From positions 1 through 64,000 of the forward strand of contig JAISWI010000019.1 of assembly GCA_031270865.1 (NCBI GenBank): a stretch of DNA of 64,000 nucleotides, written 5' to 3'. The notes under the pieces were generated by a model. It was not told the DNA's origin. It ran no database searches and worked only from the letters and a program-made list of their open reading frames with translations. Every line of letters starts with the position of its first letter. Within the stretch, counting starts at the first letter, position 1. The translations under genes and the position numbers were made by a program. This DNA is from Oscillospiraceae bacterium (GTDB lineage Bacteria > Bacillota > Clostridia > Christensenellales > Aristaeellaceae). Below are positions 1 through 64,000 of the stretch, in pieces.

Positions 1-130
1 CCCTTTACGGGGTTGACGTGAGGTTGGGTGCGCTGGGGCGCTGCCCCAGACCCCGCAAGGGGGTTTCACCCCCCTTGACCCCCTGACCAGCGTGACGCTG
101 GACCCTCGTGGCCAGGGTAAGTTGTTCCTC
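1..130. repeat. Inverted-repeat element family A, copy 1 (left end outside window)
   Basis: The last ~100 bases are nearly identical to the right half of the element at 42931-43188: a C/G-rich hairpin stretch, then CCAGCGTGACGCTGG, then a GGCCAGGGTAA-type sequence ending in TTGTTCCTC. The element ends about 12 bases after the stop codon of the minus-strand ATPase gene at 143. The terminal GAGGAACAA motif (reverse complement) is shared by all three copies in the window. It carries no open frame that looks coding. A role as a non-autonomous mobile element or a transcription-ending palindrome is inferred. Confidence 0.75.
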
Positions 131-142
131 CATGTCTTCTGT

Positions 143-919
143 CTAGTAACCAACAGTCGGGAACAACGCGCGGAAATCCTCACAAGCCAGGACGCTGGCC
201 GGTCCTCCCTGCGCCAACACCTTCCGGTTAAGCAGCACAACCCTATCGGCGTACTTGCTAACCATATCAAAGTCATGCGTAATCAACATAACGCTCACAT
301 CCAGCGTATTGCGAAGCCCATCCACTATCTGGTAGAACCGTTCCCTTCCCTCCGCGTCCAACCCTGAAACAGGCTCATCCATTAACAACAGGTTCGGCGC
401 GGGACGCAGCGCCAGCGCTAGCAGCACCCTCTGCGCCTCACCGCCGGACAACGCGCCTACCCGCCGATCCGCCAGCCCCTCCGCGCCTACCTTAGCTAGC
501 GAATCCAAAATATCCTTGCGCTGCCTCTTACCCGGCGGCATAAACACTGGGCGGTGGAACCTGCTGGCCCGCATCAGATCCATCACAGTGACGGGCGCCA
601 GCCGATCCACGTTAAGCGACTGCGGCACGTAACCAATCCTTGGAACGCGCACGCGCCCTTCGTTCGCGTCTGTAAACGTAATCGACCCCGTGTGCGCCGC
701 CACGCCTAACATCGACTCGAAAAGCGTTGTTTTGCCCGCGCCGTTCGGTCCTATCACGCATGTCAGCTCGCCGCAGTGTATATGCAGGTTGATGTCCTCC
801 AGTATCATCAACCCTTCGCGCTCTACTGAAAGCCCCGTTATCTTCAAGCAGCACGCGCCGCACGAGTCCCTCGCCCCGGGGTGTCGCGGCGTCCTGCCGG
901 TGTCCGCCTTACCGCGCAT
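143..919 (-). CDS. znuC: Zinc/manganese ABC transporter ATP-binding protein
   Basis: ATPase subunit of a cluster A-I type metal importer, working at the inner face of the membrane with the binding protein just upstream and probably the permease at 6216. The frame shows Walker A GPNGAGKTT, Q-loop GYVPQSL, signature LSGGEAQR, Walker B LLLMDEP and the switch His in LITHD. The chosen ATG overlaps the znuA stop region by 11 bases and gives 258 residues. It keeps an N-terminal CGACC cysteine cluster before LKITGLSV, which is common in clostridial members of this family. A longer reading of the frame runs far into znuA and is unlikely. Zn versus Mn cannot be told from the ATPase. Confidence 0.88.
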   Translation of the reverse strand: MRGKADTGRTPRHPGARDSCGACCLKITGLSVEREGLMILEDINLHIHCGELTCVIGPNGAGKTTLFESMLGVAAHTGSITFTDANEGRVRVPRIGYVPQSLNVDRLAPVTVMDLMRASRFHRPVFMPPGKRQRKDILDSLAKVGAEGLADRRVGALSGGEAQRVLLALALRPAPNLLLMDEPVSGLDAEGRERFYQIVDGLRNTLDVSVMLITHDFDMVSKYADRVVLLNRKVLAQGGPASVLACEDFRALFPTVGY

Positions 920-1814
920 CGAACGATTCCAGCAGAACGGCCAGGTTAGCCCGCATCGCGGCGAAGTAAACGTCCTTATCGGGAACATCCCGCATCGGAT
1001 ACGCGGCGGTATCAAGGAATCGGATCACAGCCCCGGTCTCCCTCGACACAGTTTGCGCTCCGGTCAGGTCGGACTCACGCTCGGCGAATATCGTGGTGAT
1101 GCCCGCGTCCCGCACGACATCCACCACATTAGACAACACCCTCGCGCTTGGAGAGGCGTGCGTATCATCGGTCAGCGTAGCCGCGACGGTCAAGCCGCAT
1201 CCCATCGCGAAATACTCGAACGCGGGATGAAACGTTACGATCGGCGAACCCTTAAACGGCGCTAGCGCCGCGTTAATCTCAGCGTCCAGCGCGGCGTACC
1301 TGCCGGTGGCCTCGACGCGGTTGCGCTCGATGGTATTTGCCTGATCCGGCAGCAGCTCCGCGAGCGCGGCGGCCAGCGTATCCGACTGCGCGGACGCGTA
1401 GCGCGGGTTCAGCCACGTATGCGGGTTGAACTCGCCGTCGTGACCTTCGCCGGGCAGCAGCGCCAATCCAGCCGACGTTTCGACAATCCTTGCCGACAAT
1501 CCTGGCAGCAGCGGGTCGAGGTATGGCTCCATGCCCGCGCCGTTCATCGCCAGCAGCGCGGAATCCGCCAGCAGTTTCCGGTCCGCCGCTGTGATCTGGT
1601 AGTCGTGGGCGCAGCCCGCGTTCACAGTCGCGAGGCATTCCACGGATACATTCTCCACGCCTGTGGTCAGCTGCCGCAGCATGCAGTATACCGGGTAGAT
1701 GGACGCGGTCAGGCGGATGTTGGGTTCGGGCGACGCGCAGCCCTGCAGTGTCGCCGCCAGGACCGCCATGAGTATCAGGGCAAGCCGCAAGCGGCGCAAA
1801 CCGTGTTTTTTCAT
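909..1814 (-). CDS. znuA: Metal ABC transporter substrate-binding lipoprotein (ZnuA/MntA-like)
   Basis: Extracellular metal-binding lipoprotein of the cluster A-I family, about 301 residues. The start was placed at MKKHGL, 7 bases after the upstream gene, giving a signal peptide with lipobox LQGC at the expected place. Metal-ligand candidates lie in the usual order: His in AHDYQ, His in NPHTW, His in TFHPAFEYF, and an acidic residue in FAERESDL. The loop between the first two (PGEGHDGE) holds one His but no long His-rich stretch, so zinc specificity is not certain. It overlaps the ATPase gene and follows the XRE regulator, so the three genes are probably cotranscribed. Confidence 0.85.
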   Translation of the reverse strand: MKKHGLRRLRLALILMAVLAATLQGCASPEPNIRLTASIYPVYCMLRQLTTGVENVSVECLATVNAGCAHDYQITAADRKLLADSALLAMNGAGMEPYLDPLLPGLSARIVETSAGLALLPGEGHDGEFNPHTWLNPRYASAQSDTLAAALAELLPDQANTIERNRVEATGRYAALDAEINAALAPFKGSPIVTFHPAFEYFAMGCGLTVAATLTDDTHASPSARVLSNVVDVVRDAGITTIFAERESDLTGAQTVSRETGAVIRFLDTAAYPMRDVPDKDVYFAAMRANLAVLLESFDAR

Positions 1815-1821
1815 TATAATC

Positions 1822-2571
1822 CTATAACGTAATCTCAATCCTTGCCACTCGCCCGATGAACGTCACCTGGTCCGCCGGGAGTGTCTCGGCCTCGAACTCG
1901 CGGTCGTATGACTGCAGCGTGACGCGGTTTACGCTGGCGGGCTCCAGCTTCACCTTGCGCAGCGCGCGGTGGTTGTTGAACTCGCACAGCATGACCGCGC
2001 CGTCGATCGGGCTTTGCGCGGGCAGCACCAGCGTCTGGTCGCCGGGCAGGATGCGGAATCCCCGGCACGACGCGTCCGGCGCGAGGAAATACAGCACATG
2101 GTCGGGCGGCCCGCCCTCTATCCTGCCGCCGATGATGGGCAGCGCGCGGTGTCCCACAACCCGCCAGCTTGCGTCGTAGATGGGAACCTGCCGCAGCACC
2201 TCGGACAACGCGCTTAGGAATATCCCGCCGTCCGGCTGCTCAGCGGGCAGGGACATAACGGGCTTGTCGGGCTCGCGCGTCTGTTGTCTTGTCTGGCCGC
2301 GCGGGTTCGCGTCGTCCGCGCTGGATTTTTGCGCGGTCGCGGCTAGATCGGCTGCGGCGGCGATCGCGTCCAGCGAGAACTCCGCCTCGTTCTGTTGTTC
2401 CAGCCCGATGCGCTTGAGTATGCGCCGGGCCTGATCGTCCGCGATGATCCTCGCGCCGGACTCCACGTCGACCAGATATTTATCCGCGATGCCGCACATC
2501 CGGGCGACCTGCTTGGTGGTCAGGCCGCGCCGTGTGCGTTCCAGTTTGAGTAAGTCACCCAGTCGGCTCAT
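1822..2571 (-). CDS. XRE-family regulator with inactive S24/LexA-like C-terminal domain
   Basis: Residues 1-60 form a helix-turn-helix of the XRE type (MSRLGDLLKLERTRRGLTT..., then IADKYLVDVESG). A low-complexity linker leads to a C-terminal beta-rich domain with ILPGDQTLVLP and GAVMLCEFN, resembling the S24/signal-peptidase-like fold of LexA/CI repressors. I do not see the catalytic Ser before the GD motif or a clear Lys, so self-cleavage looks unlikely. The gene lies just upstream of the metal transporter genes, with a 7-base gap. It could regulate them, but this is inference from position only. Confidence 0.65.
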   Translation of the reverse strand: MSRLGDLLKLERTRRGLTTKQVARMCGIADKYLVDVESGARIIADDQARRILKRIGLEQQNEAEFSLDAIAAAADLAATAQKSSADDANPRGQTRQQTREPDKPVMSLPAEQPDGGIFLSALSEVLRQVPIYDASWRVVGHRALPIIGGRIEGGPPDHVLYFLAPDASCRGFRILPGDQTLVLPAQSPIDGAVMLCEFNNHRALRKVKLEPASVNRVTLQSYDREFEAETLPADQVTFIGRVARIEITL

Positions 2572-2582
2572 ACCGCCTCCGG

Positions 2583-3668
2583 TTAGTCTATTATACCAAA
2601 CGTGAACGTCGTTTTTGTAGAATACTGCTGTCCCGGCCTTAGAACGCTGTCAGGGAAGTTAGGGCGGTTGATCGCGTCGGGCCAGTTCTGCGTCTCAAGG
2701 CAGAAGCCCTGGCGGTACTCGTACGGTACGCCGGCCTTGCCGATCACCTCGCCGCGTATGTGGTTCCCACTGTAGAACTGTACTCCGGGCGCGTCGGTAT
2801 CCACGCGCATCACGCGGCCAGACGCCGGAGAGCGGACCATCGCGGCAAGCCTGAACCCCTTACCGTTGAGGACATAGTTATGGTCGAAGCCAACGCCCCT
2901 TATCATCTGCGGGTCTGTCTTTTCCAGCGAGAGCGCCTCGCCAAGATTGCGGAAGCCGCGCAGGTCGAGCGGCGTTCCGGCGACCGGATACAACTCCCCG
3001 GTGGGGATGCAGTCCGCGCTGGCAACCGCCGTTACGCTGTCCGCGTCGATCATCATCTCATGGTCCGCGATGGTCCGCGAGCCCAGCCCCTCCAGGTTGA
3101 AGTAGGCGTGGTTGGTCAGGTTGACGACCGTATCCTTGTCGGTCGACGCCTCATACTGGATGGACAGCGCGTTGTCGTCGGTGAATGTGTACGTGACGGC
3201 AACGCTAAGCGATCCGGGGTAACCCTCCTCGCCGTCGGGACTTACGGTGGTCAGGCGAACGCCCTGGCCGATGATCTCCGCTTCCCATATATGTTTATCG
3301 AAGCCTACCGCGCCGCCGTGGAGGTGGTTGCCCTTGTCGTTCCGCGCGAGGCGGTACTCCTCGCCGTTCAGCGTGAACCTCGCGCCGCCGATACGGTTGC
3401 AGACGCGGCCAATCAGCGCGTTCATGTATCCTCCGGCGACACGCGTCGCGGCCAGGTTGTCATAGCCTAACACCACGTCGCCCAGCTTGCCATCGCGGTC
3501 GGGCACGTTGATCGAGGTGATGGTCCCGCCCAGCGTGACGAGCGAAACGCTCGCGCCGGACGCGTTGGTGATAGTGAACTGGTCAACAGGCGTTCCGTCC
3601 GGCGCGCGTCCGAACGGTTCGCGGGTAACGGCGGCTGCCGCTGTCGGCATAAGGATCATTCCTTCCAA
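2583..3668 (-). CDS. galM: Galactose mutarotase (aldose 1-epimerase)
   Basis: Cytosolic enzyme that interconverts alpha and beta anomers of aldoses. At 361 residues it is a normal length for the family. Motifs seen: substrate-binding GNHLHGG near residue 115, catalytic His in NLTNHAYFNL near residue 190, and the catalytic Glu region FCLETQNWPDAINRPNFP near residue 325. Two in-frame ATGs lie close together (MEGMILM), and either could start translation. It is followed by the XRE gene after 11 bases. No other galactose genes are nearby. Confidence 0.92.
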   Translation of the reverse strand: MEGMILMPTAAAAVTREPFGRAPDGTPVDQFTITNASGASVSLVTLGGTITSINVPDRDGKLGDVVLGYDNLAATRVAGGYMNALIGRVCNRIGGARFTLNGEEYRLARNDKGNHLHGGAVGFDKHIWEAEIIGQGVRLTTVSPDGEEGYPGSLSVAVTYTFTDDNALSIQYEASTDKDTVVNLTNHAYFNLEGLGSRTIADHEMMIDADSVTAVASADCIPTGELYPVAGTPLDLRGFRNLGEALSLEKTDPQMIRGVGFDHNYVLNGKGFRLAAMVRSPASGRVMRVDTDAPGVQFYSGNHIRGEVIGKAGVPYEYRQGFCLETQNWPDAINRPNFPDSVLRPGQQYSTKTTFTFGIID

Positions 3669-3682
3669 AGATAATCACGCGT

Positions 3683-3994
3683 CTACGCCTCGCTGCGCGG
3701 ATCGCGCGGCTTGTCCGGCTTACGATTGGGATCGATGTATTCTATCTCCAGCCGGTCGAACGTTATATGCTCGATAAAGTGATCCTGCGTGAAGTATGTC
3801 TTCCCGTTCGCGGCGTACTCGCGCTCGTGCTTGGACAGGAGTATCGGGCGCGGCACGTCCAGCTTGCGGCAAGCCTCCTCCAGCGTATCGGCAACCGCGG
3901 ACAGCGACACCGACGAAGCCGCTTCGCCGAGCGGCTCCGTCAGGTGGCTGACTATGCGATGCCTCTTGATTATCCTGCACCAGAGTTCGGGCAA
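3683..3994 (-). CDS. Conserved small clostridial protein of unknown function
   Basis: A 103-residue soluble protein. The pattern WCRIIK, a central SKHEREYAA, then FTQDHFIEHITFDRLEIEYID resembles a small conserved clostridial family of unknown function (recognised from memory, not searched). It starts 7 bases after the flavin-reductase-like gene and ends 14 bases before galM, so it is probably in one transcript with them. No catalytic motif is evident. Confidence 0.6.
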   Translation of the reverse strand: MPELWCRIIKRHRIVSHLTEPLGEAASSVSLSAVADTLEEACRKLDVPRPILLSKHEREYAANGKTYFTQDHFIEHITFDRLEIEYIDPNRKPDKPRDPRSEA

Positions 3995-4000
3995 CGGCTG

Positions 4001-4513
4001 TTACCTCTCAGTCTCGTAGCACGCCACGACCTCGCCCATGAACAGGGTATGGAAGTCACGCGCGGGGTACATCGCGGATACTATGTCGGGCGAAGTGTTG
4101 CCGTCCGTCAGGTCGACGACGACCTTGACCACGCACTCGATCTGGTACCTGCACGCTTTGATGGCGGGCGCGTCCACAACGCGGCCCTTGGCCGTCTCGA
4201 AGCCCAGGCGCTGGAACTTGTCGCCGTCGCGTCCGGACCATGTACCGGCGCGTTTGCGCTCCTCAAGCAGCCCGCCTTCCTCCGGTATGCCTACGATGAA
4301 CGACCGCGCCTTTTGGATCAGCGGGAAAGTGAAGCGCTGCGGCCTGACCGGAACGGTGAAGACCGGCCTGCCCCAGAATATCCCAACGCTGCCCCAGCCG
4401 ATGGTCATCGTGTTGGGTGTGCCGCCGCCCACGCACAGGAACAGGCCCTGTGGCAGCTGCCGCTGAATGATCGGCGCGAGTTCGGTTACCAGTTTGGATT
4501 CATTTGGCGTCAT
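4001..4513 (-). CDS. Flavin reductase-like FMN-binding split-barrel protein
   Basis: A 170-residue protein of the flavin reductase-like family. It begins with a region typical for these proteins (GLFLCVGGGTPNTMTIGWGSVGIFWGRPVFTVPVRPQR), followed by HTLFMGEVV near the C-terminus. Such proteins bind FMN in a split beta barrel and often act as NAD(P)H:flavin reductases or carry hydroxylase/electron-transfer roles. The partner here is unknown. It sits between the secreted coiled-coil gene and a small unknown protein on the same strand. Confidence 0.75.
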   Translation of the reverse strand: MTPNESKLVTELAPIIQRQLPQGLFLCVGGGTPNTMTIGWGSVGIFWGRPVFTVPVRPQRFTFPLIQKARSFIVGIPEEGGLLEERKRAGTWSGRDGDKFQRLGFETAKGRVVDAPAIKACRYQIECVVKVVVDLTDGNTSPDIVSAMYPARDFHTLFMGEVVACYETER

Positions 4514-4523
4514 TTGCTCTCCT

Positions 4524-6035
4524 TTACTGCGGTCTGGGCGCGTGCCGGATCGGGTTGTCGATACCGAACTGCACCAGCGTCGTCAGTCCGTGCATGGTTG
4601 TCGTGTCTACGGCCGCGGCCTCGCCGAGGTACTGGGTCATGCCGCGCAGCTGGCTGTCTACCGCCAGCACGGGATACGCCCCGGTCACAATCGCGGACGC
4701 GTCCGCGCCCAGCGACTGCAGGTGGGTCTTGCCGTCCACGCCGACATAGCGGACGGACATCCTGCCCTTGCCGTTGCGGGTCAGCTCGACGGTTGTCTTG
4801 TTCTCCAGCAGCACGGCGGACAGGAACGGCTCGTGGATCGTTTCAATGTCCTCCAGCCTGAACAGGTAAAGCCGCGTGCCGTTGAGATAAACGGCGTATA
4901 GCTCCGGCGCGGCCTCGGCCCGCGCGAGAAGATCCATCGCCGGCATAGGATATGTATCCAAAACAGCGCCGATGCATGCCGAATACTGGCGCCACTTCGC
5001 GCGTAAGCCAGCTAGCGCGGCGGCGGCTTCGTCGGCCTCGTCCGCGGCCTCGGCGTAACGGGTTTCGGCCAGCGCCAGCTCCTCGGAACGGCTGGCTAGG
5101 TCGGCGGCGGCGTTGTCTGAGAGGGTTTGCGCGGCGTCGAGAGCGGCTTCCGTCCGGAGCGCGGCGAGGCGGGCCTCCTCCTCGAACGCGACCAGCTCGT
5201 CGTACGTCACCTGCAGCGCGTTGAACGCGGACTCGGCTTCAGCTAGAGTGTCCTTGGCGGCTTCCAGGCTTTCCAGCGCGGCGGTCTCGTCCTGGCTGGC
5301 TTTGTCGTATTGGGATTGGGCGGAGGTGGCGGCGTCCTTCGCGCGGTCGGCTTGTTCGGCGTACTGCGCCAGCTGCGACGCGAACGCGGCGTGGGTGCGC
5401 TCGGCGGCGGCGAGGTCGGCCTCGGCGGTCTTGGCCGCGTCGGAGTCTTCCGAATCCGCCAGCGCCGCCGCCTGTTCGCGCAGGGCCTGTACGCGCTCGT
5501 CAGCCAGCGCGTACGCCTCGGACTGCGCGGCGTACTCGCCGCCAGTTTCCTCGGCCAGCGACTGCGCGGCGTTCAGGTCGTTCTCGGCCTTATCGCGCGC
5601 GGCGCTGGCGGTTTCCTCCGCCTTGGCCGCGAGGTTGTACGCGCGTTGGGCGGCCTCGTAGGTGTTCTGGGTTTCGCGCATAGTCTGGAGGTTCGCCCTT
5701 ACCGACTCGGCTTCTTCGGCCTCGGCCTTCGCGACCGCGAGCGCGGCGTCGGCCTCGGTACGCGCCTCGCCCTGCGAGTCGGCGGCGGCGCGGGCTTTCT
5801 CTAACGCGCCCGTCTCATATTCCAACGCGCCCCGCGCGGTCTCGTCGCGGCGAATGACAGCCCACTGGTCGTTCAGGTGCTCGGCGATCGTCCGCGCGGT
5901 CAGCGCGTCGGCCTCGGGCAGTTGGTCCAGCCAGCCGTCAAGGGTCGTGTCGGCCAGCGAGACGTTGCGGGGCGCGGCCAGCGCCAGTGTCAGCAAAACC
6001 ATTACCATAATGAGTGCGCAAGATGTTTTTCGCAT
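4524..6035 (-). CDS. Secreted alanine-rich coiled-coil protein of unknown function
   Basis: About 503 residues. The start at MRKTSCALIM has GGCGG a few bases upstream and gives a clear signal peptide ending near AAPRNVSLADT. Residues ~45-345 are a long Ala/Glu-rich heptad-like region (repeated AAL, AEA and ARDKAE patterns) expected to form coiled coils. The last ~160 residues (YPMPAMDLLARAEAAPELYAVYLNG... onward) are globular and match nothing I can name. A sigma-A type promoter is visible upstream at 6101-6129. It could be a wall- or division-associated factor, but no function is assigned. Confidence 0.7.
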   Translation of the reverse strand: MRKTSCALIMVMVLLTLALAAPRNVSLADTTLDGWLDQLPEADALTARTIAEHLNDQWAVIRRDETARGALEYETGALEKARAAADSQGEARTEADAALAVAKAEAEEAESVRANLQTMRETQNTYEAAQRAYNLAAKAEETASAARDKAENDLNAAQSLAEETGGEYAAQSEAYALADERVQALREQAAALADSEDSDAAKTAEADLAAAERTHAAFASQLAQYAEQADRAKDAATSAQSQYDKASQDETAALESLEAAKDTLAEAESAFNALQVTYDELVAFEEEARLAALRTEAALDAAQTLSDNAAADLASRSEELALAETRYAEAADEADEAAAALAGLRAKWRQYSACIGAVLDTYPMPAMDLLARAEAAPELYAVYLNGTRLYLFRLEDIETIHEPFLSAVLLENKTTVELTRNGKGRMSVRYVGVDGKTHLQSLGADASAIVTGAYPVLAVDSQLRGMTQYLGEAAAVDTTTMHGLTTLVQFGIDNPIRHAPRPQ

Positions 6036-6100
6036 ATCGATCCGCCTTCCATCCAAGCGTTTCTAGTTCCGGGCGGCCTGTCCCGGTAATTCCAACAAAT

Positions 6101-6129
6101 AGTATACGGTTTCCGTGAATCCCTGTCAA
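6101..6129 (-). promoter_or_regulatory. Sigma-A type promoter for the coiled-coil gene
   Basis: Read on the minus strand: TTGACA, a 17-base spacer, TATACT. It faces the coiled-coil gene and is divergent from the promoter at 6154-6181. Confidence 0.75.
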
Positions 6130-6153
6130 CTGTGTGTCGGCCGCCGTCCGCGC

Positions 6154-6181
6154 TTGACGCGGCGGCGCGTACCTATATAAT
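6154..6181 (+). promoter_or_regulatory. Sigma-A type promoter for the metal permease gene
   Basis: TTGACG, a 16-base spacer, TATAAT, ending 34 bases before the permease ATG. No obvious Zur or MntR dyad was recognised between promoter and gene. Confidence 0.7.
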
Positions 6182-6215
6182 ATGTAAATATCCACGACGA
6201 GGCGGTATTTCATTG

Positions 6216-7055
6216 ATGGCGATATTCCAAAGCCTGGTCTACGACTGGTCGCGCTATTCGTTTATCCGCTACGCGCTCATAGGCGTGCTGCTGTTCGCGC
6301 CGATGGTGGGCGCGTTGGGGACGCTGGTGGTCAACGGGCAGATGGCCTTCTTCTCGGAATCGCTGGGCCACTCCGCGCTGACCGGGATCGCGCTGGGGCT
6401 GATGCTGGGACTGCGATCCCCGCTGTGGGCGATGCTGGTCTTCGGGGCTGTGTTCGCGGTGGGCCTGTGCGCGGTCAAGTCGCGCGGCGCGGCGTCGACT
6501 GACACGACGATCGGGGTGTTTTCCTCGACCGCGATGGCGCTGGGGGTGGTGCTGCTGTCGCTAAGGGGGGAGTTCGCGAAATACTCGAACTATCTTGTGG
6601 GCGACCTGCTGTCCATCTCGCCCGGCGATCTGCCGCCGTTGGGCGCGGCGTTGCTGCTCACCGCGGTATATTGTATATTAAGATATAATAAGCTCCTGCT
6701 GCTGAACGCTAACCCCGCGCTGGCCAGGAGCCGGGGCGTCCCGGTCCGCGTGGTGGAGACGGGTTTCGCGTGCGTGCTCGCGCTGGTGGTGATGCTGTCG
6801 ATCCGGTGGGTCGGCGTGCTGATGATCAACGCGATGCTGGTGGTCCCGGCGGCGTGCGCGAGGAACCTTGCGCGGGATACGCGCGGATACCTGGCGTGGG
6901 CTGTGGCGCTGGCGCTGGTATGCGGGGCGGGCGGGCTTACGCTGTCGCTGGAGACCGGGACCGCCGCTGGCGCGACGATAGTGCTGCTGCTGGCGGCATG
7001 CTACGCGGGATCGCTGGCGGTCGGGCGGCGGGCTAGGAAGGGGCGATCGGCTTAA
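6216..7055 (+). CDS. znuB: Metal ABC transporter permease (ZnuB-like)
   Basis: A 279-residue polytopic membrane protein of the ABC-3 family, the channel partner of ZnuC/ZnuA. Motifs: GALGTLVVNGQMAFFSESLGHSALTGIALG near the N-terminus and SIRWVGVLMINAMLVVPAACARNLARD near residue 200, both typical of the family. Several hydrophobic helices alternate with short loops. ATG at 6216 or TTG at 6213 could start it, with GAGGCGG upstream. It lies apart from znuCA and on the other strand, with its own promoter. Its 3' end overlaps the convergent sensor kinase gene by 23 bases. Confidence 0.87.
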   Translation: MAIFQSLVYDWSRYSFIRYALIGVLLFAPMVGALGTLVVNGQMAFFSESLGHSALTGIALGLMLGLRSPLWAMLVFGAVFAVGLCAVKSRGAASTDTTIGVFSSTAMALGVVLLSLRGEFAKYSNYLVGDLLSISPGDLPPLGAALLLTAVYCILRYNKLLLLNANPALARSRGVPVRVVETGFACVLALVVMLSIRWVGVLMINAMLVVPAACARNLARDTRGYLAWAVALALVCGAGGLTLSLETGTAAGATIVLLLAACYAGSLAVGRRARKGRSA

Positions 7056-8553
7056 CCCCGGGCAGCATAATCGTAAACGCCGAGCCCACGCCCGGCGCGC
7101 TCCTGACACGCAGCTTCCCGCCATGCGAGGACACTATTATCCGCGCGATGGACAGCCCCAGCCCGTGCCCGCCGGCATGTCCGTTCCGCGCCGCGTCCGC
7201 GCGGTAAAACCTGTCGAATATGCGCGGCAGGTCCTGTTTGCTGATGCCCGGGCCGGTGTCACGCGCCGTTATCAGGCATTGGCCGTTCTCCACGAGGCAT
7301 GAGAGCGAGACGAACCCGCCGGGCGGGGTATACTTGACCGCGTTGTCAACGAACACGCGCAGCGCCTGTTTGATCGCAGAGCGGTCCGCCGTCAGGACGC
7401 AGTCCTCCAGCCCTCCGGTCACTATGTGGTGTCCTCGCGCGATCAGCGCGGTCTCGCGCACGGTCTCCTGGATCAACTCGACAGCGGAGAACTGTTCCGG
7501 GTTGAGCTTGAGCGTGCCCTTGTCGTGGCGGGCGAGGTAGAGCAGGTTCTCGACCAGCTCCTTCATGGAGCGCGTCTCGTTCTGGATGGCCTGGATGGAT
7601 TCGTCGCGGACCTCCGGCGCGTCCTTGCCCCACCGCGCGAGCAGGTCCGCGTAGCCCTGCAATACCGCGATGGGCGTGCGAAGCTCGTGCGACGCGTCCG
7701 AGACGAACTGCTTCTGCCGGTTGTACGCGGACTCGATCCGGTCAAGCATGCCGTTGACCATCATGGCCAAGTTGCGCAGCTCGTTCTGTGTGCCGGCGAC
7801 GTTGATGCGCATGGAAAGATTCTGTTCAGATAATTGCTCCGCCGTGTTCGTGATATGCGTGATCGGCGCGAGCAGCCTCGCGCTAACGCCCTGACCCTCG
7901 CGCAGCACGGCCAGCGCCATCACCAGCAGATACACCGCCAGCGCGAACCCGCACCACGCCAGTATGACCGACGTCTCGCGCGTGTCGAGCCGAACGACAT
8001 ACCCGCCCAGGTCGCGCGAGATGAATATATCCATCAGCTCAGGCCTTAGCGGATCGTTATCCACAGGCCGCCACTCCACCGCCCAGCCCTTGGGCAGCTG
8101 TATCCCGCTAAGCCCGCCGCCCGCGCCGCCGACATAAACCTCAACGCCCGGCGAGGGAGAATAGTAAGGATCGGCCTCGTCGAGATCCATCTCCTCAATG
8201 GCGGCCAGGCCCTCCTCATACCGCGCGGAGTACATCCCCCAACGCGTCCACGCGACGGCGATAACCACAATGAGCGCGGCGGAGAACACCCTGCGCCCCA
8301 ACAGCAGCACATGCGCCAGCGCGATCCGCAGCTTGATCGAGAACCGCAGCAGGCCCGCCGCCCGCGCGGATACGCTGTGCACGGACACGCTAAGATCGTT
8401 GAACAGCGCCTCGGGCTTGACGCGCCCGGCGTCCGGGGACTGGACGGGGGCGGACGGATCGCGCGGGGGCTTTCGCCGGGCGGATTTACGCGCCTGGCGT
8501 TTCTGCTTGCCGGTAAGTCTGGGCGGCTTATCGGCGGCCGCGCTTACGCGCAT
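7033..8553 (-). CDS. Two-component sensor histidine kinase (OmpR-partner class)
   Basis: A 506-residue membrane kinase. The basic cytosolic N-terminus is followed by a transmembrane helix near 82-101, an extracellular sensor of ~90 residues, and a second helix near 196-218. A HAMP segment follows, then a HisKA box with phospho-acceptor His289 in SDASHELRTP. The ATPase domain shows N (VDNAVKYTPPG), G1 (DTGPGI), F (RIFDRFYRAD) and G2 (GHGLGLSIA) boxes. It follows its response regulator by 2 bases, so the pair is one operon. The signal sensed is unknown. Confidence 0.92.
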   Translation of the reverse strand: MRVSAAADKPPRLTGKQKRQARKSARRKPPRDPSAPVQSPDAGRVKPEALFNDLSVSVHSVSARAAGLLRFSIKLRIALAHVLLLGRRVFSAALIVVIAVAWTRWGMYSARYEEGLAAIEEMDLDEADPYYSPSPGVEVYVGGAGGGLSGIQLPKGWAVEWRPVDNDPLRPELMDIFISRDLGGYVVRLDTRETSVILAWCGFALAVYLLVMALAVLREGQGVSARLLAPITHITNTAEQLSEQNLSMRINVAGTQNELRNLAMMVNGMLDRIESAYNRQKQFVSDASHELRTPIAVLQGYADLLARWGKDAPEVRDESIQAIQNETRSMKELVENLLYLARHDKGTLKLNPEQFSAVELIQETVRETALIARGHHIVTGGLEDCVLTADRSAIKQALRVFVDNAVKYTPPGGFVSLSCLVENGQCLITARDTGPGISKQDLPRIFDRFYRADAARNGHAGGHGLGLSIARIIVSSHGGKLRVRSAPGVGSAFTIMLPGVKPIAPS

Positions 8554-8555
8554 GG

Positions 8556-9260
8556 TCAGTCCCTCTCGTGCCGGAACATGTACCCGACACCGCGTATTGT
8601 GTGGATGTACCGCTCCCCGGTCACGGCGTCGATCTTGCCGCGCAGGTAGCGGACATATACGTCCACGACGTTGTTATCCCCGTCGTATGAGTACCCCCAC
8701 ACGTTTTCCAGAAGGTAATCGCGGGTGAGGGCCTCGCCGGCGCGTCGCGCCAGGCACAGCAGCAGGTCATACTCCTTCTTGGTGAGCGGGAGCGGCTGGC
8801 CGTTGAGCGACGCCTCGTGGCTGCGCGGGGTCAGCGTCAGCGCACCGGCGGACAGCGTCTCGCCGGAGTGGTCGCGCCCCCTCGCGCTTCGGGCAAGCAT
8901 GACGCGCATGCGGGCAAGCAGTTCCTCGATTGCGAACGGCTTGGTCATGTAGTCGTCCGCGCCCATGTCAAGGCCCATCACCTTGTCGGATATGTCGTCC
9001 TTCGCGGTGAGCATCAGTATCGGCAAGCGCGGGCCTTTCTCGGATTGCCTCAGTCGGCGGCAGACCTCGACTCCCGACAGGCCGGGCAGCATCAGGTCCA
9101 GTATCATCACGTCGGGCTTCCACTCGGCGGCCTGGGCAAGCCCGGTCCTGCCGTCGCCGACCGCCTTCACCTGGTAGCCTTCATGGGTCAACTCCAGTTC
9201 AAGGAAACGCGCGATCTTCGCCTCGTCCTCGACTACTAAGACCTTGGGCACCGCTATCAC
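8556..9260 (-). CDS. OmpR/PhoB-family response regulator
   Basis: A 234-residue DNA-binding regulator. The receiver domain (1-120) has the acidic pocket VEDE, phospho-acceptor Asp55 in MILDLMLPG, Thr in MLTAKDD, and Lys in TKPF. The C-terminal winged helix includes LTKKEYDLLLCLARRAGEALTRDYLLENVWG and VDVYVRYLRGKID. The start is not certain: GTG at 9260 or the in-frame GTG at 9251, which has a GGGG stretch at better spacing. It is cotranscribed with the kinase downstream. Confidence 0.93.
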   Translation of the reverse strand: MIAVPKVLVVEDEAKIARFLELELTHEGYQVKAVGDGRTGLAQAAEWKPDVMILDLMLPGLSGVEVCRRLRQSEKGPRLPILMLTAKDDISDKVMGLDMGADDYMTKPFAIEELLARMRVMLARSARGRDHSGETLSAGALTLTPRSHEASLNGQPLPLTKKEYDLLLCLARRAGEALTRDYLLENVWGYSYDGDNNVVDVYVRYLRGKIDAVTGERYIHTIRGVGYMFRHERD

Positions 9261-9321
9261 CCCACATCATTGGCGAAGACCGGGAACGCCCATCGTCCCC
9301 GGCCTGGCCATATCCCGCAAG

Positions 9322-9942
9322 TCAGTCCACCGTGAACTCCCCGCCTTCGCCGGCGCCCCCCTCACCGTCGTCCTTGGAGGGGCTGTCGAAGCCTTTGCGG
9401 AAGTTATCCGATATACTGTTGATGGTGTTATGCACATTCTCGGCGGCGTTCCGCGCGAACTGCGCCACATCCTGCTGGGTGATGCCGCGCGGCTGTCTCT
9501 TCACTCCAATATGGCAGCCGAACAGCAGCATAGCCACGACTCCCGCCAGCGTCATATGAGGCGCGAAGAACAGGAATATCACGTAGCACACTACCGGCAG
9601 GTTCATAACCGTGCCGCCGTTGCGACTCACCTCAATGTTGTTATGGAACAACGCTCTCGCCGCCTTCTCCATAAAGTTACGCCGCCTTACCGGGGGCGTG
9701 TCCTTGCTGGTGCCGAACCCTCCGTACTGGCAGCCGTCCCCCTGCCTGCGCTGCCCGGCGAACGGGCCGTCCTGCGGCGTGACGCGGCGGATGCGGTTTG
9801 CGCGTTCCAGCTCAATCAATACGCGCGTCAGGTCGCCGTCGAAGCGTTCCAGCATCGACAGCGCTTCCTCATAGCTGATATCCGCTTTCGAGCGGAGGTA
9901 CTCAACCTTTTCCAATGTCTCGCTGTTTATACTCATGTTCAT
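9322..9942 (-). CDS. DUF4342 protein with UBA-like N-terminal domain
   Basis: About 206 residues. The start at MNMSINSETL was chosen because AGGAAGG lies 7-8 bases upstream; the open frame extends further without support. Residues 1-50 (ETLEKVEYLRSKADISYEEALSMLERFDGDLTRVLIELER) form a UBA/TS-N-like three-helix domain. A middle segment resembles DUF4342 (NFMEKAARALFHNNIEVSRNG) and is followed by two hydrophobic helices (VVCYVIFLFFAPHMTLAGVVAMLLFGC) and an acidic tail. A paralogue lies at 41620-42057. Function unknown. Confidence 0.75.
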   Translation of the reverse strand: MNMSINSETLEKVEYLRSKADISYEEALSMLERFDGDLTRVLIELERANRIRRVTPQDGPFAGQRRQGDGCQYGGFGTSKDTPPVRRRNFMEKAARALFHNNIEVSRNGGTVMNLPVVCYVIFLFFAPHMTLAGVVAMLLFGCHIGVKRQPRGITQQDVAQFARNAAENVHNTINSISDNFRKGFDSPSKDDGEGGAGEGGEFTVD

Positions 9943-10095
9943 GGCCGCCTTCCTTCCATATATGGGGCTGCCGCCCCTGCTGATCCGTCGTCTCGCGCCG
10001 ACACGGTTAGTATATACCGCCCGCGTCATCCAAGCTTGAGCAAACGGGAAAAGGACCATTAAAACGCGGTGAGAATACGGAAAAAAAACGGCGGT

Positions 10096-12151
<2,056 letters not shown>

Positions 12152-12170
12152 CGCCGCAGTGGCGGAGGGG

Positions 12171-12429
12171 GCGATGCCTTACCTACCCACAGCGGCAGAG
12201 GAGGCGATGCCTTACCTACCCACAGCGGCAGAGGGGGCGATGCCTTACCTACCCACAACGGTAGAGGGGACGATGCCTTACTCACCCACAGCGACAGAGG
12301 AGGCGATGCCTTACCTACCCACAGCGGCAGAGGGGGCGATGCCTAACTAGCCCACAGCGGCAGAGGAAGCAATGCCTTACCAACCCACAACGGCAGAGGG
12401 GGCAATGCCTTACCTACCCACAGCCGTGG
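12171..12429. repeat. Eight-unit 33-bp tandem repeat in the atpG-atpD spacer
   Basis: Units start at 12171, 12204, 12237, 12270, 12303, 12336, 12369 and 12402. Each begins GCGATGCCTTACCTACCCAC or a close variant and continues AGCGGCAGAGG. Because 33 is a multiple of three, the plus strand reads as an 11-residue peptide repeat (AMPYLPTAAEG). The frame has no ribosome binding site and breaks in the sixth unit, so I treat it as non-coding. There are no unique spacers, so it is not a CRISPR array. Confidence 0.85.
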
Positions 12430-12450
12430 ATGGGATCCCCCGCCCTACAC

Positions 12451-13314
12451 CTACACCCCCGCCCCGGCCACGATCTCCTCCAGCTCCAGCGTTATCGCGG
12501 CTTGGCGGGCGTGCCCCCACTGGATATTCAACCGGCTGAGCATCTCATCCGCGTTACGGGTCGCGGCGTACATCGCGCTCATCCGCGCGAAATGCTCCGA
12601 CGCGAACGCCTGCACCAGCGCCGAGTATACCCACCCGATCAGATAATGCTTGACCATCATGTCAAGCGCCTCGTACCGCGACGGGTGGTACGCCAGTCCA
12701 TGCACGGGCGTCTCGATGGGCGCGGCGTCCATGAAATCCTCCCGGAACACGGGCAGCAGCCTCCGCGCCGACGGCTCCAGCGAGGCCCCGCCCCTAAGCT
12801 GAGTGTACACCACGTACACGTTGTCCAGCATCTTCCGGCTGAACATGAAGCACAGCTCGTTAGTGATCTCCCTCGCGCTGCGCAGCGTGGGATCCTGTAT
12901 CACGTGCTGGTAGTGCGCGTCCGGATGCTGGCCCTTGCGGATGAAGTATTCCGCGGCCATGTGCCCGATCGTGAACAGCGATCGTTTGTCGGGCGCCGTC
13001 CGATCCATCGTGGACTCAGCCAGCCTCAACGCCTCATGGTTATACCCGCCGCACAACCCCTTATCCCCCGCTATCACCAGATAGACGGTGTTCTCGCCGT
13101 GAGGACGGAAGAACGGGTTGCTGGTCGGAGTGTGCATGCTCTCCAGTATGAAGCGGATGTTCGAGCGCGTGCGCTCGAACGAAAGCTCGTTCTGGTCATG
13201 CATGCGCATCGCGCGTTTCATCTTGGCCGAGGCGATCAGGTACATCGCGCGGGTGATCTTGCGCGTGTCCTCCACAACCTTGCGGTGGTGGCGTATCTCC
13301 TGCAGCGCGCTCAC
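12451..13314 (-). CDS. atpG: F1 ATP synthase gamma subunit
   Basis: Central-stalk rotor subunit, 287 residues, matching the usual length. The GTG start overlaps the atpA stop (GTGA) and gives VSALQEIRHHRKVVEDTRKITRAMYLIASAKMKRA, the conserved N-terminal helix. Upstream in-frame codons would overlap atpA by 168 bases and encode an Arg/Gly-rich extension unlike any gamma, so they were not used. The central GDKGLCGGYN and the C-terminal helix with TRNADEMLSRLNIQWGHARQAAITLELEEIVAGA are conserved. Confidence 0.95.
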   Translation of the reverse strand: MSALQEIRHHRKVVEDTRKITRAMYLIASAKMKRAMRMHDQNELSFERTRSNIRFILESMHTPTSNPFFRPHGENTVYLVIAGDKGLCGGYNHEALRLAESTMDRTAPDKRSLFTIGHMAAEYFIRKGQHPDAHYQHVIQDPTLRSAREITNELCFMFSRKMLDNVYVVYTQLRGGASLEPSARRLLPVFREDFMDAAPIETPVHGLAYHPSRYEALDMMVKHYLIGWVYSALVQAFASEHFARMSAMYAATRNADEMLSRLNIQWGHARQAAITLELEEIVAGAGV

Positions 13315-15098
13315 GCCCGGCTCCCCGCTTGCGCCGCGGCCAATCCAGCCTCGCGCGACCACTGGGCGGCGGCCTCGCGCAGGTCGGCCTCGTCCTGATC
13401 CTCCAGCCGCTTTACCGTATCGAGCCGCCTTATCAGAGGCGCGTACCGCGCGTCGAGGAATCCGGGGTACGCCCGCTTCCACCGCTCCAGCGCGTCCAGC
13501 GGGATATCGCGCGGCAGCAGCCCGCGCGTCAGCGTAAAGAGCATGGCCGCCTGCGCCGGCCCGGACAGCGGCTCATGCGCCTCCTGGCACAGCAGCGCGT
13601 CCAGCCGCTCGCCCCGCGCGAGCGTCTCCTTCGCGCCCCTGTCCATGTCGGATGAGAAGCGCGAGAATACCTGCATCTCGCGGTACTGCGCCAGCTCCAG
13701 GCGCAGCTGCCCGACCGCCTTGCGCATCGCGTCGGTCTGCGCCGCTCCGCCCACCCGCGACACCGACAGCCCGCTGTTCACGGCGGGCTTATGCCCCTCG
13801 CGAAACAGCTCCGCGTCCAGGAATATCTGCCCGTCGGTGATCGATATCACGTTCGTGGGGATGTACGCGGAGATATCGCCGCCCTGCGTCTCGATGATGG
13901 GCAGCGCGGTCAGCGACCCGCCCCCCAAGTCGTCCGACAGCTGCGCCGCCCGCTCCAGCAGCCGCGCGTGAAGGTAGAACACATCGCCCGGGTACGCCTC
14001 CCGGCCTGGCGGCCTGCGCAGCAGCAGCGATAGGGCGCGGTATGTGACCGCGTGCTTGCTAAGGTCGTCGTACACGATCAGCGCGTCGCCGCCATCCGCC
14101 ATCACGCGCTCGGCCATCGCGCACGCGCTAAACGGCGCGATATACTGCGTCGTCGGCGAGTCGGACGCGCTGGCGCACACAACGCAGGTATGCTCCATCG
14201 CGCCGCGCTCGCGCAGCAGCTCGACTATCCGCGCGACGGACGACGCCTTCTGCCCGATCGCGACATAGAAGCACGCGACGTTCCGGCCCTTCTGGTTGAT
14301 GATCGCGTCGACAGCGATGGTCGTCTTACCCGTCTGGCGGTCGCCGATGACCAATTCCCGCTGCCCCTTGCCTATGGGAACCATCGCGTCGATGGCGATA
14401 AGCCCCGTTTCAAGCGGGCGCGTTACGGGCTTACGCGCCAGCACGGTAGGCGCGGGCGACTCTATCGGGCGCATCCCCCGGGGATGGATCGCCGGCCCGC
14501 CGTCCAGCGGCGAACCCAGCGGATCGACCACGCGCCCGAACAGCTCGCCGCCCGTGGGCACCGACAGCACCTGCCCCGTTCCCCACGCCCGCTGCCCGTC
14601 GCGGGCGTCCGCCCCGGCCTGGCCGCTGAGCATGACCACGCTCACGGACTCCTCCTCAAGGTTCATCGCGATGCCAAGGCCGCCGCCCTCGAACTCCACG
14701 GTCTCGTTAAGGCGGCATCCGGACAGCCCTGATACCGAGGCCACGCCGTCGCCCGCCCGGAGCACCCTGCCCGAGCCGCGCGCGGTCACGGCGGGCCCAA
14801 GCCCGCTAAGCCGCCCGCGCAGCGCGTCGGCCACGGACGCCGCGTCGCCCTGCCCCACGTCCTGCCCCGCGATGGGACCCATGCCGCGCAGGTCCCGGGC
14901 GACAGTGTCCAGCCTCGAGCGGATGGACCCGTCGTACGTCACGCCGTCTATATCCACCGCCACGCCGCCCACCAGCGACGGCTCAGACGCCTCGCGCAGG
15001 TTCAGCGTCTCGCCCAGCCGCGCCTCCAGCCGTTCGCGCAGCGCGTCGCGCTGCTCCCGCGTCAGCGGGAACGCGGTCCTGATGACGCCCGACTTCAT
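13311..15098 (-). CDS. atpA: F1 ATP synthase alpha subunit with fused delta C-terminal domain
   Basis: 595 residues, about 90 more than a normal alpha. The first ~75 residues (TAFPLTREQRDALRERLEARLG, then SLVGGVAVDIDGVTYDGSIRSRLD) match the C-terminal part of the delta/OSCP subunit: PL-x-EQ, the LiGG motif and DGSvr-x-rL. From ~residue 105 (GSGRVLRAGDGVASVSGL) it is an ordinary alpha with P-loop GDRQTGKT and SDSPTTQYIAPFSACAMAE. No separate atpH lies between atpF and this gene, where it normally sits (gap of 4 bases), so the delta N-terminal domain is missing from the operon. The first ATG directly precedes the delta-like part, so the fusion is translated as one chain if the reading is right. 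Confidence 0.95.
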   Translation of the reverse strand: MKSGVIRTAFPLTREQRDALRERLEARLGETLNLREASEPSLVGGVAVDIDGVTYDGSIRSRLDTVARDLRGMGPIAGQDVGQGDAASVADALRGRLSGLGPAVTARGSGRVLRAGDGVASVSGLSGCRLNETVEFEGGGLGIAMNLEEESVSVVMLSGQAGADARDGQRAWGTGQVLSVPTGGELFGRVVDPLGSPLDGGPAIHPRGMRPIESPAPTVLARKPVTRPLETGLIAIDAMVPIGKGQRELVIGDRQTGKTTIAVDAIINQKGRNVACFYVAIGQKASSVARIVELLRERGAMEHTCVVCASASDSPTTQYIAPFSACAMAERVMADGGDALIVYDDLSKHAVTYRALSLLLRRPPGREAYPGDVFYLHARLLERAAQLSDDLGGGSLTALPIIETQGGDISAYIPTNVISITDGQIFLDAELFREGHKPAVNSGLSVSRVGGAAQTDAMRKAVGQLRLELAQYREMQVFSRFSSDMDRGAKETLARGERLDALLCQEAHEPLSGPAQAAMLFTLTRGLLPRDIPLDALERWKRAYPGFLDARYAPLIRRLDTVKRLEDQDEADLREAAAQWSREAGLAAAQAGSRA

Positions 15099-15102
15099 CC
15101 GC

Positions 15103-15582
15103 TCACAACCCCTCGATCAGCGCGTCGACCAGCCGCGCGTGGTCCTCGTCGGTCATGCCGCGCCCGATCAGCTTCTCCGCCATCATCACGGCGAGGGCGG
15201 CGGTTTCGTCGCGCAGCGCTTCCCGCGCCTGGACGCGCGTCTTTAACGCGTCGGCCAGCGCGTCCTCGCGCAGGCGGTTGGCCTCCTCCATCGCCCGCCC
15301 GGTGATCTCGTCGGCGCGGGCTTGGGCGGCCGACGCGCTTTGGGCGATGGTTTCCTCGGCCTTGCGCCGCGCGTCCTCAATGATCCTCTCGCCCTCGCGC
15401 GTGAGCGCCTCCGCTTGCGCCCTCATCGCGGCGGCCTCGTCTATCTGGGCCTGGACCTCGCCGCTTCGTTTGGCCATGAACGCGCGGACCGGCTTATACA
15501 GCAGGAAGTATATGGCCACGCCCATTATCGCCGCGTTGAACATATGGAGCGCGATCGACGTGGGGTTGAACATCTCCGCCAT
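15103..15582 (-). CDS. atpF: F0 ATP synthase subunit b
   Basis: A 159-residue peripheral stalk subunit. It has one N-terminal membrane helix (IALHMFNAAIMGVAIYFLLYKPV) and then a long charged helix (FMAKRSGEVQAQIDEAAAMRAQAEALTREGERIIEDARRKAEETIAQS). The length is that of a plain b subunit, so the missing delta N-terminal domain is not fused here either. It ends 4 bases before the delta-alpha fusion gene. Confidence 0.95.
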   Translation of the reverse strand: MAEMFNPTSIALHMFNAAIMGVAIYFLLYKPVRAFMAKRSGEVQAQIDEAAAMRAQAEALTREGERIIEDARRKAEETIAQSASAAQARADEITGRAMEEANRLREDALADALKTRVQAREALRDETAALAVMMAEKLIGRGMTDEDHARLVDALIEGL

Positions 15583-15597
15583 CGGGACAGCCCTCCG

Positions 15598-16552
<955 letters not shown>

Positions 16553-16585
16553 CTCCTATATCCAGCGGCCCTCGTAAACGCTAAC

Positions 16586-16624
16586 GCAAAATCGAATGGC
16601 GGGCGCTCTGCCATCCGATTTTGC
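16586..16624 (-). promoter_or_regulatory. Hairpin at the 5' end of the atp mRNA
   Basis: Two 15-base arms (GCAAAATCGAATGGC and its reverse complement with one G-T mismatch) separated by 9 bases, lying where transcription from the promoter at 16627-16655 should begin. No T run follows it, so it is not a standard terminator. It may stabilise the transcript or bind a regulator (inference). Confidence 0.6.
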
Positions 16625-16626
16625 TC

Positions 16627-16655
16627 ATTATACCCCCATACCATACGCGCGTCAA
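16627..16655 (-). promoter_or_regulatory. Sigma-A promoter of the ATP synthase operon
   Basis: On the minus strand TTGACG, a 17-base spacer, TATAAT. It lies 75 bases upstream of atpB. Confidence 0.8.
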
Positions 16656-16828
16656 GGGTACAATTCACCAAATAACAACGCATGGTTTTATACCCACTGG
16701 TAATATCCCCATTACCGCGTCTTAATATACATAATATGGTAATCTCTAGCCGACGCGGACTTGACTTCCCGGGCCGGACCGCGCATACTCCCGCTATGCG
16801 GGAAAACCAAACCAACAGGAGGAACGAT

Positions 16829-17812
16829 ATGGACTTACTGGCCCTGGTGCTGGCGGCGGGCGAAGGACAGCGCATGAGGAGCGATATACCCAAGACGCTG
16901 CACCCGATGTGCGGCAAGCCCATACTTTGCCACGTGATGGATACCGTGGGCGGGGTATGCAAGCAGGTGGTGCCCATATTGGGGCACGGCAAGGACCAGA
17001 TACTCGCGAGGCTAGGGGATATACCCCACGCCGTGCAGGACTTCACCACGGGCAAGGGGACAGGCCACGCGGTCATATCAGCCGCGAACGCGCTAAAGGA
17101 TAAGAAGGGCGCGGTGATAGTCACGGCCGGGGACATGCCGCTGGTGACCGAGTTGTCCTACCGCTCGCTGGCGCAGTGCGTGCGCGAGGGCGCCGCCGCC
17201 GCGCTGCTGTATGATATCGTGGACGACCCGTTCGGCTACGGGCGCGTTATCATAGACAGGCGCGGCCGGGTGACGGGCATCGTCGAGCAGAAGGACCTGA
17301 CCGAACAGCAGAAAGGCATCCGCGCGGCGAACGCGTCGGTGTACTGCTTCGATATAGACGCGCTGCTCTGGTCGCTGCCCCAGCTGACGAACCGCAACGC
17401 CGCGAACGAATACTACCTCACCGACGCTATCGGGGCGCTGGCCCGCGCGGGCTATACGGTCACCGCGGTCCAGGCGCAGGACCATGACGAGGTGCGGGGC
17501 ATCAACACGCGCGTCCAGCTGGAAGAAGCCACGCGCGTGCTGCGCTCGCGGATAAACCGCGAGCACCTGTTATCCGGCGTGACGATGATCGACCCGCGCT
17601 GCACCTACGTCGATACCGAGGTAAAGATAGGCTACGACACGACCATTTACCCCGGCGTCGCGCTGGAAGGCGAGACGACCATCGGCCCGCGGTGCGTTCT
17701 TTACCCCGGCTGCCACCTGCGGGACGCGCACATCGGCGCGGACTGCGCGCTTTACGGCGCGTTTGTGGAAGGCAGGATCATCCCGGACGGGACGACGCTG
17801 AGCCGGTCATGA
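16829..17812 (+). CDS. glmU: UDP-GlcNAc pyrophosphorylase, GlmU lacking the acetyltransferase end
   Basis: 327 residues; bacterial GlmU is about 450-460. The ATG has AGGAGG 5 bases upstream. The uridylyltransferase domain is complete: LAAGEGQRMRSDIPKTLHPMCGKP, TAGDMPLV, DPFGYGRVI, GIVEQKD, and NAANEYYLTDAI. The C-terminal left-handed beta helix begins (TTIYPGVALEGETTIGPRC) but stops after about four coils. The conserved catalytic His and acetyl-CoA sites of the acetyltransferase are therefore absent. The stop overlaps the pth start (ATGA), so the short form is built into the operon rather than a frameshift. Acetylation of glucosamine-1-P must be done by another protein, if needed. Confidence 0.88.
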   Translation: MDLLALVLAAGEGQRMRSDIPKTLHPMCGKPILCHVMDTVGGVCKQVVPILGHGKDQILARLGDIPHAVQDFTTGKGTGHAVISAANALKDKKGAVIVTAGDMPLVTELSYRSLAQCVREGAAAALLYDIVDDPFGYGRVIIDRRGRVTGIVEQKDLTEQQKGIRAANASVYCFDIDALLWSLPQLTNRNAANEYYLTDAIGALARAGYTVTAVQAQDHDEVRGINTRVQLEEATRVLRSRINREHLLSGVTMIDPRCTYVDTEVKIGYDTTIYPGVALEGETTIGPRCVLYPGCHLRDAHIGADCALYGAFVEGRIIPDGTTLSRS

Positions 17813-18417
17813 TATTCCTGAACCGCCTCGCCCGGCCCCAGACCGACGCGCTGATACTGGGGCTGGGCAACCCCGGCATGGCCTACGCGCGTACCCGGCA
17901 CAACGCCGGGTTCGACGCGCTGGACGCGTGCGCCCAAAAGACCGGGATAGCGGTAAACCGCACCCGCTCCCGGGCGCTGACCGGCAGCGGGGTATGGCGC
18001 GGCAAGCGGATCGCGCTGGCCAAGCCCCAAACCTATATGAATGACTCTGGTGGCGCGGCCGCCGGTTTGGTACAATGGTATAAACCAGGCATGCTTATTG
18101 TGATATATGACGACATAGACCTGCCGTTGGGTGGGCTGAGGGTGCGCGGCTCGGGCTCGGCGGGGACGCATAACGGGATGCGCTCGATCATAACACAGAT
18201 GGGCGGCGAGGACTTCCCGCGCGTGAGGGTGGGCGTGGGTAAGCCCCCGCCAGAATGGGATCTGAAGGATTGGGTGCTCTCGCGTTATCCCGACGAGGCC
18301 AGCCGCAATGCCGCGGACGAGGCCAGCCAGAAGGCGGCGGACGCCGCGCTGATGATCGTGACCGACGGCGCGGAACAGGCCATGGCCAGGTATAATAGGA
18401 AGCATATCGGAGTATAG
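17809..18417 (+). CDS. pth: Peptidyl-tRNA hydrolase
   Basis: A 202-residue enzyme that releases peptides from dropped-off peptidyl-tRNA. Motifs: LILGLGNPGMAYARTRHNAGFDALD with the catalytic His in RHNAGF, KPQTYMNDSGGAA, YDDIDLPLGGLRVRGSGSAGTHNGMRSI, and FPRVRVGVGKPP. The start is coupled to the glmU stop. The order glmU-pth-mfd is common in Bacillota. Confidence 0.95.
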   Translation: MIFLNRLARPQTDALILGLGNPGMAYARTRHNAGFDALDACAQKTGIAVNRTRSRALTGSGVWRGKRIALAKPQTYMNDSGGAAAGLVQWYKPGMLIVIYDDIDLPLGGLRVRGSGSAGTHNGMRSIITQMGGEDFPRVRVGVGKPPPEWDLKDWVLSRYPDEASRNAADEASQKAADAALMIVTDGAEQAMARYNRKHIGV

Positions 18418-18448
18418 TATAATATTGGAATCAATAAGGGGGAATCGG

Positions 18449-21400
18449 ATGCTGGATTCCCGGGCGGAGAGGCTTTCCGGAGGCGCGGCCTTCGCCAATC
18501 AGCTGGTCCAGCCGCTGCTGGAGGACATCGAGTACCGCCGTTTCGCGCAAACAGTGATAGACCGCCGCGCCGCGCTTGCTTACGCGATGGCGGAGCCCCA
18601 GAAGGCGTATATAGCAGCCGGACTGCGCGGGAGCGCGTCCCGGCCGATACTGTATGTCGCCCCGACTGAGCAGCAGGCGCTGCGGACCGCCGGGGATCTG
18701 ACACAATTGCTGGGGCCGGGCGTGTCGCTGTTCCCGCCCCGGGAGGTCACGTTCTACCATACGGCGGCCTCCAGCCAGGAGGTCGCCTTCAGGCGCGTGG
18801 AGACGATGCAGGCCGTCGCCTCAGGCCGGGCGGCGGCTGTCGTGGCCTCGGCGGACGCGCTTCTGACGTGTCTGCCGCCGCGCGGGGCGTTCTCCGCGTT
18901 CATGGTCACGCTGTCGGTCGGCATGAGCATGCCCCCCAAGGACCTGCTCGCGCGGTGCGTGAGGATGGGTTATGAGCGGGTCGAGCGCGTGGAGGCGAAG
19001 GGCCAGTGCGCGCTGCGCGGCGGGATACTGGACATTTACCCAACGAACGCCGCCGACGCGCTGCGGATAGAGTTCTTTGACGAAGAGATAGATTCCATGC
19101 GCGTGTTCAGCGCCCAGTCCCAGCGCAGCCAGTCCAACTTAAGCGAGTGGACGATCCCCCCGGCGTCCGAGCTGCCCCTGACCGACGAGCAGGCCGGGGC
19201 TGCCGCGGACAGGCTGGAGGAATCGCTTTACAGGGCCGTCAACAGGCAGGGACGGGCGTCCGGCGCGCGCGGCAGGGCGAAGCCCCAGCCCGACGGCGGC
19301 ATGACCGATCCGCTGGCGATGCCCGCGCTGGACGAGATGCGCGTGGACTCGTTCGCGCGGACGGGCACCACCGAGGCGAAGCTCACCCAGTATATCCAGC
19401 GATCGGCGGAGATGATCCGCGCCGGGGCTTACCCCGCCGGGATGGAGCAGTTCATACCGTACTGCTGCCCGCGCGTCGAGACGCTGGCCGACTGGATGGA
19501 AGGCGCGGTGGTGATACTCGACGAGCCGGACAAGATCCGCGAGCGCTGCGTCATCAGCGCCCAGTCGTTCGCCGAGGCGTTCAAGGCCGCGCTGGAGCGT
19601 GGCGAGGCCCTGCCCGAGCAGGCGTCGCTGCTGGCCGATCCGGACGACCTGTTCGCCAGTCTCGCCGGAACGGGCGACGCGCGGCGCGGCGTGGCCATGT
19701 TCAGCGCGTTCCTGCGTACGACGGCGGGGTTGAAGCCCGACTACGTGGGCAAGCTGGAGGGCGTGGCCGCCTCGGAGTACCAGGGCAACACCCGCGAGCT
19801 GGCCGCCGACCTGAAGAAATGGCGCGGCGAGGGCTGGCGCGTGGCCATAATGATAGGCGGCGCGGCGCGGGGCAAGCGCCTGACCGAATCGTTATATGAC
19901 ATCGGTATATCGTGCGAGCGGCCGGAGGACGAGGCCAGGCTCAACGCGCCGCTGACACTGATACCGCGCGTGCTGCCCGCGTCGTTCTCGCGCGGGTTCG
20001 TGATGCCCGGCGCGAGGCTCGCGCTGCTGTCCGAGTCCGACGTATACGGCGGGGCGCTGCGCAAGGCGCGGCAGATGAAATCCAGCGGCGAGAGGATCGC
20101 CGCGTTTACCGACCTTAAGGTGGGCGACTTCGTGGTCCACGAGTCCCACGGCGTGGGCCAGTACAAGGGCACCGTGCGCTTATCCAGCGAGGGGCGATGG
20201 CGGGATTACATCTATATCCAGTACCATGGCGCGGATAAGCTGTACATCCCCACCGACCAGATGGACCGGGTGCATAAGTACATCGGCGGGGACAGCGACG
20301 CGCCCAGGCTCAACAAGCTGGGCGGCAGCGAGTGGCGCAACCAGAAGGCGCGGGTAAAGCAATCGATCCGCGCGATGGCGTTCGACCTGGTCAAACTATA
20401 CGCGAAACGCGCGTCGACGCGCGGCCACGCGTTCAGCCCGGACACCCCGTGGCAGGCGCAGTTCGAGGAATTCTTCCCGTACGAGGAGACCCCGGACCAG
20501 CTTCAGGCCGTGGCGGACATCAAGCGCGACATGGAGAGCCAGACCCCGATGGACCGCCTGCTGTGCGGCGACGTGGGCTACGGCAAGACGGAGGTCGCGC
20601 TGCGCGCCGCGTTCAAGGCGGTGATGGACGGCAAGCAGGCCGCCATACTCGCGCCGACGACCGTATTAACCCAGCAGCATTACCATACAATACTGGAGCG
20701 GTTCAAGGGATTCCCGGTGCGGTGCGAGTCGGTAAGCCGTTTCAAGTCGCCCGCGCAGATCAAGGCGATACTGAAAAACCTGGAGGCCGGGGAGATAGAC
20801 ATACTGGTGGGCACGCACCGGCTTCTGGCCAAGGACGTGCGCTTCAAGTCGCTGGGACTGCTGGTGGTGGATGAGGAGCAGCGTTTTGGCGTGGCGCACA
20901 AGGAATCCATCAAGAACATGAAGGCGGCGGTGGACGTGCTCACGCTGTCCGCGACCCCGATACCGCGCACGCTTCACATGTCGATGGTGGGCATCCGCGA
21001 CATGTCGCTGCTTGAGACCCCGCCGGAGGAGCGTTACCCCGTCCAGACATACGTGATGGAGTACTCGGACGGGATCGTCCGCGACGCGATACTGCGCGAG
21101 CTTGGGCGCGGCGGGCAGGTATACATGGTATACAACCATGTCGAGTCGATAGAGCGGATGTATGAGCGGGCGCGCGACCTGGTGCCCGAGGCGCGGATAG
21201 CGATCGGCCACGGCCAGATGCGCGAGCACGTGCTGGAGGATGTGATGGTCGACTTCTACGACGGGAAGTATGACGTGCTGCTGTGCACGACGATCATCGA
21301 GTCCGGCCTGGACGTGCCCAGGGCGAATACGCTGATAGTGTGCGAGTCGGACCACTTCGGCCTGTCCCAGCTGTACCAGTTAAGGGGGCGCGTGGGGCGG

Positions 21401-22159
21401 AGCAACCGCGTCGCGTACGCTTACCTGACCATCCAGCCCGATCGATCGCTCAGCGAGACCGCCGACAAGCGCCTGCAGGCGATCCGCGAGTTTACCCAGT
21501 TCGGCAGCGGGTTCCGCATCGCCATGCGCGACCTTGAGATCCGAGGCGCTGGCAACCTGCTGGGCGCTGAGCAGCATGGGTTCCTGTCCGCCGTAGGCTA
21601 CGACATGTATTGCAAACTGTTGGAGCAGACCGTGCGGGAAATGCGCGGGGACTTCACCGACGAGCCGGAGCCTATCGAGACGCGCATAGAGCTTCACGTG
21701 GACGCGTTCCTGCCAGGAGCGTACGTCGAGGACGAGAAGCAGCGCGTCGAGCTATACCAGAAGATAGCCGCGCTGCCAAACCGGATAGTCCGCGAGGACC
21801 TGGAGGAGGAGCTGACCGACCGGTTCGGCGACATCCCGCAGGAGGCGCGGGCGCTGCTGGATATCGCGCTGCTCAAGAACCTGGTGAACCGACTGGGGGT
21901 AGACCTGATCTCGCGGCGGGATGATATGATCAGGATGCGGTTCGCGCCGCTGGCGAAGCCCGATCCCGGCAAGCTGGTATCGGCGATAATGCGGGCCGAT
22001 CCCCGGCTGTCGCTGGGCGCGGGCGGGCAGAACGCGCTGATACTGCGCGGCGTCCGGGGCACGGACGACCGCGTCCTGGCCGAGACGCTCAAGGCGGTCG
22101 AGAAGGTTATGGACTATATGGAAGAGGAAGAAGAACCCGCGCGAAAGGAAAATGCGTGA
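18449..22159 (+). CDS. mfd: Transcription-repair coupling factor
   Basis: About 1236 residues. It displaces stalled RNA polymerase and recruits UvrA. The N-terminal UvrB-like part is followed by the polymerase-interacting region (KVGDFVVHESHGVGQYKGTVRL, YIQYHGADKLYIPTDQMDRVHKYIG). The RecG-like motor follows: GDVGYGKTEVALRAAFKAV (Walker A), VVDEEQRFG (Walker B), LSATPIPRTLHMSM, QLRGRVGRSNR. A TRCF C-terminal domain ends the protein. The ATG at 18449 has AAGGGGG 8 bases upstream; a TTG 24 bases earlier is less likely. Confidence 0.96.
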   Translation: MLDSRAERLSGGAAFANQLVQPLLEDIEYRRFAQTVIDRRAALAYAMAEPQKAYIAAGLRGSASRPILYVAPTEQQALRTAGDLTQLLGPGVSLFPPREVTFYHTAASSQEVAFRRVETMQAVASGRAAAVVASADALLTCLPPRGAFSAFMVTLSVGMSMPPKDLLARCVRMGYERVERVEAKGQCALRGGILDIYPTNAADALRIEFFDEEIDSMRVFSAQSQRSQSNLSEWTIPPASELPLTDEQAGAAADRLEESLYRAVNRQGRASGARGRAKPQPDGGMTDPLAMPALDEMRVDSFARTGTTEAKLTQYIQRSAEMIRAGAYPAGMEQFIPYCCPRVETLADWMEGAVVILDEPDKIRERCVISAQSFAEAFKAALERGEALPEQASLLADPDDLFASLAGTGDARRGVAMFSAFLRTTAGLKPDYVGKLEGVAASEYQGNTRELAADLKKWRGEGWRVAIMIGGAARGKRLTESLYDIGISCERPEDEARLNAPLTLIPRVLPASFSRGFVMPGARLALLSESDVYGGALRKARQMKSSGERIAAFTDLKVGDFVVHESHGVGQYKGTVRLSSEGRWRDYIYIQYHGADKLYIPTDQMDRVHKYIGGDSDAPRLNKLGGSEWRNQKARVKQSIRAMAFDLVKLYAKRASTRGHAFSPDTPWQAQFEEFFPYEETPDQLQAVADIKRDMESQTPMDRLLCGDVGYGKTEVALRAAFKAVMDGKQAAILAPTTVLTQQHYHTILERFKGFPVRCESVSRFKSPAQIKAILKNLEAGEIDILVGTHRLLAKDVRFKSLGLLVVDEEQRFGVAHKESIKNMKAAVDVLTLSATPIPRTLHMSMVGIRDMSLLETPPEERYPVQTYVMEYSDGIVRDAILRELGRGGQVYMVYNHVESIERMYERARDLVPEARIAIGHGQMREHVLEDVMVDFYDGKYDVLLCTTIIESGLDVPRANTLIVCESDHFGLSQLYQLRGRVGRSNRVAYAYLTIQPDRSLSETADKRLQAIREFTQFGSGFRIAMRDLEIRGAGNLLGAEQHGFLSAVGYDMYCKLLEQTVREMRGDFTDEPEPIETRIELHVDAFLPGAYVEDEKQRVELYQKIAALPNRIVREDLEEELTDRFGDIPQEARALLDIALLKNLVNRLGVDLISRRDDMIRMRFAPLAKPDPGKLVSAIMRADPRLSLGAGGQNALILRGVRGTDDRVLAETLKAVEKVMDYMEEEEEPARKENA

Positions 22160-23556
22160 TGGTACATATCAAGGATTTCGCGGGCAAGCGCGTCCACATG
22201 GTCGGGATAGGCGGGAGCAGCATGTCCGGGCTGGCCGAGCTGCTGATGAAACGCGGCTACAGCGTCTCCGGGACCGACCGCGAGGAGGGCTACATGCTGG
22301 ACATACTGCGCAGGCAGGGCGCGGAGGTGACAGCGGGCCACAACCCCGACGCGGTCAACGGCGCGGACCTGATCGTATACACGGCGGCCATCCCGCCGGA
22401 TAACCCCGAGTTGGTCCGGGCGGTGGGGCTTGGCATACCCGCGCTAACCCGCGCGGAGCTGCTGGGCCAGTTGATGCAGGGGCACCAACAGGCGGTCGGG
22501 GTGTGCGGGGCGCACGGGAAGACCACTACCTCCGCGATGCTGGCGCAGGCGTTGATAGGCGCGGGGTTTGACCCGACGGTGCACCTGGGCGGGCGGTTCG
22601 ACGCGATAGGCGGGAGCACGCGCGTAGGCGGCGAAGGGATGTTCGTGGCGGAGGCGTGCGAGTTCAACGCGAGTTTCCTGCAATTGCGCCCGACCATCGC
22701 CGTAGTGCTCAACATCGACGCGGACCACCTGGACTATTACCGCGACATCGAGCACATCCAGGAGACGTTCGAGCGCTTCGCGTCGCTGCTGCCGCCTGAC
22801 GGCGTGGTGGTCGGCAACGGCGACGACCCGCGCGTCCGCCAGCTGATGGACCGCGCCCACTGCCGGACGGTCTCGTTTGGAATAAATGACGGGAACAACT
22901 GGCGGCCCGGGAACCTTATGCTGGACGAGCGCGGGCGGCCCCGGTTCGGCGTAATCCATATGGGAAAACATGTCGCGGACGTGTCGCTGGCCGTGTACGG
23001 CGAGTTCAGCGTATACAACGCGCTGGCGGCGCTGGCGGCGGCGGTCGAGATGGGCGCGGAGCCGGAGCGGGCGGCGGCCGCGCTGAACGCGTTCCAGCCG
23101 GTGCACCGCCGTTTCGAGATCACCGGCACGGTGGACGGGGTGACCCTGGTCCACGATTACGGGCACAACCCGCCGGAGATGCGCAGCGCGACGCGCGTGG
23201 CCGCGATGCAGCCGCACAACCACCTTTGGGCGGTGATGCAGCCGCACACATACTCGCGCCTGAAGAGCCTGTTCGCCGACTACATCCACTGCTGCGACGA
23301 GGCGAGCACGATCCTCGTCACGGACATATTCGCCGCGCGTGAGGCCGATCCCGGCGATATCCACTCCGCTATGCTCGTTGAGGCGATGCGCGGCGAGGGC
23401 CTCGACGCGGTCTACACGCCCACATTCGACGACGCGGAGCGGTACCTTCGCGAGCGCTGGAAGCCGGGCGACCTGGCTCTTACGATGGGCTGCGGGAACA
23501 TCAACCTGCTCAACGCGCAGATTCAGGCGCATGGGGACAGCGTCAGGAAGGGGTGA
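22159..23556 (+). CDS. murC: UDP-N-acetylmuramate--L-alanine ligase
   Basis: A cytosolic peptidoglycan precursor ligase, about 465 residues. N-terminal Rossmann motif GIGGSSMSGLAELL, ATP-binding GAHGKTTTSAMLAQAL, central ECEF-like region EACEFNASFLQLRPTIAVVLNIDADHLDYY, and C-terminal VHDYGHNPPEMRSATRVA. The start overlaps the mfd stop (either GTG 22156 or ATG 22159). A standard murC, the last gene of the glmU-pth-mfd run. Confidence 0.95.
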   Translation: MVHIKDFAGKRVHMVGIGGSSMSGLAELLMKRGYSVSGTDREEGYMLDILRRQGAEVTAGHNPDAVNGADLIVYTAAIPPDNPELVRAVGLGIPALTRAELLGQLMQGHQQAVGVCGAHGKTTTSAMLAQALIGAGFDPTVHLGGRFDAIGGSTRVGGEGMFVAEACEFNASFLQLRPTIAVVLNIDADHLDYYRDIEHIQETFERFASLLPPDGVVVGNGDDPRVRQLMDRAHCRTVSFGINDGNNWRPGNLMLDERGRPRFGVIHMGKHVADVSLAVYGEFSVYNALAALAAAVEMGAEPERAAAALNAFQPVHRRFEITGTVDGVTLVHDYGHNPPEMRSATRVAAMQPHNHLWAVMQPHTYSRLKSLFADYIHCCDEASTILVTDIFAAREADPGDIHSAMLVEAMRGEGLDAVYTPTFDDAERYLRERWKPGDLALTMGCGNINLLNAQIQAHGDSVRKG

Positions 23557-23579
23557 GACCACTCGCGGGGTAGAGTGGG

Positions 23580-23690
23580 CGTATCCATCCCCTCGCGGTG
23601 GGATTCGCCCCGTCCCTTCTGTCGCTGAGGGTGACCTTGCCTCGCCCCCTGCCGCTCTCAGGCGACAGAGGGGCGAGGTTTGCCAAACTG
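23580..23690. repeat. Short inverted repeats before the STAND gene
   Basis: CTGTCGCTGAG and CTCAGGCGACAG form arms around a stretch of G/C-rich sequence, followed by AGAGGGGCGAGG. The same GGCAGAGG-GGCGAGGC motif occurs at 25489-25545 after the gene and at 32255-32275, so it belongs to a dispersed family. Confidence 0.6.
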
Positions 23691-23714
23691 TGGCAAAATG
23701 TGTCGTTCTTTCAC

Positions 23715-23745
23715 TTGACTTCCCAGTAAACACATAGCATATTAT
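23715..23745 (+). promoter_or_regulatory. Possible promoter of the STAND gene
   Basis: TTGACT then an AT-rich stretch with TATTAT at a spacing of 19. The spacing is long, so this is a weak call. Confidence 0.35.
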
Positions 23746-23775
23746 TACATAATCTTCCAAAACGAGCGGATACGT

Positions 23776-25482
23776 GTGCAAACACCACCGCCAAGTGTCT
23801 CCCAAGCCGCTGGAGCAGCGCATCCTGCTTTCCTTGTAACCGTCGGCGCGGGGATAGTGGTCGTATTAACCATCGTTTATCAAACAGTAATAAAGCACAT
23901 TGTTGAACGAATTATCAAGAAACTGGATCTTTTTTGGAAGAAACTCGCGTCGACCTTCAGGCCTCCACGCCCGTACAGGCTGCCCCGAGGACGTAACGAG
24001 TTCTTCATAAGCCGCGACGTTGAGCTCGGCGAGATGCGCGAACACTTTAAGCAACAGTCGGACACGCCTCTCATTCAGGTTATAAGCGCTCTGGGCGGGA
24101 TGGGCAAGACCTCGTTCGCGCTGGAGTACGCGCATAGGTACGGCTCGAAGCACAAGGGCGGCATCTGGTGGGTGGACGCCGCAAGGCTGTTTGACGATAT
24201 TGCCGATTTTCTCAAAGCCGCGGGCGTAACACAGGACCTAACTGAGAAAAACATCGTCAGCTGCTTGAACGATTGGTGCCGGAAAACAACCTCCTGGTTG
24301 ATAATATTCGACAACGTCGACAAACTGGAAGACATTCAGGAGTACCTGCCCCCTAGCGGGCGGGGTAGTGTCATAGTTACCACGCGCAACGGCCGCCTGT
24401 TCAAAGGGAGGGCAGCGCGTCAGATAGACCTCGACCCGTTGGATGTAGAATCCGCCGTGGAATTTTTAACGAAACGCGCAAAAGTCGAACCCAATCAATC
24501 CGCGCGGGATTTGATCGAAAGGTTGGGACGACTGCCGCTCGCGCTGGAGCAAGCCGCGTCCTATATGATTGAGAACAATATATCGTATGCCAAATACTAT
24601 GAATTGCTCGGGAGCTACGGCCTAAAACTACTAGATGAAGGCAAACCCATTGATTATAATGCCGTAGTAACGACAACATGGCAGATCAGCATGAATAAGT
24701 TGAGCGTAGCCGCGCGGCAGCTGCTGAACCTTCTATCATACATGTCGCATAACGATATATCGCTGAAAATCATCCTTGACCACGCCGATAAACTGCCCGA
24801 TCCGCTGGCGGGTGGTTGTCGCGATGAAATACACCTCTACGCTTTCGTCGCGGAGCTGACGAAGTATTCTTTCATCAAACATGATGGGAAGGAAGGGCTA
24901 TACTCCATGCATCCGCTAGCGCAGGAAGTGACAAGGGATGACCTTAGAGACGACAGCACGTATATTGACGCGGTTATACGGATTCTCGACAACGCGCTTC
25001 CGGATAAACTATTCAGGCGTGAGCACTTCGATACATTTCACGCGCTATTACCACATTTGGAGGCATCCCTAAGTTATCATCGTTCATACAGCGGATCAAG
25101 CGTTGACGAGGTAGAGACTGCTAACTGCTATTCTAAGATTGGTATTGGGTGCCGTAGCGATGGCCTCTATGACCTCGCGCTGGAGTGGTATGAGAAGGCT
25201 TTAACCATCCGTGTGAAGGCCTTGGGGCCTGAGCACACGGACACTGCCTCATCCTATAATAACATGGGTTTTACTTATGAAAAACTAGGCGACTACTCGA
25301 AAGCATTGGAATTATATCAGAGGGCGTTGGCAATCTTGGAAAAACGGTTGGGCAAAGATCATCCAAACACGAAAAAGGTAGTTCATAATATCGCCCGTGC
25401 TCAACAACCCCTGGCATCCACCCCCAGCCCAAAGCGCAAGCCCCTTTTCCGCAGACCGCCAACGCCCCCTCGCTCATTATAA
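23776..25482 (+). CDS. Membrane-anchored NB-ARC STAND ATPase with TPR repeats
   Basis: 568 residues starting with GTG. Residues ~17-39 form one membrane helix (FLVTVGAGIVVVLTIVYQTVI), followed by a basic stretch. The NB-ARC core shows Walker A SALGGMGKTS (Lys111), Walker B WLIIFDNVD (Asp179), a sensor-like VIVTTRNGR, GLPL-type GRLPLALEQA near 251, and an MHD-like MHPLAQEV near 378. Residues ~450-545 hold TPR units (YDLALEWYEKALTIRVKALGPEHTDTASSYNNMG and the next one). The protein fits the signal-sensing STAND architecture found in many prokaryotic immunity ATPases. Here the effector could be the N-terminal membrane segment. Its codon use is visibly less G+C rich than its neighbours, and similar short repeats flank it. 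A defence role is inferred. Confidence 0.85.
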   Translation: MQTPPPSVSQAAGAAHPAFLVTVGAGIVVVLTIVYQTVIKHIVERIIKKLDLFWKKLASTFRPPRPYRLPRGRNEFFISRDVELGEMREHFKQQSDTPLIQVISALGGMGKTSFALEYAHRYGSKHKGGIWWVDAARLFDDIADFLKAAGVTQDLTEKNIVSCLNDWCRKTTSWLIIFDNVDKLEDIQEYLPPSGRGSVIVTTRNGRLFKGRAARQIDLDPLDVESAVEFLTKRAKVEPNQSARDLIERLGRLPLALEQAASYMIENNISYAKYYELLGSYGLKLLDEGKPIDYNAVVTTTWQISMNKLSVAARQLLNLLSYMSHNDISLKIILDHADKLPDPLAGGCRDEIHLYAFVAELTKYSFIKHDGKEGLYSMHPLAQEVTRDDLRDDSTYIDAVIRILDNALPDKLFRREHFDTFHALLPHLEASLSYHRSYSGSSVDEVETANCYSKIGIGCRSDGLYDLALEWYEKALTIRVKALGPEHTDTASSYNNMGFTYEKLGDYSKALELYQRALAILEKRLGKDHPNTKKVVHNIARAQQPLASTPSPKRKPLFRRPPTPPRSL

Positions 25483-25488
25483 GTATGC

Positions 25489-25600
25489 GGAAGAACAGTC
25501 CCCCCCTGTCGCTTCGGCGGCAGAGGGGGCGAGGCCAAGCCAGCGACGTGGGGACTGTTACCAAATCCCACAACAGAGGAATCCTCTCCCAACCACACAT
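25489..25600. repeat. Short inverted repeats after the STAND gene
   Basis: Contains CCCCCTGTCGC...GCGGCAGAGGGGG arms and a wider CAGTCCCC...GGGGACTG pair (about 25498-25558). It resembles the repeat at 23580-23690 on the other side. The rest of 25601-25716 shows nothing beyond the ribosome binding site of the next gene. Confidence 0.55.
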
Positions 25601-25716
25601 CCGCGCATATCCCCGCCCTGCCGCGCATAAGGTTCCCCGTAGTTACCCGCATGGGGCGAACCGGCCGCAAGGCCGACACAGCCCCGCATGCGCGGCGTGG
25701 GGAGGAATTCAACCTA

Positions 25717-27243
25717 ATGGATATGCAGATCGTTCGCAACAATGTGGCATTCGAGCGCCTGATCAGCGAGGCGAATGAGCAAACCGTCGTCGAGGGCGAG
25801 GTCGCCTTGCCGGGCGGGATCCGGGACGAGGCCCACATCCTCCACACGGACGCGCGGCTCACGATCGACGACACCCAGATACTCACCGACCGCATCGCTG
25901 TAAACGGCACGGTGGTATTCCAGATACTCTACACCCAGGGCGACGCCAAGCCCCGCGCGCTTGAGGCGTCCAGCGCGTTCACCCACCAGATGCCCCTGCC
26001 CGGCGTTGATACCCACGCGCGGCTGGCAGCGTCCGGCGGCGTGCTGGAGGCCCGCAGCCAGGCGGTGTCGGGGCGGCTGCTGCTTCACGCCGCGCTGGCC
26101 ATCAACGCCCGGGCGCTGATGCATACCCCGCTGGCCGTCGTCTCCGGCGTGAACGCGCTGCCCGGGCTGGAGAGCAAGGCAGTCTCCGTGACGCTGACCC
26201 GGCATGTGGGCGAGGCCGCCTCAACTACCATGCTGCGCGAGGAGTTCGACCTGCCAGCCTCCGCCGGGATATCCGAGACGCTGTACGCCCGCGCTTACCC
26301 ATATGTCCGCAAGGTGCTCTCCACCAACGGCAGCGTCGAGGTCGGCGGCGACCTGTCCATCGACGCGTACCACGTCTCCGCGCTGCCCGACAAGCCCCTG
26401 ACCATCACCCACCACACGATACCCTTCGACGTGAGCATGGCCATCGCCGCCACGGACGGCGAGGAGGTCAACGTCCGCGTCGGGCTGAAGGACATCGCGG
26501 TATCCAGCGTGGACGCGGGCGAGGGCGCAAGGGTGCTCCGCGCGGAAGGATTGATCCAGACCGCCGCCTCCGCCAGCCGTGAGGATACAGTCGAGACGCT
26601 GGCCGACGCGTATACATTGTCCGGCGACATGGTCCAGCTCACGCGCGAATCCGTCTCGCCAGTGGCGCGTGAGGTCGCGGCGCAGTCGGTCCAGTCCGGC
26701 AAGCTGATGTTTGAGCTGCCCGACGACGCGTCGCCCGTGCGCAGCGTGCTCGCGGCTTACATCAACCCCATCGTGGCCGAATCCAGCGCGTTGGGCGACC
26801 GCCAGCGCGTGACCGGGGTGCTCCACTCAACCGTCGTCTACCTGCCGTTCGGCGGCGACGCGCCCGTCTCCGCCAGCGCGGATACGCCCTTCGAGGCGCT
26901 GTTCCAGGGCGCGCTGCCCGCTAACGCGTGGATCAGCGTGGACGCGCAGGAGGTCGAGGCCGCGGCGATCACGGCGGACCGCGTGGAATTATCCTACAGG
27001 ATGTGCATGGACGCGGACGGCTACGAGCTGGGCAGCGCGTCCCTGCCAACCGACGTCTCGGCGCAGGCCGTGCCCGTGAGCAAGGGCGGCATCGTGATAG
27101 TCTATCCCGGCCAAGGCGACACGCTCTGGGACCTCGCGCGGAAGTACAGGGTCACGCAGGACTCCATCCAGAGGATCAACCCCAGCATGAAGACCGTTCA
27201 GGCTGGAAAGCCCGTTCTGGTGTTCCAAAGACAGAAGGCGTAA
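25717..27243 (+). CDS. SPOCS-domain (DUF3794) and LysM protein, probable spore-envelope factor
   Basis: 508 residues. The ATG at MDMQIVRNNV has GGAGGAA upstream; the earlier in-frame ATG has no support. It contains repeated SPOCS/DUF3794-like segments (for example VVEGEVALPGGIRDEAHILHTDARLTIDDTQILTDRIAVNGTVVFQILY and the related segments near residues 190 and 360). The C-terminal LysM (YPGQGDTLWDLARKYRVTQDSIQRINPSMKTVQAGKPVLV) binds peptidoglycan. Such proteins are typical of endospore-forming Clostridia, so the gene argues that the host sporulates. A strong terminator follows. Confidence 0.85.
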   Translation: MDMQIVRNNVAFERLISEANEQTVVEGEVALPGGIRDEAHILHTDARLTIDDTQILTDRIAVNGTVVFQILYTQGDAKPRALEASSAFTHQMPLPGVDTHARLAASGGVLEARSQAVSGRLLLHAALAINARALMHTPLAVVSGVNALPGLESKAVSVTLTRHVGEAASTTMLREEFDLPASAGISETLYARAYPYVRKVLSTNGSVEVGGDLSIDAYHVSALPDKPLTITHHTIPFDVSMAIAATDGEEVNVRVGLKDIAVSSVDAGEGARVLRAEGLIQTAASASREDTVETLADAYTLSGDMVQLTRESVSPVAREVAAQSVQSGKLMFELPDDASPVRSVLAAYINPIVAESSALGDRQRVTGVLHSTVVYLPFGGDAPVSASADTPFEALFQGALPANAWISVDAQEVEAAAITADRVELSYRMCMDADGYELGSASLPTDVSAQAVPVSKGGIVIVYPGQGDTLWDLARKYRVTQDSIQRINPSMKTVQAGKPVLVFQRQKA

Positions 27244-27277
27244 GGACCGATCCGGCGCTTTTAAGGCAATCTTGTAA

Positions 27278-27314
27278 ACTCGCGGCGGGAACCTGCCGCG
27301 AGTCTTGTTTTTTA
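27278..27314 (+). terminator. Rho-independent terminator after the SPOCS-LysM gene
   Basis: ACTCGCGGC, an 8-base loop, GCCGCGAGT, then CTTGTTTTTT. Confidence 0.9.
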
Positions 27315-27375
27315 TCGGCAATGGGGGCTATAATAGGAGTGGACGGCGTGGACAAGCGCCGCCAGGGAGGCGCCT

Positions 27376-28152
27376 ATGTACACCGTCATGCTGGTAACGG
27401 ATCAACCAAGGGTGCTAGCCAACTTCGAGCGTTTCGAGCGTTGGGAGGATCTGGGGTACACCCGGCCCCTGCTGTTCACAAGCGCGGCGGACGCGCTGAC
27501 CGCCCTGACTAGCCGCGCCGTGCACGCGGTAAGCGTGGACGTGCCGCCCGGGGAGAGCGCCGCGCTGTACGACCGCCTCCACGGAATGAGCATGTTCTTC
27601 CTGGAGCCTGTCTCCGATCCGGACGCGCTGGCCGCCGTGCTGGAGCGCATGTCGCGGATGATAGAGGCGCGGTCCGCGTCAGCCGCCAGCGAGCGGTCGC
27701 CCATGCTGCGCGAGACATTCTTCCAAACCCTGCTCGACGGGCTGATGCACTCCCAGAGCGTCATGCGCAACCGCCTGAACCTGCTGGGCTTGCCCGCCGC
27801 CGCCGACGCGCCGTGCTTGCTTGCCACGCTGCGCATGGAGAACGGCGAGGAATACCTGCGCGAGGTCTGGCGTTACGGCAGGGCGCGGCTGACGATGGCC
27901 CTGCGCAAGTTCCTCCAGCGCGATACCGGGGGCGTCGCCTATACGTTAAGCGGGCTACGCGCCGGATCGATGCGCCTGCTGGCCTGTCCGCTCTCTCCTA
28001 TGGACGCGGCGACGCTGCGCCAGCAAGCGCGGGATTACCTCGACGGGCAGATCATCCGCGTGGAGGAGTTCCTGGGCCTGGACCTGCGCATGGACACTGT
28101 GGAGGACCTGGACGGGCTTAAGGCCCTGCTGCATATCACGCCGCGTGAGTGA
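27376..28152 (+). CDS. Degenerate receiver-like regulator without DNA-binding domain
   Basis: 258 residues. The N-terminus (YTVMLVTDQPRVLANFERFERWEDLGYTRPLLFTSAADALTAL) resembles the receiver domain of YesN/AraC-type clostridial response regulators. The acidic pocket is reduced and no clear phospho-Asp is visible. The C-terminal half (from MLRETFFQTLLDGLMHS) resembles the linker region of such proteins, but no helix-turn-helix follows. GGGAGG lies 6 bases before the ATG. It precedes a small membrane protein with overlapping start. Role unknown. Confidence 0.5.
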   Translation: MYTVMLVTDQPRVLANFERFERWEDLGYTRPLLFTSAADALTALTSRAVHAVSVDVPPGESAALYDRLHGMSMFFLEPVSDPDALAAVLERMSRMIEARSASAASERSPMLRETFFQTLLDGLMHSQSVMRNRLNLLGLPAAADAPCLLATLRMENGEEYLREVWRYGRARLTMALRKFLQRDTGGVAYTLSGLRAGSMRLLACPLSPMDAATLRQQARDYLDGQIIRVEEFLGLDLRMDTVEDLDGLKALLHITPRE

Positions 28153-28339
28153 CCTGGCCAAGCTGACGCTGATAGTCCTGCCGCTGCTGCCGCTGGGCGT
28201 CGCCCAAATGGTCTACGCGGTCAAGCGGCGCGGGAAACTGCCCGTGAAGTTCGCCGTGATGTTCTTCGCCAGCGGCGCGGTAACGCTGGCGTTTGCCGCC
28301 GCGCTGTGGGTTATCGGGGCGCGGATGCTGTCGGTATGA
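28145..28339 (+). CDS. Small two-helix membrane protein
   Basis: 64 residues starting with GTG that overlaps the previous stop by 8 bases. Two hydrophobic helices (LTLIVLPLLPLGVAQMVYAV and FAVMFFASGAVTLAFAAALWVIG) are joined by a basic loop. Not recognised. The overlap with its upstream neighbour and the short gap to the yybS-like gene support a real, cotranscribed gene. Confidence 0.55.
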   Translation: MSDLAKLTLIVLPLLPLGVAQMVYAVKRRGKLPVKFAVMFFASGAVTLAFAAALWVIGARMLSV

Positions 28340-28348
28340 GGATTTATT

Positions 28349-29464
28349 ATGAATGAGGAAGACGCCCGAGACCTGCGCGCGCTGGATTCCCCGCCGGGAA
28401 GCCAGCCGATCCCCCAAAACTGGCTGACGCCACGGGGCGCGGCGGGCTGGATCACGGCGGCGGCGGTCGCCTCTGTAACCGCGTGGCTGGGCTGGAGCTT
28501 CGCGCCCGCGCTCGCGCTGCCGACCATGGCGCTGGTAATGCCCGCTCTGCTGCTTTGGGGGGCGAGGCGTGGCGGGGCCGCCGCCGCCGCGCTGGGAACG
28601 GCCGCGCTTTCAGCGGCGATCGCGTACTCCACGCCGGCCTGGACAGCGGGATGCGCCCCGCTGGTATTGTTGCCCGCAATCGTGTTCCGCTATGTATGCG
28701 CGAGGCGGCGCTTGCCGTTCTCTACCACGTGGGTGGGATGCCTCGCGTGCCTGCTGGGAAGCGCGATGCTGGCATTCCGGCTGGTGTGGGCACGGCTGGG
28801 CGACAGCCCCGTCACGTACGCGCTGGCCGCGCTGGAGCGGTGGCTTAACACATCCTCGCAAGCCGGGGCGACGCTGCTGGAGGCGTATCGGTTCGGGCTG
28901 GCGCGGATAGGGAGCGAGCCGTTCGCGCTGCAATTCGGCAGCGGGGTATGGATCGCCCCGTCACAGCGCGGCGAGCTAATCAACAGCCTGATCTCCACGC
29001 TGGGCGCACTTGCCCAGTCATACCTGCCCACCGCGTTCATATCCGGCTCGGTGCTGGGCGCGACGCTGTGCGCGGCTGTCTCGCCCGACGGCAGCCCGAA
29101 CGGCGCTCCCCCATTCGCGAAGTGGCGCATACCCTTCAGGGGACCCGCCGGGATATTCATGTCGGTAGCGCTGGTCTTGTTCGCGCTCAACCTGCTGTCA
29201 GGCGGCGCGTTCGAGATGGCCTCATCGCTGGCAGTCGCGGCGGCGCAGACCGGATTGCAGATTCAGGGCGCGGCGGCGCTTGAGTCCAGGCTTGGCAGGC
29301 ACGGCTTGCCGCTTATCACGCGCCGGGCGTTGATCGTGGTATGCTTTGCCATACTCGGCATATTCCTTACTATACTGGGATTGGTCGTCTCGCTCCGGCA
29401 CACGCGCCGGACCGCGAAGCCCGAAGGCGGGGAAGACAGCGCGGCAAAAGGAGGATCCCTATGA
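28349..29464 (+). CDS. YybS-like (DUF2232) integral membrane protein
   Basis: 371 residues with eight or so hydrophobic helices. It sits directly before rplI and dnaB, as YybS does in Bacillus (yybS-gdpP-rplI-dnaB); gdpP is absent here. Features such as [18 protein letters not shown], the long central extracellular segment and the final helix [16 protein letters not shown] fit this family of unknown function. The stop overlaps the rplI start (ATGA). Confidence 0.75.
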
Positions 29465-29910
29465 AAGTTATATTCCTGGAGGACGTGCCAGGCACGGGCA
29501 AGAAGGACCAGATAGCGGCGGTGTCGGACGGTTACGCCCGCAACTTCCTGCTGCCCCGCAAGCTGGCGCGTGAGGCCACGCCCGACGCGCTCAACGCTAT
29601 CCAACGCGCCAAGTCCGCGGAACAGCACCGCGAGGTAAAGCGTAAGCAGGACGCGGAGGAACTGGCCCGCAAACTCAACAAGGGCGCGATCGTCGTCGCC
29701 GCCCGCCACGGCGAGAGCGACCGTCTCTACGGCTCGGTCACCGCTCAGGAGATCGCGGAGGCGCTCAACGCGCAGTACCACGTTAACATTGAGAAACGCC
29801 GCGTCGAGCTGCCCGAACCCATCCGCGCCCTGGGCGAATACCCGGTCACGGTCTGGCTTTACGCCGGGGTCGAGGCCAACATGATAGTCAAGGTGGCGGC
29901 CAAGGCGTAA
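29461..29910 (+). CDS. rplI: Large ribosomal subunit protein bL9
   Basis: 149 residues. [36 protein letters not shown] is the conserved N-terminal RNA-binding domain, followed by the long connecting helix and the C-terminal domain ([49 protein letters not shown]). GGAGG lies upstream. Translationally coupled to its neighbours on both sides. Confidence 0.97.
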
Positions 29911-31241
29911 TGGAGGGCTTCGGGCGCGTCCCGCCGAATAACCAGGACGCCGAAAAGTCAACGCTGGGCGCGATGATGCTGGATCGCGAGGCGTTGACCC
30001 TAGGCATGGAGTTGCTGCGCCCGGAAGCGTTCTACCATCCTCCCCATAAGGAGATATTCAGCGCGATGGCCGCGCTGAATGCCGCCGACCGCCCCGTCGA
30101 CCTGGTGACGCTGGACGCGGAACTAGCTAAGCGCGGCACGCTGGAAGGCGTGGGCGGCCTGGCCGCGCTGGTCGCGCTAAGCCAGTATGTCCCCACAACC
30201 GCGAACGCCCGCGCGTATATAAAGATCGTCGACGAGCAATACGTACTGCGCGCGTTGATACAGGCGGCGGACGTGGTCATCGCGGCGGCTTACGCGCAGT
30301 CCATGCCGGTGGATGAGCTGCTGCAGATGGCGGAACGGGCGATATTCGACATTTCCATGAAGGCGTCGGGCAGCGAGACGCTGGAGCATATCAGGACGAT
30401 ACTCTCGCGCACGTACGAGTATATTGAGAAACTCGCCACGCTAAAGGGCCAGCTGGACGGCGTGCCGACGGGCTTTACCGACCTTGATACCCTGCTGACC
30501 GGACTGCACCCGGGCGAGCTGGTCATCATGGGCGCCCGACCGTCGATGGGCAAGACCAGCATCGCGATGAATATTGTCGAGAACGCCGCGCTTCGCGCCG
30601 GGAAGATCGCGGCGGTGTTCTCGCTGGAGATGCCGCGCGAACAGATCGCCATGCGCATGCTGTGCTCCCAGGCGCATGTCGACCTGCAGTCGCTGCGTAA
30701 TGGCGCGATCAGGGACGACGATTGGGAAAGGCTGTCCTCCGCGCTTGGGGTGCTGGCATCCTCCAACATCTACATAGACGACACCTCGGGCCTGACCCCC
30801 ACGCAGCTGCGTTCGCGCTGCCGCAGGCTCAAGATCGAGAAGGGCCTTGACGTGGTGATGGTGGACTACCTCCAGCTGATGGGAGCGGACAGGAGATCTG
30901 AGAACCGCCAGGTGGAGGTCAGCGCGATATCACGCGCGTTGAAGGGGATAGCCCAGGAACTGCGCGTGCCGCTGGTGGCGTGCGCCCAGCTGTCCCGCGC
31001 GAACGCCTCCCGGGAGAACAAGCGTCCCATGTTAAGCGACCTGCGCGATTCCGGCTCCATCGAGCAGGACGCGGACGTGGTGATGTTCCTGCACAGGGAG
31101 GAGTATTACAACCCCGATACCGAGGACAAGAACATCGCCGAGGTGATAGTCGGCAAACAGCGCAACGGCGCGTTAGGCGTGGTTAAACTGGCGTGGTTAG
31201 GCCAATACACCCGGTTCATGAACCTGGAGAAACAGAGGTGA
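29910..31241 (+). CDS. dnaB: Replicative DNA helicase
   Basis: 443 residues. The N-terminal DnaB domain (PPNNQDAEKSTLGAMMLDREAL) is followed by a RecA-like motor with Walker A GARPSMGKTS and VVMVDYLQLMGADRRSENRQVEVSAISRALKGIAQELRVPLVACAQLSRANASRENKRPMLSDLRDSGSIEQDADVVMFLHR. The start overlaps the rplI stop by one base (TAATG). Confidence 0.97.
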   Translation: MEGFGRVPPNNQDAEKSTLGAMMLDREALTLGMELLRPEAFYHPPHKEIFSAMAALNAADRPVDLVTLDAELAKRGTLEGVGGLAALVALSQYVPTTANARAYIKIVDEQYVLRALIQAADVVIAAAYAQSMPVDELLQMAERAIFDISMKASGSETLEHIRTILSRTYEYIEKLATLKGQLDGVPTGFTDLDTLLTGLHPGELVIMGARPSMGKTSIAMNIVENAALRAGKIAAVFSLEMPREQIAMRMLCSQAHVDLQSLRNGAIRDDDWERLSSALGVLASSNIYIDDTSGLTPTQLRSRCRRLKIEKGLDVVMVDYLQLMGADRRSENRQVEVSAISRALKGIAQELRVPLVACAQLSRANASRENKRPMLSDLRDSGSIEQDADVVMFLHREEYYNPDTEDKNIAEVIVGKQRNGALGVVKLAWLGQYTRFMNLEKQR

Positions 31242-31245
31242 CAGT

Positions 31246-32016
31246 ATGATCAGCATAGGCATCTGCGCGTCCCCCGACAAGGCTGGGGCCGCCAAGCGCG
31301 TCGGCTACGACTACATCGAGCTGAACCTGTCCGCGACGGCGGCAATGACGGACGCGGAGTACGCGGCGGCTAAGGACAGGCTGTCCGACGCGGGGATTAG
31401 GGCGGAGGCGTTCAACGTGATGGTCCCTGGCGCGTACCGTCTGACCGGGCCGGACGCCGACCTCGCCCCGGTCAGGGAATACCTGGACAAGGCGATACCC
31501 CGCGCGGCTGAGATGGGTTGCCGGGTAATCGTGTTCGGCAGCGGCGCGGCCAGGCATGTCCCCGAGCGTTACGCGGCCTACGACGCGTGGACACAGCTGA
31601 CCGCGTACCTGAAGCTGGCCGCGTCCGTGGCGCGGGGGGTTGGTATAACCATCGCTGTCGAGCCGCTTAGCAAGCGTGAGACCAACATCATCCACACGGT
31701 CCGGGAAGGCGCGGCGCTGGCGGCGGCGGTCAACGAGCCTAACGTTGGCGCGTTGGGCGACACATACCATATGTACGCCGAGGGCGAACCGTACACCGCC
31801 TTTATCGAGGCGAAGGACAGGCTTCTCCACGTCCACACGGCGGAGAACGTCACCCGCGCGTTTCCGTCGGCGGGCGACGGCACGGACTACGCGGGGCTGT
31901 TCGCCGCGCTGAAGGCAGCGGGTTACAACGCGCGGGTGAGCGTCGAGGGTTCGTGCAAGGATTTCGAGGCTGAGGCCGCCGCCGCGCTGGAGGTCCTGCG
32001 CGGGGCGAGGGGTTGA
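31246..32016 (+). CDS. Xylose-isomerase-like TIM-barrel protein (sugar phosphate isomerase/epimerase)
   Basis: 256 residues of the AP-endonuclease-2/xylose-isomerase-like TIM-barrel family. Likely metal ligands are the Glu in VEPLSKRETN, the Asp/His in GDTYHMYAEG, the His in LLHVHTAEN and the Glu in VSVEGSCKDF. Substrate is unknown; family members act on ketoses, hydroxypyruvate or inositol derivatives. It starts 4 bases after dnaB and ends before a repeat-filled spacer. Confidence 0.8.
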   Translation: MISIGICASPDKAGAAKRVGYDYIELNLSATAAMTDAEYAAAKDRLSDAGIRAEAFNVMVPGAYRLTGPDADLAPVREYLDKAIPRAAEMGCRVIVFGSGAARHVPERYAAYDAWTQLTAYLKLAASVARGVGITIAVEPLSKRETNIIHTVREGAALAAAVNEPNVGALGDTYHMYAEGEPYTAFIEAKDRLLHVHTAENVTRAFPSAGDGTDYAGLFAALKAAGYNARVSVEGSCKDFEAEAAAALEVLRGARG

Positions 32017-32316
32017 ATCCGCCCCTTCTGCCCCTGCGGTGGATCAGGGCGCGTCCCCTCTGTCACCGCGACGGCATCTCCCCCTAAGGGGGCGGCAAGG
32101 GGGATTGGAACGCTGGGGCTATCTTTCCTTTGCCGCCCCTTTAGGGAGGACTGGGACGGGAGGTGTTATCTCCCCCTTGCCACCCCTTTAGGGAGGACTG
32201 GAACGGGGGGTGTTATCTCCCCCTGCCGCCTCTTTAGGGGGAGATGTCACCTCAGCGGCAGAGGGGCGAAGCCTAACCCGCCACGTCCACATAATATTTA
32301 CTAGGAGGACTACGTT
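32017..32316. repeat. Repeat-filled spacer before the aldolase gene (family B element)
   Basis: The left arm near 32073 (GGCATCTCCCCCTAAGGGGG) and the right arm ending near 32248 (TTTAGGGGGAGATG) form an inverted repeat like the one at 11951-12151. Between them a ~46-base unit containing TTTAGGGAGGACTG and GGTGTTATCTCC is repeated twice. The end (CAGCGGCAGAGGGGCG) matches the repeats at 12171-12429 and 25489-25545. The last ~40 bases hold the AGGAGG of the next gene. Confidence 0.75.
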
Positions 32317-33180
32317 ATGCTTGTAAACGCGAAGGACATGCTCATCAAAGCGGCAGCCGAGGGTTACGCCGTCGGCCAGTTCAACATCAACAACCTGGAA
32401 TGGACGAAGGCCGTCCTCACCACCGCGCAGGAACTGGACGCCCCGGTGATACTGGGGGTATCCGAGGGCGCGGGCAAGTACATGTGCGGGTATAAGACCG
32501 TGGCCGCCATGTCCAAGGCCATGGCCGACTCGCTGGGGATAGCAGTCCCCGTCGCGCTCCACCTGGACCACGGCTCTTACGACGCGTGCCTGAAGTGCGT
32601 CGAGGCTGGGTTCACGTCAATCATGTTCGACGGCTCACACCTGCCGCTGGATGAGAACATCGAAAAGACCGCCGCGCTGGTCAAACTGTGCGCGGAGAGG
32701 GGATTATCCCTGGAGGCCGAGGTCGGCTCCATCGGCGGCGAGGAGGACGGCGTGGTCGGCATGGGCGAGGTCGCGGACCCCGACGAATGCCGCAGGATCG
32801 CGGAACTGGGCGTGACGATGCTGGCCGCCGGAATCGGCAACATCCACGGCAAGTACCCCGCAAACTGGAAGGGCCTGGACTTCGGCGCGTTGGATAATAT
32901 CCACAAGGCGACCGGCAGCGTTCCGTTAGTCCTGCACGGAGGCACGGGCATCCCGCAGGACATGATCCGCAAGGCGATATCGCTGGGCGTGGCCAAGATC
33001 AACGTTAACACCGAGTGCCAGCTCTCGTTCCAGGCCGCCACACGCGCTTACATCGAGGCGGGCAAGGACCTGCAGGGCAAGGGATTCGACCCGCGCAAGC
33101 TGCTCGCTCCGGGCACGGAGGCGATAAAGGCCACCGTCAGGGAGAAGATAGGACTGTTCGGCAGCGCGGGGAAGGCGTGA
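32317..33180 (+). CDS. fba: Class II fructose-bisphosphate aldolase family protein
   Basis: 287 residues, zinc-dependent aldolase of the Fba/GatY family. AVGQFNINNLEW at the N-terminus, catalytic/zinc region VALHLDHGSYDACLKCVEAGFTSIMFDGSHLP, EAEVGSIGGEEDGV, and HGGTGIPQDMIRKAISLGVAKINVNTECQ with the phosphate-binding residues. It is followed by iorA after 12 bases. Fructose-1,6-bisphosphate is the likely substrate, but tagatose-bisphosphate cannot be excluded. Confidence 0.92.
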   Translation: MLVNAKDMLIKAAAEGYAVGQFNINNLEWTKAVLTTAQELDAPVILGVSEGAGKYMCGYKTVAAMSKAMADSLGIAVPVALHLDHGSYDACLKCVEAGFTSIMFDGSHLPLDENIEKTAALVKLCAERGLSLEAEVGSIGGEEDGVVGMGEVADPDECRRIAELGVTMLAAGIGNIHGKYPANWKGLDFGALDNIHKATGSVPLVLHGGTGIPQDMIRKAISLGVAKINVNTECQLSFQAATRAYIEAGKDLQGKGFDPRKLLAPGTEAIKATVREKIGLFGSAGKA

Positions 33181-33192
33181 GGACGCGCCGCT

Positions 33193-34947
33193 ATGCCTGA
33201 CATACGACTGCTGCTGGGCAACGAGGCCGTCGCCCGAGGCGCGTGGGAAGCCGGGTGCCGCGTCGTCGCCAGTTACCCCGGAACACCGTCCACCGAGATC
33301 ACCGAGGCCGCCGCGTCCTACCCCGAGATGGATACCGAGTGGTCCGTCAACGAGAAGGTAGCCATGGAGATAGCGGCGGGCGCGGCTGTCGGCGGGGCGC
33401 GGACCCTCACCTGCATGAAGCACGTGGGACTCAACGTCGCCGCCGACCCGCTGTTCACTTTGGCATACACCGGCGTCAACGCCGGCCTGACCGTAGTGGT
33501 GGCGGACGATCCCGGCGCGCACTCATCCCAGAACGAGCAGGACAGCCGCTTCTACGCCCGCTCTGCTCACCTGCCGATGCTCATCCCCGCCGACGCGGAG
33601 GAATGCCTCACGTTCACCAAGCTGGCGTTCGAACTGTCGGAACGGTACGACACCCCGGTAATGATAGGCGTATGCACCCGCGTCGCCCACGCGCGAAGCC
33701 TGGTCAGGACGGGGGGGCGCGTCGAACATGAAACGCCGGAATGGAAGCGCAGCCCGGCGAAGTATGTCATGCTGCCCGGCCCGGCGAGGGCGCGGCATGT
33801 GTTCGTCGAGGACCGCGAACGCCGGATGCGCGAGGACGCGGGTAACGCAGAATGGGCTTACTCGATAGAGGGTATCGGCCGGTCCGTCGGAGTGATATGC
33901 TCCGGCACGGCATACCAATACGTCAAAGAGGCCATGCCGGAGGCGTCCGTGCTCAAACTGAACCTGGTCAACCCGCTGCCCGAACGCGCGGTTGCCGAGT
34001 TTGCCGGGATGGTGGACAGCCTGTACGTCGTCGAGGAACTGGAACCGTTCATCGAGGACACCGTCCGCGCGTTGGGGATCCGATGTTCCGGCAAGGACCG
34101 CACGGGCCGGCAGGGTGAGCTATCCGTCAACAAGGTTCGCGAGGCGTTCGCGGACGTAACGGGGATCAAGCCAGCCGCCATCCAGACCGCCGCCGAGCCT
34201 CCCGCCCGGCCGCCGGCCATGTGCGCTGGGTGTCCCCATCGCGCGGTGTTCTATACGCTGGCCAGGCGCAAGTATACCGTCTGCGGCGACATCGGCTGTT
34301 ACACGCTGGGCATGCTTCCGCCGCACGCCGCGATGGATACATGCCTTTGTATGGGCGCGTCGGTCGGCATGGCGGCTGGATTGCATAAGGCCCGTGGAGA
34401 CAAGTTCGCGAGCGGAACCGTCGCGGTCATAGGCGATTCGACATTCATGCACAGCGGCATGACCGCGCTGTTGGACGCGTCGTACAACAGCGCGTCACTG
34501 ACATTATTGATACTTGACAACCGCATCACCGGCATGACAGGACACCAGCATAACCCGGCCAGCGGGTTCGACATCCACAATAAACCCGCGCCAGCCGTCG
34601 ACCTGGAGGCGATCTGCCGCGCGTTGGGCGTGACGCGCGTCCGTACGCTCGACCCGTTTGATTTGGATGAGCTGGACGCCACGCTCGCCGAGGAAACAGC
34701 GGTCCGGGGCGTGTCGGTGATAATCGCGCGAAGGCCATGCGCGTTGCTCATTAGGAAGCGCGGTCCGTCCGTCACGATAGAAGGCTGCCGCAAGTGCGGC
34801 GCGTGTATGAGGCTAGGCTGTCCAGCGTTGTCGAAGGATGGCGGCGGCGTGGTTTCAGTCGATCCGGCGCAGTGCGTGGGGTGCGGGTTGTGCCCGCGCG
34901 TGTGCCCGTTCCACGCCATCCGCGGCGCGGAGGCGGTGAGCGTATGA
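33193..34947 (+). CDS. iorA: Indolepyruvate:ferredoxin oxidoreductase, alpha subunit
   Basis: 584 residues. This oxygen-sensitive enzyme converts aryl pyruvates to aryl-acyl-CoA with reduction of ferredoxin. N-terminal pyruvate-ferredoxin-oxidoreductase-like domain (GNEAVARGAWEAGCRVVASYPGTPSTEI), CPHRAVFY with GDIGCYTLG, TPP-binding VIGDSTFMHSGM... LLILDN, and a C-terminal double 4Fe-4S ferredoxin domain (CRKCGACMRLGCPAL; CVGCGLCPRVCPF). The stop overlaps iorB (ATGA). Confidence 0.95.
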   Translation: MPDIRLLLGNEAVARGAWEAGCRVVASYPGTPSTEITEAAASYPEMDTEWSVNEKVAMEIAAGAAVGGARTLTCMKHVGLNVAADPLFTLAYTGVNAGLTVVVADDPGAHSSQNEQDSRFYARSAHLPMLIPADAEECLTFTKLAFELSERYDTPVMIGVCTRVAHARSLVRTGGRVEHETPEWKRSPAKYVMLPGPARARHVFVEDRERRMREDAGNAEWAYSIEGIGRSVGVICSGTAYQYVKEAMPEASVLKLNLVNPLPERAVAEFAGMVDSLYVVEELEPFIEDTVRALGIRCSGKDRTGRQGELSVNKVREAFADVTGIKPAAIQTAAEPPARPPAMCAGCPHRAVFYTLARRKYTVCGDIGCYTLGMLPPHAAMDTCLCMGASVGMAAGLHKARGDKFASGTVAVIGDSTFMHSGMTALLDASYNSASLTLLILDNRITGMTGHQHNPASGFDIHNKPAPAVDLEAICRALGVTRVRTLDPFDLDELDATLAEETAVRGVSVIIARRPCALLIRKRGPSVTIEGCRKCGACMRLGCPALSKDGGGVVSVDPAQCVGCGLCPRVCPFHAIRGAEAVSV

Positions 34948-35558
34948 TTACCAATATAATAATAGTCGGCGTGGGAGGGCAAGGGGCGCTGCTGGCCAGC
35001 CGGGTGTTGGGCGCGTTGGCGTTGCGGTTGGGCCGCGACGTGAAGGTCAGCGAGATACACGGTATGGCGCAGCGCGGCGGTAGCGTGATAACCCACGTGA
35101 GGATAGGCGGGCACGGCGGCGGCCCGATACGCTCGCCATTGGTCGCGGAGGGCGAGGCGGACGCGGTGTTGGCGTTCGAGCCGCTGGAAGCCTTGCGAGC
35201 GCTGCCGTACCTCAATCCGGAAGGCGGGCTGGTCATAACGAACACGCGCCCGATACCGCCAATGTCCGTGCTGACCGGGGCCGCGAAGTATCCCGACGGC
35301 GTGATGGATTCGCTGGCCGGATCACCCGGAAGGCGGGTCGTCGCGTTCGACGCGCAGGCGTTAGCGGAGCGGCTTAACGCGCCGAAGGCCGTCAACCTCG
35401 CGCTGCTGGGCGCGTTGGCCGCGCGTCCTGTCAAACCGGGCGAGTTTTTCGCGCTGTCCGTCTGGGAAGGCGCGGTCGCCGACACTGTGCCGCCCCGGAC
35501 GCTGGAATCTAACCTGGCCGTGTTCCGTGAAGCTTATTCCGTGGGAAGCGGTTTGTAA
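34944..35558 (+). CDS. iorB: Indolepyruvate:ferredoxin oxidoreductase, beta subunit
   Basis: 204 residues, the gamma-type domain subunit. MITNIIIVGVGGQGALLASRVLGALALRLGRDVKVSEIHGMAQRGGSVITHVRIG is diagnostic. It is translationally coupled to iorA. With the PaaK-like ligase next in line, the set points to reductive or oxidative interconversion of aromatic amino acid keto acids and aryl acids. Confidence 0.95.
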   Translation: MITNIIIVGVGGQGALLASRVLGALALRLGRDVKVSEIHGMAQRGGSVITHVRIGGHGGGPIRSPLVAEGEADAVLAFEPLEALRALPYLNPEGGLVITNTRPIPPMSVLTGAAKYPDGVMDSLAGSPGRRVVAFDAQALAERLNAPKAVNLALLGALAARPVKPGEFFALSVWEGAVADTVPPRTLESNLAVFREAYSVGSGL

Positions 35559-35579
35559 CAGATGAAAGGGTGCTGACAT

Positions 35580-36887
35580 TTGGATCAATACATGTTCGAC
35601 CATGCCGCCGAGACCATGCCGCGCGGTGAGCTGCGCGATCTGCAGGACAAGCGCCTGCGCGACGTTGTAGCGCTTGTGTATGAAAAGGTGCCGTTCTACC
35701 GCGCGAAGATGCGGGAAGCGGGCATATCGCCTTGCGATATCCACGGCGTGGGCGACTTGCCCAAGCTGCCGTTTACCAACAAGTCCGACCTGCGCGACAA
35801 CTATCCGTTCGGGCTGTTCGCCGCGCCGCAGGATAAGATTACGCGCATACACGCCTCCAGCGGCACGACGGGCAAGCCCACTGTTTCTGGTTATACCGCG
35901 TACGATGTGGATGTGTGGGGTGAGCTGATGGCGCGGGCAATGGCGTGCGCCGGGGTTACTAACAAGGATATTGTACAGGTTTCATATGGGTATGGGCTGT
36001 TTACCGGAGGGTTGGGAGCGCATTACGGCGCGGAACGGATAGGCGCGTCGGTTGTGCCAGCGTCGGTAGGGAATACGCGAAGGCAGATCATGCTGCTGGA
36101 GGATTTTGGAGTGAACGCGCTTGCTTGTACGCCGACATACGCGATAGTGCTGGGCGAGGCGATACGAGAGGCCGGGATACCGCTTTCAAGGTTTAAGCTA
36201 AGGGCAGGGGTTTTTGGCGCGGAGCCGTGGACTGAGGTGCAGCGTAAGCATGTGGAGGGGCTGTTGGGTATACACGCGCACGATGTTTATGGGTTGAGCG
36301 AGGTTATGGGGCCAGGGGTATCGATAGAGTGCGGGGAACAGAAGGGCATGCATATATGGGAGGATCACTTTTTACCGGAGATCATTGATCCGGATACGGG
36401 GGAGCAGCTGGCAAATAGTACGAGAGGGGAAATCGTTTTCACGACGATTACTAAGGAGGGTATGCCGCTAATAAGGTATCGGACGCATGACCTGACCGTT
36501 TTGGACGACACGCCGTGCCCGTGCGGGCGCACGCATGTGCGTATGAAGAAGCTGACAGGGCGCACGGATGATATGTTGATCATACGGGGAGTGAATGTGT
36601 TCCCGTCACAGGTAGAGACCGCGCTGGCCGGGATTGCGGGGATTGAGCCGCAGTATCTGTTGGTGGTTAGGCGGGAGCGGAATTTGGACACGCTGGAGGT
36701 GCGCGTTGAGTTGGCGCCGTCGCTGCCCAGCGATGAGGTGAGGGGTATAGAGCGGATACATGATGAGGTAGAGGCGTCGGTGGATTCGATGCTGGGTATC
36801 CACGCTGAGATTAGGTTGGTGCCGTCGGGGAGTATACCAAGGAGCGAAGGGAAAACCCCTCGAACACAGGACTGGCGGGATAAGTAA
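35580..36887 (+). CDS. paaK: Phenylacetate--CoA ligase-like enzyme
   Basis: 435 residues of the PaaK family (adenylate-forming). ATP-binding ASSGTTGKPTV near residue 96, YGLFTGGLGAHYGAE, YGLSEVMGPGVSIEC, YRTHDLT and the C-terminal DDMLIIRGVNVFPSQVE. TTG at 35580 is the likely start because AAAGGGTG lies about 9 bases upstream. The ATG 12 bases later is less well spaced. With iorAB it would link aryl acids with their CoA esters and keto acids. Confidence 0.92.
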   Translation: MDQYMFDHAAETMPRGELRDLQDKRLRDVVALVYEKVPFYRAKMREAGISPCDIHGVGDLPKLPFTNKSDLRDNYPFGLFAAPQDKITRIHASSGTTGKPTVSGYTAYDVDVWGELMARAMACAGVTNKDIVQVSYGYGLFTGGLGAHYGAERIGASVVPASVGNTRRQIMLLEDFGVNALACTPTYAIVLGEAIREAGIPLSRFKLRAGVFGAEPWTEVQRKHVEGLLGIHAHDVYGLSEVMGPGVSIECGEQKGMHIWEDHFLPEIIDPDTGEQLANSTRGEIVFTTITKEGMPLIRYRTHDLTVLDDTPCPCGRTHVRMKKLTGRTDDMLIIRGVNVFPSQVETALAGIAGIEPQYLLVVRRERNLDTLEVRVELAPSLPSDEVRGIERIHDEVEASVDSMLGIHAEIRLVPSGSIPRSEGKTPRTQDWRDK

Positions 36888-36894
36888 GTACCTG

Positions 36895-36967
36895 GAGGAA
36901 CAACCCACCCTGGCCACGAGGGTCCAGCGTCACGCTGGACCCTCGTGGCCAGGGTAGGTTGTTCCTC
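36895..36967. repeat. Inverted-repeat element family A, copy 2 (near-perfect palindrome)
   Basis: A 73-base palindrome: GAGGAACAACC at the left end, GGTTGTTCCTC at the right, with CCTGGCCACGAGGGTCCAGC inside each arm and one mismatch between arms. It fills the gap between the stops of two convergent genes (8 bases after paaK and 5 before the DUF1667 stop), so it would form a hairpin in both transcripts. Confidence 0.9.
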
Positions 36968-36972
36968 AAGGT

Positions 36973-37353
36973 TTATACCTTGCCAACCGCCGCCGTCGCG
37001 ACAAGCGGCGCGCCCGCCAGGTCATCGATCAGGATCTGGCCAATCTCAACAGGCGCGGACACTATAAGTCCGCGTATCCTAGCCAGCGCGTCCGGTATCC
37101 TTGCCTTCTCAATCTCGCCGCTCGTCTTCACCGACACCAGCGGCCTATCGCCGCCTTGCACCGCCGCGTTCGAGGTAACCACCCGCATTGGCCGCAGATA
37201 CTCCTGCCGACCGTACACCGCCCCCCTCGGGCACGCGTTGCCTGTCACCTTAACCGCGTCGCCATCACCCTCCGCCTTCAGCGGGCAACCTACCGGGCAC
37301 ACTATACAAATGAACTCGCGCTTTCCCCCACCCATCGTTATACTATCAGACAT
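36973..37353 (-). CDS. DUF1667 iron-sulfur/zinc cysteine protein of the GlpABC-like triad
   Basis: 126 residues of the DUF1667 family. Cysteine motifs CIVCPVGCPL and GNACPRGA give four conserved Cys suited to a cluster or metal. It follows the two flavoprotein genes with an overlap, a triad found in many Clostridia, where it is thought to replace GlpC in anaerobic glycerol-3-phosphate oxidation. The exact electron-transfer role is inferred. Confidence 0.8.
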   Translation of the reverse strand: MSDSITMGGGKREFICIVCPVGCPLKAEGDGDAVKVTGNACPRGAVYGRQEYLRPMRVVTSNAAVQGGDRPLVSVKTSGEIEKARIPDALARIRGLIVSAPVEIGQILIDDLAGAPLVATAAVGKV

Positions 37354-38611
37354 TCCCTACCGCCTCCGTCACCACAACCACATCGCCTGTCAGTTTCGAC
37401 ACATCCACCTTCACATGCTCCATCTCGCCTGGGGTCATCGCTTTCTTACGCCTCGTTAATATCGTCTTCCCATCCGCGGTCCTCACGGTCAGACGCGCGG
37501 GTTTAACCGCGTCGCCTACCCTAAAGTACAGGTCTACCATCCCTTCCGGCTCCGCGCTGATCCGCTGCGGCACCACATACCTTGTAAACCCTTCCGCACT
37601 CACGCTCAACTTCGGCATGGGCAGCGTCCCGGCCTTCGCGTACCCAGCGGCGTACCTTCCCGCGATCTCCGCCTCTCGGCTGACGTGATCCACCAGGTCA
37701 TGCACTTGCAGCACATTCCCGCACGCGAACACTCCTGGCAGACTCGTCTGCCTTCGCTCGTCGACTACCGCGCCTCCCGTCACTGGATCCAACTGTATCC
37801 CCGCCATGCGCGTCAACTCATTCTCCGGCATCAACCCTACTGACAGCAGCAGCGTATCGCACTCAACCACCCGCTCTGTCCCAGGTATCGCTTGCCGCTT
37901 CCCATCCACTTTCACTACCGTCACCGCCTCGACGCGCTCGGACCCATGCACCCGCGACACTGTCGTATTAAAGTATAACGGTATGTCGTAATCCCTCAAA
38001 CATTGCACGATATTCCTATTCAACCCGCTTGAATACGGCATCAACTCGCACACCATCAGCACCTTCGCGCCTTCCCATGTGAGGCGTCTCGCCATGATCA
38101 ACCCGATATCCCCGGATCCCAGTATGACCACGCGTCTGCCGGGCAGGTACCCGTCCAGATTGACCAGACGCTGCGCCGCTCCAGCAGTATATACCCCCGC
38201 CGGGCGCGTGCCTGCTATCCCCAACGCGCCGCGCGCTCGCTCGCGGCATCCCATTGCCAGCACGACCGCGCCGGGTTTTATCGTCAGCGGGCCTTCGCGC
38301 GGGCTTACTGCCGTTATCGTCCTATCGCTGTCCAGCGACAGCGCCATCGTGTCCGGCAGGAACGACACGCGGTCGGCGCGTCTTGCCGCCTCGCCCGCGA
38401 ACCTGGCCGCGTACTCCGGCCCGGTCAGTTCCTCACCGAAGTAATGCAGGCCAAACCCGTTATGGACGCATTGCTGTAATATCCCGCCGGGCCGCGCGTC
38501 CCTCTCCAGCAGCAGCACGTTCGCGCCCTTATCCACCGCCGCGACAGCCGCCGCCAGACCTGCCGGACCCGCGCCTATTACCGCGACATCCGTCGCTCGA
38601 ATACCCGTCAT
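37346..38611 (-). CDS. FAD/NAD-dependent oxidoreductase of the GlpABC-like triad
   Basis: 421 residues. FAD-binding VIGAGPAGLAAAVAAVDKGANVLLLERDARPGGILQQC, a second nucleotide site GSGDIGLIMARRLTWEGAKVLMV, and the family region VVDERRQTSLPGVFACGNVLQVHDLVDHVSREAEIAGRYAAGY. Pyridine nucleotide-disulfide oxidoreductase fold, in the position of GlpB. It overlaps the GlpA-like gene upstream by 4 bases and the DUF1667 gene downstream by 8 bases. Confidence 0.85.
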   Translation of the reverse strand: MTGIRATDVAVIGAGPAGLAAAVAAVDKGANVLLLERDARPGGILQQCVHNGFGLHYFGEELTGPEYAARFAGEAARRADRVSFLPDTMALSLDSDRTITAVSPREGPLTIKPGAVVLAMGCRERARGALGIAGTRPAGVYTAGAAQRLVNLDGYLPGRRVVILGSGDIGLIMARRLTWEGAKVLMVCELMPYSSGLNRNIVQCLRDYDIPLYFNTTVSRVHGSERVEAVTVVKVDGKRQAIPGTERVVECDTLLLSVGLMPENELTRMAGIQLDPVTGGAVVDERRQTSLPGVFACGNVLQVHDLVDHVSREAEIAGRYAAGYAKAGTLPMPKLSVSAEGFTRYVVPQRISAEPEGMVDLYFRVGDAVKPARLTVRTADGKTILTRRKKAMTPGEMEHVKVDVSKLTGDVVVVTEAVGNV

Positions 38612-40089
38612 GCCCGCGCCTCCCCTTCAACGGCGCGTCCGCCAACGGACTCGCGTATCGGACCGACCAGCATCCGTGAGCCGCCGCCGAATTTAGTAAT
38701 GCTATCCATAGACACGCCTCGTTCCCGCGCGAGTGTCTCCATTACGCGCGGGGCGCAGAATCCTCCCTGACATCGGCCCATACCGGCCCGGACGCGCCGC
38801 TTCACGCCGTCCAGCGACCTCGCGCCGCGCCGTATCGCCTCGACTATCTCACCCTCGGTGACGGTCTCGCAGCGGCAGACCACATGGCCCCAGCGCGGGT
38901 CGCTGGCTATTACCTCCGCCTGGCGTTCGCGCGTCATCCCGGCGAACCGCTCGATGGGCTCGCGGATCGGGTTCCAGTCCGGTTTCGCCTTGAGCCGCAA
39001 GCCCTGGTTTGCCAGTATGTTGACTATCTCTTCCGCGATGGCTGGCGCGCTGGTCAAGCCGGGCGAGGCGATGCCCGCCGCGTGGATCAGCCGCGGTTCT
39101 ATGCCGCTGGCCCTGATGATGAAGTCGCCCGTCGAGCCGACGGCCCGCAGCCCCGAGAACGCCGTTATAGCGGCGCGGAGGTTCAGTCCCGGCGCCGAAC
39201 GCAGCGCGAGCCGGCGCAGTTCAGCCGCGCCTTCCCCCGTCGTGGACGTGTCGGACTTATCCGTCTGGTCCAGCGCGGTTGGTCCGGCGAACGCGTTGCC
39301 GTCGGCGGTCGGGCTGACGAGCACGCCCTTGCCCATCACGGACGGGGCCTGGAACAGCACGCGCTTCGGGGCCGAACCATCCTTATCCAGCAGTATGTAT
39401 TCGCCCTTGCGCGGCTTGATCGAGAACGACTGGTCGCCGAACAGCCGCGCGACCTCGTCCGCGTACAATCCGGCAGCGTTGACCACATACCGGGCGCGGA
39501 CGCTCGAGCCGCTGTCCGCGTTCAAGATGAAATGGCCGTCGCCGCGCTCGACGCTGGCCACGCGCGTGTCGAAGAACGTGGCAAGGCCGTTCGCGCGGGC
39601 GTTCTCCCAGCACCCTATCGTCAGCTGGTACGGGCTGGTTATGCCAGCCGTCGGCGCCCACAACGCCTGTATCACGTCCGGGTTGACGAGCGGCTCCAAC
39701 GCGCGGGCCTCACCGCCGCTGACCAACTCCATGCCCGGCACGCCGTTGGCCAGGCCGGATTCGTACAGCTCTTCCAATGAACGTTGATCCGTCTCGTCGA
39801 ACGCCAGCGCCAGCGACCCGCAGCGTACCAGCGGAACGCCCAGCTCGCCGCACCATTGGTCAAACATGGCGTTGCCGCGCGCGTTCAGCCGCGCCATCGC
39901 GCTGCCCGGCGCCGCGTCGTAACCCGCGTGGACGATACCGCTGTTCGCGCGTGACGCGCCCATCGACACATCCTCGGCAGCCTCCACCAGCGCGAGGCTT
40001 AAGCCATACTTCGACAGCAGCCGCGCCGCCGCGCATCCGGTCACGCCGCCCCCAATAATCGCGCAATCAAATATATCCGGCCTGTCCAA
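38608..40089 (-). CDS. glpA: Anaerobic glycerol-3-phosphate dehydrogenase-like flavoprotein with BFD iron-sulfur domain
   Basis: 493 residues. FAD site DCAIIGGGVTGCAAARLLSKYGLSLALVEAAEDVSMGASRANSGIVHAGYDA, as in DadA/GlpA-type enzymes, and a C-terminal [2Fe-2S] BFD-like domain (VVCRCETVTEGEIVEAIRRGA... GRCQGGFCAPRV). TTG at 40089 was chosen: GGAGG lies about 8 bases upstream, and the promoter at 40127-40155 would start RNA near 40120, downstream of the GTG at 40125. Glycerol-3-phosphate is the likely substrate by the triad context. Confidence 0.82.
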   Translation of the reverse strand: MDRPDIFDCAIIGGGVTGCAAARLLSKYGLSLALVEAAEDVSMGASRANSGIVHAGYDAAPGSAMARLNARGNAMFDQWCGELGVPLVRCGSLALAFDETDQRSLEELYESGLANGVPGMELVSGGEARALEPLVNPDVIQALWAPTAGITSPYQLTIGCWENARANGLATFFDTRVASVERGDGHFILNADSGSSVRARYVVNAAGLYADEVARLFGDQSFSIKPRKGEYILLDKDGSAPKRVLFQAPSVMGKGVLVSPTADGNAFAGPTALDQTDKSDTSTTGEGAAELRRLALRSAPGLNLRAAITAFSGLRAVGSTGDFIIRASGIEPRLIHAAGIASPGLTSAPAIAEEIVNILANQGLRLKAKPDWNPIREPIERFAGMTRERQAEVIASDPRWGHVVCRCETVTEGEIVEAIRRGARSLDGVKRRVRAGMGRCQGGFCAPRVMETLARERGVSMDSITKFGGGSRMLVGPIRESVGGRAVEGEARA

Positions 40090-40126
40090 GCCATCCGCCT
40101 CCAGAATCCAATAAATCCCCACCAAG

Positions 40127-40155
40127 TATTAACCATATTCCACGCGCCATGTCAA
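40127..40155 (-). promoter_or_regulatory. Sigma-A promoter of the GlpABC-like triad
   Basis: On the minus strand TTGACA, a 17-base spacer, TTAATA. Confidence 0.65.
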
Positions 40156-40249
40156 GCTATTAGCCCAATGGAATATAAACCCTCCGTAGTACGTCTTATT
40201 GGTGTGGGGCAATCCCAATATAACCCGATTGGCGGAGAAGGAGGTCCAG

Positions 40250-41545
40250 ATGGAACATAGGTTGCGCGGTAACCTTTCGCTTAGGATAACCGCCCTCGCG
40301 CTTGCGGCGATGCTGCTGGCCGCCGCGTTCAGCGTTAAGACCGCGTCGGCGGAGGGCGCGGTCAGCTTACCCGTAGGCTCGTATGTCAGGACTGGCGCGG
40401 TCAGTAACCCCAGGGCGTCTGACTACCTGAACCTGCGCGCGCTGCCCAGCGTGGGCGCGGCGTCGCTGGCGCAGTACCGCAACAGTGAGCGCGTGGAGGT
40501 CTGGGGCGCGCTGGGCGAGTGGTCACTCGTGCGCGTGCTCCGCGACAACCGCACGGGCTACATGATGAGCGCATACCTGAAGATGGATACGCCCGATCCC
40601 GTCGCGCCGGTTCTACCGGTTGATCCGGTTGAGCCAGGCATCGAAGGTGGGTATGTCGCCACGACCAACGGCGGACGGCTGAACCTGCGTGAGTCGCCCT
40701 CGCTGGCATCGCGCTCACTGGGACTGTACTATGTCGGCGTGAAGGTGCGCGTACTGTCTTACTTGAACGAGGTATGGGCGCGTGTCTCCGTCGGTGAAGG
40801 CGAGGGGATACAGTATGGATACATGCAGCGGCAGTATATTTACACGTTCACAGATACGAATCGCGGTAAAGTTCCGGAAAATACTTATATGCAGCCGTCG
40901 TTTATCAGGCCGCTTGACAACTGGCCACTGTACGGCCAGCCGTCCGACACCGCCGCCATCATCGGTCGTTACAGCGCTATACAACCTATAGAAGTGCTAG
41001 GGGTTGGAGCTGGAACGGGACAACGCTGGTGGCATGTGCGTTTCCCCGGCGACAGCGTGAATCCGGCGCAGACAGGGTTCATCCCTGCTGACGACGAAAG
41101 CCTATTGGCTCATAAGGTTATGGCGGTAAAAGCGCCAGGGCCGTCGTATGCGTTGAACTTACGCGATCATCCTAGTTACGATGGAGTAATATTGGGCAGA
41201 GTTTACAACGGCGCTTCTGTGACGGTGTTTGAGGAGTACAGCGCTCCGAGCTGGGCGTTTGTGTGTGTCGGCATACCGGGCAGAGGAACAGTGTACGGCT
41301 ACATGCGTAACGATTTGATTCAAATGGATAAGACACAGGTAGCGGACAGGCGGCCAGTAAAGACGATGCGCAGCGGGCTTAGCGTGCCGATGCTCGCCGA
41401 ACCAAACGCGCAAGCGCAAGCCCTCGCGCTCTACAAGTCTGACGGCCGCGCCTTGACGGTCATCGGCGTTTACGGAGGGTATACGCAGGTGTTCGACGAA
41501 CAGACGGGATTGTCAGGTTTCTTTGAAAACAGTCACCTAAATTAG
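40250..41545 (+). CDS. Secreted protein with bacterial SH3 repeats
   Basis: 431 residues. ATG with AAGGAGG upstream, then a signal peptide (LRITALALAAMLLAAAFSVKTASAEG). At least four SH3b-like repeats follow, each with the LNLR-type turn (DYLNLRALPSVGAASLAQYRNSERVEVWG; GRLNLRESPSLASRSLGLYYVGVKVRVL; YALNLRDHPSYDGVILGRVYNGASVTVF). No catalytic domain is seen, so it is probably a wall-binding surface protein rather than a hydrolase. Confidence 0.85.
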   Translation: MEHRLRGNLSLRITALALAAMLLAAAFSVKTASAEGAVSLPVGSYVRTGAVSNPRASDYLNLRALPSVGAASLAQYRNSERVEVWGALGEWSLVRVLRDNRTGYMMSAYLKMDTPDPVAPVLPVDPVEPGIEGGYVATTNGGRLNLRESPSLASRSLGLYYVGVKVRVLSYLNEVWARVSVGEGEGIQYGYMQRQYIYTFTDTNRGKVPENTYMQPSFIRPLDNWPLYGQPSDTAAIIGRYSAIQPIEVLGVGAGTGQRWWHVRFPGDSVNPAQTGFIPADDESLLAHKVMAVKAPGPSYALNLRDHPSYDGVILGRVYNGASVTVFEEYSAPSWAFVCVGIPGRGTVYGYMRNDLIQMDKTQVADRRPVKTMRSGLSVPMLAEPNAQAQALALYKSDGRALTVIGVYGGYTQVFDEQTGLSGFFENSHLN

Positions 41546-41567
41546 CCGTCTTTACCAAACAGAGGAC

Positions 41568-41609
41568 ACAGCGCGGGGGATGAATTCCCCCGCGCTGTCT
41601 ATCTTTTAT
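41568..41609. terminator. Bidirectional terminator hairpin
   Basis: A 13-base-pair stem (ACAGCGCGGGGGA and TCCCCCGCGCTGT) with a 5-base loop, followed by CTATCTTTTA. It lies between the convergent SH3 and DUF4342 genes. Confidence 0.85.
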
Positions 41610-41619
41610 ACCGAAGCCG

Positions 41620-42057
41620 TTAAGTTTCACCGCCGTCCTTCGCGGGTTTCCTCGGGTCGCGCACCCGATATCCCGCCATCCCACCGACGACCGCGCCCGC
41701 GAGGGCCAGATAGGGCGCGAATACCGCCGTGGCGATCGGCACAACCAGCGGCACTTCGGCAACTGACTCGCCGTCGCGCGTGATCTGCAGTTTCGCCCGA
41801 AGCAGCTTACGGTACCACGCGTCGTGGTTGCGGTCCTTGCGCCAGTCGCGGCGCCCATCCTTGCCGCGCGTGTACACGCTGTCCCATAAACCGCCGCCAT
41901 GCCCAGGATTGGTGTAGAGGCGGTTGCCGCGCTCCAGCTCGATCATAGCGCGTGTCAGGTCGCCATCGTAACGCTCCAGCAGCGAGGCTGCTTCCTCGTA
42001 TCCGATGTTGGCGTTTGCCCGCAGGTATTCGATCTTCTCAAATAGTTCCTTGTTCAT
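41620..42057 (-). CDS. DUF4342 protein with UBA-like domain (paralogue of the 9322 gene)
   Basis: About 145 residues, starting with MNKELFEKIEYLRANANIGYEEAASLLERYDGDLTRAMIELERGNRLY, which matches the N-terminus of the gene at 9322-9942. The DUF4342-like part (RKLLRAKLQITRDGESVAEVPLVVPIATAVFAPYLALAGAVVGGMAG) has a hydrophobic segment. Two adjacent ATGs follow AGGAGG; the second has the better spacing. Confidence 0.78.
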   Translation of the reverse strand: MNKELFEKIEYLRANANIGYEEAASLLERYDGDLTRAMIELERGNRLYTNPGHGGGLWDSVYTRGKDGRRDWRKDRNHDAWYRKLLRAKLQITRDGESVAEVPLVVPIATAVFAPYLALAGAVVGGMAGYRVRDPRKPAKDGGET

Positions 42058-42212
42058 CATGATCCTCCTCATCCGCCCTCGGCGGTTTCTTGTAACTAAG
42101 CGTCCCGCGACAGTATTAGTATACAGCGCAGGCGCGGTTCCAGCTTGAGAGGAAGCGGAGGATAGCATGAGAATTGGGTTAGAATTTGATGGAGACGCGC
42201 TAGAAAGCGCGG

Positions 42213-42872
42213 TTACCGCTTGCCGCACACGATAACGGCGGTTCCGTTACGCCGAAAAACCGTCTCGACACTAACGAAACCAGCCTCGCGGAACAGCTTG
42301 GCCTGATTGTCAATGGTCAGTGGCGTATCGCAATGATAGAACGCTTCCTCCGGAACGCCCTGGCTAGCGCGGAGCCGCCGCGCCTCCTCAGCCATCCGGT
42401 CCTGCTCGGCTTGGGTATTAACCATATAGTCGCACTCAATGTACCTGCCGCCAGGTTTCAGGGATTGGTATACGGCGGCGTACAGCGCGGACTTCCGCGC
42501 GTAAGTCCAATGGTGCATCGTTTCTACGGAAACCGCCGCGTCATACAGCCCCTCGCCGAAATCGCGATCAAGGTAACTGCCGCAAATCAGAGTGACGTCT
42601 TTGCCGGGGAACTTCGCGCGAAGCCTGTCAAGCATGGCCAGTGTAAGGTCGATTCCTGTCACTCGTATATCGGGGCGCAAGGCGAATATACTCTCTAGTT
42701 CCAAGCCCGTGCCGCAGCCCAGGTCGAGCAGGGTTTGCGCGTCCGGCGGAACCAGACGCGCCACGAGCGCGTATGCCTCCGGCAGTTCCTCAATGTCGGT
42801 GAGCATGTGCTCATCATAGACGGACAACCGCGCGGCGAAGAAGTCGGACATAGGCTCAATAGGGTTAGTCAT
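42213..42872 (-). CDS. Class I SAM-dependent methyltransferase
   Basis: 219 residues. SAM-binding motif TLLDLGCGTGLELES, acidic motif VTGIDLTLAMLDRLRAKFPGKDVTLICGSY, and post-motif YDAAVSVETMHHW. The substrate is unknown; small-molecule methyltransferases of this type are hard to assign. AAAGGGAATT precedes the ATG. Confidence 0.85.
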   Translation of the reverse strand: MTNPIEPMSDFFAARLSVYDEHMLTDIEELPEAYALVARLVPPDAQTLLDLGCGTGLELESIFALRPDIRVTGIDLTLAMLDRLRAKFPGKDVTLICGSYLDRDFGEGLYDAAVSVETMHHWTYARKSALYAAVYQSLKPGGRYIECDYMVNTQAEQDRMAEEARRLRASQGVPEEAFYHCDTPLTIDNQAKLFREAGFVSVETVFRRNGTAVIVCGKR

Positions 42873-42930
42873 TGTTAATTCCCTTTTAACTTCAACTCAT
42901 TATCCCGTTATATAACAAATTTAAAGCATG

Positions 42931-43188
42931 GAGGAACAATCCATCCTTGCGGGGTGCGGGGCAAAGCCCCGCGTCCCCCGGTCGTCGTCTCTCAATCCCT
43001 GCCCCGCAGGGCATAAATAACCTTGTGGGCTTCGCCCTTTACGTGGGGTTTGCGTGGGGTTTGCGTGGGGTTTGCGCGGGGCTGGAGACGCTGGGGCTCT
43101 GCCCCAGACCCCGCAAGGGGGTTTCACCCCCCTTGACCCCCTGACCAGCGTGACGCTGGACCCACTTGGCCAGGGTAAATTGTTCCTC
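42931..43188. repeat. Inverted-repeat element family A, copy 3 (258 bp)
   Basis: Ends in GAGGAACAAT and ATTGTTCCTC. The interior holds three GGGGTTTGCGT-like repeats, a GCTCTGCCCCAG hairpin region and CCAGCGTGACGCTGG. The right ~100 bases match the window's first 130 bases. It ends 5 bases before the stop of the EF-G-like gene and begins about 58 bases upstream of the methyltransferase ATG. No coding frame inside is convincing. Confidence 0.85.
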
Positions 43189-43193
43189 CAGGT

Positions 43194-45275
43194 TTACTCG
43201 TCCTCGTCCTCATCCTTCTTGGCCGAGTCGATGATCTTCTGAGCGATGTTCCCCGGCGCTTCCTCGTAGCGGTCATACGCCATCGTGAACGACCCGCGGG
43301 CTTGAGTCATCGAGCGCAGATCGGTCGCGTACTTGAACATCTCCGCCTGCGGCACCTCGGCCACAACCTGCTGCGCCCCAGCGGTCTGGTTCATGCCCAG
43401 TATCCGGCCCCGGCGACGGTTCATATCGCCTATAATATCGCCCATGTACTCGTCGGGGATCTCCACCTCAACATGATATATAGGCTCCAGCAACGCCGGA
43501 CTTGCCTCCATGCATCCCTTCTTGTAAGCGATACGCGCCGCCGTCTTGAACGCCATTTCTGACGAATCAACCGGATGATACGACCCATCATACAGTATCG
43601 CGCGAAGCCCGACCATCGGGAACCCAGCCAGCACGCCTTTAGGCAGGTTCTCCCTCAATCCCTTCTCTACCGACGGTATGAAGTTGCGCGGCACTACGCC
43701 GCCTACCACCTTATCTACAAACTCAAACTCCGTCGATCCATCCCCTATCGGCTGAAACTCTATCCACACATCACCGAACTGACCGTGCCCGCCCGTCTGC
43801 TTCTTGTGCCGTCCCTGCGCCTTCACCGACTTGCGGATCGTTTCCCGATACGGGATCTTCGGATCTTGCAGTATCGCTTCCACGCCGAATTTAGCGCTTA
43901 GCTTCCTCGATATGACCTCCAAATGCAGCTCGCCCAACCCGGACAGCAGCGTCTCTAGCGTGGACTCGTTCTTCTCTATGCGGATCGTCGGATCCTCCTC
44001 CTGCAGCCGGCTAAGCCCCGTGAACACCTTATCCTCCTCGCCGCTCTTTTTGGCGTAAACGGCCATCGAGATACACGGCGCTGGGAACTCTATATCGGGA
44101 TACTGGATCGGCTTACCCGCGTCGCAGAGGGTATGTCCGGTGTTCGTATACTGCAGCTTGGACAACGCGCATATATCCCCGGCCAGCGCTTTCTCGGCGG
44201 GTATCTGCTTCTTGCCGCGCAGGATATATATCGTCCCGGCCTTCTCAGCCCGGTCGGTGTTCGCGTTATACAGCGGCGTGTCCGTGCCCAGCGCGCCTGA
44301 AAGCACCTTGAACAGCGAGAGCTTGCCTACGAACGGGTCGGCTATCGTCTTGAACACCTGCGCGGAGAACGGCGCGGCGGCCTCGCACACGCGCGAGTCT
44401 TCGGCCCCGGTCCTCGGGTTGACGCCTTTAGAAACCTTACCCGCCGGGCCTGGCATGAACGATAACAGGATATCCATCACCGCCGTAACGCCCGTGCCGC
44501 TTACTCCGGCGCAGCAGCATACCGGCACGACGGTCCCGTCCGCTACGCCCGCGCGTAGTCCCTTTACCGTTTCCTCGGGTGAAAGCTCGCCCTCCTCGAA
44601 GTATTTCTCCATCAGGGCTTCGTCGGCTCCGGCAGCGGCCTCGGTGATCGCTTCCTTAGCGGAGGCTATCTGTTCCGCCATGTACGCGGGAACCGCGCCT
44701 TCCTTGACCGCCTTGCCCGATCCGGTATACGCCTTGCCGTCCAGCGCGTTTACCACGCCGGTGAAGCTCAGACCTTCGCCGATGGGAAGCGTCACGGGCA
44801 CTACCGCTGGGCCGTACTTCTCCCGCAGCCGCTCCAGTATCTTCTGGAACGAGGCGTGCTCGCGGTCCATCTGGTTTATCACGAAGCACTTGGGCGCGCC
44901 GTACTTGGACGCGAAGTCCCACGCCTTCTCCGTGCCGACCACCAAGCCTGACACCGAGCCTACCGTGATCAACACGCCGTCCGCTACGCGCAGCGGGCCC
45001 ATCATCTCGCCGATGAAGTCGAAGTAGCCGGGCACGTCGATCAGGTTGATCTTGCTGTCTTTCCACTCGATGGGCGCGACGGCCGCGCTTAGGGATATGC
45101 CGCGCTTGGTTTCTTCCGGCTCGAAGTCAGTGGTCGCGCCGCCGTCCTCGACCCGTCCCTGCCTGTCCACTGCCCCGGACGCGTACAGCATGGCCTCGAC
45201 CAGCGTGGTCTTGCCCTCGCTGCCGTGTCCGACGACCGCAATGTTGCGGATGTTCTCCGCCGAATATTCTTTCAT
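43194..45275 (-). CDS. EF-G-like translational GTPase paralogue
   Basis: 693 residues, full EF-G length. The P-loop is VVGHGSEGKTTL rather than the GHVDHGKTT of canonical EF-G. The G3 region reads LIDVPGYFDFIGE and G4 INQMDRE. Domains III-V follow (PFVGKLSLFKVLSG, EVISRKLSAKFGV, QTGGHGQFGDVWIEFQP, MGDIIGDMNRRRGRILGM). These features mark the EF-G-like (FusA2-type) group common in Clostridia, not the ribosomal-operon EF-G. Its role in translation or rescue is not settled. Confidence 0.88.
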   Translation of the reverse strand: MKEYSAENIRNIAVVGHGSEGKTTLVEAMLYASGAVDRQGRVEDGGATTDFEPEETKRGISLSAAVAPIEWKDSKINLIDVPGYFDFIGEMMGPLRVADGVLITVGSVSGLVVGTEKAWDFASKYGAPKCFVINQMDREHASFQKILERLREKYGPAVVPVTLPIGEGLSFTGVVNALDGKAYTGSGKAVKEGAVPAYMAEQIASAKEAITEAAAGADEALMEKYFEEGELSPEETVKGLRAGVADGTVVPVCCCAGVSGTGVTAVMDILLSFMPGPAGKVSKGVNPRTGAEDSRVCEAAAPFSAQVFKTIADPFVGKLSLFKVLSGALGTDTPLYNANTDRAEKAGTIYILRGKKQIPAEKALAGDICALSKLQYTNTGHTLCDAGKPIQYPDIEFPAPCISMAVYAKKSGEEDKVFTGLSRLQEEDPTIRIEKNESTLETLLSGLGELHLEVISRKLSAKFGVEAILQDPKIPYRETIRKSVKAQGRHKKQTGGHGQFGDVWIEFQPIGDGSTEFEFVDKVVGGVVPRNFIPSVEKGLRENLPKGVLAGFPMVGLRAILYDGSYHPVDSSEMAFKTAARIAYKKGCMEASPALLEPIYHVEVEIPDEYMGDIIGDMNRRRGRILGMNQTAGAQQVVAEVPQAEMFKYATDLRSMTQARGSFTMAYDRYEEAPGNIAQKIIDSAKKDEDEDE

Positions 45276-45315
45276 AACCTTTCTTCCCGCCTCCCTATAG
45301 CAGTCACTACCCCCT

Positions 45316-45344
45316 ATTATACCATATTATCCGGTTGTTGTCAC
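45316..45344 (-). promoter_or_regulatory. Sigma-A promoter of the EF-G-like gene
   Basis: On the minus strand GTGACA, a 17-base spacer, TATAAT. The -35 overlaps the stop of the upstream DUF1638 gene. Confidence 0.65.
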
Positions 45345-46111
45345 TGCTTTTCGGCGGGCCGCGCCTGTTCCGCCGCCATCTTGCGCCCGTCGTACAGCGG
45401 CGCGATCCTGTAACCGGGCGGCACGACCAGGAACTCCTCGTCGTTCCATGTCCCGTCGGTGAGCATGCGCAGCATCCGGTGGTCGCCGGAGACCGTCTGG
45501 CGTTCCCACTTGTTCTCGTCGGCGAAGCGCCGCGCCGTCTCGCGGTACTTGGGGCAGTCGTACACTGTGGACTCTATATACGCGCAGGTGTGGTAGTTGC
45601 CGATCCAGGACATTTCAGTTTCTATAAGGAAATCCGCGTTGTCCTCGCCGTACTTCTCGGCGTACTCGTTGCGGCGCTGGGTCAGCATCTCGCTGGACGG
45701 GACATGCCCTTCCTCAAGCCAGCCGTACTCGATCCAGCCGTTGTTGAGCCAGTAGCAGCCGCGCATCTGGTTGAACAGGTTGAGGTATCGCTCCTGCGAG
45801 CCCAGGAACACGGCGATACAGTCGTCCGTGCGCGGCACGACCAGCGGCAGCTTGCCCGCCTTCAGCCCGATCACGCCGTTGGAGCACAGCCCGTACCCCA
45901 GCGCGATCACGTCGGCCTCGAAGTGGGATTCCTTCGCGGCGTACTGCCTCTCCAGCTCGACGATCGTGGACTGGACCGTCTGGCGCAGTCTGTCCGGGTA
46001 TGTGTGCAAGCCCTGCGGCAGCCATGTAAGCTCCACGGCGTGCGGGCTTTGCGAGGCGTAATAGTTCAGTTCCCGCGAGAAAACGCGGCAGGCTATCAGC
46101 GCGATGCGCAT
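45341..46111 (-). CDS. DUF1638 protein, probably linked to corrinoid metabolism
   Basis: 256 residues. MRIALIACRVFSRELNYYASQSPHAVELTWLPQGLH, then ADVIALGYGLCSNGVIGL, RTDDCIAVFLGS, and the Cys/His-rich CYWLNNGWIEYGWLEEGH match DUF1638. Members are usually found with corrinoid proteins, methyltransferases and their activators. Here it is divergent from an activator gene. Molecular function unknown. Confidence 0.8.
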   Translation of the reverse strand: MRIALIACRVFSRELNYYASQSPHAVELTWLPQGLHTYPDRLRQTVQSTIVELERQYAAKESHFEADVIALGYGLCSNGVIGLKAGKLPLVVPRTDDCIAVFLGSQERYLNLFNQMRGCYWLNNGWIEYGWLEEGHVPSSEMLTQRRNEYAEKYGEDNADFLIETEMSWIGNYHTCAYIESTVYDCPKYRETARRFADENKWERQTVSGDHRMLRMLTDGTWNDEEFLVVPPGYRIAPLYDGRKMAAEQARPAEKQ

Positions 46112-46169
46112 ATATATTCCTCCTTGATTAAAAGGCGGGCGGAGGTTATGATGACGTTGTACGAGGTCT

Positions 46170-46198
46170 ATTGTGATGCGGGCGGGCCGCTATGTCAA
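46170..46198 (-). promoter_or_regulatory. Promoter of the DUF1638 gene
   Basis: On the minus strand TTGACA, a 17-base spacer, CACAAT (a weak -10). It lies in the 112-base gap between the divergent genes. Confidence 0.5.
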
Positions 46199-46223
46199 GT
46201 GGGAATTATGTGGAGGCTTATAT

Positions 46224-47753
46224 ATGGCGTCGCTGACAATCCATGACGGGAACACCGTCCGTTCGGTAACATTCACTCCACCGGAGCGGCTGCTCGACCT
46301 GCTGCGGGGCAGCGGCGTTCCGGTTAACGCGCCGTGCGGCGGCATGGCGCGATGCAACCAATGCAAGGTAAGCGTCACGGGCGCGCTGTCCGAGCCGGAC
46401 GCCGCTGAAACCGCGCTGATCCCGCCGGGCGGCGGTATACGCTTCGCTTGCCGGGCGGCCGCGCTGGGCGACGTCGATGTTTTCACGAACAGTATGGCGG
46501 CGCGGTCCGTGTCTATCCAGATAGACGGGGCGACGCCGCCGTTCACGGTGTCGAACGGGCTTAGCGGGGTTGGGGCGGCTGTGGATATCGGCACGACGAC
46601 GATAGCCGCTTACCTGTACGCGATGGATGATGGCGGGCGGCTGGGCGCGGCGTCCGCCCTGAACCCGCAGGGCGCGTTCGGCGCGGACGTGATTTCGCGC
46701 GTACAGGCCTCGATGGATGGCCACGCCGACGCGCTGGCCACTCTCGTATGCGGGTGTATAACCCAATTGGTTGAATCGCTGCTAGCCAGACATTCATTAA
46801 ATCATAACGACTTAACCCGTATAGTCCTGACGGGCAACACCGCCATGCTCACGCTGTTATGCGCGCTGCCGACTAAACCGCTCAGCGCGATGCCGTTCCG
46901 CGCGGAGCACCTGTTCGGCGAGTTCCGCCGCCCGGACGCGCTGAGGCTGCCCGTATCGGCGCAGGTGTACCTGCCGCGATGCGTTGGCGCGTACGTTGGC
47001 GCGGACATCACTACCGCGATGCTGGCGGGCGGGCTTATCACGGACGGGCGCGTCCATCGCGGTAAGCCGTTGATGCTGGCGGATATCGGCACGAATGGCG
47101 AGATCGCGCTGGCGGCTGGCGGCGCGCTGTCATGCTGCGCGACGGCGGCGGGTCCTGCCTTCGAGGGAGCGGGCATATCCTGCGGGATGCTGGCCGAACC
47201 TGGCGCGATCGACCGGGTGGATTGGCTGGACGGGCGTTTCCAGTACTCGACGATAGGCGGCGAGCCCGCTCGCGGGATCTGCGGTACGGGACTGGTGGAT
47301 ACCGTGGCCGCGATGCTGGATGCCGGAATGCTGGACGAATCCGGCTACCTTGACGGCGGGGACTTCACGTTCCCGGGCACAAGCGTCGCCGTCACGCAGA
47401 AGGACGCGCGGGCGCTGCAGCTGGCCAAGGCCGCCATCCGCGCGGGGATGCTGACGCTGCTGAGCGAGACGGGGCTGGCGGTCGGGGACGTGGACGCGCT
47501 CGTCGTGGCGGGAGGGTTCGGCAGCAAGATTCGCGTAAGTTCGGCGGAGCGGATTGGTTTGCTGCCCGGCGGCTTCGCGGCGAAGGCCCGCGCGATTGGC
47601 AACGGCGCGGGCATGGGCGCGGCCATGGCGCTGCTGAACGACGGCATTCGTGTTCAGAGCGAAGGCGTGGTTGGCGCGGCGCGGGTGGTCGAGTTGTCGA
47701 CGAACCCGGTATTTATGGATGAATATGTTGAGGGAATGATGTTTGAGCCATGA
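46224..47753 (+). CDS. ASKHA-family corrinoid protein reductive activator with [2Fe-2S] domain
   Basis: 509 residues. The ATG at MASLTIHDG has TGGAGG 8 bases upstream. Residues 1-90 form a ferredoxin-like [2Fe-2S] domain (Cys in APCGGMARCNQCKV and RFACRA). The rest is the DUF4445 ASKHA ATPase: VDIGTTTIAAYL, VLTGNTAMLTLL, GADITTAMLAGG, LADIGTNGEIAL, GPAFEGAGISCGM. Such RACo/RamA-like proteins reduce inactive Co(II) corrinoids using ATP. No methyltransferase or corrinoid protein is in the window. The 3' end overlaps the convergent alr by 41 bases. Confidence 0.88.
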   Translation: MASLTIHDGNTVRSVTFTPPERLLDLLRGSGVPVNAPCGGMARCNQCKVSVTGALSEPDAAETALIPPGGGIRFACRAAALGDVDVFTNSMAARSVSIQIDGATPPFTVSNGLSGVGAAVDIGTTTIAAYLYAMDDGGRLGAASALNPQGAFGADVISRVQASMDGHADALATLVCGCITQLVESLLARHSLNHNDLTRIVLTGNTAMLTLLCALPTKPLSAMPFRAEHLFGEFRRPDALRLPVSAQVYLPRCVGAYVGADITTAMLAGGLITDGRVHRGKPLMLADIGTNGEIALAAGGALSCCATAAGPAFEGAGISCGMLAEPGAIDRVDWLDGRFQYSTIGGEPARGICGTGLVDTVAAMLDAGMLDESGYLDGGDFTFPGTSVAVTQKDARALQLAKAAIRAGMLTLLSETGLAVGDVDALVVAGGFGSKIRVSSAERIGLLPGGFAAKARAIGNGAGMGAAMALLNDGIRVQSEGVVGAARVVELSTNPVFMDEYVEGMMFEP

Positions 47754-48936
47754 AACCATCCAAAAGAGGGTCGTCTACGCTGACGATTTCGCCATTTTGA
47801 TAGTACGCCCGTGGGACGCGCCGTCCGGTCATGGCCAGCGGTTCGTTGCGGTTGCTGCCGATCCACGCGGCGAACTCCTCTACGGGGATAACGTCCTCGC
47901 CCTCGCCGCCTAGCGCGGTCACGATATCGCCGACCTGGATACCCGGAACGTCGGTGACATCCAGCATGGATTGGTCCATGCACGGCAGTCCGGCGTAACG
48001 GACGCGAACGCCACGGACCGACGCCTGGCCGCGTTCGCGCAGGCGGCGCGGCAGTCCATCCGCGTAGCCCAGCGGGATTGCCGCGATGATGGTCTCGCGC
48101 GTGGCGCGGTATGTCCCGTCGTAGCCCACGCCCTCGCCGGGTTGGATGGTACGCGTCGAGACGATTCTTGCGCAAAGCCGCATAACCTTTCGCGGGATGA
48201 ACGGAGCGTCGGCTATAACATTTCCATATAGTATCGCGCCGACGCGGACCATGCCCAGCCGCCACTTAGGATACCGGAACGCGGCGATGCTGTCGGCGGC
48301 GTGGAGGCATGGACCGCGTCCCGATGAATCGGCAAGAGGTTGGGCGACGCTGAAGAATCTGTCCATCTGCGCCCGATCGTGGTCCTCATCGATCAGCGCA
48401 AGGTGGGTGAACACGCCGTCGACGGCAAGGCCCGGCATGGACAATATGCCGGGCAGGTCGGCCCGCGCCTCGTCGATCGTCATGCCCAGCCGATGGAACC
48501 CGGTATCAATCTTCACATGGGCGTGGGCGGTCAAGCCGCGCGACATGGCCGTCTCGCCCAGCCGCCGCGCCTGTCCGACATCGCAGACCGTGAGCGCTAT
48601 ACCGTTAACAATCGCGGCGGCCAGCAGGTCGTCGGGCGCGTAACCCATCGACCACAGCGCGGCCGGACCCCTTGTCTCCCCTTTAGGGGAGACGGCGCCG
48701 AAGACGCCGAGGTGTTTCAAGTATAGCGCCTCGCGGACGCTGGCGGTCGCGATCACGTCGGCGCCGGCGTCCCAGAGCGCGCGGGCGCATTCGACCATAC
48801 CATGGCCGTACGCGTCGGCCTTGACGACAGCGGCTATCCTCACGCCGGGACCGACCGCCGCGCGGACGGATTCAAGGTTGAGCCGCAGCGCGTCCAGGTT
48901 GATCTCCTGCCACGCGCCGCCGAGCGGACTTGCCAT
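47713..48936 (-). CDS. alr: Alanine racemase
   Basis: 407 residues, PLP-dependent L/D-alanine interconversion for peptidoglycan. PLP-lysine motif VVKADAYGHG near residue 39, HVKIDTGFHRLG, VRVGAILYG, and catalytic Tyr in GVGYDGTYRA. Between KHLGV and the usual lead-in to LWSMGYAPDD is an extra FGAVSPKGETRG encoded by the palindrome at 48674-48693, a copy of the family B repeat in frame. TATGGAGG precedes the ATG. Confidence 0.93.
   Translation of the reverse strand: MASPLGGAWQEINLDALRLNLESVRAAVGPGVRIAAVVKADAYGHGMVECARALWDAGADVIATASVREALYLKHLGVFGAVSPKGETRGPAALWSMGYAPDDLLAAAIVNGIALTVCDVGQARRLGETAMSRGLTAHAHVKIDTGFHRLGMTIDEARADLPGILSMPGLAVDGVFTHLALIDEDHDRAQMDRFFSVAQPLADSSGRGPCLHAADSIAAFRYPKWRLGMVRVGAILYGNVIADAPFIPRKVMRLCARIVSTRTIQPGEGVGYDGTYRATRETIIAAIPLGYADGLPRRLRERGQASVRGVRVRYAGLPCMDQSMLDVTDVPGIQVGDIVTALGGEGEDVIPVEEFAAWIGSNRNEPLAMTGRRVPRAYYQNGEIVSVDDPLLDGFMAQTSFPQHIHP
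48667..48696. repeat. Family B repeat inside the alr coding region
   Basis: GTCTCCCCTTTAGGGGAGAC (48674-48693) is a perfect 20-base palindrome, followed on the coding strand by AAGGGGTCCGG. It matches the CTCCCCTAAAGGGG-AAGGGG core of the intergenic elements at 11951 and 32073. It keeps the reading frame. Confidence 0.75.
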
Positions 48937-48952
48937 AACGCCTCCATAAGGG

Positions 48953-48981
48953 TTGCTATTCGCCGCGATTTATGTTATACT
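48953..48981 (+). promoter_or_regulatory. Sigma-A promoter for a probable leaderless transcript
   Basis: TTGCTA, a 17-base spacer, TATACT. The -10 ends 7 bases before the ATG at 48989, so transcription should begin at or next to the start codon. Confidence 0.75.
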
Positions 48982-48988
48982 CATTGAT

Positions 48989-49687
48989 ATGAGACATGAA
49001 TCATTCCTCGCGCTGTATCGCCGCCTTGAGACGATACTCGACCGGAGGATGCAGCCGCGCCGCCAGTCCAGCGCGGTGGTGGCGTACCTGGAGGACCCGG
49101 AGTCGCGGCCCGTGCGCGACGACCTGGAGGTCTGCCGCGAGATACGCAACATCCTCACTCACAACGCGGACAGCGACGGGATGCCGGTGGTCGAGCCTAG
49201 CGAGGGCATACACGGCGCGTTGGAGCGGATCATCCAATACGTCAACGAGCCGCCCCCGGCGATGGCGTTCGCGACGGCGGCGGAGGACCTGCTGTGCGCG
49301 AGGACGAACGAAAGCGCGCTCAACCTGATGCGGGCGATGAACAAGCGCGGGTTCAGCCACGCGCCGATATTGAGCGGCGAGCGGATGACCGGGGTATTCA
49401 GCGTGGGGACGGTGTTCGCGTACGCGTTGAAACAGCCCGGGGTTGGGATTTTCGAGGATACGCCGGTGTCGGCGTTCGCGGCGCTGCTGCCGCCGGACGC
49501 GCATGACCCGGAGCGGTTCCTCTTCATCGACCAACGCGCGACATACGCGGACGTGAAGCAGGCGTTCGAGGCGCGGCGTGAGCGGAACAGCCGCCTGGCG
49601 GCGCTGTTCATCACGGAGACGGGGAACATGGCCGAACAGCTGCTGGGGATGATCACGCCGTGGGATGTTTTGGGGAGGCGGGAGTAG
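48989..49687 (+). CDS. CBS-domain protein
   Basis: 232 residues. An N-terminal helical part (MRHESFLALYRRLETILDRRM... VCREIRNILTHNAD) is followed by CBS-type segments (NLMRAMNKRGFSHAPILSGERMTGVFSVGTVFAYAL; AALFITETGNMAEQLLGMITPWDVLG). The N-terminus resembles the HEPN-like part of some CBS proteins that bind nucleotides. There is no Shine-Dalgarno before the ATG, consistent with leaderless start. Role unknown. Confidence 0.72.
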   Translation: MRHESFLALYRRLETILDRRMQPRRQSSAVVAYLEDPESRPVRDDLEVCREIRNILTHNADSDGMPVVEPSEGIHGALERIIQYVNEPPPAMAFATAAEDLLCARTNESALNLMRAMNKRGFSHAPILSGERMTGVFSVGTVFAYALKQPGVGIFEDTPVSAFAALLPPDAHDPERFLFIDQRATYADVKQAFEARRERNSRLAALFITETGNMAEQLLGMITPWDVLGRRE

Positions 49688-49743
49688 GCGTCGGGGTTCA
49701 CGACGCGCCGACACGTCCGCTCTACCCTGCGGGGGGGCTTGGA

Positions 49744-49775
49744 CAAAAGGAACCCCCCGGAACTCCGGGAGGTTC
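49744..49775 (-). terminator. Terminator of the orphan gene at 49824
   Basis: On the minus strand GAACCTCCCGG, loop, CCGGGGGGTTC, then CTTTTGT. It lies about 50 bases after the gene's stop. 49688-49743 holds nothing recognised. Confidence 0.6.
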
Positions 49776-49823
49776 GCCGCGCAAGTAATCCTGTGTGCGG
49801 GTGTAAAACGGTCTAGGCTGCGA

Positions 49824-50471
49824 TCAGGACGCGTACTGTTGCGGGACGTGGTCTAACCACCACTTCTGGCCGCCCAATGAGTGAGCAACCGTCGAGCCAG
49901 TATGCATCCCACCATCACTACTACCAACCGTCTCTGACGTTATCCACGGGCAACTACTAGTGGTGTGCGAGCAGATCTGGTTGTTTGTGGGGAAGGCATA
50001 AGAATTGTCAAAAACTTTCCACTCCGTGACCGTCTTCTTGTCTGCATCCCAGTAATAGGCGGAATCTAACCGCTTCACCTTCACATCACCAAATGTAAAA
50101 TCTGTTAGACCATATGTAAACCGTACCAAAGGATAATCAGTATACGAAATCTTAGCGTCACCAATCGTCGCACCAGAATTTATGGCATCCTGATTGACAT
50201 AACTTACCGTAACGCCTGTGCGTAGCGTATAATGTACCGACGGTGCAGGAACAATCCCACCCAACGCCGCCAGTACATTCTCATGCACAAAGTAACGCTT
50301 GGTACCGTCGCTCTTTGCAGAAATAGATCCGCCGTTGAGCACAGTAACATTCGTCTGTAAGGTTCCCCACGCATCCCCTATCTCAGACTTCGCATAGCAG
50401 CAGATAGACGCAATGGACTCACTCATCGTCATCTCGTTGAGCGCGACCACCGGTTGTTCGAACTTCTTCAT
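49824..50471 (-). CDS. Orphan protein with leader-like N-terminus
   Basis: 215 residues, not recognised. AGGAGGGG lies 5-6 bases before the ATG. The N-terminus MKKFEQPVVALNEMTMSESIASICCYAKSE resembles the MKKYEKP-type starts of many small clostridial proteins of unknown role and includes a CC pair. The rest is rich in Thr, Ser, Val and Tyr with alternating strands (VHYTLRTGVTVSYVNQDA, YPLVRFTYGLTDFTFGDVKVKRLD) and ends in a Cys/Trp region (ICSHTTSSCPWITSE; QKWWLDHVPQQYAS). It has its own promoter and terminator and lower G+C than neighbours. A surface protein, peptide precursor or phage-type protein are all possible. Confidence 0.6.
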   Translation of the reverse strand: MKKFEQPVVALNEMTMSESIASICCYAKSEIGDAWGTLQTNVTVLNGGSISAKSDGTKRYFVHENVLAALGGIVPAPSVHYTLRTGVTVSYVNQDAINSGATIGDAKISYTDYPLVRFTYGLTDFTFGDVKVKRLDSAYYWDADKKTVTEWKVFDNSYAFPTNNQICSHTTSSCPWITSETVGSSDGGMHTGSTVAHSLGGQKWWLDHVPQQYAS

Positions 50472-50513
50472 GGTTTCCCCTCCTGTTAATATTGTGGTTG
50501 AAGTTTCATGCAT

Positions 50514-50542
50514 AGGATAACACCTCAGGAACAATCTGTCAA
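50514..50542 (-). promoter_or_regulatory. Sigma-A promoter of the orphan gene
   Basis: On the minus strand TTGACA, a 17-base spacer, TATCCT. Confidence 0.7.
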
Positions 50543-50665
50543 CACATTTCTAAAAATTTTTTAATGCGCCGGGATGAATCAGCGCGCGGCAGGCGTTTTA
50601 TGGGATAAGGCCAGCGCGACGGGCTGCCAGGTTGCCTCATGCCCGCCCCGGTCAGCCCGTTGCGG

Positions 50666-50791
50666 TCAGCCAGCCGCGCGGGTCGCGCCTTCCCGCTTCC
50701 CTTCCTGAATCCCTTCCCGTTTCCCCTCCTGCTTCCAGTAGGTTCCTAAAGCCCGTCCGTACTCTTCGATACTGAACTCCTCACTTAACAT
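50666..50791 (-). pseudogene. Third (shortest) tandem copy of the Rpn C-terminal reading frame
   Basis: 41 codons reading MLSEEFSIEEYGRALGTYWK, then GKREGIQEGKREGA and a divergent end. The same GGAGGTGATC signal sits 3 bases before the ATG (50795-50804). After the repeat tract the sequence no longer matches the parent and stops early. It could be a decayed duplicate or a short functional peptide. Confidence 0.6.
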
Positions 50792-50831
50792 ACCGATCAC
50801 CTCCGCAGTGCGCTCCAACTAACCCCTTCAA

Positions 50832-51122
50832 TCAGCGTAGACGGAGGATCGCGTCTTCACTCAACCCGGTGACAGCCGCAATCAGACTCATATCGCAACC
50901 TAGATCCCGCATGCGCAGGACTGTCTCCAAGCGGTTTTCCTCCGCGCCTTCCCGCTTCCCCTCCTGAATCCCTTCCCGCTTTCCCTCCTGAATCCCTTCC
51001 TGAATCCCTTCCCGCTTCCCCTTCTGAATCCCTTCCTGAATCCCTTCCCGCTTCCCTTCCTGCTTCCAGTAGGTTCCTAAAGCCCGTCCGTACTCTTCGA
51101 GACTGAACTCCTCACTTAACAT
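50832..51122 (-). CDS. Free-standing copy of the Rpn C-terminal small protein
   Basis: 96 residues from the ATG at 51122, nearly identical to the C-terminus of the Rpn gene at 51163-52158: MLSEEFSLEEYGRALGTYWKQ, an EGKREGIQ repeat tract, then AEENRLETVLRMRDLGCDMSLIAAVTGLSEDAILRLR. GGAGGTGATC (51126-51135) gives a near-complete match to the 16S anti-Shine-Dalgarno with 8 bases from GGAGG to ATG. An upstream TTG could add nine residues. In E. coli, small proteins from internal starts of rpn genes block the full Rpn toxin. By analogy this copy may be an extra antitoxin. Confidence 0.7.
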   Translation of the reverse strand: MLSEEFSLEEYGRALGTYWKQEGKREGIQEGIQKGKREGIQEGIQEGKREGIQEGKREGAEENRLETVLRMRDLGCDMSLIAAVTGLSEDAILRLR

Positions 51123-51162
51123 ACCGATCACCTCCGCAGCGCGCTCCAACTAACCCCTTCAA

Positions 51163-51477
51163 TCAACGTAGACGGAGGATCGCGTCTTCACTCAACCCGG
51201 TAACAGCGGCAATCAGACTCATATCGCAACCTAGATCCCGCATGCGGAGGACTGTCTCCAGGCGGTTTTCCTCCGCGCCTTCCCGCTTCCCTTCTCGCTT
51301 CCCTTCCTGAATCCCTTCCCGCTTCCCCTCCTGAATCCCTTCCCGCTTCCCTTCCCGCTTCCCCTTCTGAATCCCTTCCTGAATCCCTTCCTGAATCCCT
51401 TCCCGCTTCCCTTCCTGCTTCCAGTAGGTTCCTAAAGCCCGTCCGTACTCTTCAATACTGAACTCCTCACTTAACAT
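51163..51477 (-). other. Putative intragenic small protein of the Rpn gene (internal start)
   Basis: In frame with the Rpn gene. The GGAGGTGATC at 51481-51490 is an almost full complement of the 16S rRNA tail, far stronger than needed inside a coding region. It is conserved in the two downstream partial copies and, in weaker form (GGAGGTGG), in the paralogue at 52970. Internal translation of rpn genes is established in E. coli; here it is inferred. Confidence 0.6.
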
Positions 51478-52158
51478 ACCGATCACCTCCGCAGCATGCT
51501 TACTAAAATAGTCGGCAAGTATCCCGGCCTTGACGCAGTCCTGTATGGCGCGGCTCAACGCTTCCGTTGCGCTCATCCCATGCGCCTGGTACTCGCGCCC
51601 GCGCCGGACAACCTCCACATACCCAAACAGACTCTCGCTCTTCCGGACCAACTCCGCGTTCTCCGGATCGTGGATATTATAGACCACCGTCTGCAGTTCG
51701 ATGAACGTATCAGTTTCCAACTGCGCGCGCGGTTCTTTGTACGAATCGGACAGCTTAAGGATCTGCCTGGCAGGTTGCTCTTGTTTGCCATTATACAGCA
51801 CGACGAACACTGGCCGGGGCAAATCTAGTTTTCCCGGGATGTAAGTAAGGTGCCGCTCAACCATAGCTTCGAGTATCCGCCCGTAATACGAGACAAACCG
51901 GACGGTTACGCTCCTATTGACAGTGGACTGGTGCTCACCCAGAAAGAGCACGGTATTGCCCACGCGCAAGGCGAGGTCGTTCTGGATACCCATGAAGAAT
52001 ACGCCGGTCAGCGTTTCTATCTCCACCTCGGTATCCGGCGGGTAGTTTGTGTCCATAACGGCGTTGACCAGCTCCAAGCCGCGTTCCCTGTCGTTGAACA
52101 GCGAGGCGAAGAACCCGGCCTTGAACGCGCGCTTGAAGTCCAGCGGTTGGTCAGCCAC
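51163..52158 (-). CDS. Rpn-family PD-(D/E)XK nuclease (recombination-promoting nuclease/transposase-like)
   Basis: 331 residues starting with GTG; AAGGAGGGG lies upstream. Residues 1-220 form the nuclease core: DFKRAFKAGFFASLFNDRERGLELVNAVMDTNYPPDT, then IQNDLALRVGNTVLFLGEHQSTVN with the acidic and E-x-Q residues of the PD-(D/E)XK site. Then come a helical region, an EGKREGIQ 12-base-unit repeat tract and a conserved C-terminal helix. An internal ATG at 51477, with GGAGGTGATC before it, would make a 104-residue C-terminal protein. Known relatives are DNA-damaging, anti-phage toxins held by such intragenic proteins. Confidence 0.85.
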   Translation of the reverse strand: MADQPLDFKRAFKAGFFASLFNDRERGLELVNAVMDTNYPPDTEVEIETLTGVFFMGIQNDLALRVGNTVLFLGEHQSTVNRSVTVRFVSYYGRILEAMVERHLTYIPGKLDLPRPVFVVLYNGKQEQPARQILKLSDSYKEPRAQLETDTFIELQTVVYNIHDPENAELVRKSESLFGYVEVVRRGREYQAHGMSATEALSRAIQDCVKAGILADYFSKHAAEVIGMLSEEFSIEEYGRALGTYWKQEGKREGIQEGIQEGIQKGKREGKREGIQEGKREGIQEGKREGKREGAEENRLETVLRMRDLGCDMSLIAAVTGLSEDAILRLR

Positions 52159-52183
52159 AATACAGCCCCTCCTTAACTATGTT

Positions 52184-52212
52184 ATTATATCAGGTTCCGC
52201 CGGGCTTGTCAA
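52184..52212 (-). promoter_or_regulatory. Sigma-A promoter of the minus-strand Rpn gene
   Basis: On the minus strand TTGACA, a 17-base spacer, TATAAT: a perfect consensus. Confidence 0.85.
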
Positions 52213-52274
52213 TTATTATGTCGAAATAACCGCTAGGCTCCGAAACAAATTTACCTAGACACGAAAAAAAAACC

Positions 52275-52303
52275 TTGCGCTTTCGCCAACGGCGTGTTAT
52301 ACT
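52275..52303 (+). promoter_or_regulatory. Promoter of the structured RNA
   Basis: TTGCGC, a 17-base spacer, TATACT, ending 7 bases before the 5' strand of the closing helix at 52310. Confidence 0.7.
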
Positions 52304-52309
52304 ATTAGG

Positions 52310-52514
52310 CGGTTCCGGATAAACGGGTCTGTGGTTGAAAGTCGAGGCTAGCCGCGGGCGAAACGACCCACGTAAACCGACGGATATTTACGTCGGCGAT
52401 CATGGCGCGGCCTAGAGGTAAGTGCGCGGCGTTCCCCACAATGCCCGGCCAGCGGGCGGAAGCGCCAGCGCCGGGTGTGGGGGCAAAGACCAGGTCAGCC
52501 GTCCTTCGGAACCG
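52310..52514 (+). ncRNA. Structured noncoding RNA, candidate raiA-motif type
   Basis: A ~205-base region with no open frame and several self-consistent helices. The closing helix is CGGTTCCG (52310-52317) with CGGAACCG (52507-52514). There is a hairpin CCGACG-GATATTTA-CGTCGG near 52377-52396, and a long helix CCCCACA...CCCGGC with GCCGGG-GTGGGG around 52434-52484. CTAGCCGCG can pair with CGCGGCCTAG. It lacks the landmarks of RNase P RNA, tmRNA and SRP RNA. Size, promoter and position before a small CXXC zinc-ribbon gene suggest the raiA motif of Bacillota, but I could not check the consensus. Confidence 0.6.
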
Positions 52515-52544
52515 GATATTAAACGACTCGCGGGGGGTTAAACC

Positions 52545-52823
52545 ATGTATCAGGACAAAACGCTGATCTGCAAGGACTGCGGCGCGGAATTCATCTTCAC
52601 CGCCGGTGAACAGGAATTCTACGCGGAGAAGGGCTTCCAGAACGAACCTATGCGCTGCAAAGCGTGCCGCCAGACCCGCAAGGCCAGCAGACCGGCAACC
52701 GGTGAAGCGCGCGAAATGTACGAGACGACCTGCGCCGCGTGCGGCGCGCCGACTCGCGTCCCTTTCATTCCCAAGAACGACCGACCGATCTATTGCAGCG
52801 AATGCTTCGCAGCGCGCCGGTAA
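52545..52823 (+). CDS. Small zinc-ribbon protein (zf-trcl-like)
   Basis: 92 residues with two CXXC pairs in each half: LICKDCGAEFIF and MRCKACRQTRK, then TTCAACGAPTRVPF and IYCSECFAARR. The first half matches the small probable zinc-ribbon family common in Clostridia (MYQDKTLICKDCGAEFIFTAGEQEFYAEKGFQNEPMRC). GGGGGG precedes the ATG. It lies directly after the structured RNA, probably in the same transcript, and is closed by a terminator. Confidence 0.82.
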   Translation: MYQDKTLICKDCGAEFIFTAGEQEFYAEKGFQNEPMRCKACRQTRKASRPATGEAREMYETTCAACGAPTRVPFIPKNDRPIYCSECFAARR

Positions 52824-52863
52824 AACCTGCCCGCACCGAACATATTGCGCGGATCAATGGCTC

Positions 52864-52893
52864 GCCGGGGGTAAGGCCCCCGGCGGGCTTTTT
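52864..52893 (+). terminator. Terminator after the zinc-ribbon gene
   Basis: GCCGGGGG, a short loop, CCCCCGGC, then GGGC and TTTTT. Confidence 0.85.
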
Positions 52894-52911
52894 AATATAA
52901 CGAGATAACAA

Positions 52912-52940
52912 TTGACATCCTGGGCGGTTTCTGTTATGAT
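52912..52940 (+). promoter_or_regulatory. Sigma-A promoter of the plus-strand Rpn gene
   Basis: TTGACA, a 17-base spacer, TATGAT. Confidence 0.8.
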
Positions 52941-52969
52941 GGCCTCATCATTAAGGAGGGGTCCTCACC

Positions 52970-53890
52970 ATGCCCGACGAACCGCTGAACCTTAAACGCG
53001 CGTACAAGTCCACGTTCTTCGCGTCCCTGTTCAACGATCAGGAGCGCGGCCTGGAACTTGTCAACGCCGTTTTGAATACTAACTATCCTCCGGATACCAA
53101 AGTGACCATCGAGACGCTGTCCAATGTGTTCTTCATGGGCGTCAAGAATGACCTCGCGCTGATGGTCGGCGACACCGTCCTGTTCCTGGGCGAGCACCAG
53201 TCCACGATCAACAGGAGCATCCCAGTCCGGTTTTTATCGTATTATGGCCGAATCCTAGAAGCCATGGTCGAGCGCGATCATACCTACATCCCAGGCATAG
53301 TGGAGCTGCCCAAGCCCGTATTCATCGTCCTGTACAACGGTAAGGATGAATATCCCGCCAAAAGTATACTAAGGTTGTCCGATTCATACATAAAATCAGA
53401 CGTGAACCTGGCGAATGAGTCGTTCATCGAGCTGGCCGCGCTAGTCTACAACATCCATGACCCCGGGAACGCGGACTTGCTCGGCAAGAGCCGGTATCTC
53501 TACGGATATGTGGAGGTGGTGCGGCGTGGGCGCGAGTATCAGGCGCAGGGCATGTCCTCGCTGGACGCTGTCAAACAAGCTATATTGGACTGCGTCAAGG
53601 ATGGTATAATTGCCGACTATTTGAAAAAATATGGAGCGGAGGTGGCAGGTATGCTGTCAGAGGAGTTTAACTTTGAAGACGCGTTAAGGGTAAACGCGAG
53701 TTACTACCTTAAGGTGGGGATGGAGCGGGGGATGGAGCGGGGGATGGAGCGGGAGATGGAGAGGCGCAACCGGGAGTTGGTCTTCCTGTTGCGGGGAATG
53801 AATAAGGACATGGGTGAAATCATCGCCATTACGGGATTGGCTGAAAATGAGATTCGTCGGCTGTGGTGTTCAAATACAGATGGCGGCTGA
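52970..53890 (+). CDS. Rpn-family PD-(D/E)XK nuclease, paralogue
   Basis: 306 residues, a clear paralogue of the gene at 51163-52158 (LNLKRAYKSTFFASLFNDQERGLELVNAVLNTNYPPDT; KNDLALMVGDTVLFLGEHQSTIN with the E-x-Q site). AAGGAGGGG precedes the ATG. The variable tract near the C-terminus here is a GMER repeat, unlike the GKREGIQE tract of the other gene, and the final helix (DMGEIIAITGLAENEIRRL) is conserved. An internal ATG at 53651 follows GGAGGTGG and would give a 79-residue small protein. Confidence 0.85.
   Translation: MPDEPLNLKRAYKSTFFASLFNDQERGLELVNAVLNTNYPPDTKVTIETLSNVFFMGVKNDLALMVGDTVLFLGEHQSTINRSIPVRFLSYYGRILEAMVERDHTYIPGIVELPKPVFIVLYNGKDEYPAKSILRLSDSYIKSDVNLANESFIELAALVYNIHDPGNADLLGKSRYLYGYVEVVRRGREYQAQGMSSLDAVKQAILDCVKDGIIADYLKKYGAEVAGMLSEEFNFEDALRVNASYYLKVGMERGMERGMEREMERRNRELVFLLRGMNKDMGEIIAITGLAENEIRRLWCSNTDGG
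53651..53890 (+). other. Putative intragenic small protein of the plus-strand Rpn gene
   Basis: Internal in-frame ATG with GGAGGTGG at 53638-53645, 8 bases from GGAGG to ATG. The start (MLSEEFNFEDALRV) aligns with the internal start of the other Rpn gene. Confidence 0.5.
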
Positions 53891-54090
53891 ATCCTTCCAG
53901 CGATCAGGACGCTATGCGGGAGAAGCTGTACCTGTCGGGCATACCGGGTCTGGTTCACGGCGTACAGAAAGGCCGCGCCTAGCCGCGTGAGGAGATGCCG
54001 CGCCTGGAGGATGTGGACTGGAACGCGCTATGACGCGCTGCGACTTCTTCGGTTTATCAGCTAAGGCGAAGGAGCATACTAAACCCGGGA
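53887..54090 (+). pseudogene. Remnant of a type II toxin-antitoxin pair
   Basis: One frame reads DAMREKLYLSGIPGLVHGVQ, a stop at 53980, then PREEMPRLEDVDWNAL and a stop at 54031-54033. This looks like the C-terminal end of a Phd/RelB-type antitoxin with an internal stop. An overlapping ATG (54030) begins MTRCDFFGLSAKAKEHTK, resembling the first residues of a RelE-type toxin (a GL-x-KKAKE helix), but the frame soon loses any likeness. The 5' part of the antitoxin gene is missing. Confidence 0.55.
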
Positions 54091-54099
54091 GGGATGCGC

Positions 54100-54450
54100 G
54101 TGCGCGGTTTCCTGTGGAAATGCCTGGGCACTATCGCGGCGGTCGTCGCCAGCGCGTACCTGCTGCCGGGCGCGCGCTGCGCGGACTGGACGCAAGCGGC
54201 GGCGGTCGGCATACTGCTTTCGGTGGCGTACATACTGTTCCGGCCTGTCGCGCGGATTCTGCTGGGCGTGTTCAACATACTGACCCTCGGGCTGATGGGC
54301 GTCATCATAGACGCGGGGCTGTTCTACGCGTGCGCGATGAAGGTCGAGGGCTTTGAGGTCGACTCATTCGCGTGGGCGCTGGCGGCGGCGGTCATCGTTA
54401 ACGCGGCGCGGCTAGCGTTCGGGATGGCCGCGAAGGTCAAACGCGGGTGA
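54100..54450 (+). CDS. Phage holin family (DUF/PF04020-type) membrane protein
   Basis: About 116 residues with four membrane helices (LWKCLGTIAAVVASAYLLPG; AVGILLSVAYILFRPVARILLG; FNILTLGLMGVIIDAGLFYAC; FAWALAAAVIVNAARLAFG). This fits the four-helix membrane family often labelled phage holin family protein. It is usually chromosomal and not proven lytic. GGGAGGG lies directly against an ATG at 54094, so the in-frame GTG at 54100 has better spacing. Its end overlaps the convergent pseudouridine synthase. Confidence 0.75.
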   Translation: MRGFLWKCLGTIAAVVASAYLLPGARCADWTQAAAVGILLSVAYILFRPVARILLGVFNILTLGLMGVIIDAGLFYACAMKVEGFEVDSFAWALAAAVIVNAARLAFGMAAKVKRG

Positions 54451-55119
54451 CCCGAACAGGTTCCACGGAAATATGTCGGGCGGCGCGGCTGTAAACCGCA
54501 TCGCCTCGCCCTTTGTTGGATGCTCCAGCTCCAGCGCGTAACCCCACAGCGCGACAGTCTCGCCCGGCTGAAGCGCTCCGTATCGCGCGTCCGCCCTCAA
54601 TGGAAAGCCCCGGCTGGCAAACTGCGCCCGTATCTGGTGCGATCTCCCCGTTTCCAACCGCACATCAACCAGCGACAGCGGCTCCGGCGCGTCAACCGCC
54701 GCAAGCCGCGTGAAGCTAAGCACAGCCTCGCGTGAGCCCGACGTGTCCTTAGTCGATATAGATACGATGTTGGTTTTGGTATCTTTCAATAGATAATCAC
54801 GCATTACGCCCGATCCGCCAACATAACCTCGCGCTGCGGCGAGATAGGAACGCCGCATGCTGTGCTCGCGCAGCTGCGCGCTGAGCCGCGCCGCCGCCTT
54901 CGACGTCCGCGCGAACGCGATCACCCCGCCCACTGGCCGATCTATCCTATGTACCAATCCCAAATACACATCGCCCGGTTTCGCGTAACGCTCCTTGATA
55001 TCCGCTTTCAGCATCGACAGCATGTCGTCGTCGCCGGACGCGTCGGCCTGAACCGGCAGGTTCGGCGGCTTGACCGATATCAGAAGGTGATTATCTTCGT
55101 ATAATATCGGTAAGGTCAT
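54412..55119 (-). CDS. RluA-family RNA pseudouridine synthase
   Basis: About 235 residues. Catalytic Asp motif LVHRIDRPVGGVIAFARTSKAA, ETGRSHQIRAQFASRGFPLRADARYG and the N-terminal ILYEDNHLLISVKPPNLPVQ. The start ATG overlaps the stop of the upstream methyltransferase gene (ATGA). The target RNA site cannot be told. Confidence 0.9.
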   Translation of the reverse strand: MTLPILYEDNHLLISVKPPNLPVQADASGDDDMLSMLKADIKERYAKPGDVYLGLVHRIDRPVGGVIAFARTSKAAARLSAQLREHSMRRSYLAAARGYVGGSGVMRDYLLKDTKTNIVSISTKDTSGSREAVLSFTRLAAVDAPEPLSLVDVRLETGRSHQIRAQFASRGFPLRADARYGALQPGETVALWGYALELEHPTKGEAMRFTAAPPDIFPWNLFGSPAFDLRGHPER

Positions 55120-55988
55120 ATTGACGGCGTCCACCTCGCCGACGCTCCGCATGGCAGCATCCCGCCGGATCGCACGGGCAAGCACACCTCGCGGGCATCG
55201 ACCGCGCCCGGCATCCGCCGCAGCGCCCGGGATAACACATTAGCCATCGCGACGGGCTGTAGTCCGGTCGTATAGCTATTCAGTAGGAAGAACAACGGCT
55301 TGTCGCTCAACAGCGAAGACAGCGTCTCGACGAGCGGATACAGGCTGGTTTCCAGTTTCCATACCTCGCCGTCGGGACCGCGGCCGTATGATGGCGGATC
55401 AAGCGCGATCGCGTCGTAGGTATGGCCGCGCCTCGCCTCACGCGCGGCGAACCGCGCGGCATCGTCCACGATCCAGCGTACGCCGTCCGGTGGTAATCCT
55501 GTCAGCGCGTAATTCTCCTTCGCCCACTGGACCATGCCCTTCGCCGCGTCGACGTGCGTCACACGCGCCCCAGCCGCCGCGCAAGCCAGCGTAGCGCCTC
55601 CGGTATACGCGAACAGGTTCAGCGCACGAAGCGGGCGGTTCGCCTCGCGGATCATTTGGGTCATCCAGTCCCAGTTGACCGCCTGCTCGGGAAACAGCCC
55701 GGTGTGTTTGAATCCCGTCGGCCGGACATGGAAGCGCAGCTTCCCGTAACGCGTTTCCCAGCGTTCGGGCAGTTCGCGGCGGAACGTCCACGCCCCGCCG
55801 CCCGTCTCCGCGCGAGTGTATACCGCGTCGGCGCGGCTCCACGCTCCGGGATCGGCGGCCGGCCATATCACCTGCGGGTCAGGCCGCGAGAGTATGATAT
55901 CGCCCCACCGCTCCAGCTTCGCGCCGTTCCCGGTATCCAGCGCCTCGTAGTCGCGCCAGCCGTCGGCGGCGAACATCGCGCCTTCCAT
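55116..55988 (-). CDS. Class I SAM-dependent (rRNA-type) methyltransferase
   Basis: 290 residues, similar in layout to the RlmI/RlmK-type 23S rRNA methyltransferases. RFHVRPTGFKHTGLFPEQAVNWDWM, SAM site LNLFAYTGGATLACAAAGARVTHVDAAKGMVQWAKEN, DDAARFAAREARRGHTYDAIALDPPSYGRGPDGEVWKLE with the DPPSYG motif. The start overlaps the ileS stop by one base (TAATG), so ileS, this gene and the pseudouridine synthase form one operon. Confidence 0.87.
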   Translation of the reverse strand: MEGAMFAADGWRDYEALDTGNGAKLERWGDIILSRPDPQVIWPAADPGAWSRADAVYTRAETGGGAWTFRRELPERWETRYGKLRFHVRPTGFKHTGLFPEQAVNWDWMTQMIREANRPLRALNLFAYTGGATLACAAAGARVTHVDAAKGMVQWAKENYALTGLPPDGVRWIVDDAARFAAREARRGHTYDAIALDPPSYGRGPDGEVWKLETSLYPLVETLSSLLSDKPLFFLLNSYTTGLQPVAMANVLSRALRRMPGAVDAREVCLPVRSGGMLPCGASARWTPSI

Positions 55989-58900
55989 TATGTCGCTTTG
56001 CGGATCGCGACGGTCGCGGCCTCGCCGTTTATGTCCCAGCCGCGAACGACCGCGCCGGACATATCAACGCTGTCGGCCAGCGATACGCCCAGCGTGGCGG
56101 AGAGGATCATGTCGCGGCGGTTCGCGATGGCGGCGGCCAGCGTCCGCGTCGTCGTTACGCCGATATCTACGCGGTCGGTCACGTCGAAGCCCGCGTCCTT
56201 GCGCGTCTGCTGGATTTTGCTGACCAGTTCGCGCGCCAGGCCTTCCTCAATCAGTTCGGGCGTTAGCGTCGTGTCCAGCGCGACGGTTACGCCGCCGTCG
56301 GATTCAGCGGCGAAGCCCTCCGCCCGCGCAGGCTCGATGATCAGATCCTCACGCGCCAGCTCGATAGCCTGGCCGTTCACGTCGAGGCGAAGCGGTTCGC
56401 CCCTGTCCAGGGTTTGCGCTACGGATAGTCCGTCCGCTTCGGACAACGCCTGCCGGATCGCGCCCAGCAGCTTGCCGTAGCGCGGGCCGAGCGTCCGAAG
56501 CTGCGGCTTCACGCGATAACTGAGGAACGCCCGCGCGTCGCTGACAAACTCGATGCGCTTGGCGTTTAGCTCCTCCATGGCCAGCGCCGCGAAGTCATCC
56601 GGCAGCGTCAACCCCTGCGCGAATACCGCGGCGACGGGCTGGCGTATCTTTATGTTCGCGGCGGACCGGCACGCGCGGCCAAGCTCCACCGTGTGGATCA
56701 GCGCGGCCATGTCGGATTCCAACCGCGGGTCGATGAGCGACACGTCCGCCTCCGGGTAATCGCACAGGTGGACCGACTCGGGCGCGTCCGCGTCCTGCGA
56801 GCGCGTCAGGTTCTGGTAGAGCGACTCGGCCAGGAACGGCGTGAACGGCGCGATTAGCTTCGCAAGCGTGGCCAGCGTGGTGTAGAGCGTCGCGAACGCG
56901 GCCTCCTTGCCCTGCGGCATGCCTTTCGCCCAGAACCTCTCGCGGCTGCGGCGTACATACCAGTTCGACAATTCATCCACAAAATCGGCGATGGCGCGGG
57001 CGGCCTCCGTGACGCGCGTCTGCTCCAGCCAGCGGTCAACCTTTTGGATTAAACCGTTAAGCCGCGAGAGCAGCCAGCGGTCCAGCGTCGTCAGCGACGA
57101 GGGATCAAGCCCCGCGCCTGGCCGGTACCCGTCCACATTCGCGTACAGAATGAAGAACGCGTAAGTATTCCACAGCGTGCCCATGAACTTGCGCTGGGTC
57201 TCGGCGCACATCTCGCGCGAGAAGCGGCTGGGCAGCCACGGCGCGCCGTTAACATAGAAGTACCAGCGTACCGCGTCCGCGCCTAGGTCGCTTAGGATAT
57301 CCTCCGGCGCGATCACGTTGCCCAGGTGCTTAGACATCTTGCGCCCCTGGTCGTCCTGCACGAGCCCGAGCACCAGGCACGTCCTGAACGGCGAGCAGTC
57401 AAACAGCAGCGTCGATATCGCCAGCAGCGTGTAGAACCAACCGCGCGTCTGGTCGACGGCCTCGCTGATGAAGTCCGCCGGGAAGCGCGACTCGAACAAT
57501 TCCTTATTCTCGAACGGGTAATGCCACTGCGCGAACGGCATCGACCCGCTGTCATACCAGCAGTCGATGACCTCCTTGACGCGATGGGCTACCCCTCCGC
57601 ACTGGGGGCATTTGACCGTCACCGCGTCGATGTACGGGCGGTGCAGCTCGATGTCTTCGGGAACGGGCTGGCCGTCGATATCGCCGAGTTCGCGCAACTC
57701 GGCTATCGAGCCTATCACGTGGATGTGACCGTTAGGGCAGCGCCAGATGGGTAGCGGTGTGCCCCAATAGCGTTCGCGGGATAATCCCCAGTCGATCACG
57801 TTTTCGATAAAGTTGCCCATGCGCCCATCCCTGATGTTGTCGGGCAGCCAGTTGACCGAGCGGTTTGCGCGGGAGAGGCTGTCGCGAACGGCGGTCATCC
57901 GGATGAACCACGTCGGGCGCGAGTAGTACAGCAGCGGCGTATCGCATCGCCAGCAGAACGGGTAGTCGTGGCTGTACGGTATCACGCTGAACAGCAGGCC
58001 GCGCTCCTTCAAATCCTCTATGATCTTCGGGTCGGCGTCCTTGACGAACAGTCCGGCGAACGGCGCGTCGCTGGTCATGCGCCCGCGCGTATCTACGCGC
58101 TGCAGGAGCGGCAGGTCGTACAACCGGCCTACGCGGGCGTCGTCCTCGCCGAACGACGGCGCGATGTGGACCACCCCGGTCCCGTCGTCCAGCGTGACAT
58201 AGTTATCGCACACGACGTACCAGGCCTTACCGCCGACGTCCGCGCCGTACAGCGGGACGTAGCGCGCGCCCTCCAGTTCCTTTCCCGCGCGTACGCTTTC
58301 GATAACATAATCATCCTTGAGCACTCGGGGCAGCAGGGCCTCGGCCATCAGCAGCCGTTCGCCCTTCCATGAAACCACCGCGTAGCTCTCGTCTGGCGCG
58401 ACGCACAGCGCGAGGTTGCTGGGCAGCGTCCAAGGGGTTGTCGTCCAGGCCAGTATCGACAGCGACGGGTCGTCAATCGTCCTGAACCGGACCATGACGG
58501 AGGTATCGGTCACGGCCTTGTAGCCCTGCGCGACCTCGTGGCTCGAAAGCGCGGTTCCGCAGCGCGGGCAGTACGGCACGGACTTCGCGCCTTCGTAGAG
58601 TAGCCCCTTATCGTGGATCGCCTTGAGCGACCACCACTCCGACTCGATATAATTATTCTCGTACGTAACGTACGGGTCGTCCATATCCACCCAGAACGCG
58701 ACCGTATCGCTCATCGCCCGCCATTCGCTCAGGTACGTCCACACGGACCGCTTGCATTCCTTGATGAACGGTTCGCAGCCGTAGGCCTCGATCTGGTCCT
58801 TGCCGTCCAGCTTCAGGCGCTTCTCGACCTCCAGCTCGACGGGCAGGCCGTGGGTATCCCATCCGGCCTTGCGCATCACGTCGAAGCCCTTCATCGTGCG

Positions 58901-59113
58901 GTAGCGCGGTATCAGGTCCTTGAACGCCCGCGTCTCGACGTGGCCGATGTGGGGCTTACCGTTCGCGGTCGGCGGGCCGTCGTAGAAGGTGAAGGGCTTG
59001 CCGCCCTCGCGCAAGCGCAGGTATTTGGCGAATATGCCGCGCTCCTTCCAGAACGCGGATGTCTCGATCTCGCGGGCCCTAAAATCCAGTCCGGCGGATA
59101 CGGGGTTGAACAT
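55988..59113 (-). CDS. ileS: Isoleucyl-tRNA synthetase (long, type 2-like)
   Basis: 1041 residues. Class I signature HIGH as PPTANGKPHIGHVETRAFKDL, KMSKS as GRKMSKHLGN, editing-domain threonine-rich ILAWTTTPWTLPSNLALCV, and zinc-type SVPYCPRCGTALSSHEVAQGYK. The length and the DGPPTANGKPHIGH style match the eukaryote-like type 2 IleRS. Type 1 (as in Bacillus) is about 920 residues with DGPPYANG. Type 2 enzymes are often insensitive to mupirocin. No T-box leader was found upstream; two tandem promoters are visible instead. Confidence 0.95.
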   Translation of the reverse strand: MFNPVSAGLDFRAREIETSAFWKERGIFAKYLRLREGGKPFTFYDGPPTANGKPHIGHVETRAFKDLIPRYRTMKGFDVMRKAGWDTHGLPVELEVEKRLKLDGKDQIEAYGCEPFIKECKRSVWTYLSEWRAMSDTVAFWVDMDDPYVTYENNYIESEWWSLKAIHDKGLLYEGAKSVPYCPRCGTALSSHEVAQGYKAVTDTSVMVRFRTIDDPSLSILAWTTTPWTLPSNLALCVAPDESYAVVSWKGERLLMAEALLPRVLKDDYVIESVRAGKELEGARYVPLYGADVGGKAWYVVCDNYVTLDDGTGVVHIAPSFGEDDARVGRLYDLPLLQRVDTRGRMTSDAPFAGLFVKDADPKIIEDLKERGLLFSVIPYSHDYPFCWRCDTPLLYYSRPTWFIRMTAVRDSLSRANRSVNWLPDNIRDGRMGNFIENVIDWGLSRERYWGTPLPIWRCPNGHIHVIGSIAELRELGDIDGQPVPEDIELHRPYIDAVTVKCPQCGGVAHRVKEVIDCWYDSGSMPFAQWHYPFENKELFESRFPADFISEAVDQTRGWFYTLLAISTLLFDCSPFRTCLVLGLVQDDQGRKMSKHLGNVIAPEDILSDLGADAVRWYFYVNGAPWLPSRFSREMCAETQRKFMGTLWNTYAFFILYANVDGYRPGAGLDPSSLTTLDRWLLSRLNGLIQKVDRWLEQTRVTEAARAIADFVDELSNWYVRRSRERFWAKGMPQGKEAAFATLYTTLATLAKLIAPFTPFLAESLYQNLTRSQDADAPESVHLCDYPEADVSLIDPRLESDMAALIHTVELGRACRSAANIKIRQPVAAVFAQGLTLPDDFAALAMEELNAKRIEFVSDARAFLSYRVKPQLRTLGPRYGKLLGAIRQALSEADGLSVAQTLDRGEPLRLDVNGQAIELAREDLIIEPARAEGFAAESDGGVTVALDTTLTPELIEEGLARELVSKIQQTRKDAGFDVTDRVDIGVTTTRTLAAAIANRRDMILSATLGVSLADSVDMSGAVVRGWDINGEAATVAIRKAT

Positions 59114-59152
59114 GAAGAATACTCCTCCCTGCTTGGGCGGTATAACTGGGTT

Positions 59153-59181
59153 AGTATATCACTCATCTGCTGGTTCAACAA
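59153..59181 (-). promoter_or_regulatory. Proximal promoter of ileS
   Basis: On the minus strand TTGTTG, a 17-base spacer, TATACT. Confidence 0.65.
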
Positions 59182-59194
59182 GTTGGTTGACTAT

Positions 59195-59223
59195 AGTATA
59201 CTGCGGATCGCAGCGTTTTGCAA
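59195..59223 (-). promoter_or_regulatory. Distal promoter of ileS
   Basis: On the minus strand TTGCAA, a 17-base spacer, TATACT. Confidence 0.6.
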
Positions 59224-59331
59224 GCATTATTTATAACTGTCTTTAAAACATAAATATATGGACGACAAGCCGCCTGACACGCATACTCTGGCGGCCTGCG
59301 GAAAAACTATCCGCGAAGCTTCGAAAACAGC

Positions 59332-59360
59332 TTGACAAAATCGCGGAATGAACGTACAAT
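59332..59360 (+). promoter_or_regulatory. Promoter of tRNA-Gly and tuf
   Basis: TTGACA, a 17-base spacer, TACAAT, 36 bases before the tRNA. Confidence 0.85.
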
Positions 59361-59396
59361 GTTGAATGCCTGATGATGCTGAGGCTGTTGTGTCGC

Positions 59397-59470
59397 GCGG
59401 GTGTAACTCAGTGGTAGAGTGCCAGCTTCCCAAGCTGGTTATGTGGGTTCGATTCCCATCACCCGCTCCA
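59397..59470 (+). tRNA. tRNA-Gly(CCC)
   Basis: 74 bases ending in an encoded CCA. The acceptor stem is GCGGGTG with CACCCGC, the D arm ACTC-AGTGGTA-GAGT, the anticodon stem CCAGC-TTCCCAA-GCTGG with anticodon CCC (reads GGG), and the T arm GTGGG-TTCGATT-CCCAT. It lies about 124 bases before tuf and downstream of one good promoter, so the two are probably cotranscribed. Confidence 0.95.
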
Positions 59471-59594
59471 CGGCGACCGGCGCGTCCGCGCCTTCGCAGA
59501 GCCTCGCGCCATCGGAAGACGCGGGGCATTACCCTGCAATAAGACGATCGACTGCCTGTGCGGCATCGACGCGAGAATGAAGGAGGAGATTCCC

Positions 59595-60812
<1,218 letters not shown>

Positions 60813-60833
60813 GGCGGCGTTTAAGGCTGGTAT

Positions 60834-60855
60834 GGGACGCGGGGAACCGCGTCCC
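60834..60855 (+). other. Hairpin after tuf without a T run
   Basis: GGGACGCGG, loop GGAA, CCGCGTCCC. It lies between tuf and the next gene. No T run follows, so it may be an attenuating or processing hairpin. Confidence 0.45.
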
Positions 60856-60876
60856 TGTTGGCAAAGGGGGACTTTC

Positions 60877-61149
60877 ATGCGGCTGGACCATTTGAAAAGC
60901 ACCCAAAGGGGCGACTTGGTATACTACCTTGAGAATTGCGAAGAGCTATGCGAGAAGTATTGGCCATGCCACCTCATTATTAAGGATAAGGCCGTGCTGG
61001 GCGCTTATGAAAGATGGAGCGTCGCCTTGGAAGAAACTATAAAAACTCACAGGCCTAGCACATTCATTTTGCAAGAATATGCAAAGCCACGCGATGAACT
61101 GCTAGCGGAACGTTTAGGATACCATTATTCTCCGCATGAAACCGCATAG
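60877..61149 (+). CDS. Small protein of unknown function, partner of the retropepsin-like gene
   Basis: 90 residues (MRLDHLKSTQRGDLVYYLENCEELCEKYWPCHLIIKDKAV... KPRDELLAERLGYHYSPHETA), not recognised. AAAGGGGG lies about 7 bases upstream. Its stop overlaps the next start by 14 bases, which points to coupled translation with the retropepsin-like protein. It is soluble, has three Cys, and shows no known motif. Confidence 0.65.
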   Translation: MRLDHLKSTQRGDLVYYLENCEELCEKYWPCHLIIKDKAVLGAYERWSVALEETIKTHRPSTFILQEYAKPRDELLAERLGYHYSPHETA

Positions 61150-61630
61150 CTTTACCATACGCTACGGCAGTGGCAAGACATACTCGCTGATCAGCGCTGT
61201 CACAGTGCTGCCGCTGTCCGACAGTAATCCGGCGGATGAGGAACGCATTGTTCACTGTAACGCCATTTGGGATGCAGGAGCTTCAATAACTTGTGTGTCC
61301 CAGCGCGTCGCCCGCAAGTTGTCATTGGAGCTGTTCCCGGAGATGAACGCGCGCGCAGGCAGCGGCCTATGCCTGTGTCCTCCATGTATCATCGGCCTGA
61401 TACTCTCGAACGGCATACGCTTGGATGGCGTAGCAGCCCTCGCCACGAACCTAAACGAAAACGACTTTGACGTAATTATTGGCTTGGACGTCATCAGCAA
61501 GGGCGACTTCGCGGTAATCAGCTCTGGCGGCGAAACGATCTTCTCATATCGTTACCCGTCGATGCAGGTTATCGATTTTGAACATTACGAATACATAGAG
61601 ACTGCAAAAACAACGCCCCTTCATGACTGA
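61136..61630 (+). CDS. Retropepsin-like aspartic protease domain protein
   Basis: 164 residues. The catalytic-type motif is IWDAGASITCVSQRVARKL, which corresponds to the D-T/S-G-A of retropepsins with Ala in the second position. The downstream hydrophobic-Gly motif is FDVIIGLDVISKGDFAV. This is the single-domain layout of retroviral-type proteases, which would need to form a dimer. The substrate is unknown. It overlaps the small gene upstream and ends 35 bases before the Nudix gene. Confidence 0.75.
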   Translation: MKPHSFTIRYGSGKTYSLISAVTVLPLSDSNPADEERIVHCNAIWDAGASITCVSQRVARKLSLELFPEMNARAGSGLCLCPPCIIGLILSNGIRLDGVAALATNLNENDFDVIIGLDVISKGDFAVISSGGETIFSYRYPSMQVIDFEHYEYIETAKTTPLHD

Positions 61631-61664
61631 ACGGCGAAGCACGGACAAGCGGGGAGGCATCTCC

Positions 61665-62186
61665 ATGAAACACCTTGCGACCATCACCGACAAGGACATA
61701 CTAGGCTCTGACGCGCTATCAAACGCGCCGCCGCGCATCGCGGTAAACGCCGTGCTGTTCGACGCGGACGGCCGCGTCGCGCTAAGCTTTGTCCGCAATT
61801 TAGACCTGCACACGCTGCCGGGCGGCGGGGTCGAGCGAGGTGAGGACCTGGTCACCGCGGTCAAGCGCGAGATTTGGGAGGAAACGGGCTGCGACTGCGA
61901 GATTACGGGCGAGATAGGCTCCATATTCGAGAGCCGCGCCGAACATAACTTTACACAGGAACGGTACTACTACGCGGCGCGTGTCGTGGGCGAGAAGGGC
62001 GAGCTGCATCTGACCGCAAAGGAGATTGAGGACGCGACGGAGGTTGTGTGGCTGTCTATCAGGGACGCCTACACGCGGATTGACCGCAAGCGGCACGATA
62101 GTTATCAATTTAGATATATACGCATGCGGGATATGATCGCTCTGAAGGAAGCAATGGACACATTGAATCCAAAAAATTTCTCTTGA
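61665..62186 (+). CDS. Nudix hydrolase
   Basis: 173 residues. The Nudix box is GGGVERGEDLVTAVKREIWEETGC, matching GX5EX7REUXEEXGU. GGAGG lies 8 bases before the ATG. Substrate unknown (nucleoside diphosphate-linked compound). Its stop codon overlaps the -35 box of the T-box promoter. Confidence 0.92.
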   Translation: MKHLATITDKDILGSDALSNAPPRIAVNAVLFDADGRVALSFVRNLDLHTLPGGGVERGEDLVTAVKREIWEETGCDCEITGEIGSIFESRAEHNFTQERYYYAARVVGEKGELHLTAKEIEDATEVVWLSIRDAYTRIDRKRHDSYQFRYIRMRDMIALKEAMDTLNPKNFS

Positions 62187-62211
62187 CAGAATCCCTCAAG
62201 TCGCATATACT
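62183..62211 (+). promoter_or_regulatory. Sigma-A promoter of the T-box transcript
   Basis: TTGACA, a 17-base spacer, TATACT. Confidence 0.85.
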
Positions 62212-62217
62212 ACATCA

Positions 62218-62486
62218 CATACATCAAAGACAATGAACGGGAGCCCAGTAGCGCTGGCTAGTCCCATCAAGAGAGCCGATGTCTGGTGCGAATCGGTTGG
62301 GCGGTCAGGGTGAATTACATCCCGGGAGTTGTGGACTCGACCTGTTAGGGAGGGTTCGACGGTTGCGCCCGTTACAGCGCGGGGACGTGTTAGCGCCCGA
62401 CAAGCGTACGCGCCGCGAGGCCGTACGGAATCAAGGTGGTACAGCGGGTTGTCCGCCCTTGGAGTTTGCTCCAAGGGCGTTTTGTT
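62218..62486 (+). promoter_or_regulatory. T-box riboswitch (probable tyrosine specifier)
   Basis: Stem I contains AGTA (62247-62250) opposite GAATTACA. TAC at 62316-62318 followed by A, then TCCC pairing with GGGA, is the best specifier fit (Tyr). TTA (Leu) directly before cannot be fully excluded. The T-box sequence AAGGTGGTACAGCG is at 62433-62446. Its TGGT pairs with an ACCA tRNA end, which agrees with tRNA-Tyr having A at position 73. It can form an antiterminator that competes with the terminator at 62454-62486. It controls the symporter gene after it. Confidence 0.92.
62454..62486 (+). terminator. T-box attenuator terminator
   Basis: CGCCCTTGGAG, loop TTTG, CTCCAAGGGCG, then TTTTGTT. 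It is the regulated terminator of the T-box leader. Confidence 0.95.
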
Positions 62487-62510
62487 ATGTATAAACAAGG
62501 AGGTATGGGC

Positions 62511-64000
62511 ATGCTCATCAAGGCAGGGCTGCTGGCGCTGTTCCTGGCTACATCGCTGGCTGTGGGGTTCGCGACGCGCTCGCGCAACCGCTCGGTTGAT
62601 AGTTTCGTGCTGGGCGGACGGTCCGTGGGGCCGTGGCTGACCGCGTTCGCGTACGGTACCTCGTACTTCTCGGCGGTCGTGTTCGTCGGATACGCGGGCC
62701 AGTTCGGCTGGCGGTTCGGGATATCGGCGGTATGGATCGGCCTGGGCAACGCGTTCATCGGCTCGCTGCTGGCGTGGGTGGTCCTCGCGCGGCGCACGCG
62801 GCTGATCACTCACCATCTGGGCAGCGCGACGATGCCCGACTTCTTCGGCAAGCGGCTAAACTCCCCCAATCTTAAGCTGGCCGCGTCGGTCATCACGTTC
62901 GTATTCCTGATCCCGTACACCGCCTCGCTGTATAACGGCCTGTCGCGGCTGTTCGAGATGGCGTACCACGTGGATTTCGTCGTGTGCATTGTGATCATGG
63001 CGGTTATAACGGGCGTTTACGTCATAATCGGCGGCTACACGGCTACGGCGGTCAATGACTTCATCCAGGGGATAATCATGCTGGCGGGCATCGTGATGGT
63101 GATAGGCGCGGCGCTGGGCGTTAACGGCGGCTTCATCGGCTCAATGAAGGCGCTGGCGAACGTCACCGATCCCGCGGCGGACGGCATGCCCGGCGCGTTC
63201 GCGTCGATGTTCGGGCCGAACCCGCTGGACCTGCTGGGCGTGGTCCTGCTGACCTCAGTAGGCACGTGGGGACTGCCGCAGATGGTCGCCAAGTACTACT
63301 CGATACGCTCCGAGAAGAACATCTCCACCGGGACCGTCATATCGACCGTGTTCGCGGTAATCGTGGCGGGCGGCTGTTACTTCCTGGGCGGGTTCGGGCG
63401 GCTGTTCCCGGTCGACGTGGCCGCCAGCGGCTACGACGCGGTGATCCCCTCGATGCTCAGCGGGTTCTCCGACTGGATGATAGGCATCGTGATCGTGCTG
63501 GTGTTCGCCGCCAGCATATCCACGCTCTCCTCGCTTGTAATGTCCAGCGCGTCCACGTTCACGCTGGATTTCCTAAGGGGCGGCCTCGTCAAGGACATGG
63601 ATGAGAAGAGGCAGCTGCTGACTATCCGCTGGCTGATCGCGGGATTCATCGCGGTCGCGTCGGCGATAGCGGTCATACAGTACAAGGGCGGGCTTTCGTT
63701 CATCGCGCAGATGATGGGCATATCATGGGGCGCGTTGGCCGGAGCGTTCCTCGCGCCGTTCCTGTACGGCTTGTACGCGCGGTGGATGACAAGCGCGGCG
63801 GTCTGGGCGAACTTTATCTTCGCCGCCTCCGTGATGATCCTTAACATATTCGTGCGCCCGGCGTTCCCGGCCATCATCCAGTCGCCGATAAACTGCGGCG
63901 CGTTCGTGATGCTGGCGGGGCTGGCGATCGTTCCCGCGGTCAGCCTGGTCACGCCGAAACTGGGACGCGGCCACCTGGATCGCGTGTTCTCGTGCATCGA
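62511..64000 (+). CDS. Sodium:solute symporter family protein (partial, runs off the window)
   Basis: At least 496 residues, open at the right end. AAGGAGG lies 7 bases before the ATG. The N-terminus (RSVDSFVLGGRSVGPWLTAFAYGTSYFSAVVFVGYAGQFGWRFGIS) is typical of the SSS family: a flexible helix 1, then the sodium-site helix. VIIGGYTATAVNDFIQGIIMLAGIVMVIGAAL is another family mark. About a dozen membrane helices are present. The T-box suggests an amino acid substrate, probably tyrosine or a related compound, but SSS proteins carry many solutes. Confidence 0.9.
   Translation, partial: MLIKAGLLALFLATSLAVGFATRSRNRSVDSFVLGGRSVGPWLTAFAYGTSYFSAVVFVGYAGQFGWRFGISAVWIGLGNAFIGSLLAWVVLARRTRLITHHLGSATMPDFFGKRLNSPNLKLAASVITFVFLIPYTASLYNGLSRLFEMAYHVDFVVCIVIMAVITGVYVIIGGYTATAVNDFIQGIIMLAGIVMVIGAALGVNGGFIGSMKALANVTDPAADGMPGAFASMFGPNPLDLLGVVLLTSVGTWGLPQMVAKYYSIRSEKNISTGTVISTVFAVIVAGGCYFLGGFGRLFPVDVAASGYDAVIPSMLSGFSDWMIGIVIVLVFAASISTLSSLVMSSASTFTLDFLRGGLVKDMDEKRQLLTIRWLIAGFIAVASAIAVIQYKGGLSFIAQMMGISWGALAGAFLAPFLYGLYARWMTSAAVWANFIFAASVMILNIFVRPAFPAIIQSPINCGAFVMLAGLAIVPAVSLVTPKLGRGHLDRVFSCI

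Follow-up and report, generated by a model that had tools for sequence, protein, structure and literature searches.

What is a near-perfect palindrome doing in the narrow space between two convergent genes? One such element lies in the window analysed here, the 64,000-base stretch that forms the start of contig C35 (C35:1-64000) of the source genome (G000: 2,912,600 bases, 102 contigs, listed completeness 91.5%). Two related copies lie in the same window. The original prediction read their shape as that of miniature transposable elements and their position as that of terminators. The locus thus asks where such repeats come from, and what they do at the ends of genes.

The copies in the window

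All three inverted-repeat copies are present as described (Table 1), and each does stand 5-12 bases from at least one stop codon: counted from the GAGGAACAA/TTGTTCCTC motifs, the gaps are 12 nt for copy 1 (stop at 143), 7 and 5 nt for copy 2 (stops at 36887 and 36973) and 5 nt for copy 3 (stop at 43194). Counted from the element edges, they are 8 nt for copy 1 and 3 and 1 nt for copy 2. The description of copy 2 as a near-perfect palindrome between convergent genes also holds: its 81-nt extent, which includes the terminal CCTG/AAGG, is made up of 41-nt arms that a repeat tool scores as 95% complementary, with predicted RNA folding energies of -78.1 and -82.4 kcal/mol for the two strands.

Table 1. 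Copies of the repeat in the window and the genes adjoining them
Feature	Position	Strand	Description
Copy 1	1..134	.	Long form truncated by the contig start; one end and some of the body remain
Copy 2	36891..36971	.	81-nt short form, near-perfect hairpin, between convergent genes
Copy 3	42927..43192	.	266-nt long form; 1 nt separates its right edge from the EF-G stop
ABC transporter ATPase gene	143..919	-	PF00005; 3' end towards copy 1; start approximate
AMP-binding enzyme gene	35592..36887	+	PF00501, PF14535; 3' end towards copy 2
DUF1667 protein gene, convergent	36973..37353	-	PF07892; 3' end towards copy 2
Methyltransferase gene	42213..42872	-	PF13649; start towards copy 3
Elongation factor G (EF-G) gene	43194..45275	-	PF03764, PF00009 and others; 3' end towards copy 3

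The copies were also held to differ by internal loss or gain. This fails for copy 1, of which one end only is visible because the contig start cuts it, so that its shortness is not internal loss; positions 9-140 align with 43067-43198 at 89% identity. It would hold for the short and long forms, which have the same ends. Copy 3 has the GGGTCCAGCGTCACGCTGG part missing from its left arm, and on that other side, 54 nt from the element edge, a methyltransferase gene starts on the same strand as EF-G. Over the whole window, 14 matches to the motif occur at one mismatch or fewer, against 6.8 +/- 2.7 in shuffled sequence.

Other repeats share the window. A second palindromic family, built round CCCCTTTAGGGGAGAT, occurs at 11947-12483, 23632-23673, 25501-25542, 32055-32279 and 48662-48712, and is in part a 33-nt tandem array (12121-12483). 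Direct repeats spaced at 331 nt occupy 50616-51500; two ORFs of opposite orientation, 331 and 306 aa long, overlap a 709-nt inverted pair (51449-52157 and 52971-53679, 73% identity).

A species-wide family

The three copies are members of a species-wide repeat family. Genome-wide, GAGGAACAA has 209 exact occurrences, as against 38 for the same pattern read backward. Ends were studied in a sample covering part of the genome, 139 stretches round listed sites plus the window (627,287 bases in all), in which 193 exact motifs were found among the matches listed; 180 of these, the element ends among those matches, were accepted on the presence of C at -4 and T at -2, or of an inner ACC. The end consensus is fuller than GAGGAACAA alone, and reads C[A/C]T[G/T]GAGGAACAA. 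From these 180 ends, with the genome partly sampled, the copy number is estimated at about a hundred elements.

Both ends are in view for 31 elements among the matches listed: 19 of 81 nt, one of 71 nt, one of 56 nt and 10 of 266-546 nt. Nine of the 10 long elements carry the arm GAGGAACAACCTACCCTGGCCACGAGGGTCCAGCGTCACGCTGGTCAGGGGGTCAAGGGGGGTGAAACCCCCTTGCGGGGT, with small variations, at both ends; in copy 3 much of it is missing from one side. Taken without the segment between its two copies of CCAGCGTSACGCTGG, the long form matches the short form, which would have arisen from it by deletion between these direct repeats. With inverted-repeat ends and many copies, the elements have no ORF, as judged from the ORF list and from their size (81-546 nt). 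Seven half-elements (L106, L112, L133, L187, L190, L199 and L204) have one GAGGAACAA end, and on the other side TGGC(G/A)..., with some mutual similarity; this side is perhaps an older second end type.

The family has left its mark on the assembly. Contigs end inside an element at 90 of 204 contig ends, so the repeat explains much of the fragmentation of this genome. At the ends of contigs C31 and C37, where two of the 81-nt elements lie (L107 and L116), the sequence past the element is the reverse complement of its own flank, a 46-nt fold-back that the palindrome has probably induced as an artefact of assembly. Three of the longest elements (L073, L153 and L191) contain G and C runs that resemble assembly errors.

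Rfam models placed nothing above gathering score in 36500-43400 of the window (only microRNA-precursor models appeared, the best at 51.3 bits against 79); copy 2 had no match in phages, nor copy 3 in plasmids. The literature titles and abstracts searched name no such family, and the core 15-mer was not found, in either orientation, in the literature text searched.

Placement relative to genes

Gene ends come from a hexamer model for which long ORFs of the same stretches served as training set; it gives exact stops and approximate starts. Going outward, 126 of the 180 ends meet a stop as the nearest gene boundary and 40 meet a start; five lie inside a gene model, and nine have no gene in view. 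Stops are close, at a median of 5.5 nt, and starts further off, at 102 nt. Of the 166 ends that face either kind of boundary, 92 have a stop no more than 15 nt away, and none comes that close to a start. When ends are placed at random in gaps without elements, 9.7 +/- 3.0 fall within 15 nt of a stop (maximum 20 in 2000 runs); even with equal weight per gap the expectation is 36.9 +/- 5.2 (maximum 57). Restriction to ends with unique flanks leaves the result in place (91 of 164), and the ends of short forms behave like the others (median 5 versus 6 nt to the stop). Placement is thus not random, which leaves the claim that these elements sit against gene ends unrefuted, and extends it with strong support from three copies to the genome.

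At 25 of the 31 complete elements a stop is no further than 15 nt away on one side or both, and at eight on both. Among gaps of 30 nt or more, convergent ones make up 20 of the 45 that hold an element and 12 of the 206 that do not. In 12 of 14 convergent gaps that hold a complete element, the non-element DNA amounts to 30 nt or less. At 10 of the 126 ends that face a stop the distance is negative, the element extending into the stop codon or the codons just before it.

Comparison with relatives

Copy 2 was compared by blastn with 60 genomes, its own and those of 59 relatives. Two gave matches: its own and G001 (JAIRSO01, Oscillospiraceae bacterium isolate Ct408_bin33), of the same genus, where eight weak matches occur. 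Synteny round copy 2 is maintained in G001, with 77% identity over 6 kb, and the copy 2 site there is an element-free convergent gap of 41 nt. In two further relatives (G002 and G003), the sequence that follows the gene upstream of this site differs. Where the source genome has copy 3, close behind the EF-G stop, all three of these same-genus relatives show other hairpins by eye.

The comparison could be widened to 123 element-adjacent gene ends, of which 53 were matched in 626 kb of G001, 36 of them at more than 55% identity. The possibility that elements trim or extend proteins was rejected on these pairs: C-terminal length is the same in 28 and differs by at most two residues in 34 of the 36, the remaining two differing by 15 and 83. 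A narrower set, with the element within 26 nt of the stop in the source genome and identity of at least 60%, was examined for hairpins, a hairpin being called significant at z below -2 versus shuffles. Within 60 nt behind the stop, 13 of 28 G001 orthologues have a significant hairpin, versus none of 60 coding controls. Behind genes that carry the repeat in the source genome, the relative often has unrelated hairpins; the repeat has therefore probably taken over as gene-end signal.

G001 has a repeat family of its own, with a CCAGCG-NNN-CGCTGG core and a GGTCAGGGGGTCAAGGGGGG body, as in the source-genome element. Its ends are different, AAGGCAAAAG... and GGAYRGACTCCCC..., one of each at least once. 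Placement, measured for 11 of its 19 cores, is mixed: eight face stops (at -8 to 1275 nt) and three face starts.

Mobility and the missing parent

How far do these repeats deserve the name of miniature transposable elements? Copy number, presence in two of 60 genomes and the element-free syntenic site in G001 favour it. Against it, no target-site duplication was found: no direct repeat of 2-9 nt exceeds shuffled flanks in 26 of the 31 complete elements (three were dropped for too little flank, two for fold-back ends). Nor did the search proposed for a transposase with matching ends, made here with the Pfam profiles Y1_Tnp, DDE_Tnp_1 and rve, succeed. On this evidence, two traits expected of a miniature transposable element are lacking.

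Several routes to a mobilizing enzyme were considered. A REP arrangement with a RAYT transposase was rejected for want of a Y1 domain: Y1_Tnp has no match in any of five genomes (the source and four relatives), while the control was positive in five of 14 genomes. A parent of DDE_Tnp_1 or rve type was likewise not found in the source genome, 91.5% complete as it stands (controls positive in nine and six of 14 genomes, respectively). An IS110-type candidate parent is represented by one Transposase_20 match on contig C30, its reading frame in pieces; a reverse-transcriptase route, by one RVT_1 match with two internal stops. The ORF of a parent element would be recognised by the end sequence CMTKGAGGAACAA. 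The parent may have been lost, may be unassembled, or may belong to another family. About a hundred mobile-looking repeats are present all the same, in a genome in which none of Y1_Tnp, DDE_Tnp_1 and rve was detected.

Do the elements end transcripts?

The proposal that the elements now serve as terminators is plausible: they stand where relatives have other hairpins, but the T-tract is weak and the arms show no significant covariation. The T-tract of the element amounts to no more than TTGTT. Among 36 gene ends with an element, 25 pass a threshold of at least four T in eight and six pass one of at least five; a strict terminator scan flagged neither copy 2 nor copy 3. In an alignment of 31 copies, five of them half-elements, arm covariation is 0.897, against 0.889 +/- 0.007 when arms are shuffled, and 314 of 2000 shuffles reach 0.897; a structure kept by compensatory change was rejected on this ground. 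Leaving the element itself aside, a terminator is found at 8 of 36 gene ends that bear an element, at 39 of 161 ends elsewhere in the source genome (11 of 161 after shuffling) and at 10 of 28 in G001. The first fraction is not clearly below the other two, so this test does not support a loss of native terminators.

We put at about one in two the chance that a non-autonomous mobile hairpin repeat has spread in one species, has been kept mostly right behind stop codons, and stands in there for the gene-end hairpins of the host. The sequence of events would be simple. The repeat, in short (81-nt) and long (266-546-nt) forms with the same ends, would spread in the species; its RNA would fold directly behind the stop codon in the transcript; as the element is palindromic, it would serve both of two convergent genes, as terminator, as 3' block against exonucleases, or as both; and with that service supplied, the native terminator would become dispensable. 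A non-autonomous mobile hairpin that persists at gene ends, and probably acts there as a two-way structure, is the simplest account of the position and symmetry of the elements, of the hairpins that relatives have at the same places, and of the scant other DNA in convergent gaps. We infer from these features that the element ends transcription, and a terminator role is plausible. There is counter-evidence to the terminator reading: 40 of 180 ends face a start, and at some sites (L104 and L202) the element lies behind a native terminator-like hairpin that has been kept.

Alternative readings

One rival is a parasitic, functionless repeat, which inserts anywhere and survives behind stop codons as the place where it does least harm. 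The absence of significant arm covariation agrees with this. Small repeats are, moreover, commonly enriched between convergent genes, which for those of the pneumococcus has been explained in this way (PMC3049150). The distances tell against it. Under a null of tolerance only, the median distance to the stop is 75 nt, with 16% of ends within 15 nt; stop-facing ends have a median of 5.5 nt, with 73% within 15 nt. A parasitic repeat would also require that the remaining gap DNA be lost later. As an explanation it is unlikely.

A second rival locates the cause in insertion itself: the machinery would pick the DNA just behind stops, or native gene-end hairpins, and function, if any, would be secondary. 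Distances of 0-12 nt are hard to obtain otherwise. A weak motif does lie outside the ends, GCAAG being present in 28 of 172 flanks versus 4.7 expected, and the group of motifs to which it belongs is most frequent 12-13 nt from the edge, whether a stop or a start is faced. However, the group is found within 22 nt at only 34 of the 126 ends that face a stop and 9 of the 40 that face a start, leaving 92 and 31, respectively, without it; the 41-nt gap that G001 has at the copy 2 site contains no obvious strong hairpin by eye; and no enzyme for such targeting is known. We regard targeted insertion as quite unlikely to be the main cause of the placement.

Control of translation or mRNA stability, as proposed for E. 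coli REPs, through ribosome stalling or a 3' exonuclease block with no end to transcription, would suit the 92 of 126 stop-facing ends that lie within 15 nt of the stop, but it is highly improbable as the explanation, since one copy stands behind the EF-G gene, where reduced translation should cost, and since palindromy and convergent context fit two-way termination at least as well.

Relation to known hairpin repeats

The mobile gene-end hairpin preferred here has several parallels, for which published accounts serve as comparison (PMC12306157, PMC3733652, PMC10969869 and PMC3049150). SPRITE, as there described, is likewise a small interspersed hairpin repeat, near gene 3' ends and enriched between convergent genes, and is a proposed co-opted terminator; the element agrees with it in both aspects of placement. 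The two differ in build: in SPRITE an 18-bp duplex precedes a U-rich tract, whereas the element has a palindrome with a stem of about 34-35 bp, a weak TTGTT and inverted-repeat ends, a separation that is made by description, not by sequence.

REP and BIME repeats, with their GTAG or CGTC tags, are also high-copy extragenic palindromes. In one account (PMC3733652), most convergent REPs in two species have both 3' ends no more than 20 bp away, and CGTC repeats too are described without a known transposase; REPs there are 20-40 bp long and carry the GTAG or CGTC tag, whereas the element is 81 nt or more, without such an end tag and without a Y1 transposase. None of the marks of a GTAG REP/RAYT system (tag, 20-40 bp unit and Y1_Tnp gene) was found for this repeat, 19 of whose 31 complete copies are 81 nt long. 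MITEs resemble it in being short, without ORF, with inverted-repeat ends, many near-identical copies and forms with internal deletions; unlike them, it has no target duplication, and no parent insertion sequence was found with the transposase profiles searched. The element answers to the definition of a MITE in part. It is a separate family, which works like the SPRITE and REP repeats.

A shared core in other genomes

The centre of the element reaches beyond this species. A core scan of named genomes returned 80 stretches among the matches listed, 13 from G001 and 67 from others. An exact 20-mer, GGTCCAGCGTCACGCTGGTC, which is contained in the long form of the element, is present in 44 of those 67 (47 of 75 matches) among the matches listed, and is one of 16 pattern combinations. 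Genomes that bear it, again among the matches listed, come from Nitrospinota, Verrucomicrobiota, Oscillospiraceae and others. A version longer by one G is present in 12 viral contigs, and a single control palindrome in none. Alignment of 58 copies gives a core unit of about AYTGGGTCCAGCGTCACGCTGGTCA, with scant conservation further out. The unit is inside open frames of at least 200 codons in 22 of 59 cases, versus 81% of random positions. The 20-mer may equally be shared by descent, through a binding protein in common, or by convergence.

A bolder extension would combine these observations: a mobile hairpin aimed just behind stops would be replacing native terminators genome-wide, with the core AYTGGGTCCAGCGTCACGCTGGTCA as a recognition hairpin that lineages share and that each surrounds with a repeat of its own. 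The odds of this are slender.

Significance

Similar hairpin repeats are already known in other bacteria; here a new family joins them. It provides a clear case of a mobile-looking repeat that occupies gene 3' ends genome-wide. As a genome of the same genus shows alternative gene-end structures, the question that hangs over REP-like repeats, whether they are tolerated or used, becomes testable by comparison and by reporter assay.

Follow-up and report, generated by a model that had tools for sequence, protein, structure and literature searches.

An in-frame copy of a two-hairpin palindromic repeat in an alanine racemase gene of an Oscillospiraceae bacterium

The alanine racemase gene and its palindrome

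The window analysed here is a stretch of 64,000 nucleotides from an Oscillospiraceae genome. Its minus strand carries an alr-type alanine racemase gene of 407 codons (47713-48936), recognised by the Pfam domains Ala_racemase_N and Ala_racemase_C and by a fold match. Inside this gene lies the perfect 20-base palindrome of the original prediction, an inverted repeat at 48674-48693 (GTCTCCCCTTTAGGGGAGAC) with 8-bp arms and a 4-base loop, TTTA (GTCTCCCC-TTTA-GGGGAGAC). On the coding strand of alr it reads GTCTCCCC-TAAA-GGGGAGAC and is translated in frame as V-S-P-K-G-E-T.

An alignment of 26 other copies, with the alr copy excluded, formed the basis of a covariance model of the repeat unit. The model matches the alr copy over its full length (48663-48712, minus strand, model positions 1-52 of 52, 46.9 bits, E 6.5e-12 for the window), and the homologous unit (~46-50 bp) exceeds the palindrome, which is its hairpin 2, in size. 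Hairpin 1 (CGGCGT-CTTCG-GCGCCG) is placed at 48693-48709 on the minus strand by the unit alignment and the covariance model. The closest sister copy found, at 12119-12168, is identical to the alr copy at 37/46 bases without gaps (pairwise score 52), other parts of alr scoring 25 or less. Moreover, the 5′ 12 nt of the alr unit resemble the repeat to a degree matched by only 99 of 10186 coding 12-mers (~99% are worse). These sequence comparisons suggest that the whole repeat unit is present in alr, with an uncertain 5′ boundary.

With up to 3 mismatches allowed, the 18-base core matches the window 6 times where chance predicts 0.03, and the genome 58 times forward and 60 times in reverse, compared with 2 and 0 matches of the reversed control. 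Since these numbers lie far above expectation and control, the motif is a repeat rather than a chance palindrome, a candidate which the match to the covariance model also rules out. The core is therefore common to alr and to intergenic elements, as had been proposed, and on its sequence the alr insert is a member of the repeat family.

Structure and distribution of the repeat family

The consensus, CCTCTGTCGC(C)TG(AG)GGCGACATCTCCCCTAAAGGGGCGACAAGAGG, comprises hairpin 1, followed directly by hairpin 2 (the palindrome), with a short outer helix enclosing both. This structure is paired in 91.6% of cells versus 37-61% when slid, with weak covariation (a score as good arises in 53 of 500 shuffles). 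The outer 4-bp helix is formed in 89% of cells, and the ends, CCTCTGTCGC and GCGACAAGAGG, are imperfect inverted repeats. On each strand, two of the three frames run through the unit core without a stop codon. Matches of the repeat unit in Rfam were all below threshold. Two further stretches of the window, 23635-23671 and 25503-25534, hold hairpin-1-like repeats without hairpin 2 (e.g. CCCCTGTCGCTTCGGCGGCAGAGGGGGCGAGG), apparently a related repeat with a single hairpin.

In the window, the covariance model identifies an intergenic (or gene-edge) copy at 11932-11983 (plus strand, 67.2 bits) and intergenic copies at 12006-12055 (plus, 61.3 bits), 12119-12168 (minus, 67.8 bits, also found by pairwise alignment) and 32057-32108 (plus, 43.3 bits), with a copy inverted relative to the last at 32217-32264 (minus, 32.1 bits). 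The genome as a whole contains 142 copies or more, counted among 150 scored candidates. Among its congeners, G002 has at least 150 copies, and G001 and G003 have 26 each. Across a sample of 60 genomes of the family, more than one match outside the genus was found in only two, G069 and G065; these belong to other genera, and their 19 and 7 weaker unit matches are possible distant relatives of the repeat.

Copies often occur in inverted pairs: among the 116 found in 308 kb of this genome, 83 have a copy of opposite orientation within 300 bp. Many of the copies in G002 are nearly identical to one another, as recent spread would predict. At its loci L146-L185 many copies score identically with the model and have flanks in common (GGGGAACCC... 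and ...GGTTGTCGGTTACG). They stand partly in tandem, and the pattern looks as though a larger composite repeat had recently multiplied. Three contigs of the genome under study (C49, C50 and C73; loci L044, L046 and L049) start within 40 bases of repeat units, which makes it probable that the repeat interrupts the assembly.

Intragenic copies were surveyed in 308 kb (the window and stretches around copies) and in a further 388 kb picked irrespective of copies. Coding sequence makes up approximately 75% of the stretches surveyed, yet 105 of 116 copies lie outside ORFs. Judged by codon-usage scores, the alr copy is the only one of the 116 inspected to have coding signal on both flanks (+19 and +39 bits); the second-best copy reaches +2.3 bits, with 3 codons upstream of it. 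Six copies fall within stop-to-stop ORFs with coding signal, namely the alr copy and five near the 5′ end of the ORF, which probably sit upstream of the gene start. Long ORFs spanning copies at L106, L052, L145, L118, L128 and L111, whose length suggested coding sequence, were rejected, either because they score as non-coding or because the copy is upstream of the likely start. Weak model hits within genes (window position 57191, and position 12323 of L189) lack the core sequence and were taken as chance. None of the 49 copies in the congeners is coding. Taken together, the search for other coding copies called for by the original prediction leaves alr as the sole case and the exception, with intragenic copies strongly depleted, although further ones may exist outside the surveyed stretches. 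The ~115 extragenic sister copies, set against alr, provide a measure of the strength of purging (1/116 versus ~75% coding).

The insertion and the integrity of the enzyme

Thirty alanine racemases were aligned, that of this genome and those of 29 relatives, including three congeners. The nearest relatives are MAGs labelled Oscillospiraceae; from the isolate codes of the congeners we presume a termite-gut origin, and the source bacterium is probably a termite-gut organism as well. A 12-residue insertion, FGAVSPKGETRG (36 nt, ~48667-48702, minus strand), is exclusive to this genome, in agreement with the predicted gain of about 12 residues. At the insert site this genome reads EALYLKHLGVFGAVSPKGETRGPAALWSMGY, and the proteins of the congeners (77, 73 and 71% identity) have EALCLRRVLSDAPLWSMGY, EALYLRRALPLAPLWAMGY and EALYLRKTLPDAPLWAMGY, respectively. 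The evidence for the insertion comes from one MAG, and no conspecific strain lacking the insert was seen.

The original prediction had set one refuting test, that relatives carry the same residues without the palindromic DNA. The segment is present in 0/29 of them, which favours insertion. That it is instead native to this alanine racemase lineage, its likeness to the repeat arising by chance, is thus effectively refuted and extremely improbable: the linker does vary somewhat in length and sequence among distant homologues, but neither its absence from all relatives nor a full-length match to the repeat model, with 37/46 identity to a genomic copy, is compatible with such an origin. As the unit is ~50 nt long and the net gain only 36 nt, the insertion may have removed or replaced about 10-14 nt of the native linker.

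The reading frame is kept, as predicted, with neither stop nor frameshift across the 407 codons. Both Pfam domains are retained (Ala_racemase_N at 12-238, E 3e-50; Ala_racemase_C, E 2e-36), as are all columns invariant among 33 homologues. The dN/dS of alr against the congeners is ~0.2, which indicates purifying selection. Unique substitutions number 23 in this genome and 14 in G001, a difference that is not clearly significant and gives no strong acceleration. The genome has a second, intact and more canonical alr (contig C2, 57006-58106, L145), and the congeners likewise have two alr-like genes; the second copy may have relaxed constraint on the insert-bearing one. This second gene, the MAG assembly and the slightly longer branch would fit a decaying pseudogene, or an assembly artefact in the case of the insert. 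Such readings are very unlikely given the uninterrupted frame, the intact domains and invariant residues, the low dN/dS and the location of the insert away from the ends of its 135-kb contig.

The AlphaFold2 model of the protein (mean pLDDT 89.8) superimposes on the solved alanine racemase 4y2w with TM-scores of 0.88/0.92. Mapping onto the predicted model, another check proposed at the outset, places the insert in a predicted loop between helix 67-75 (helix 2) and strand 93-96 (strand 3), with a pLDDT of ~59 for block 81-90. In an alpha/beta barrel, the loops leading from helix to strand and the active site occupy opposite faces. The position therefore appears permissive, and the loop, as modelled, probably tolerates the ~12 added residues. 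Most likely the insert has either no effect on the enzyme or a slight cost.

Retention of the insert because it is useful, its mRNA hairpins or added peptide tuning the expression or activity of this paralogue, is improbable. Both hairpins have indeed been preserved, and in alr hairpin 2 pairs perfectly although most copies have one mismatch. However, the fully paired arm (GGGGAGAC variants) also occurs in some intergenic copies, the insert is not conserved across species and the predicted loop is of low confidence. A broader proposal, in which an uncatalogued two-hairpin family of a termite-gut Oscillospiraceae genus has spread without a RAYT and has been exapted in Alr as a structured peptide or RNA segment, must be regarded as highly improbable. 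If true, exaptation of the insert would give this Alr paralogue a new property.

Known repeats and the origin of the alr copy

In-frame insertion of repeats is less confined than the original prediction held in calling it rare beyond Rickettsia. It is known for Rickettsia palindromic elements (RPEs), Wolbachia palindromic elements, ERIC, short Correia elements and both GTAG and CGTC REPs (PMC2229807, PMC10969869, PMC3733652), and with in-frame repeat insertions documented in several bacteria the present case introduces no new principle. It is nevertheless a clean instance of a conserved enzyme gaining residues from a small palindromic repeat in a bacterium that belongs neither to Rickettsiales nor to Proteobacteria. 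Text searches of open-access papers gave no report of such an insertion in Bacillota, which is weak evidence.

RPEs and the Wolbachia elements occur in frame in conserved genes, where they are tolerated, and also between genes (PMC2229807, PMC10969869). The alr repeat resembles them in being palindromic, in frame in a conserved enzyme gene and absent from relatives. RPEs, however, are described as 105-150 bp long and nearly half intragenic (PMC2229807, PMC10969869), whereas the unit described here is ~46-50 bp, its host belongs to an Oscillospiraceae genus rather than Rickettsia, and gene insertion is not recurrent (1/116 copies here, 0/49 in congeners). GTAG REPs are short palindromic units, extragenic, arranged in inverted pairs and occasionally intragenic (PMC3733652). 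Our repeat shares the short palindromic units, the extragenic location and the many inverted pairs (83/116), but its consensus (CCTCTGTCGC..GGCGACATCTCCCCTAAAGGGGCGACAAGAGG) lacks a terminal unpaired GTAG, no Y1 transposase was found in the four genomes, and each unit has two hairpins.

CGTC REPs (including dRS3, RPE-4 and RPE-6) form inverted pairs, have no dedicated transposase and are known to have intragenic copies (PMC3733652). They are defined by an unpaired CGTC (or TGTC/CCTC), a stem of 8-9 bp starting with A/T pairs, a 4-5 nt loop and a CCA tail, and the phyla reported for them exclude Bacillota (PMC3733652). The stem of 7-8 bp, the 4-base loop and the inverted pairs are similar here, but the consensus has no CGTC tag outside the stem, no A/T first stem pairs and no CCA tail. 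ERIC and Correia (NEMIS) elements are non-autonomous, structured MITEs, mostly intergenic and with some in-frame fusions (PMC2229807), a description which also suits our repeat. Its sequence is unrelated to theirs, and it shows no recognised counterpart of their 100-155 bp length, terminal TA and target duplication. With its many dispersed palindromic copies, extragenic and often in inverted pairs, it is REP-like in general, and fits best as a new REP/MITE-like family of which one intragenic member is known.

The alr segment thus, in all probability, records the insertion of a non-autonomous REP/MITE-like repeat, a rare event that kept the frame and was tolerated. A genus-wide two-hairpin unit (~46-50 bp) would have entered the gene in an ancestor of this species, at the linker that joins helix 2 to strand 3; the gene would have become 36 bp longer overall and probably lost ~10-14 bp of native linker. 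With the frame kept and the loop facing away from the active site, the protein would still fold, and we infer that the allele survived through this harmless frame and position, insertions elsewhere in genes being purged. The predicted insertion of a mobile repeat stands as regards family membership and absence from relatives; the unit is larger than the palindrome that was proposed, and mobility as a non-autonomous element is deduced from the dispersal of the copies. Movement may have relied on a transposase acting in trans or on template-driven copying.

A profile search for Y1_Tnp (PF01797; RAYT) gave hits in none of four genomes, the control genomes being positive; as the four are MAGs of 78-92% completeness, this negative is not absolute. 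The RAYT route is therefore unsupported, and a RAYT-driven REP was rejected as a candidate. The same result would suit a passive mechanism, in which the copy reached alr by recombination or by replication template switching from another copy, such as the unit 36 kb away. The geometry is also replacement-like (a 50-nt unit but a net +36 nt), and no target-site duplication was recognised by eye at the alr copy. Passive transfer is possible but rather unlikely, as template switching requires local homology, of which the relatives show none at the insert site, and the wide dispersal together with the near-identical copies of G002 suggests active spreading.

Two further observations concern other loci. 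At L106 (contig C59, 10500-16800), repeat units lie between duplicated glycosyltransferase-like genes, and may mark or promote local duplication. In the window, a short ORF on the minus strand (50832-51149) contains repeats of GIQEGKREGIQEG, which we take to resemble the tails of Rpn/PD-(D/E)XK family proteins.
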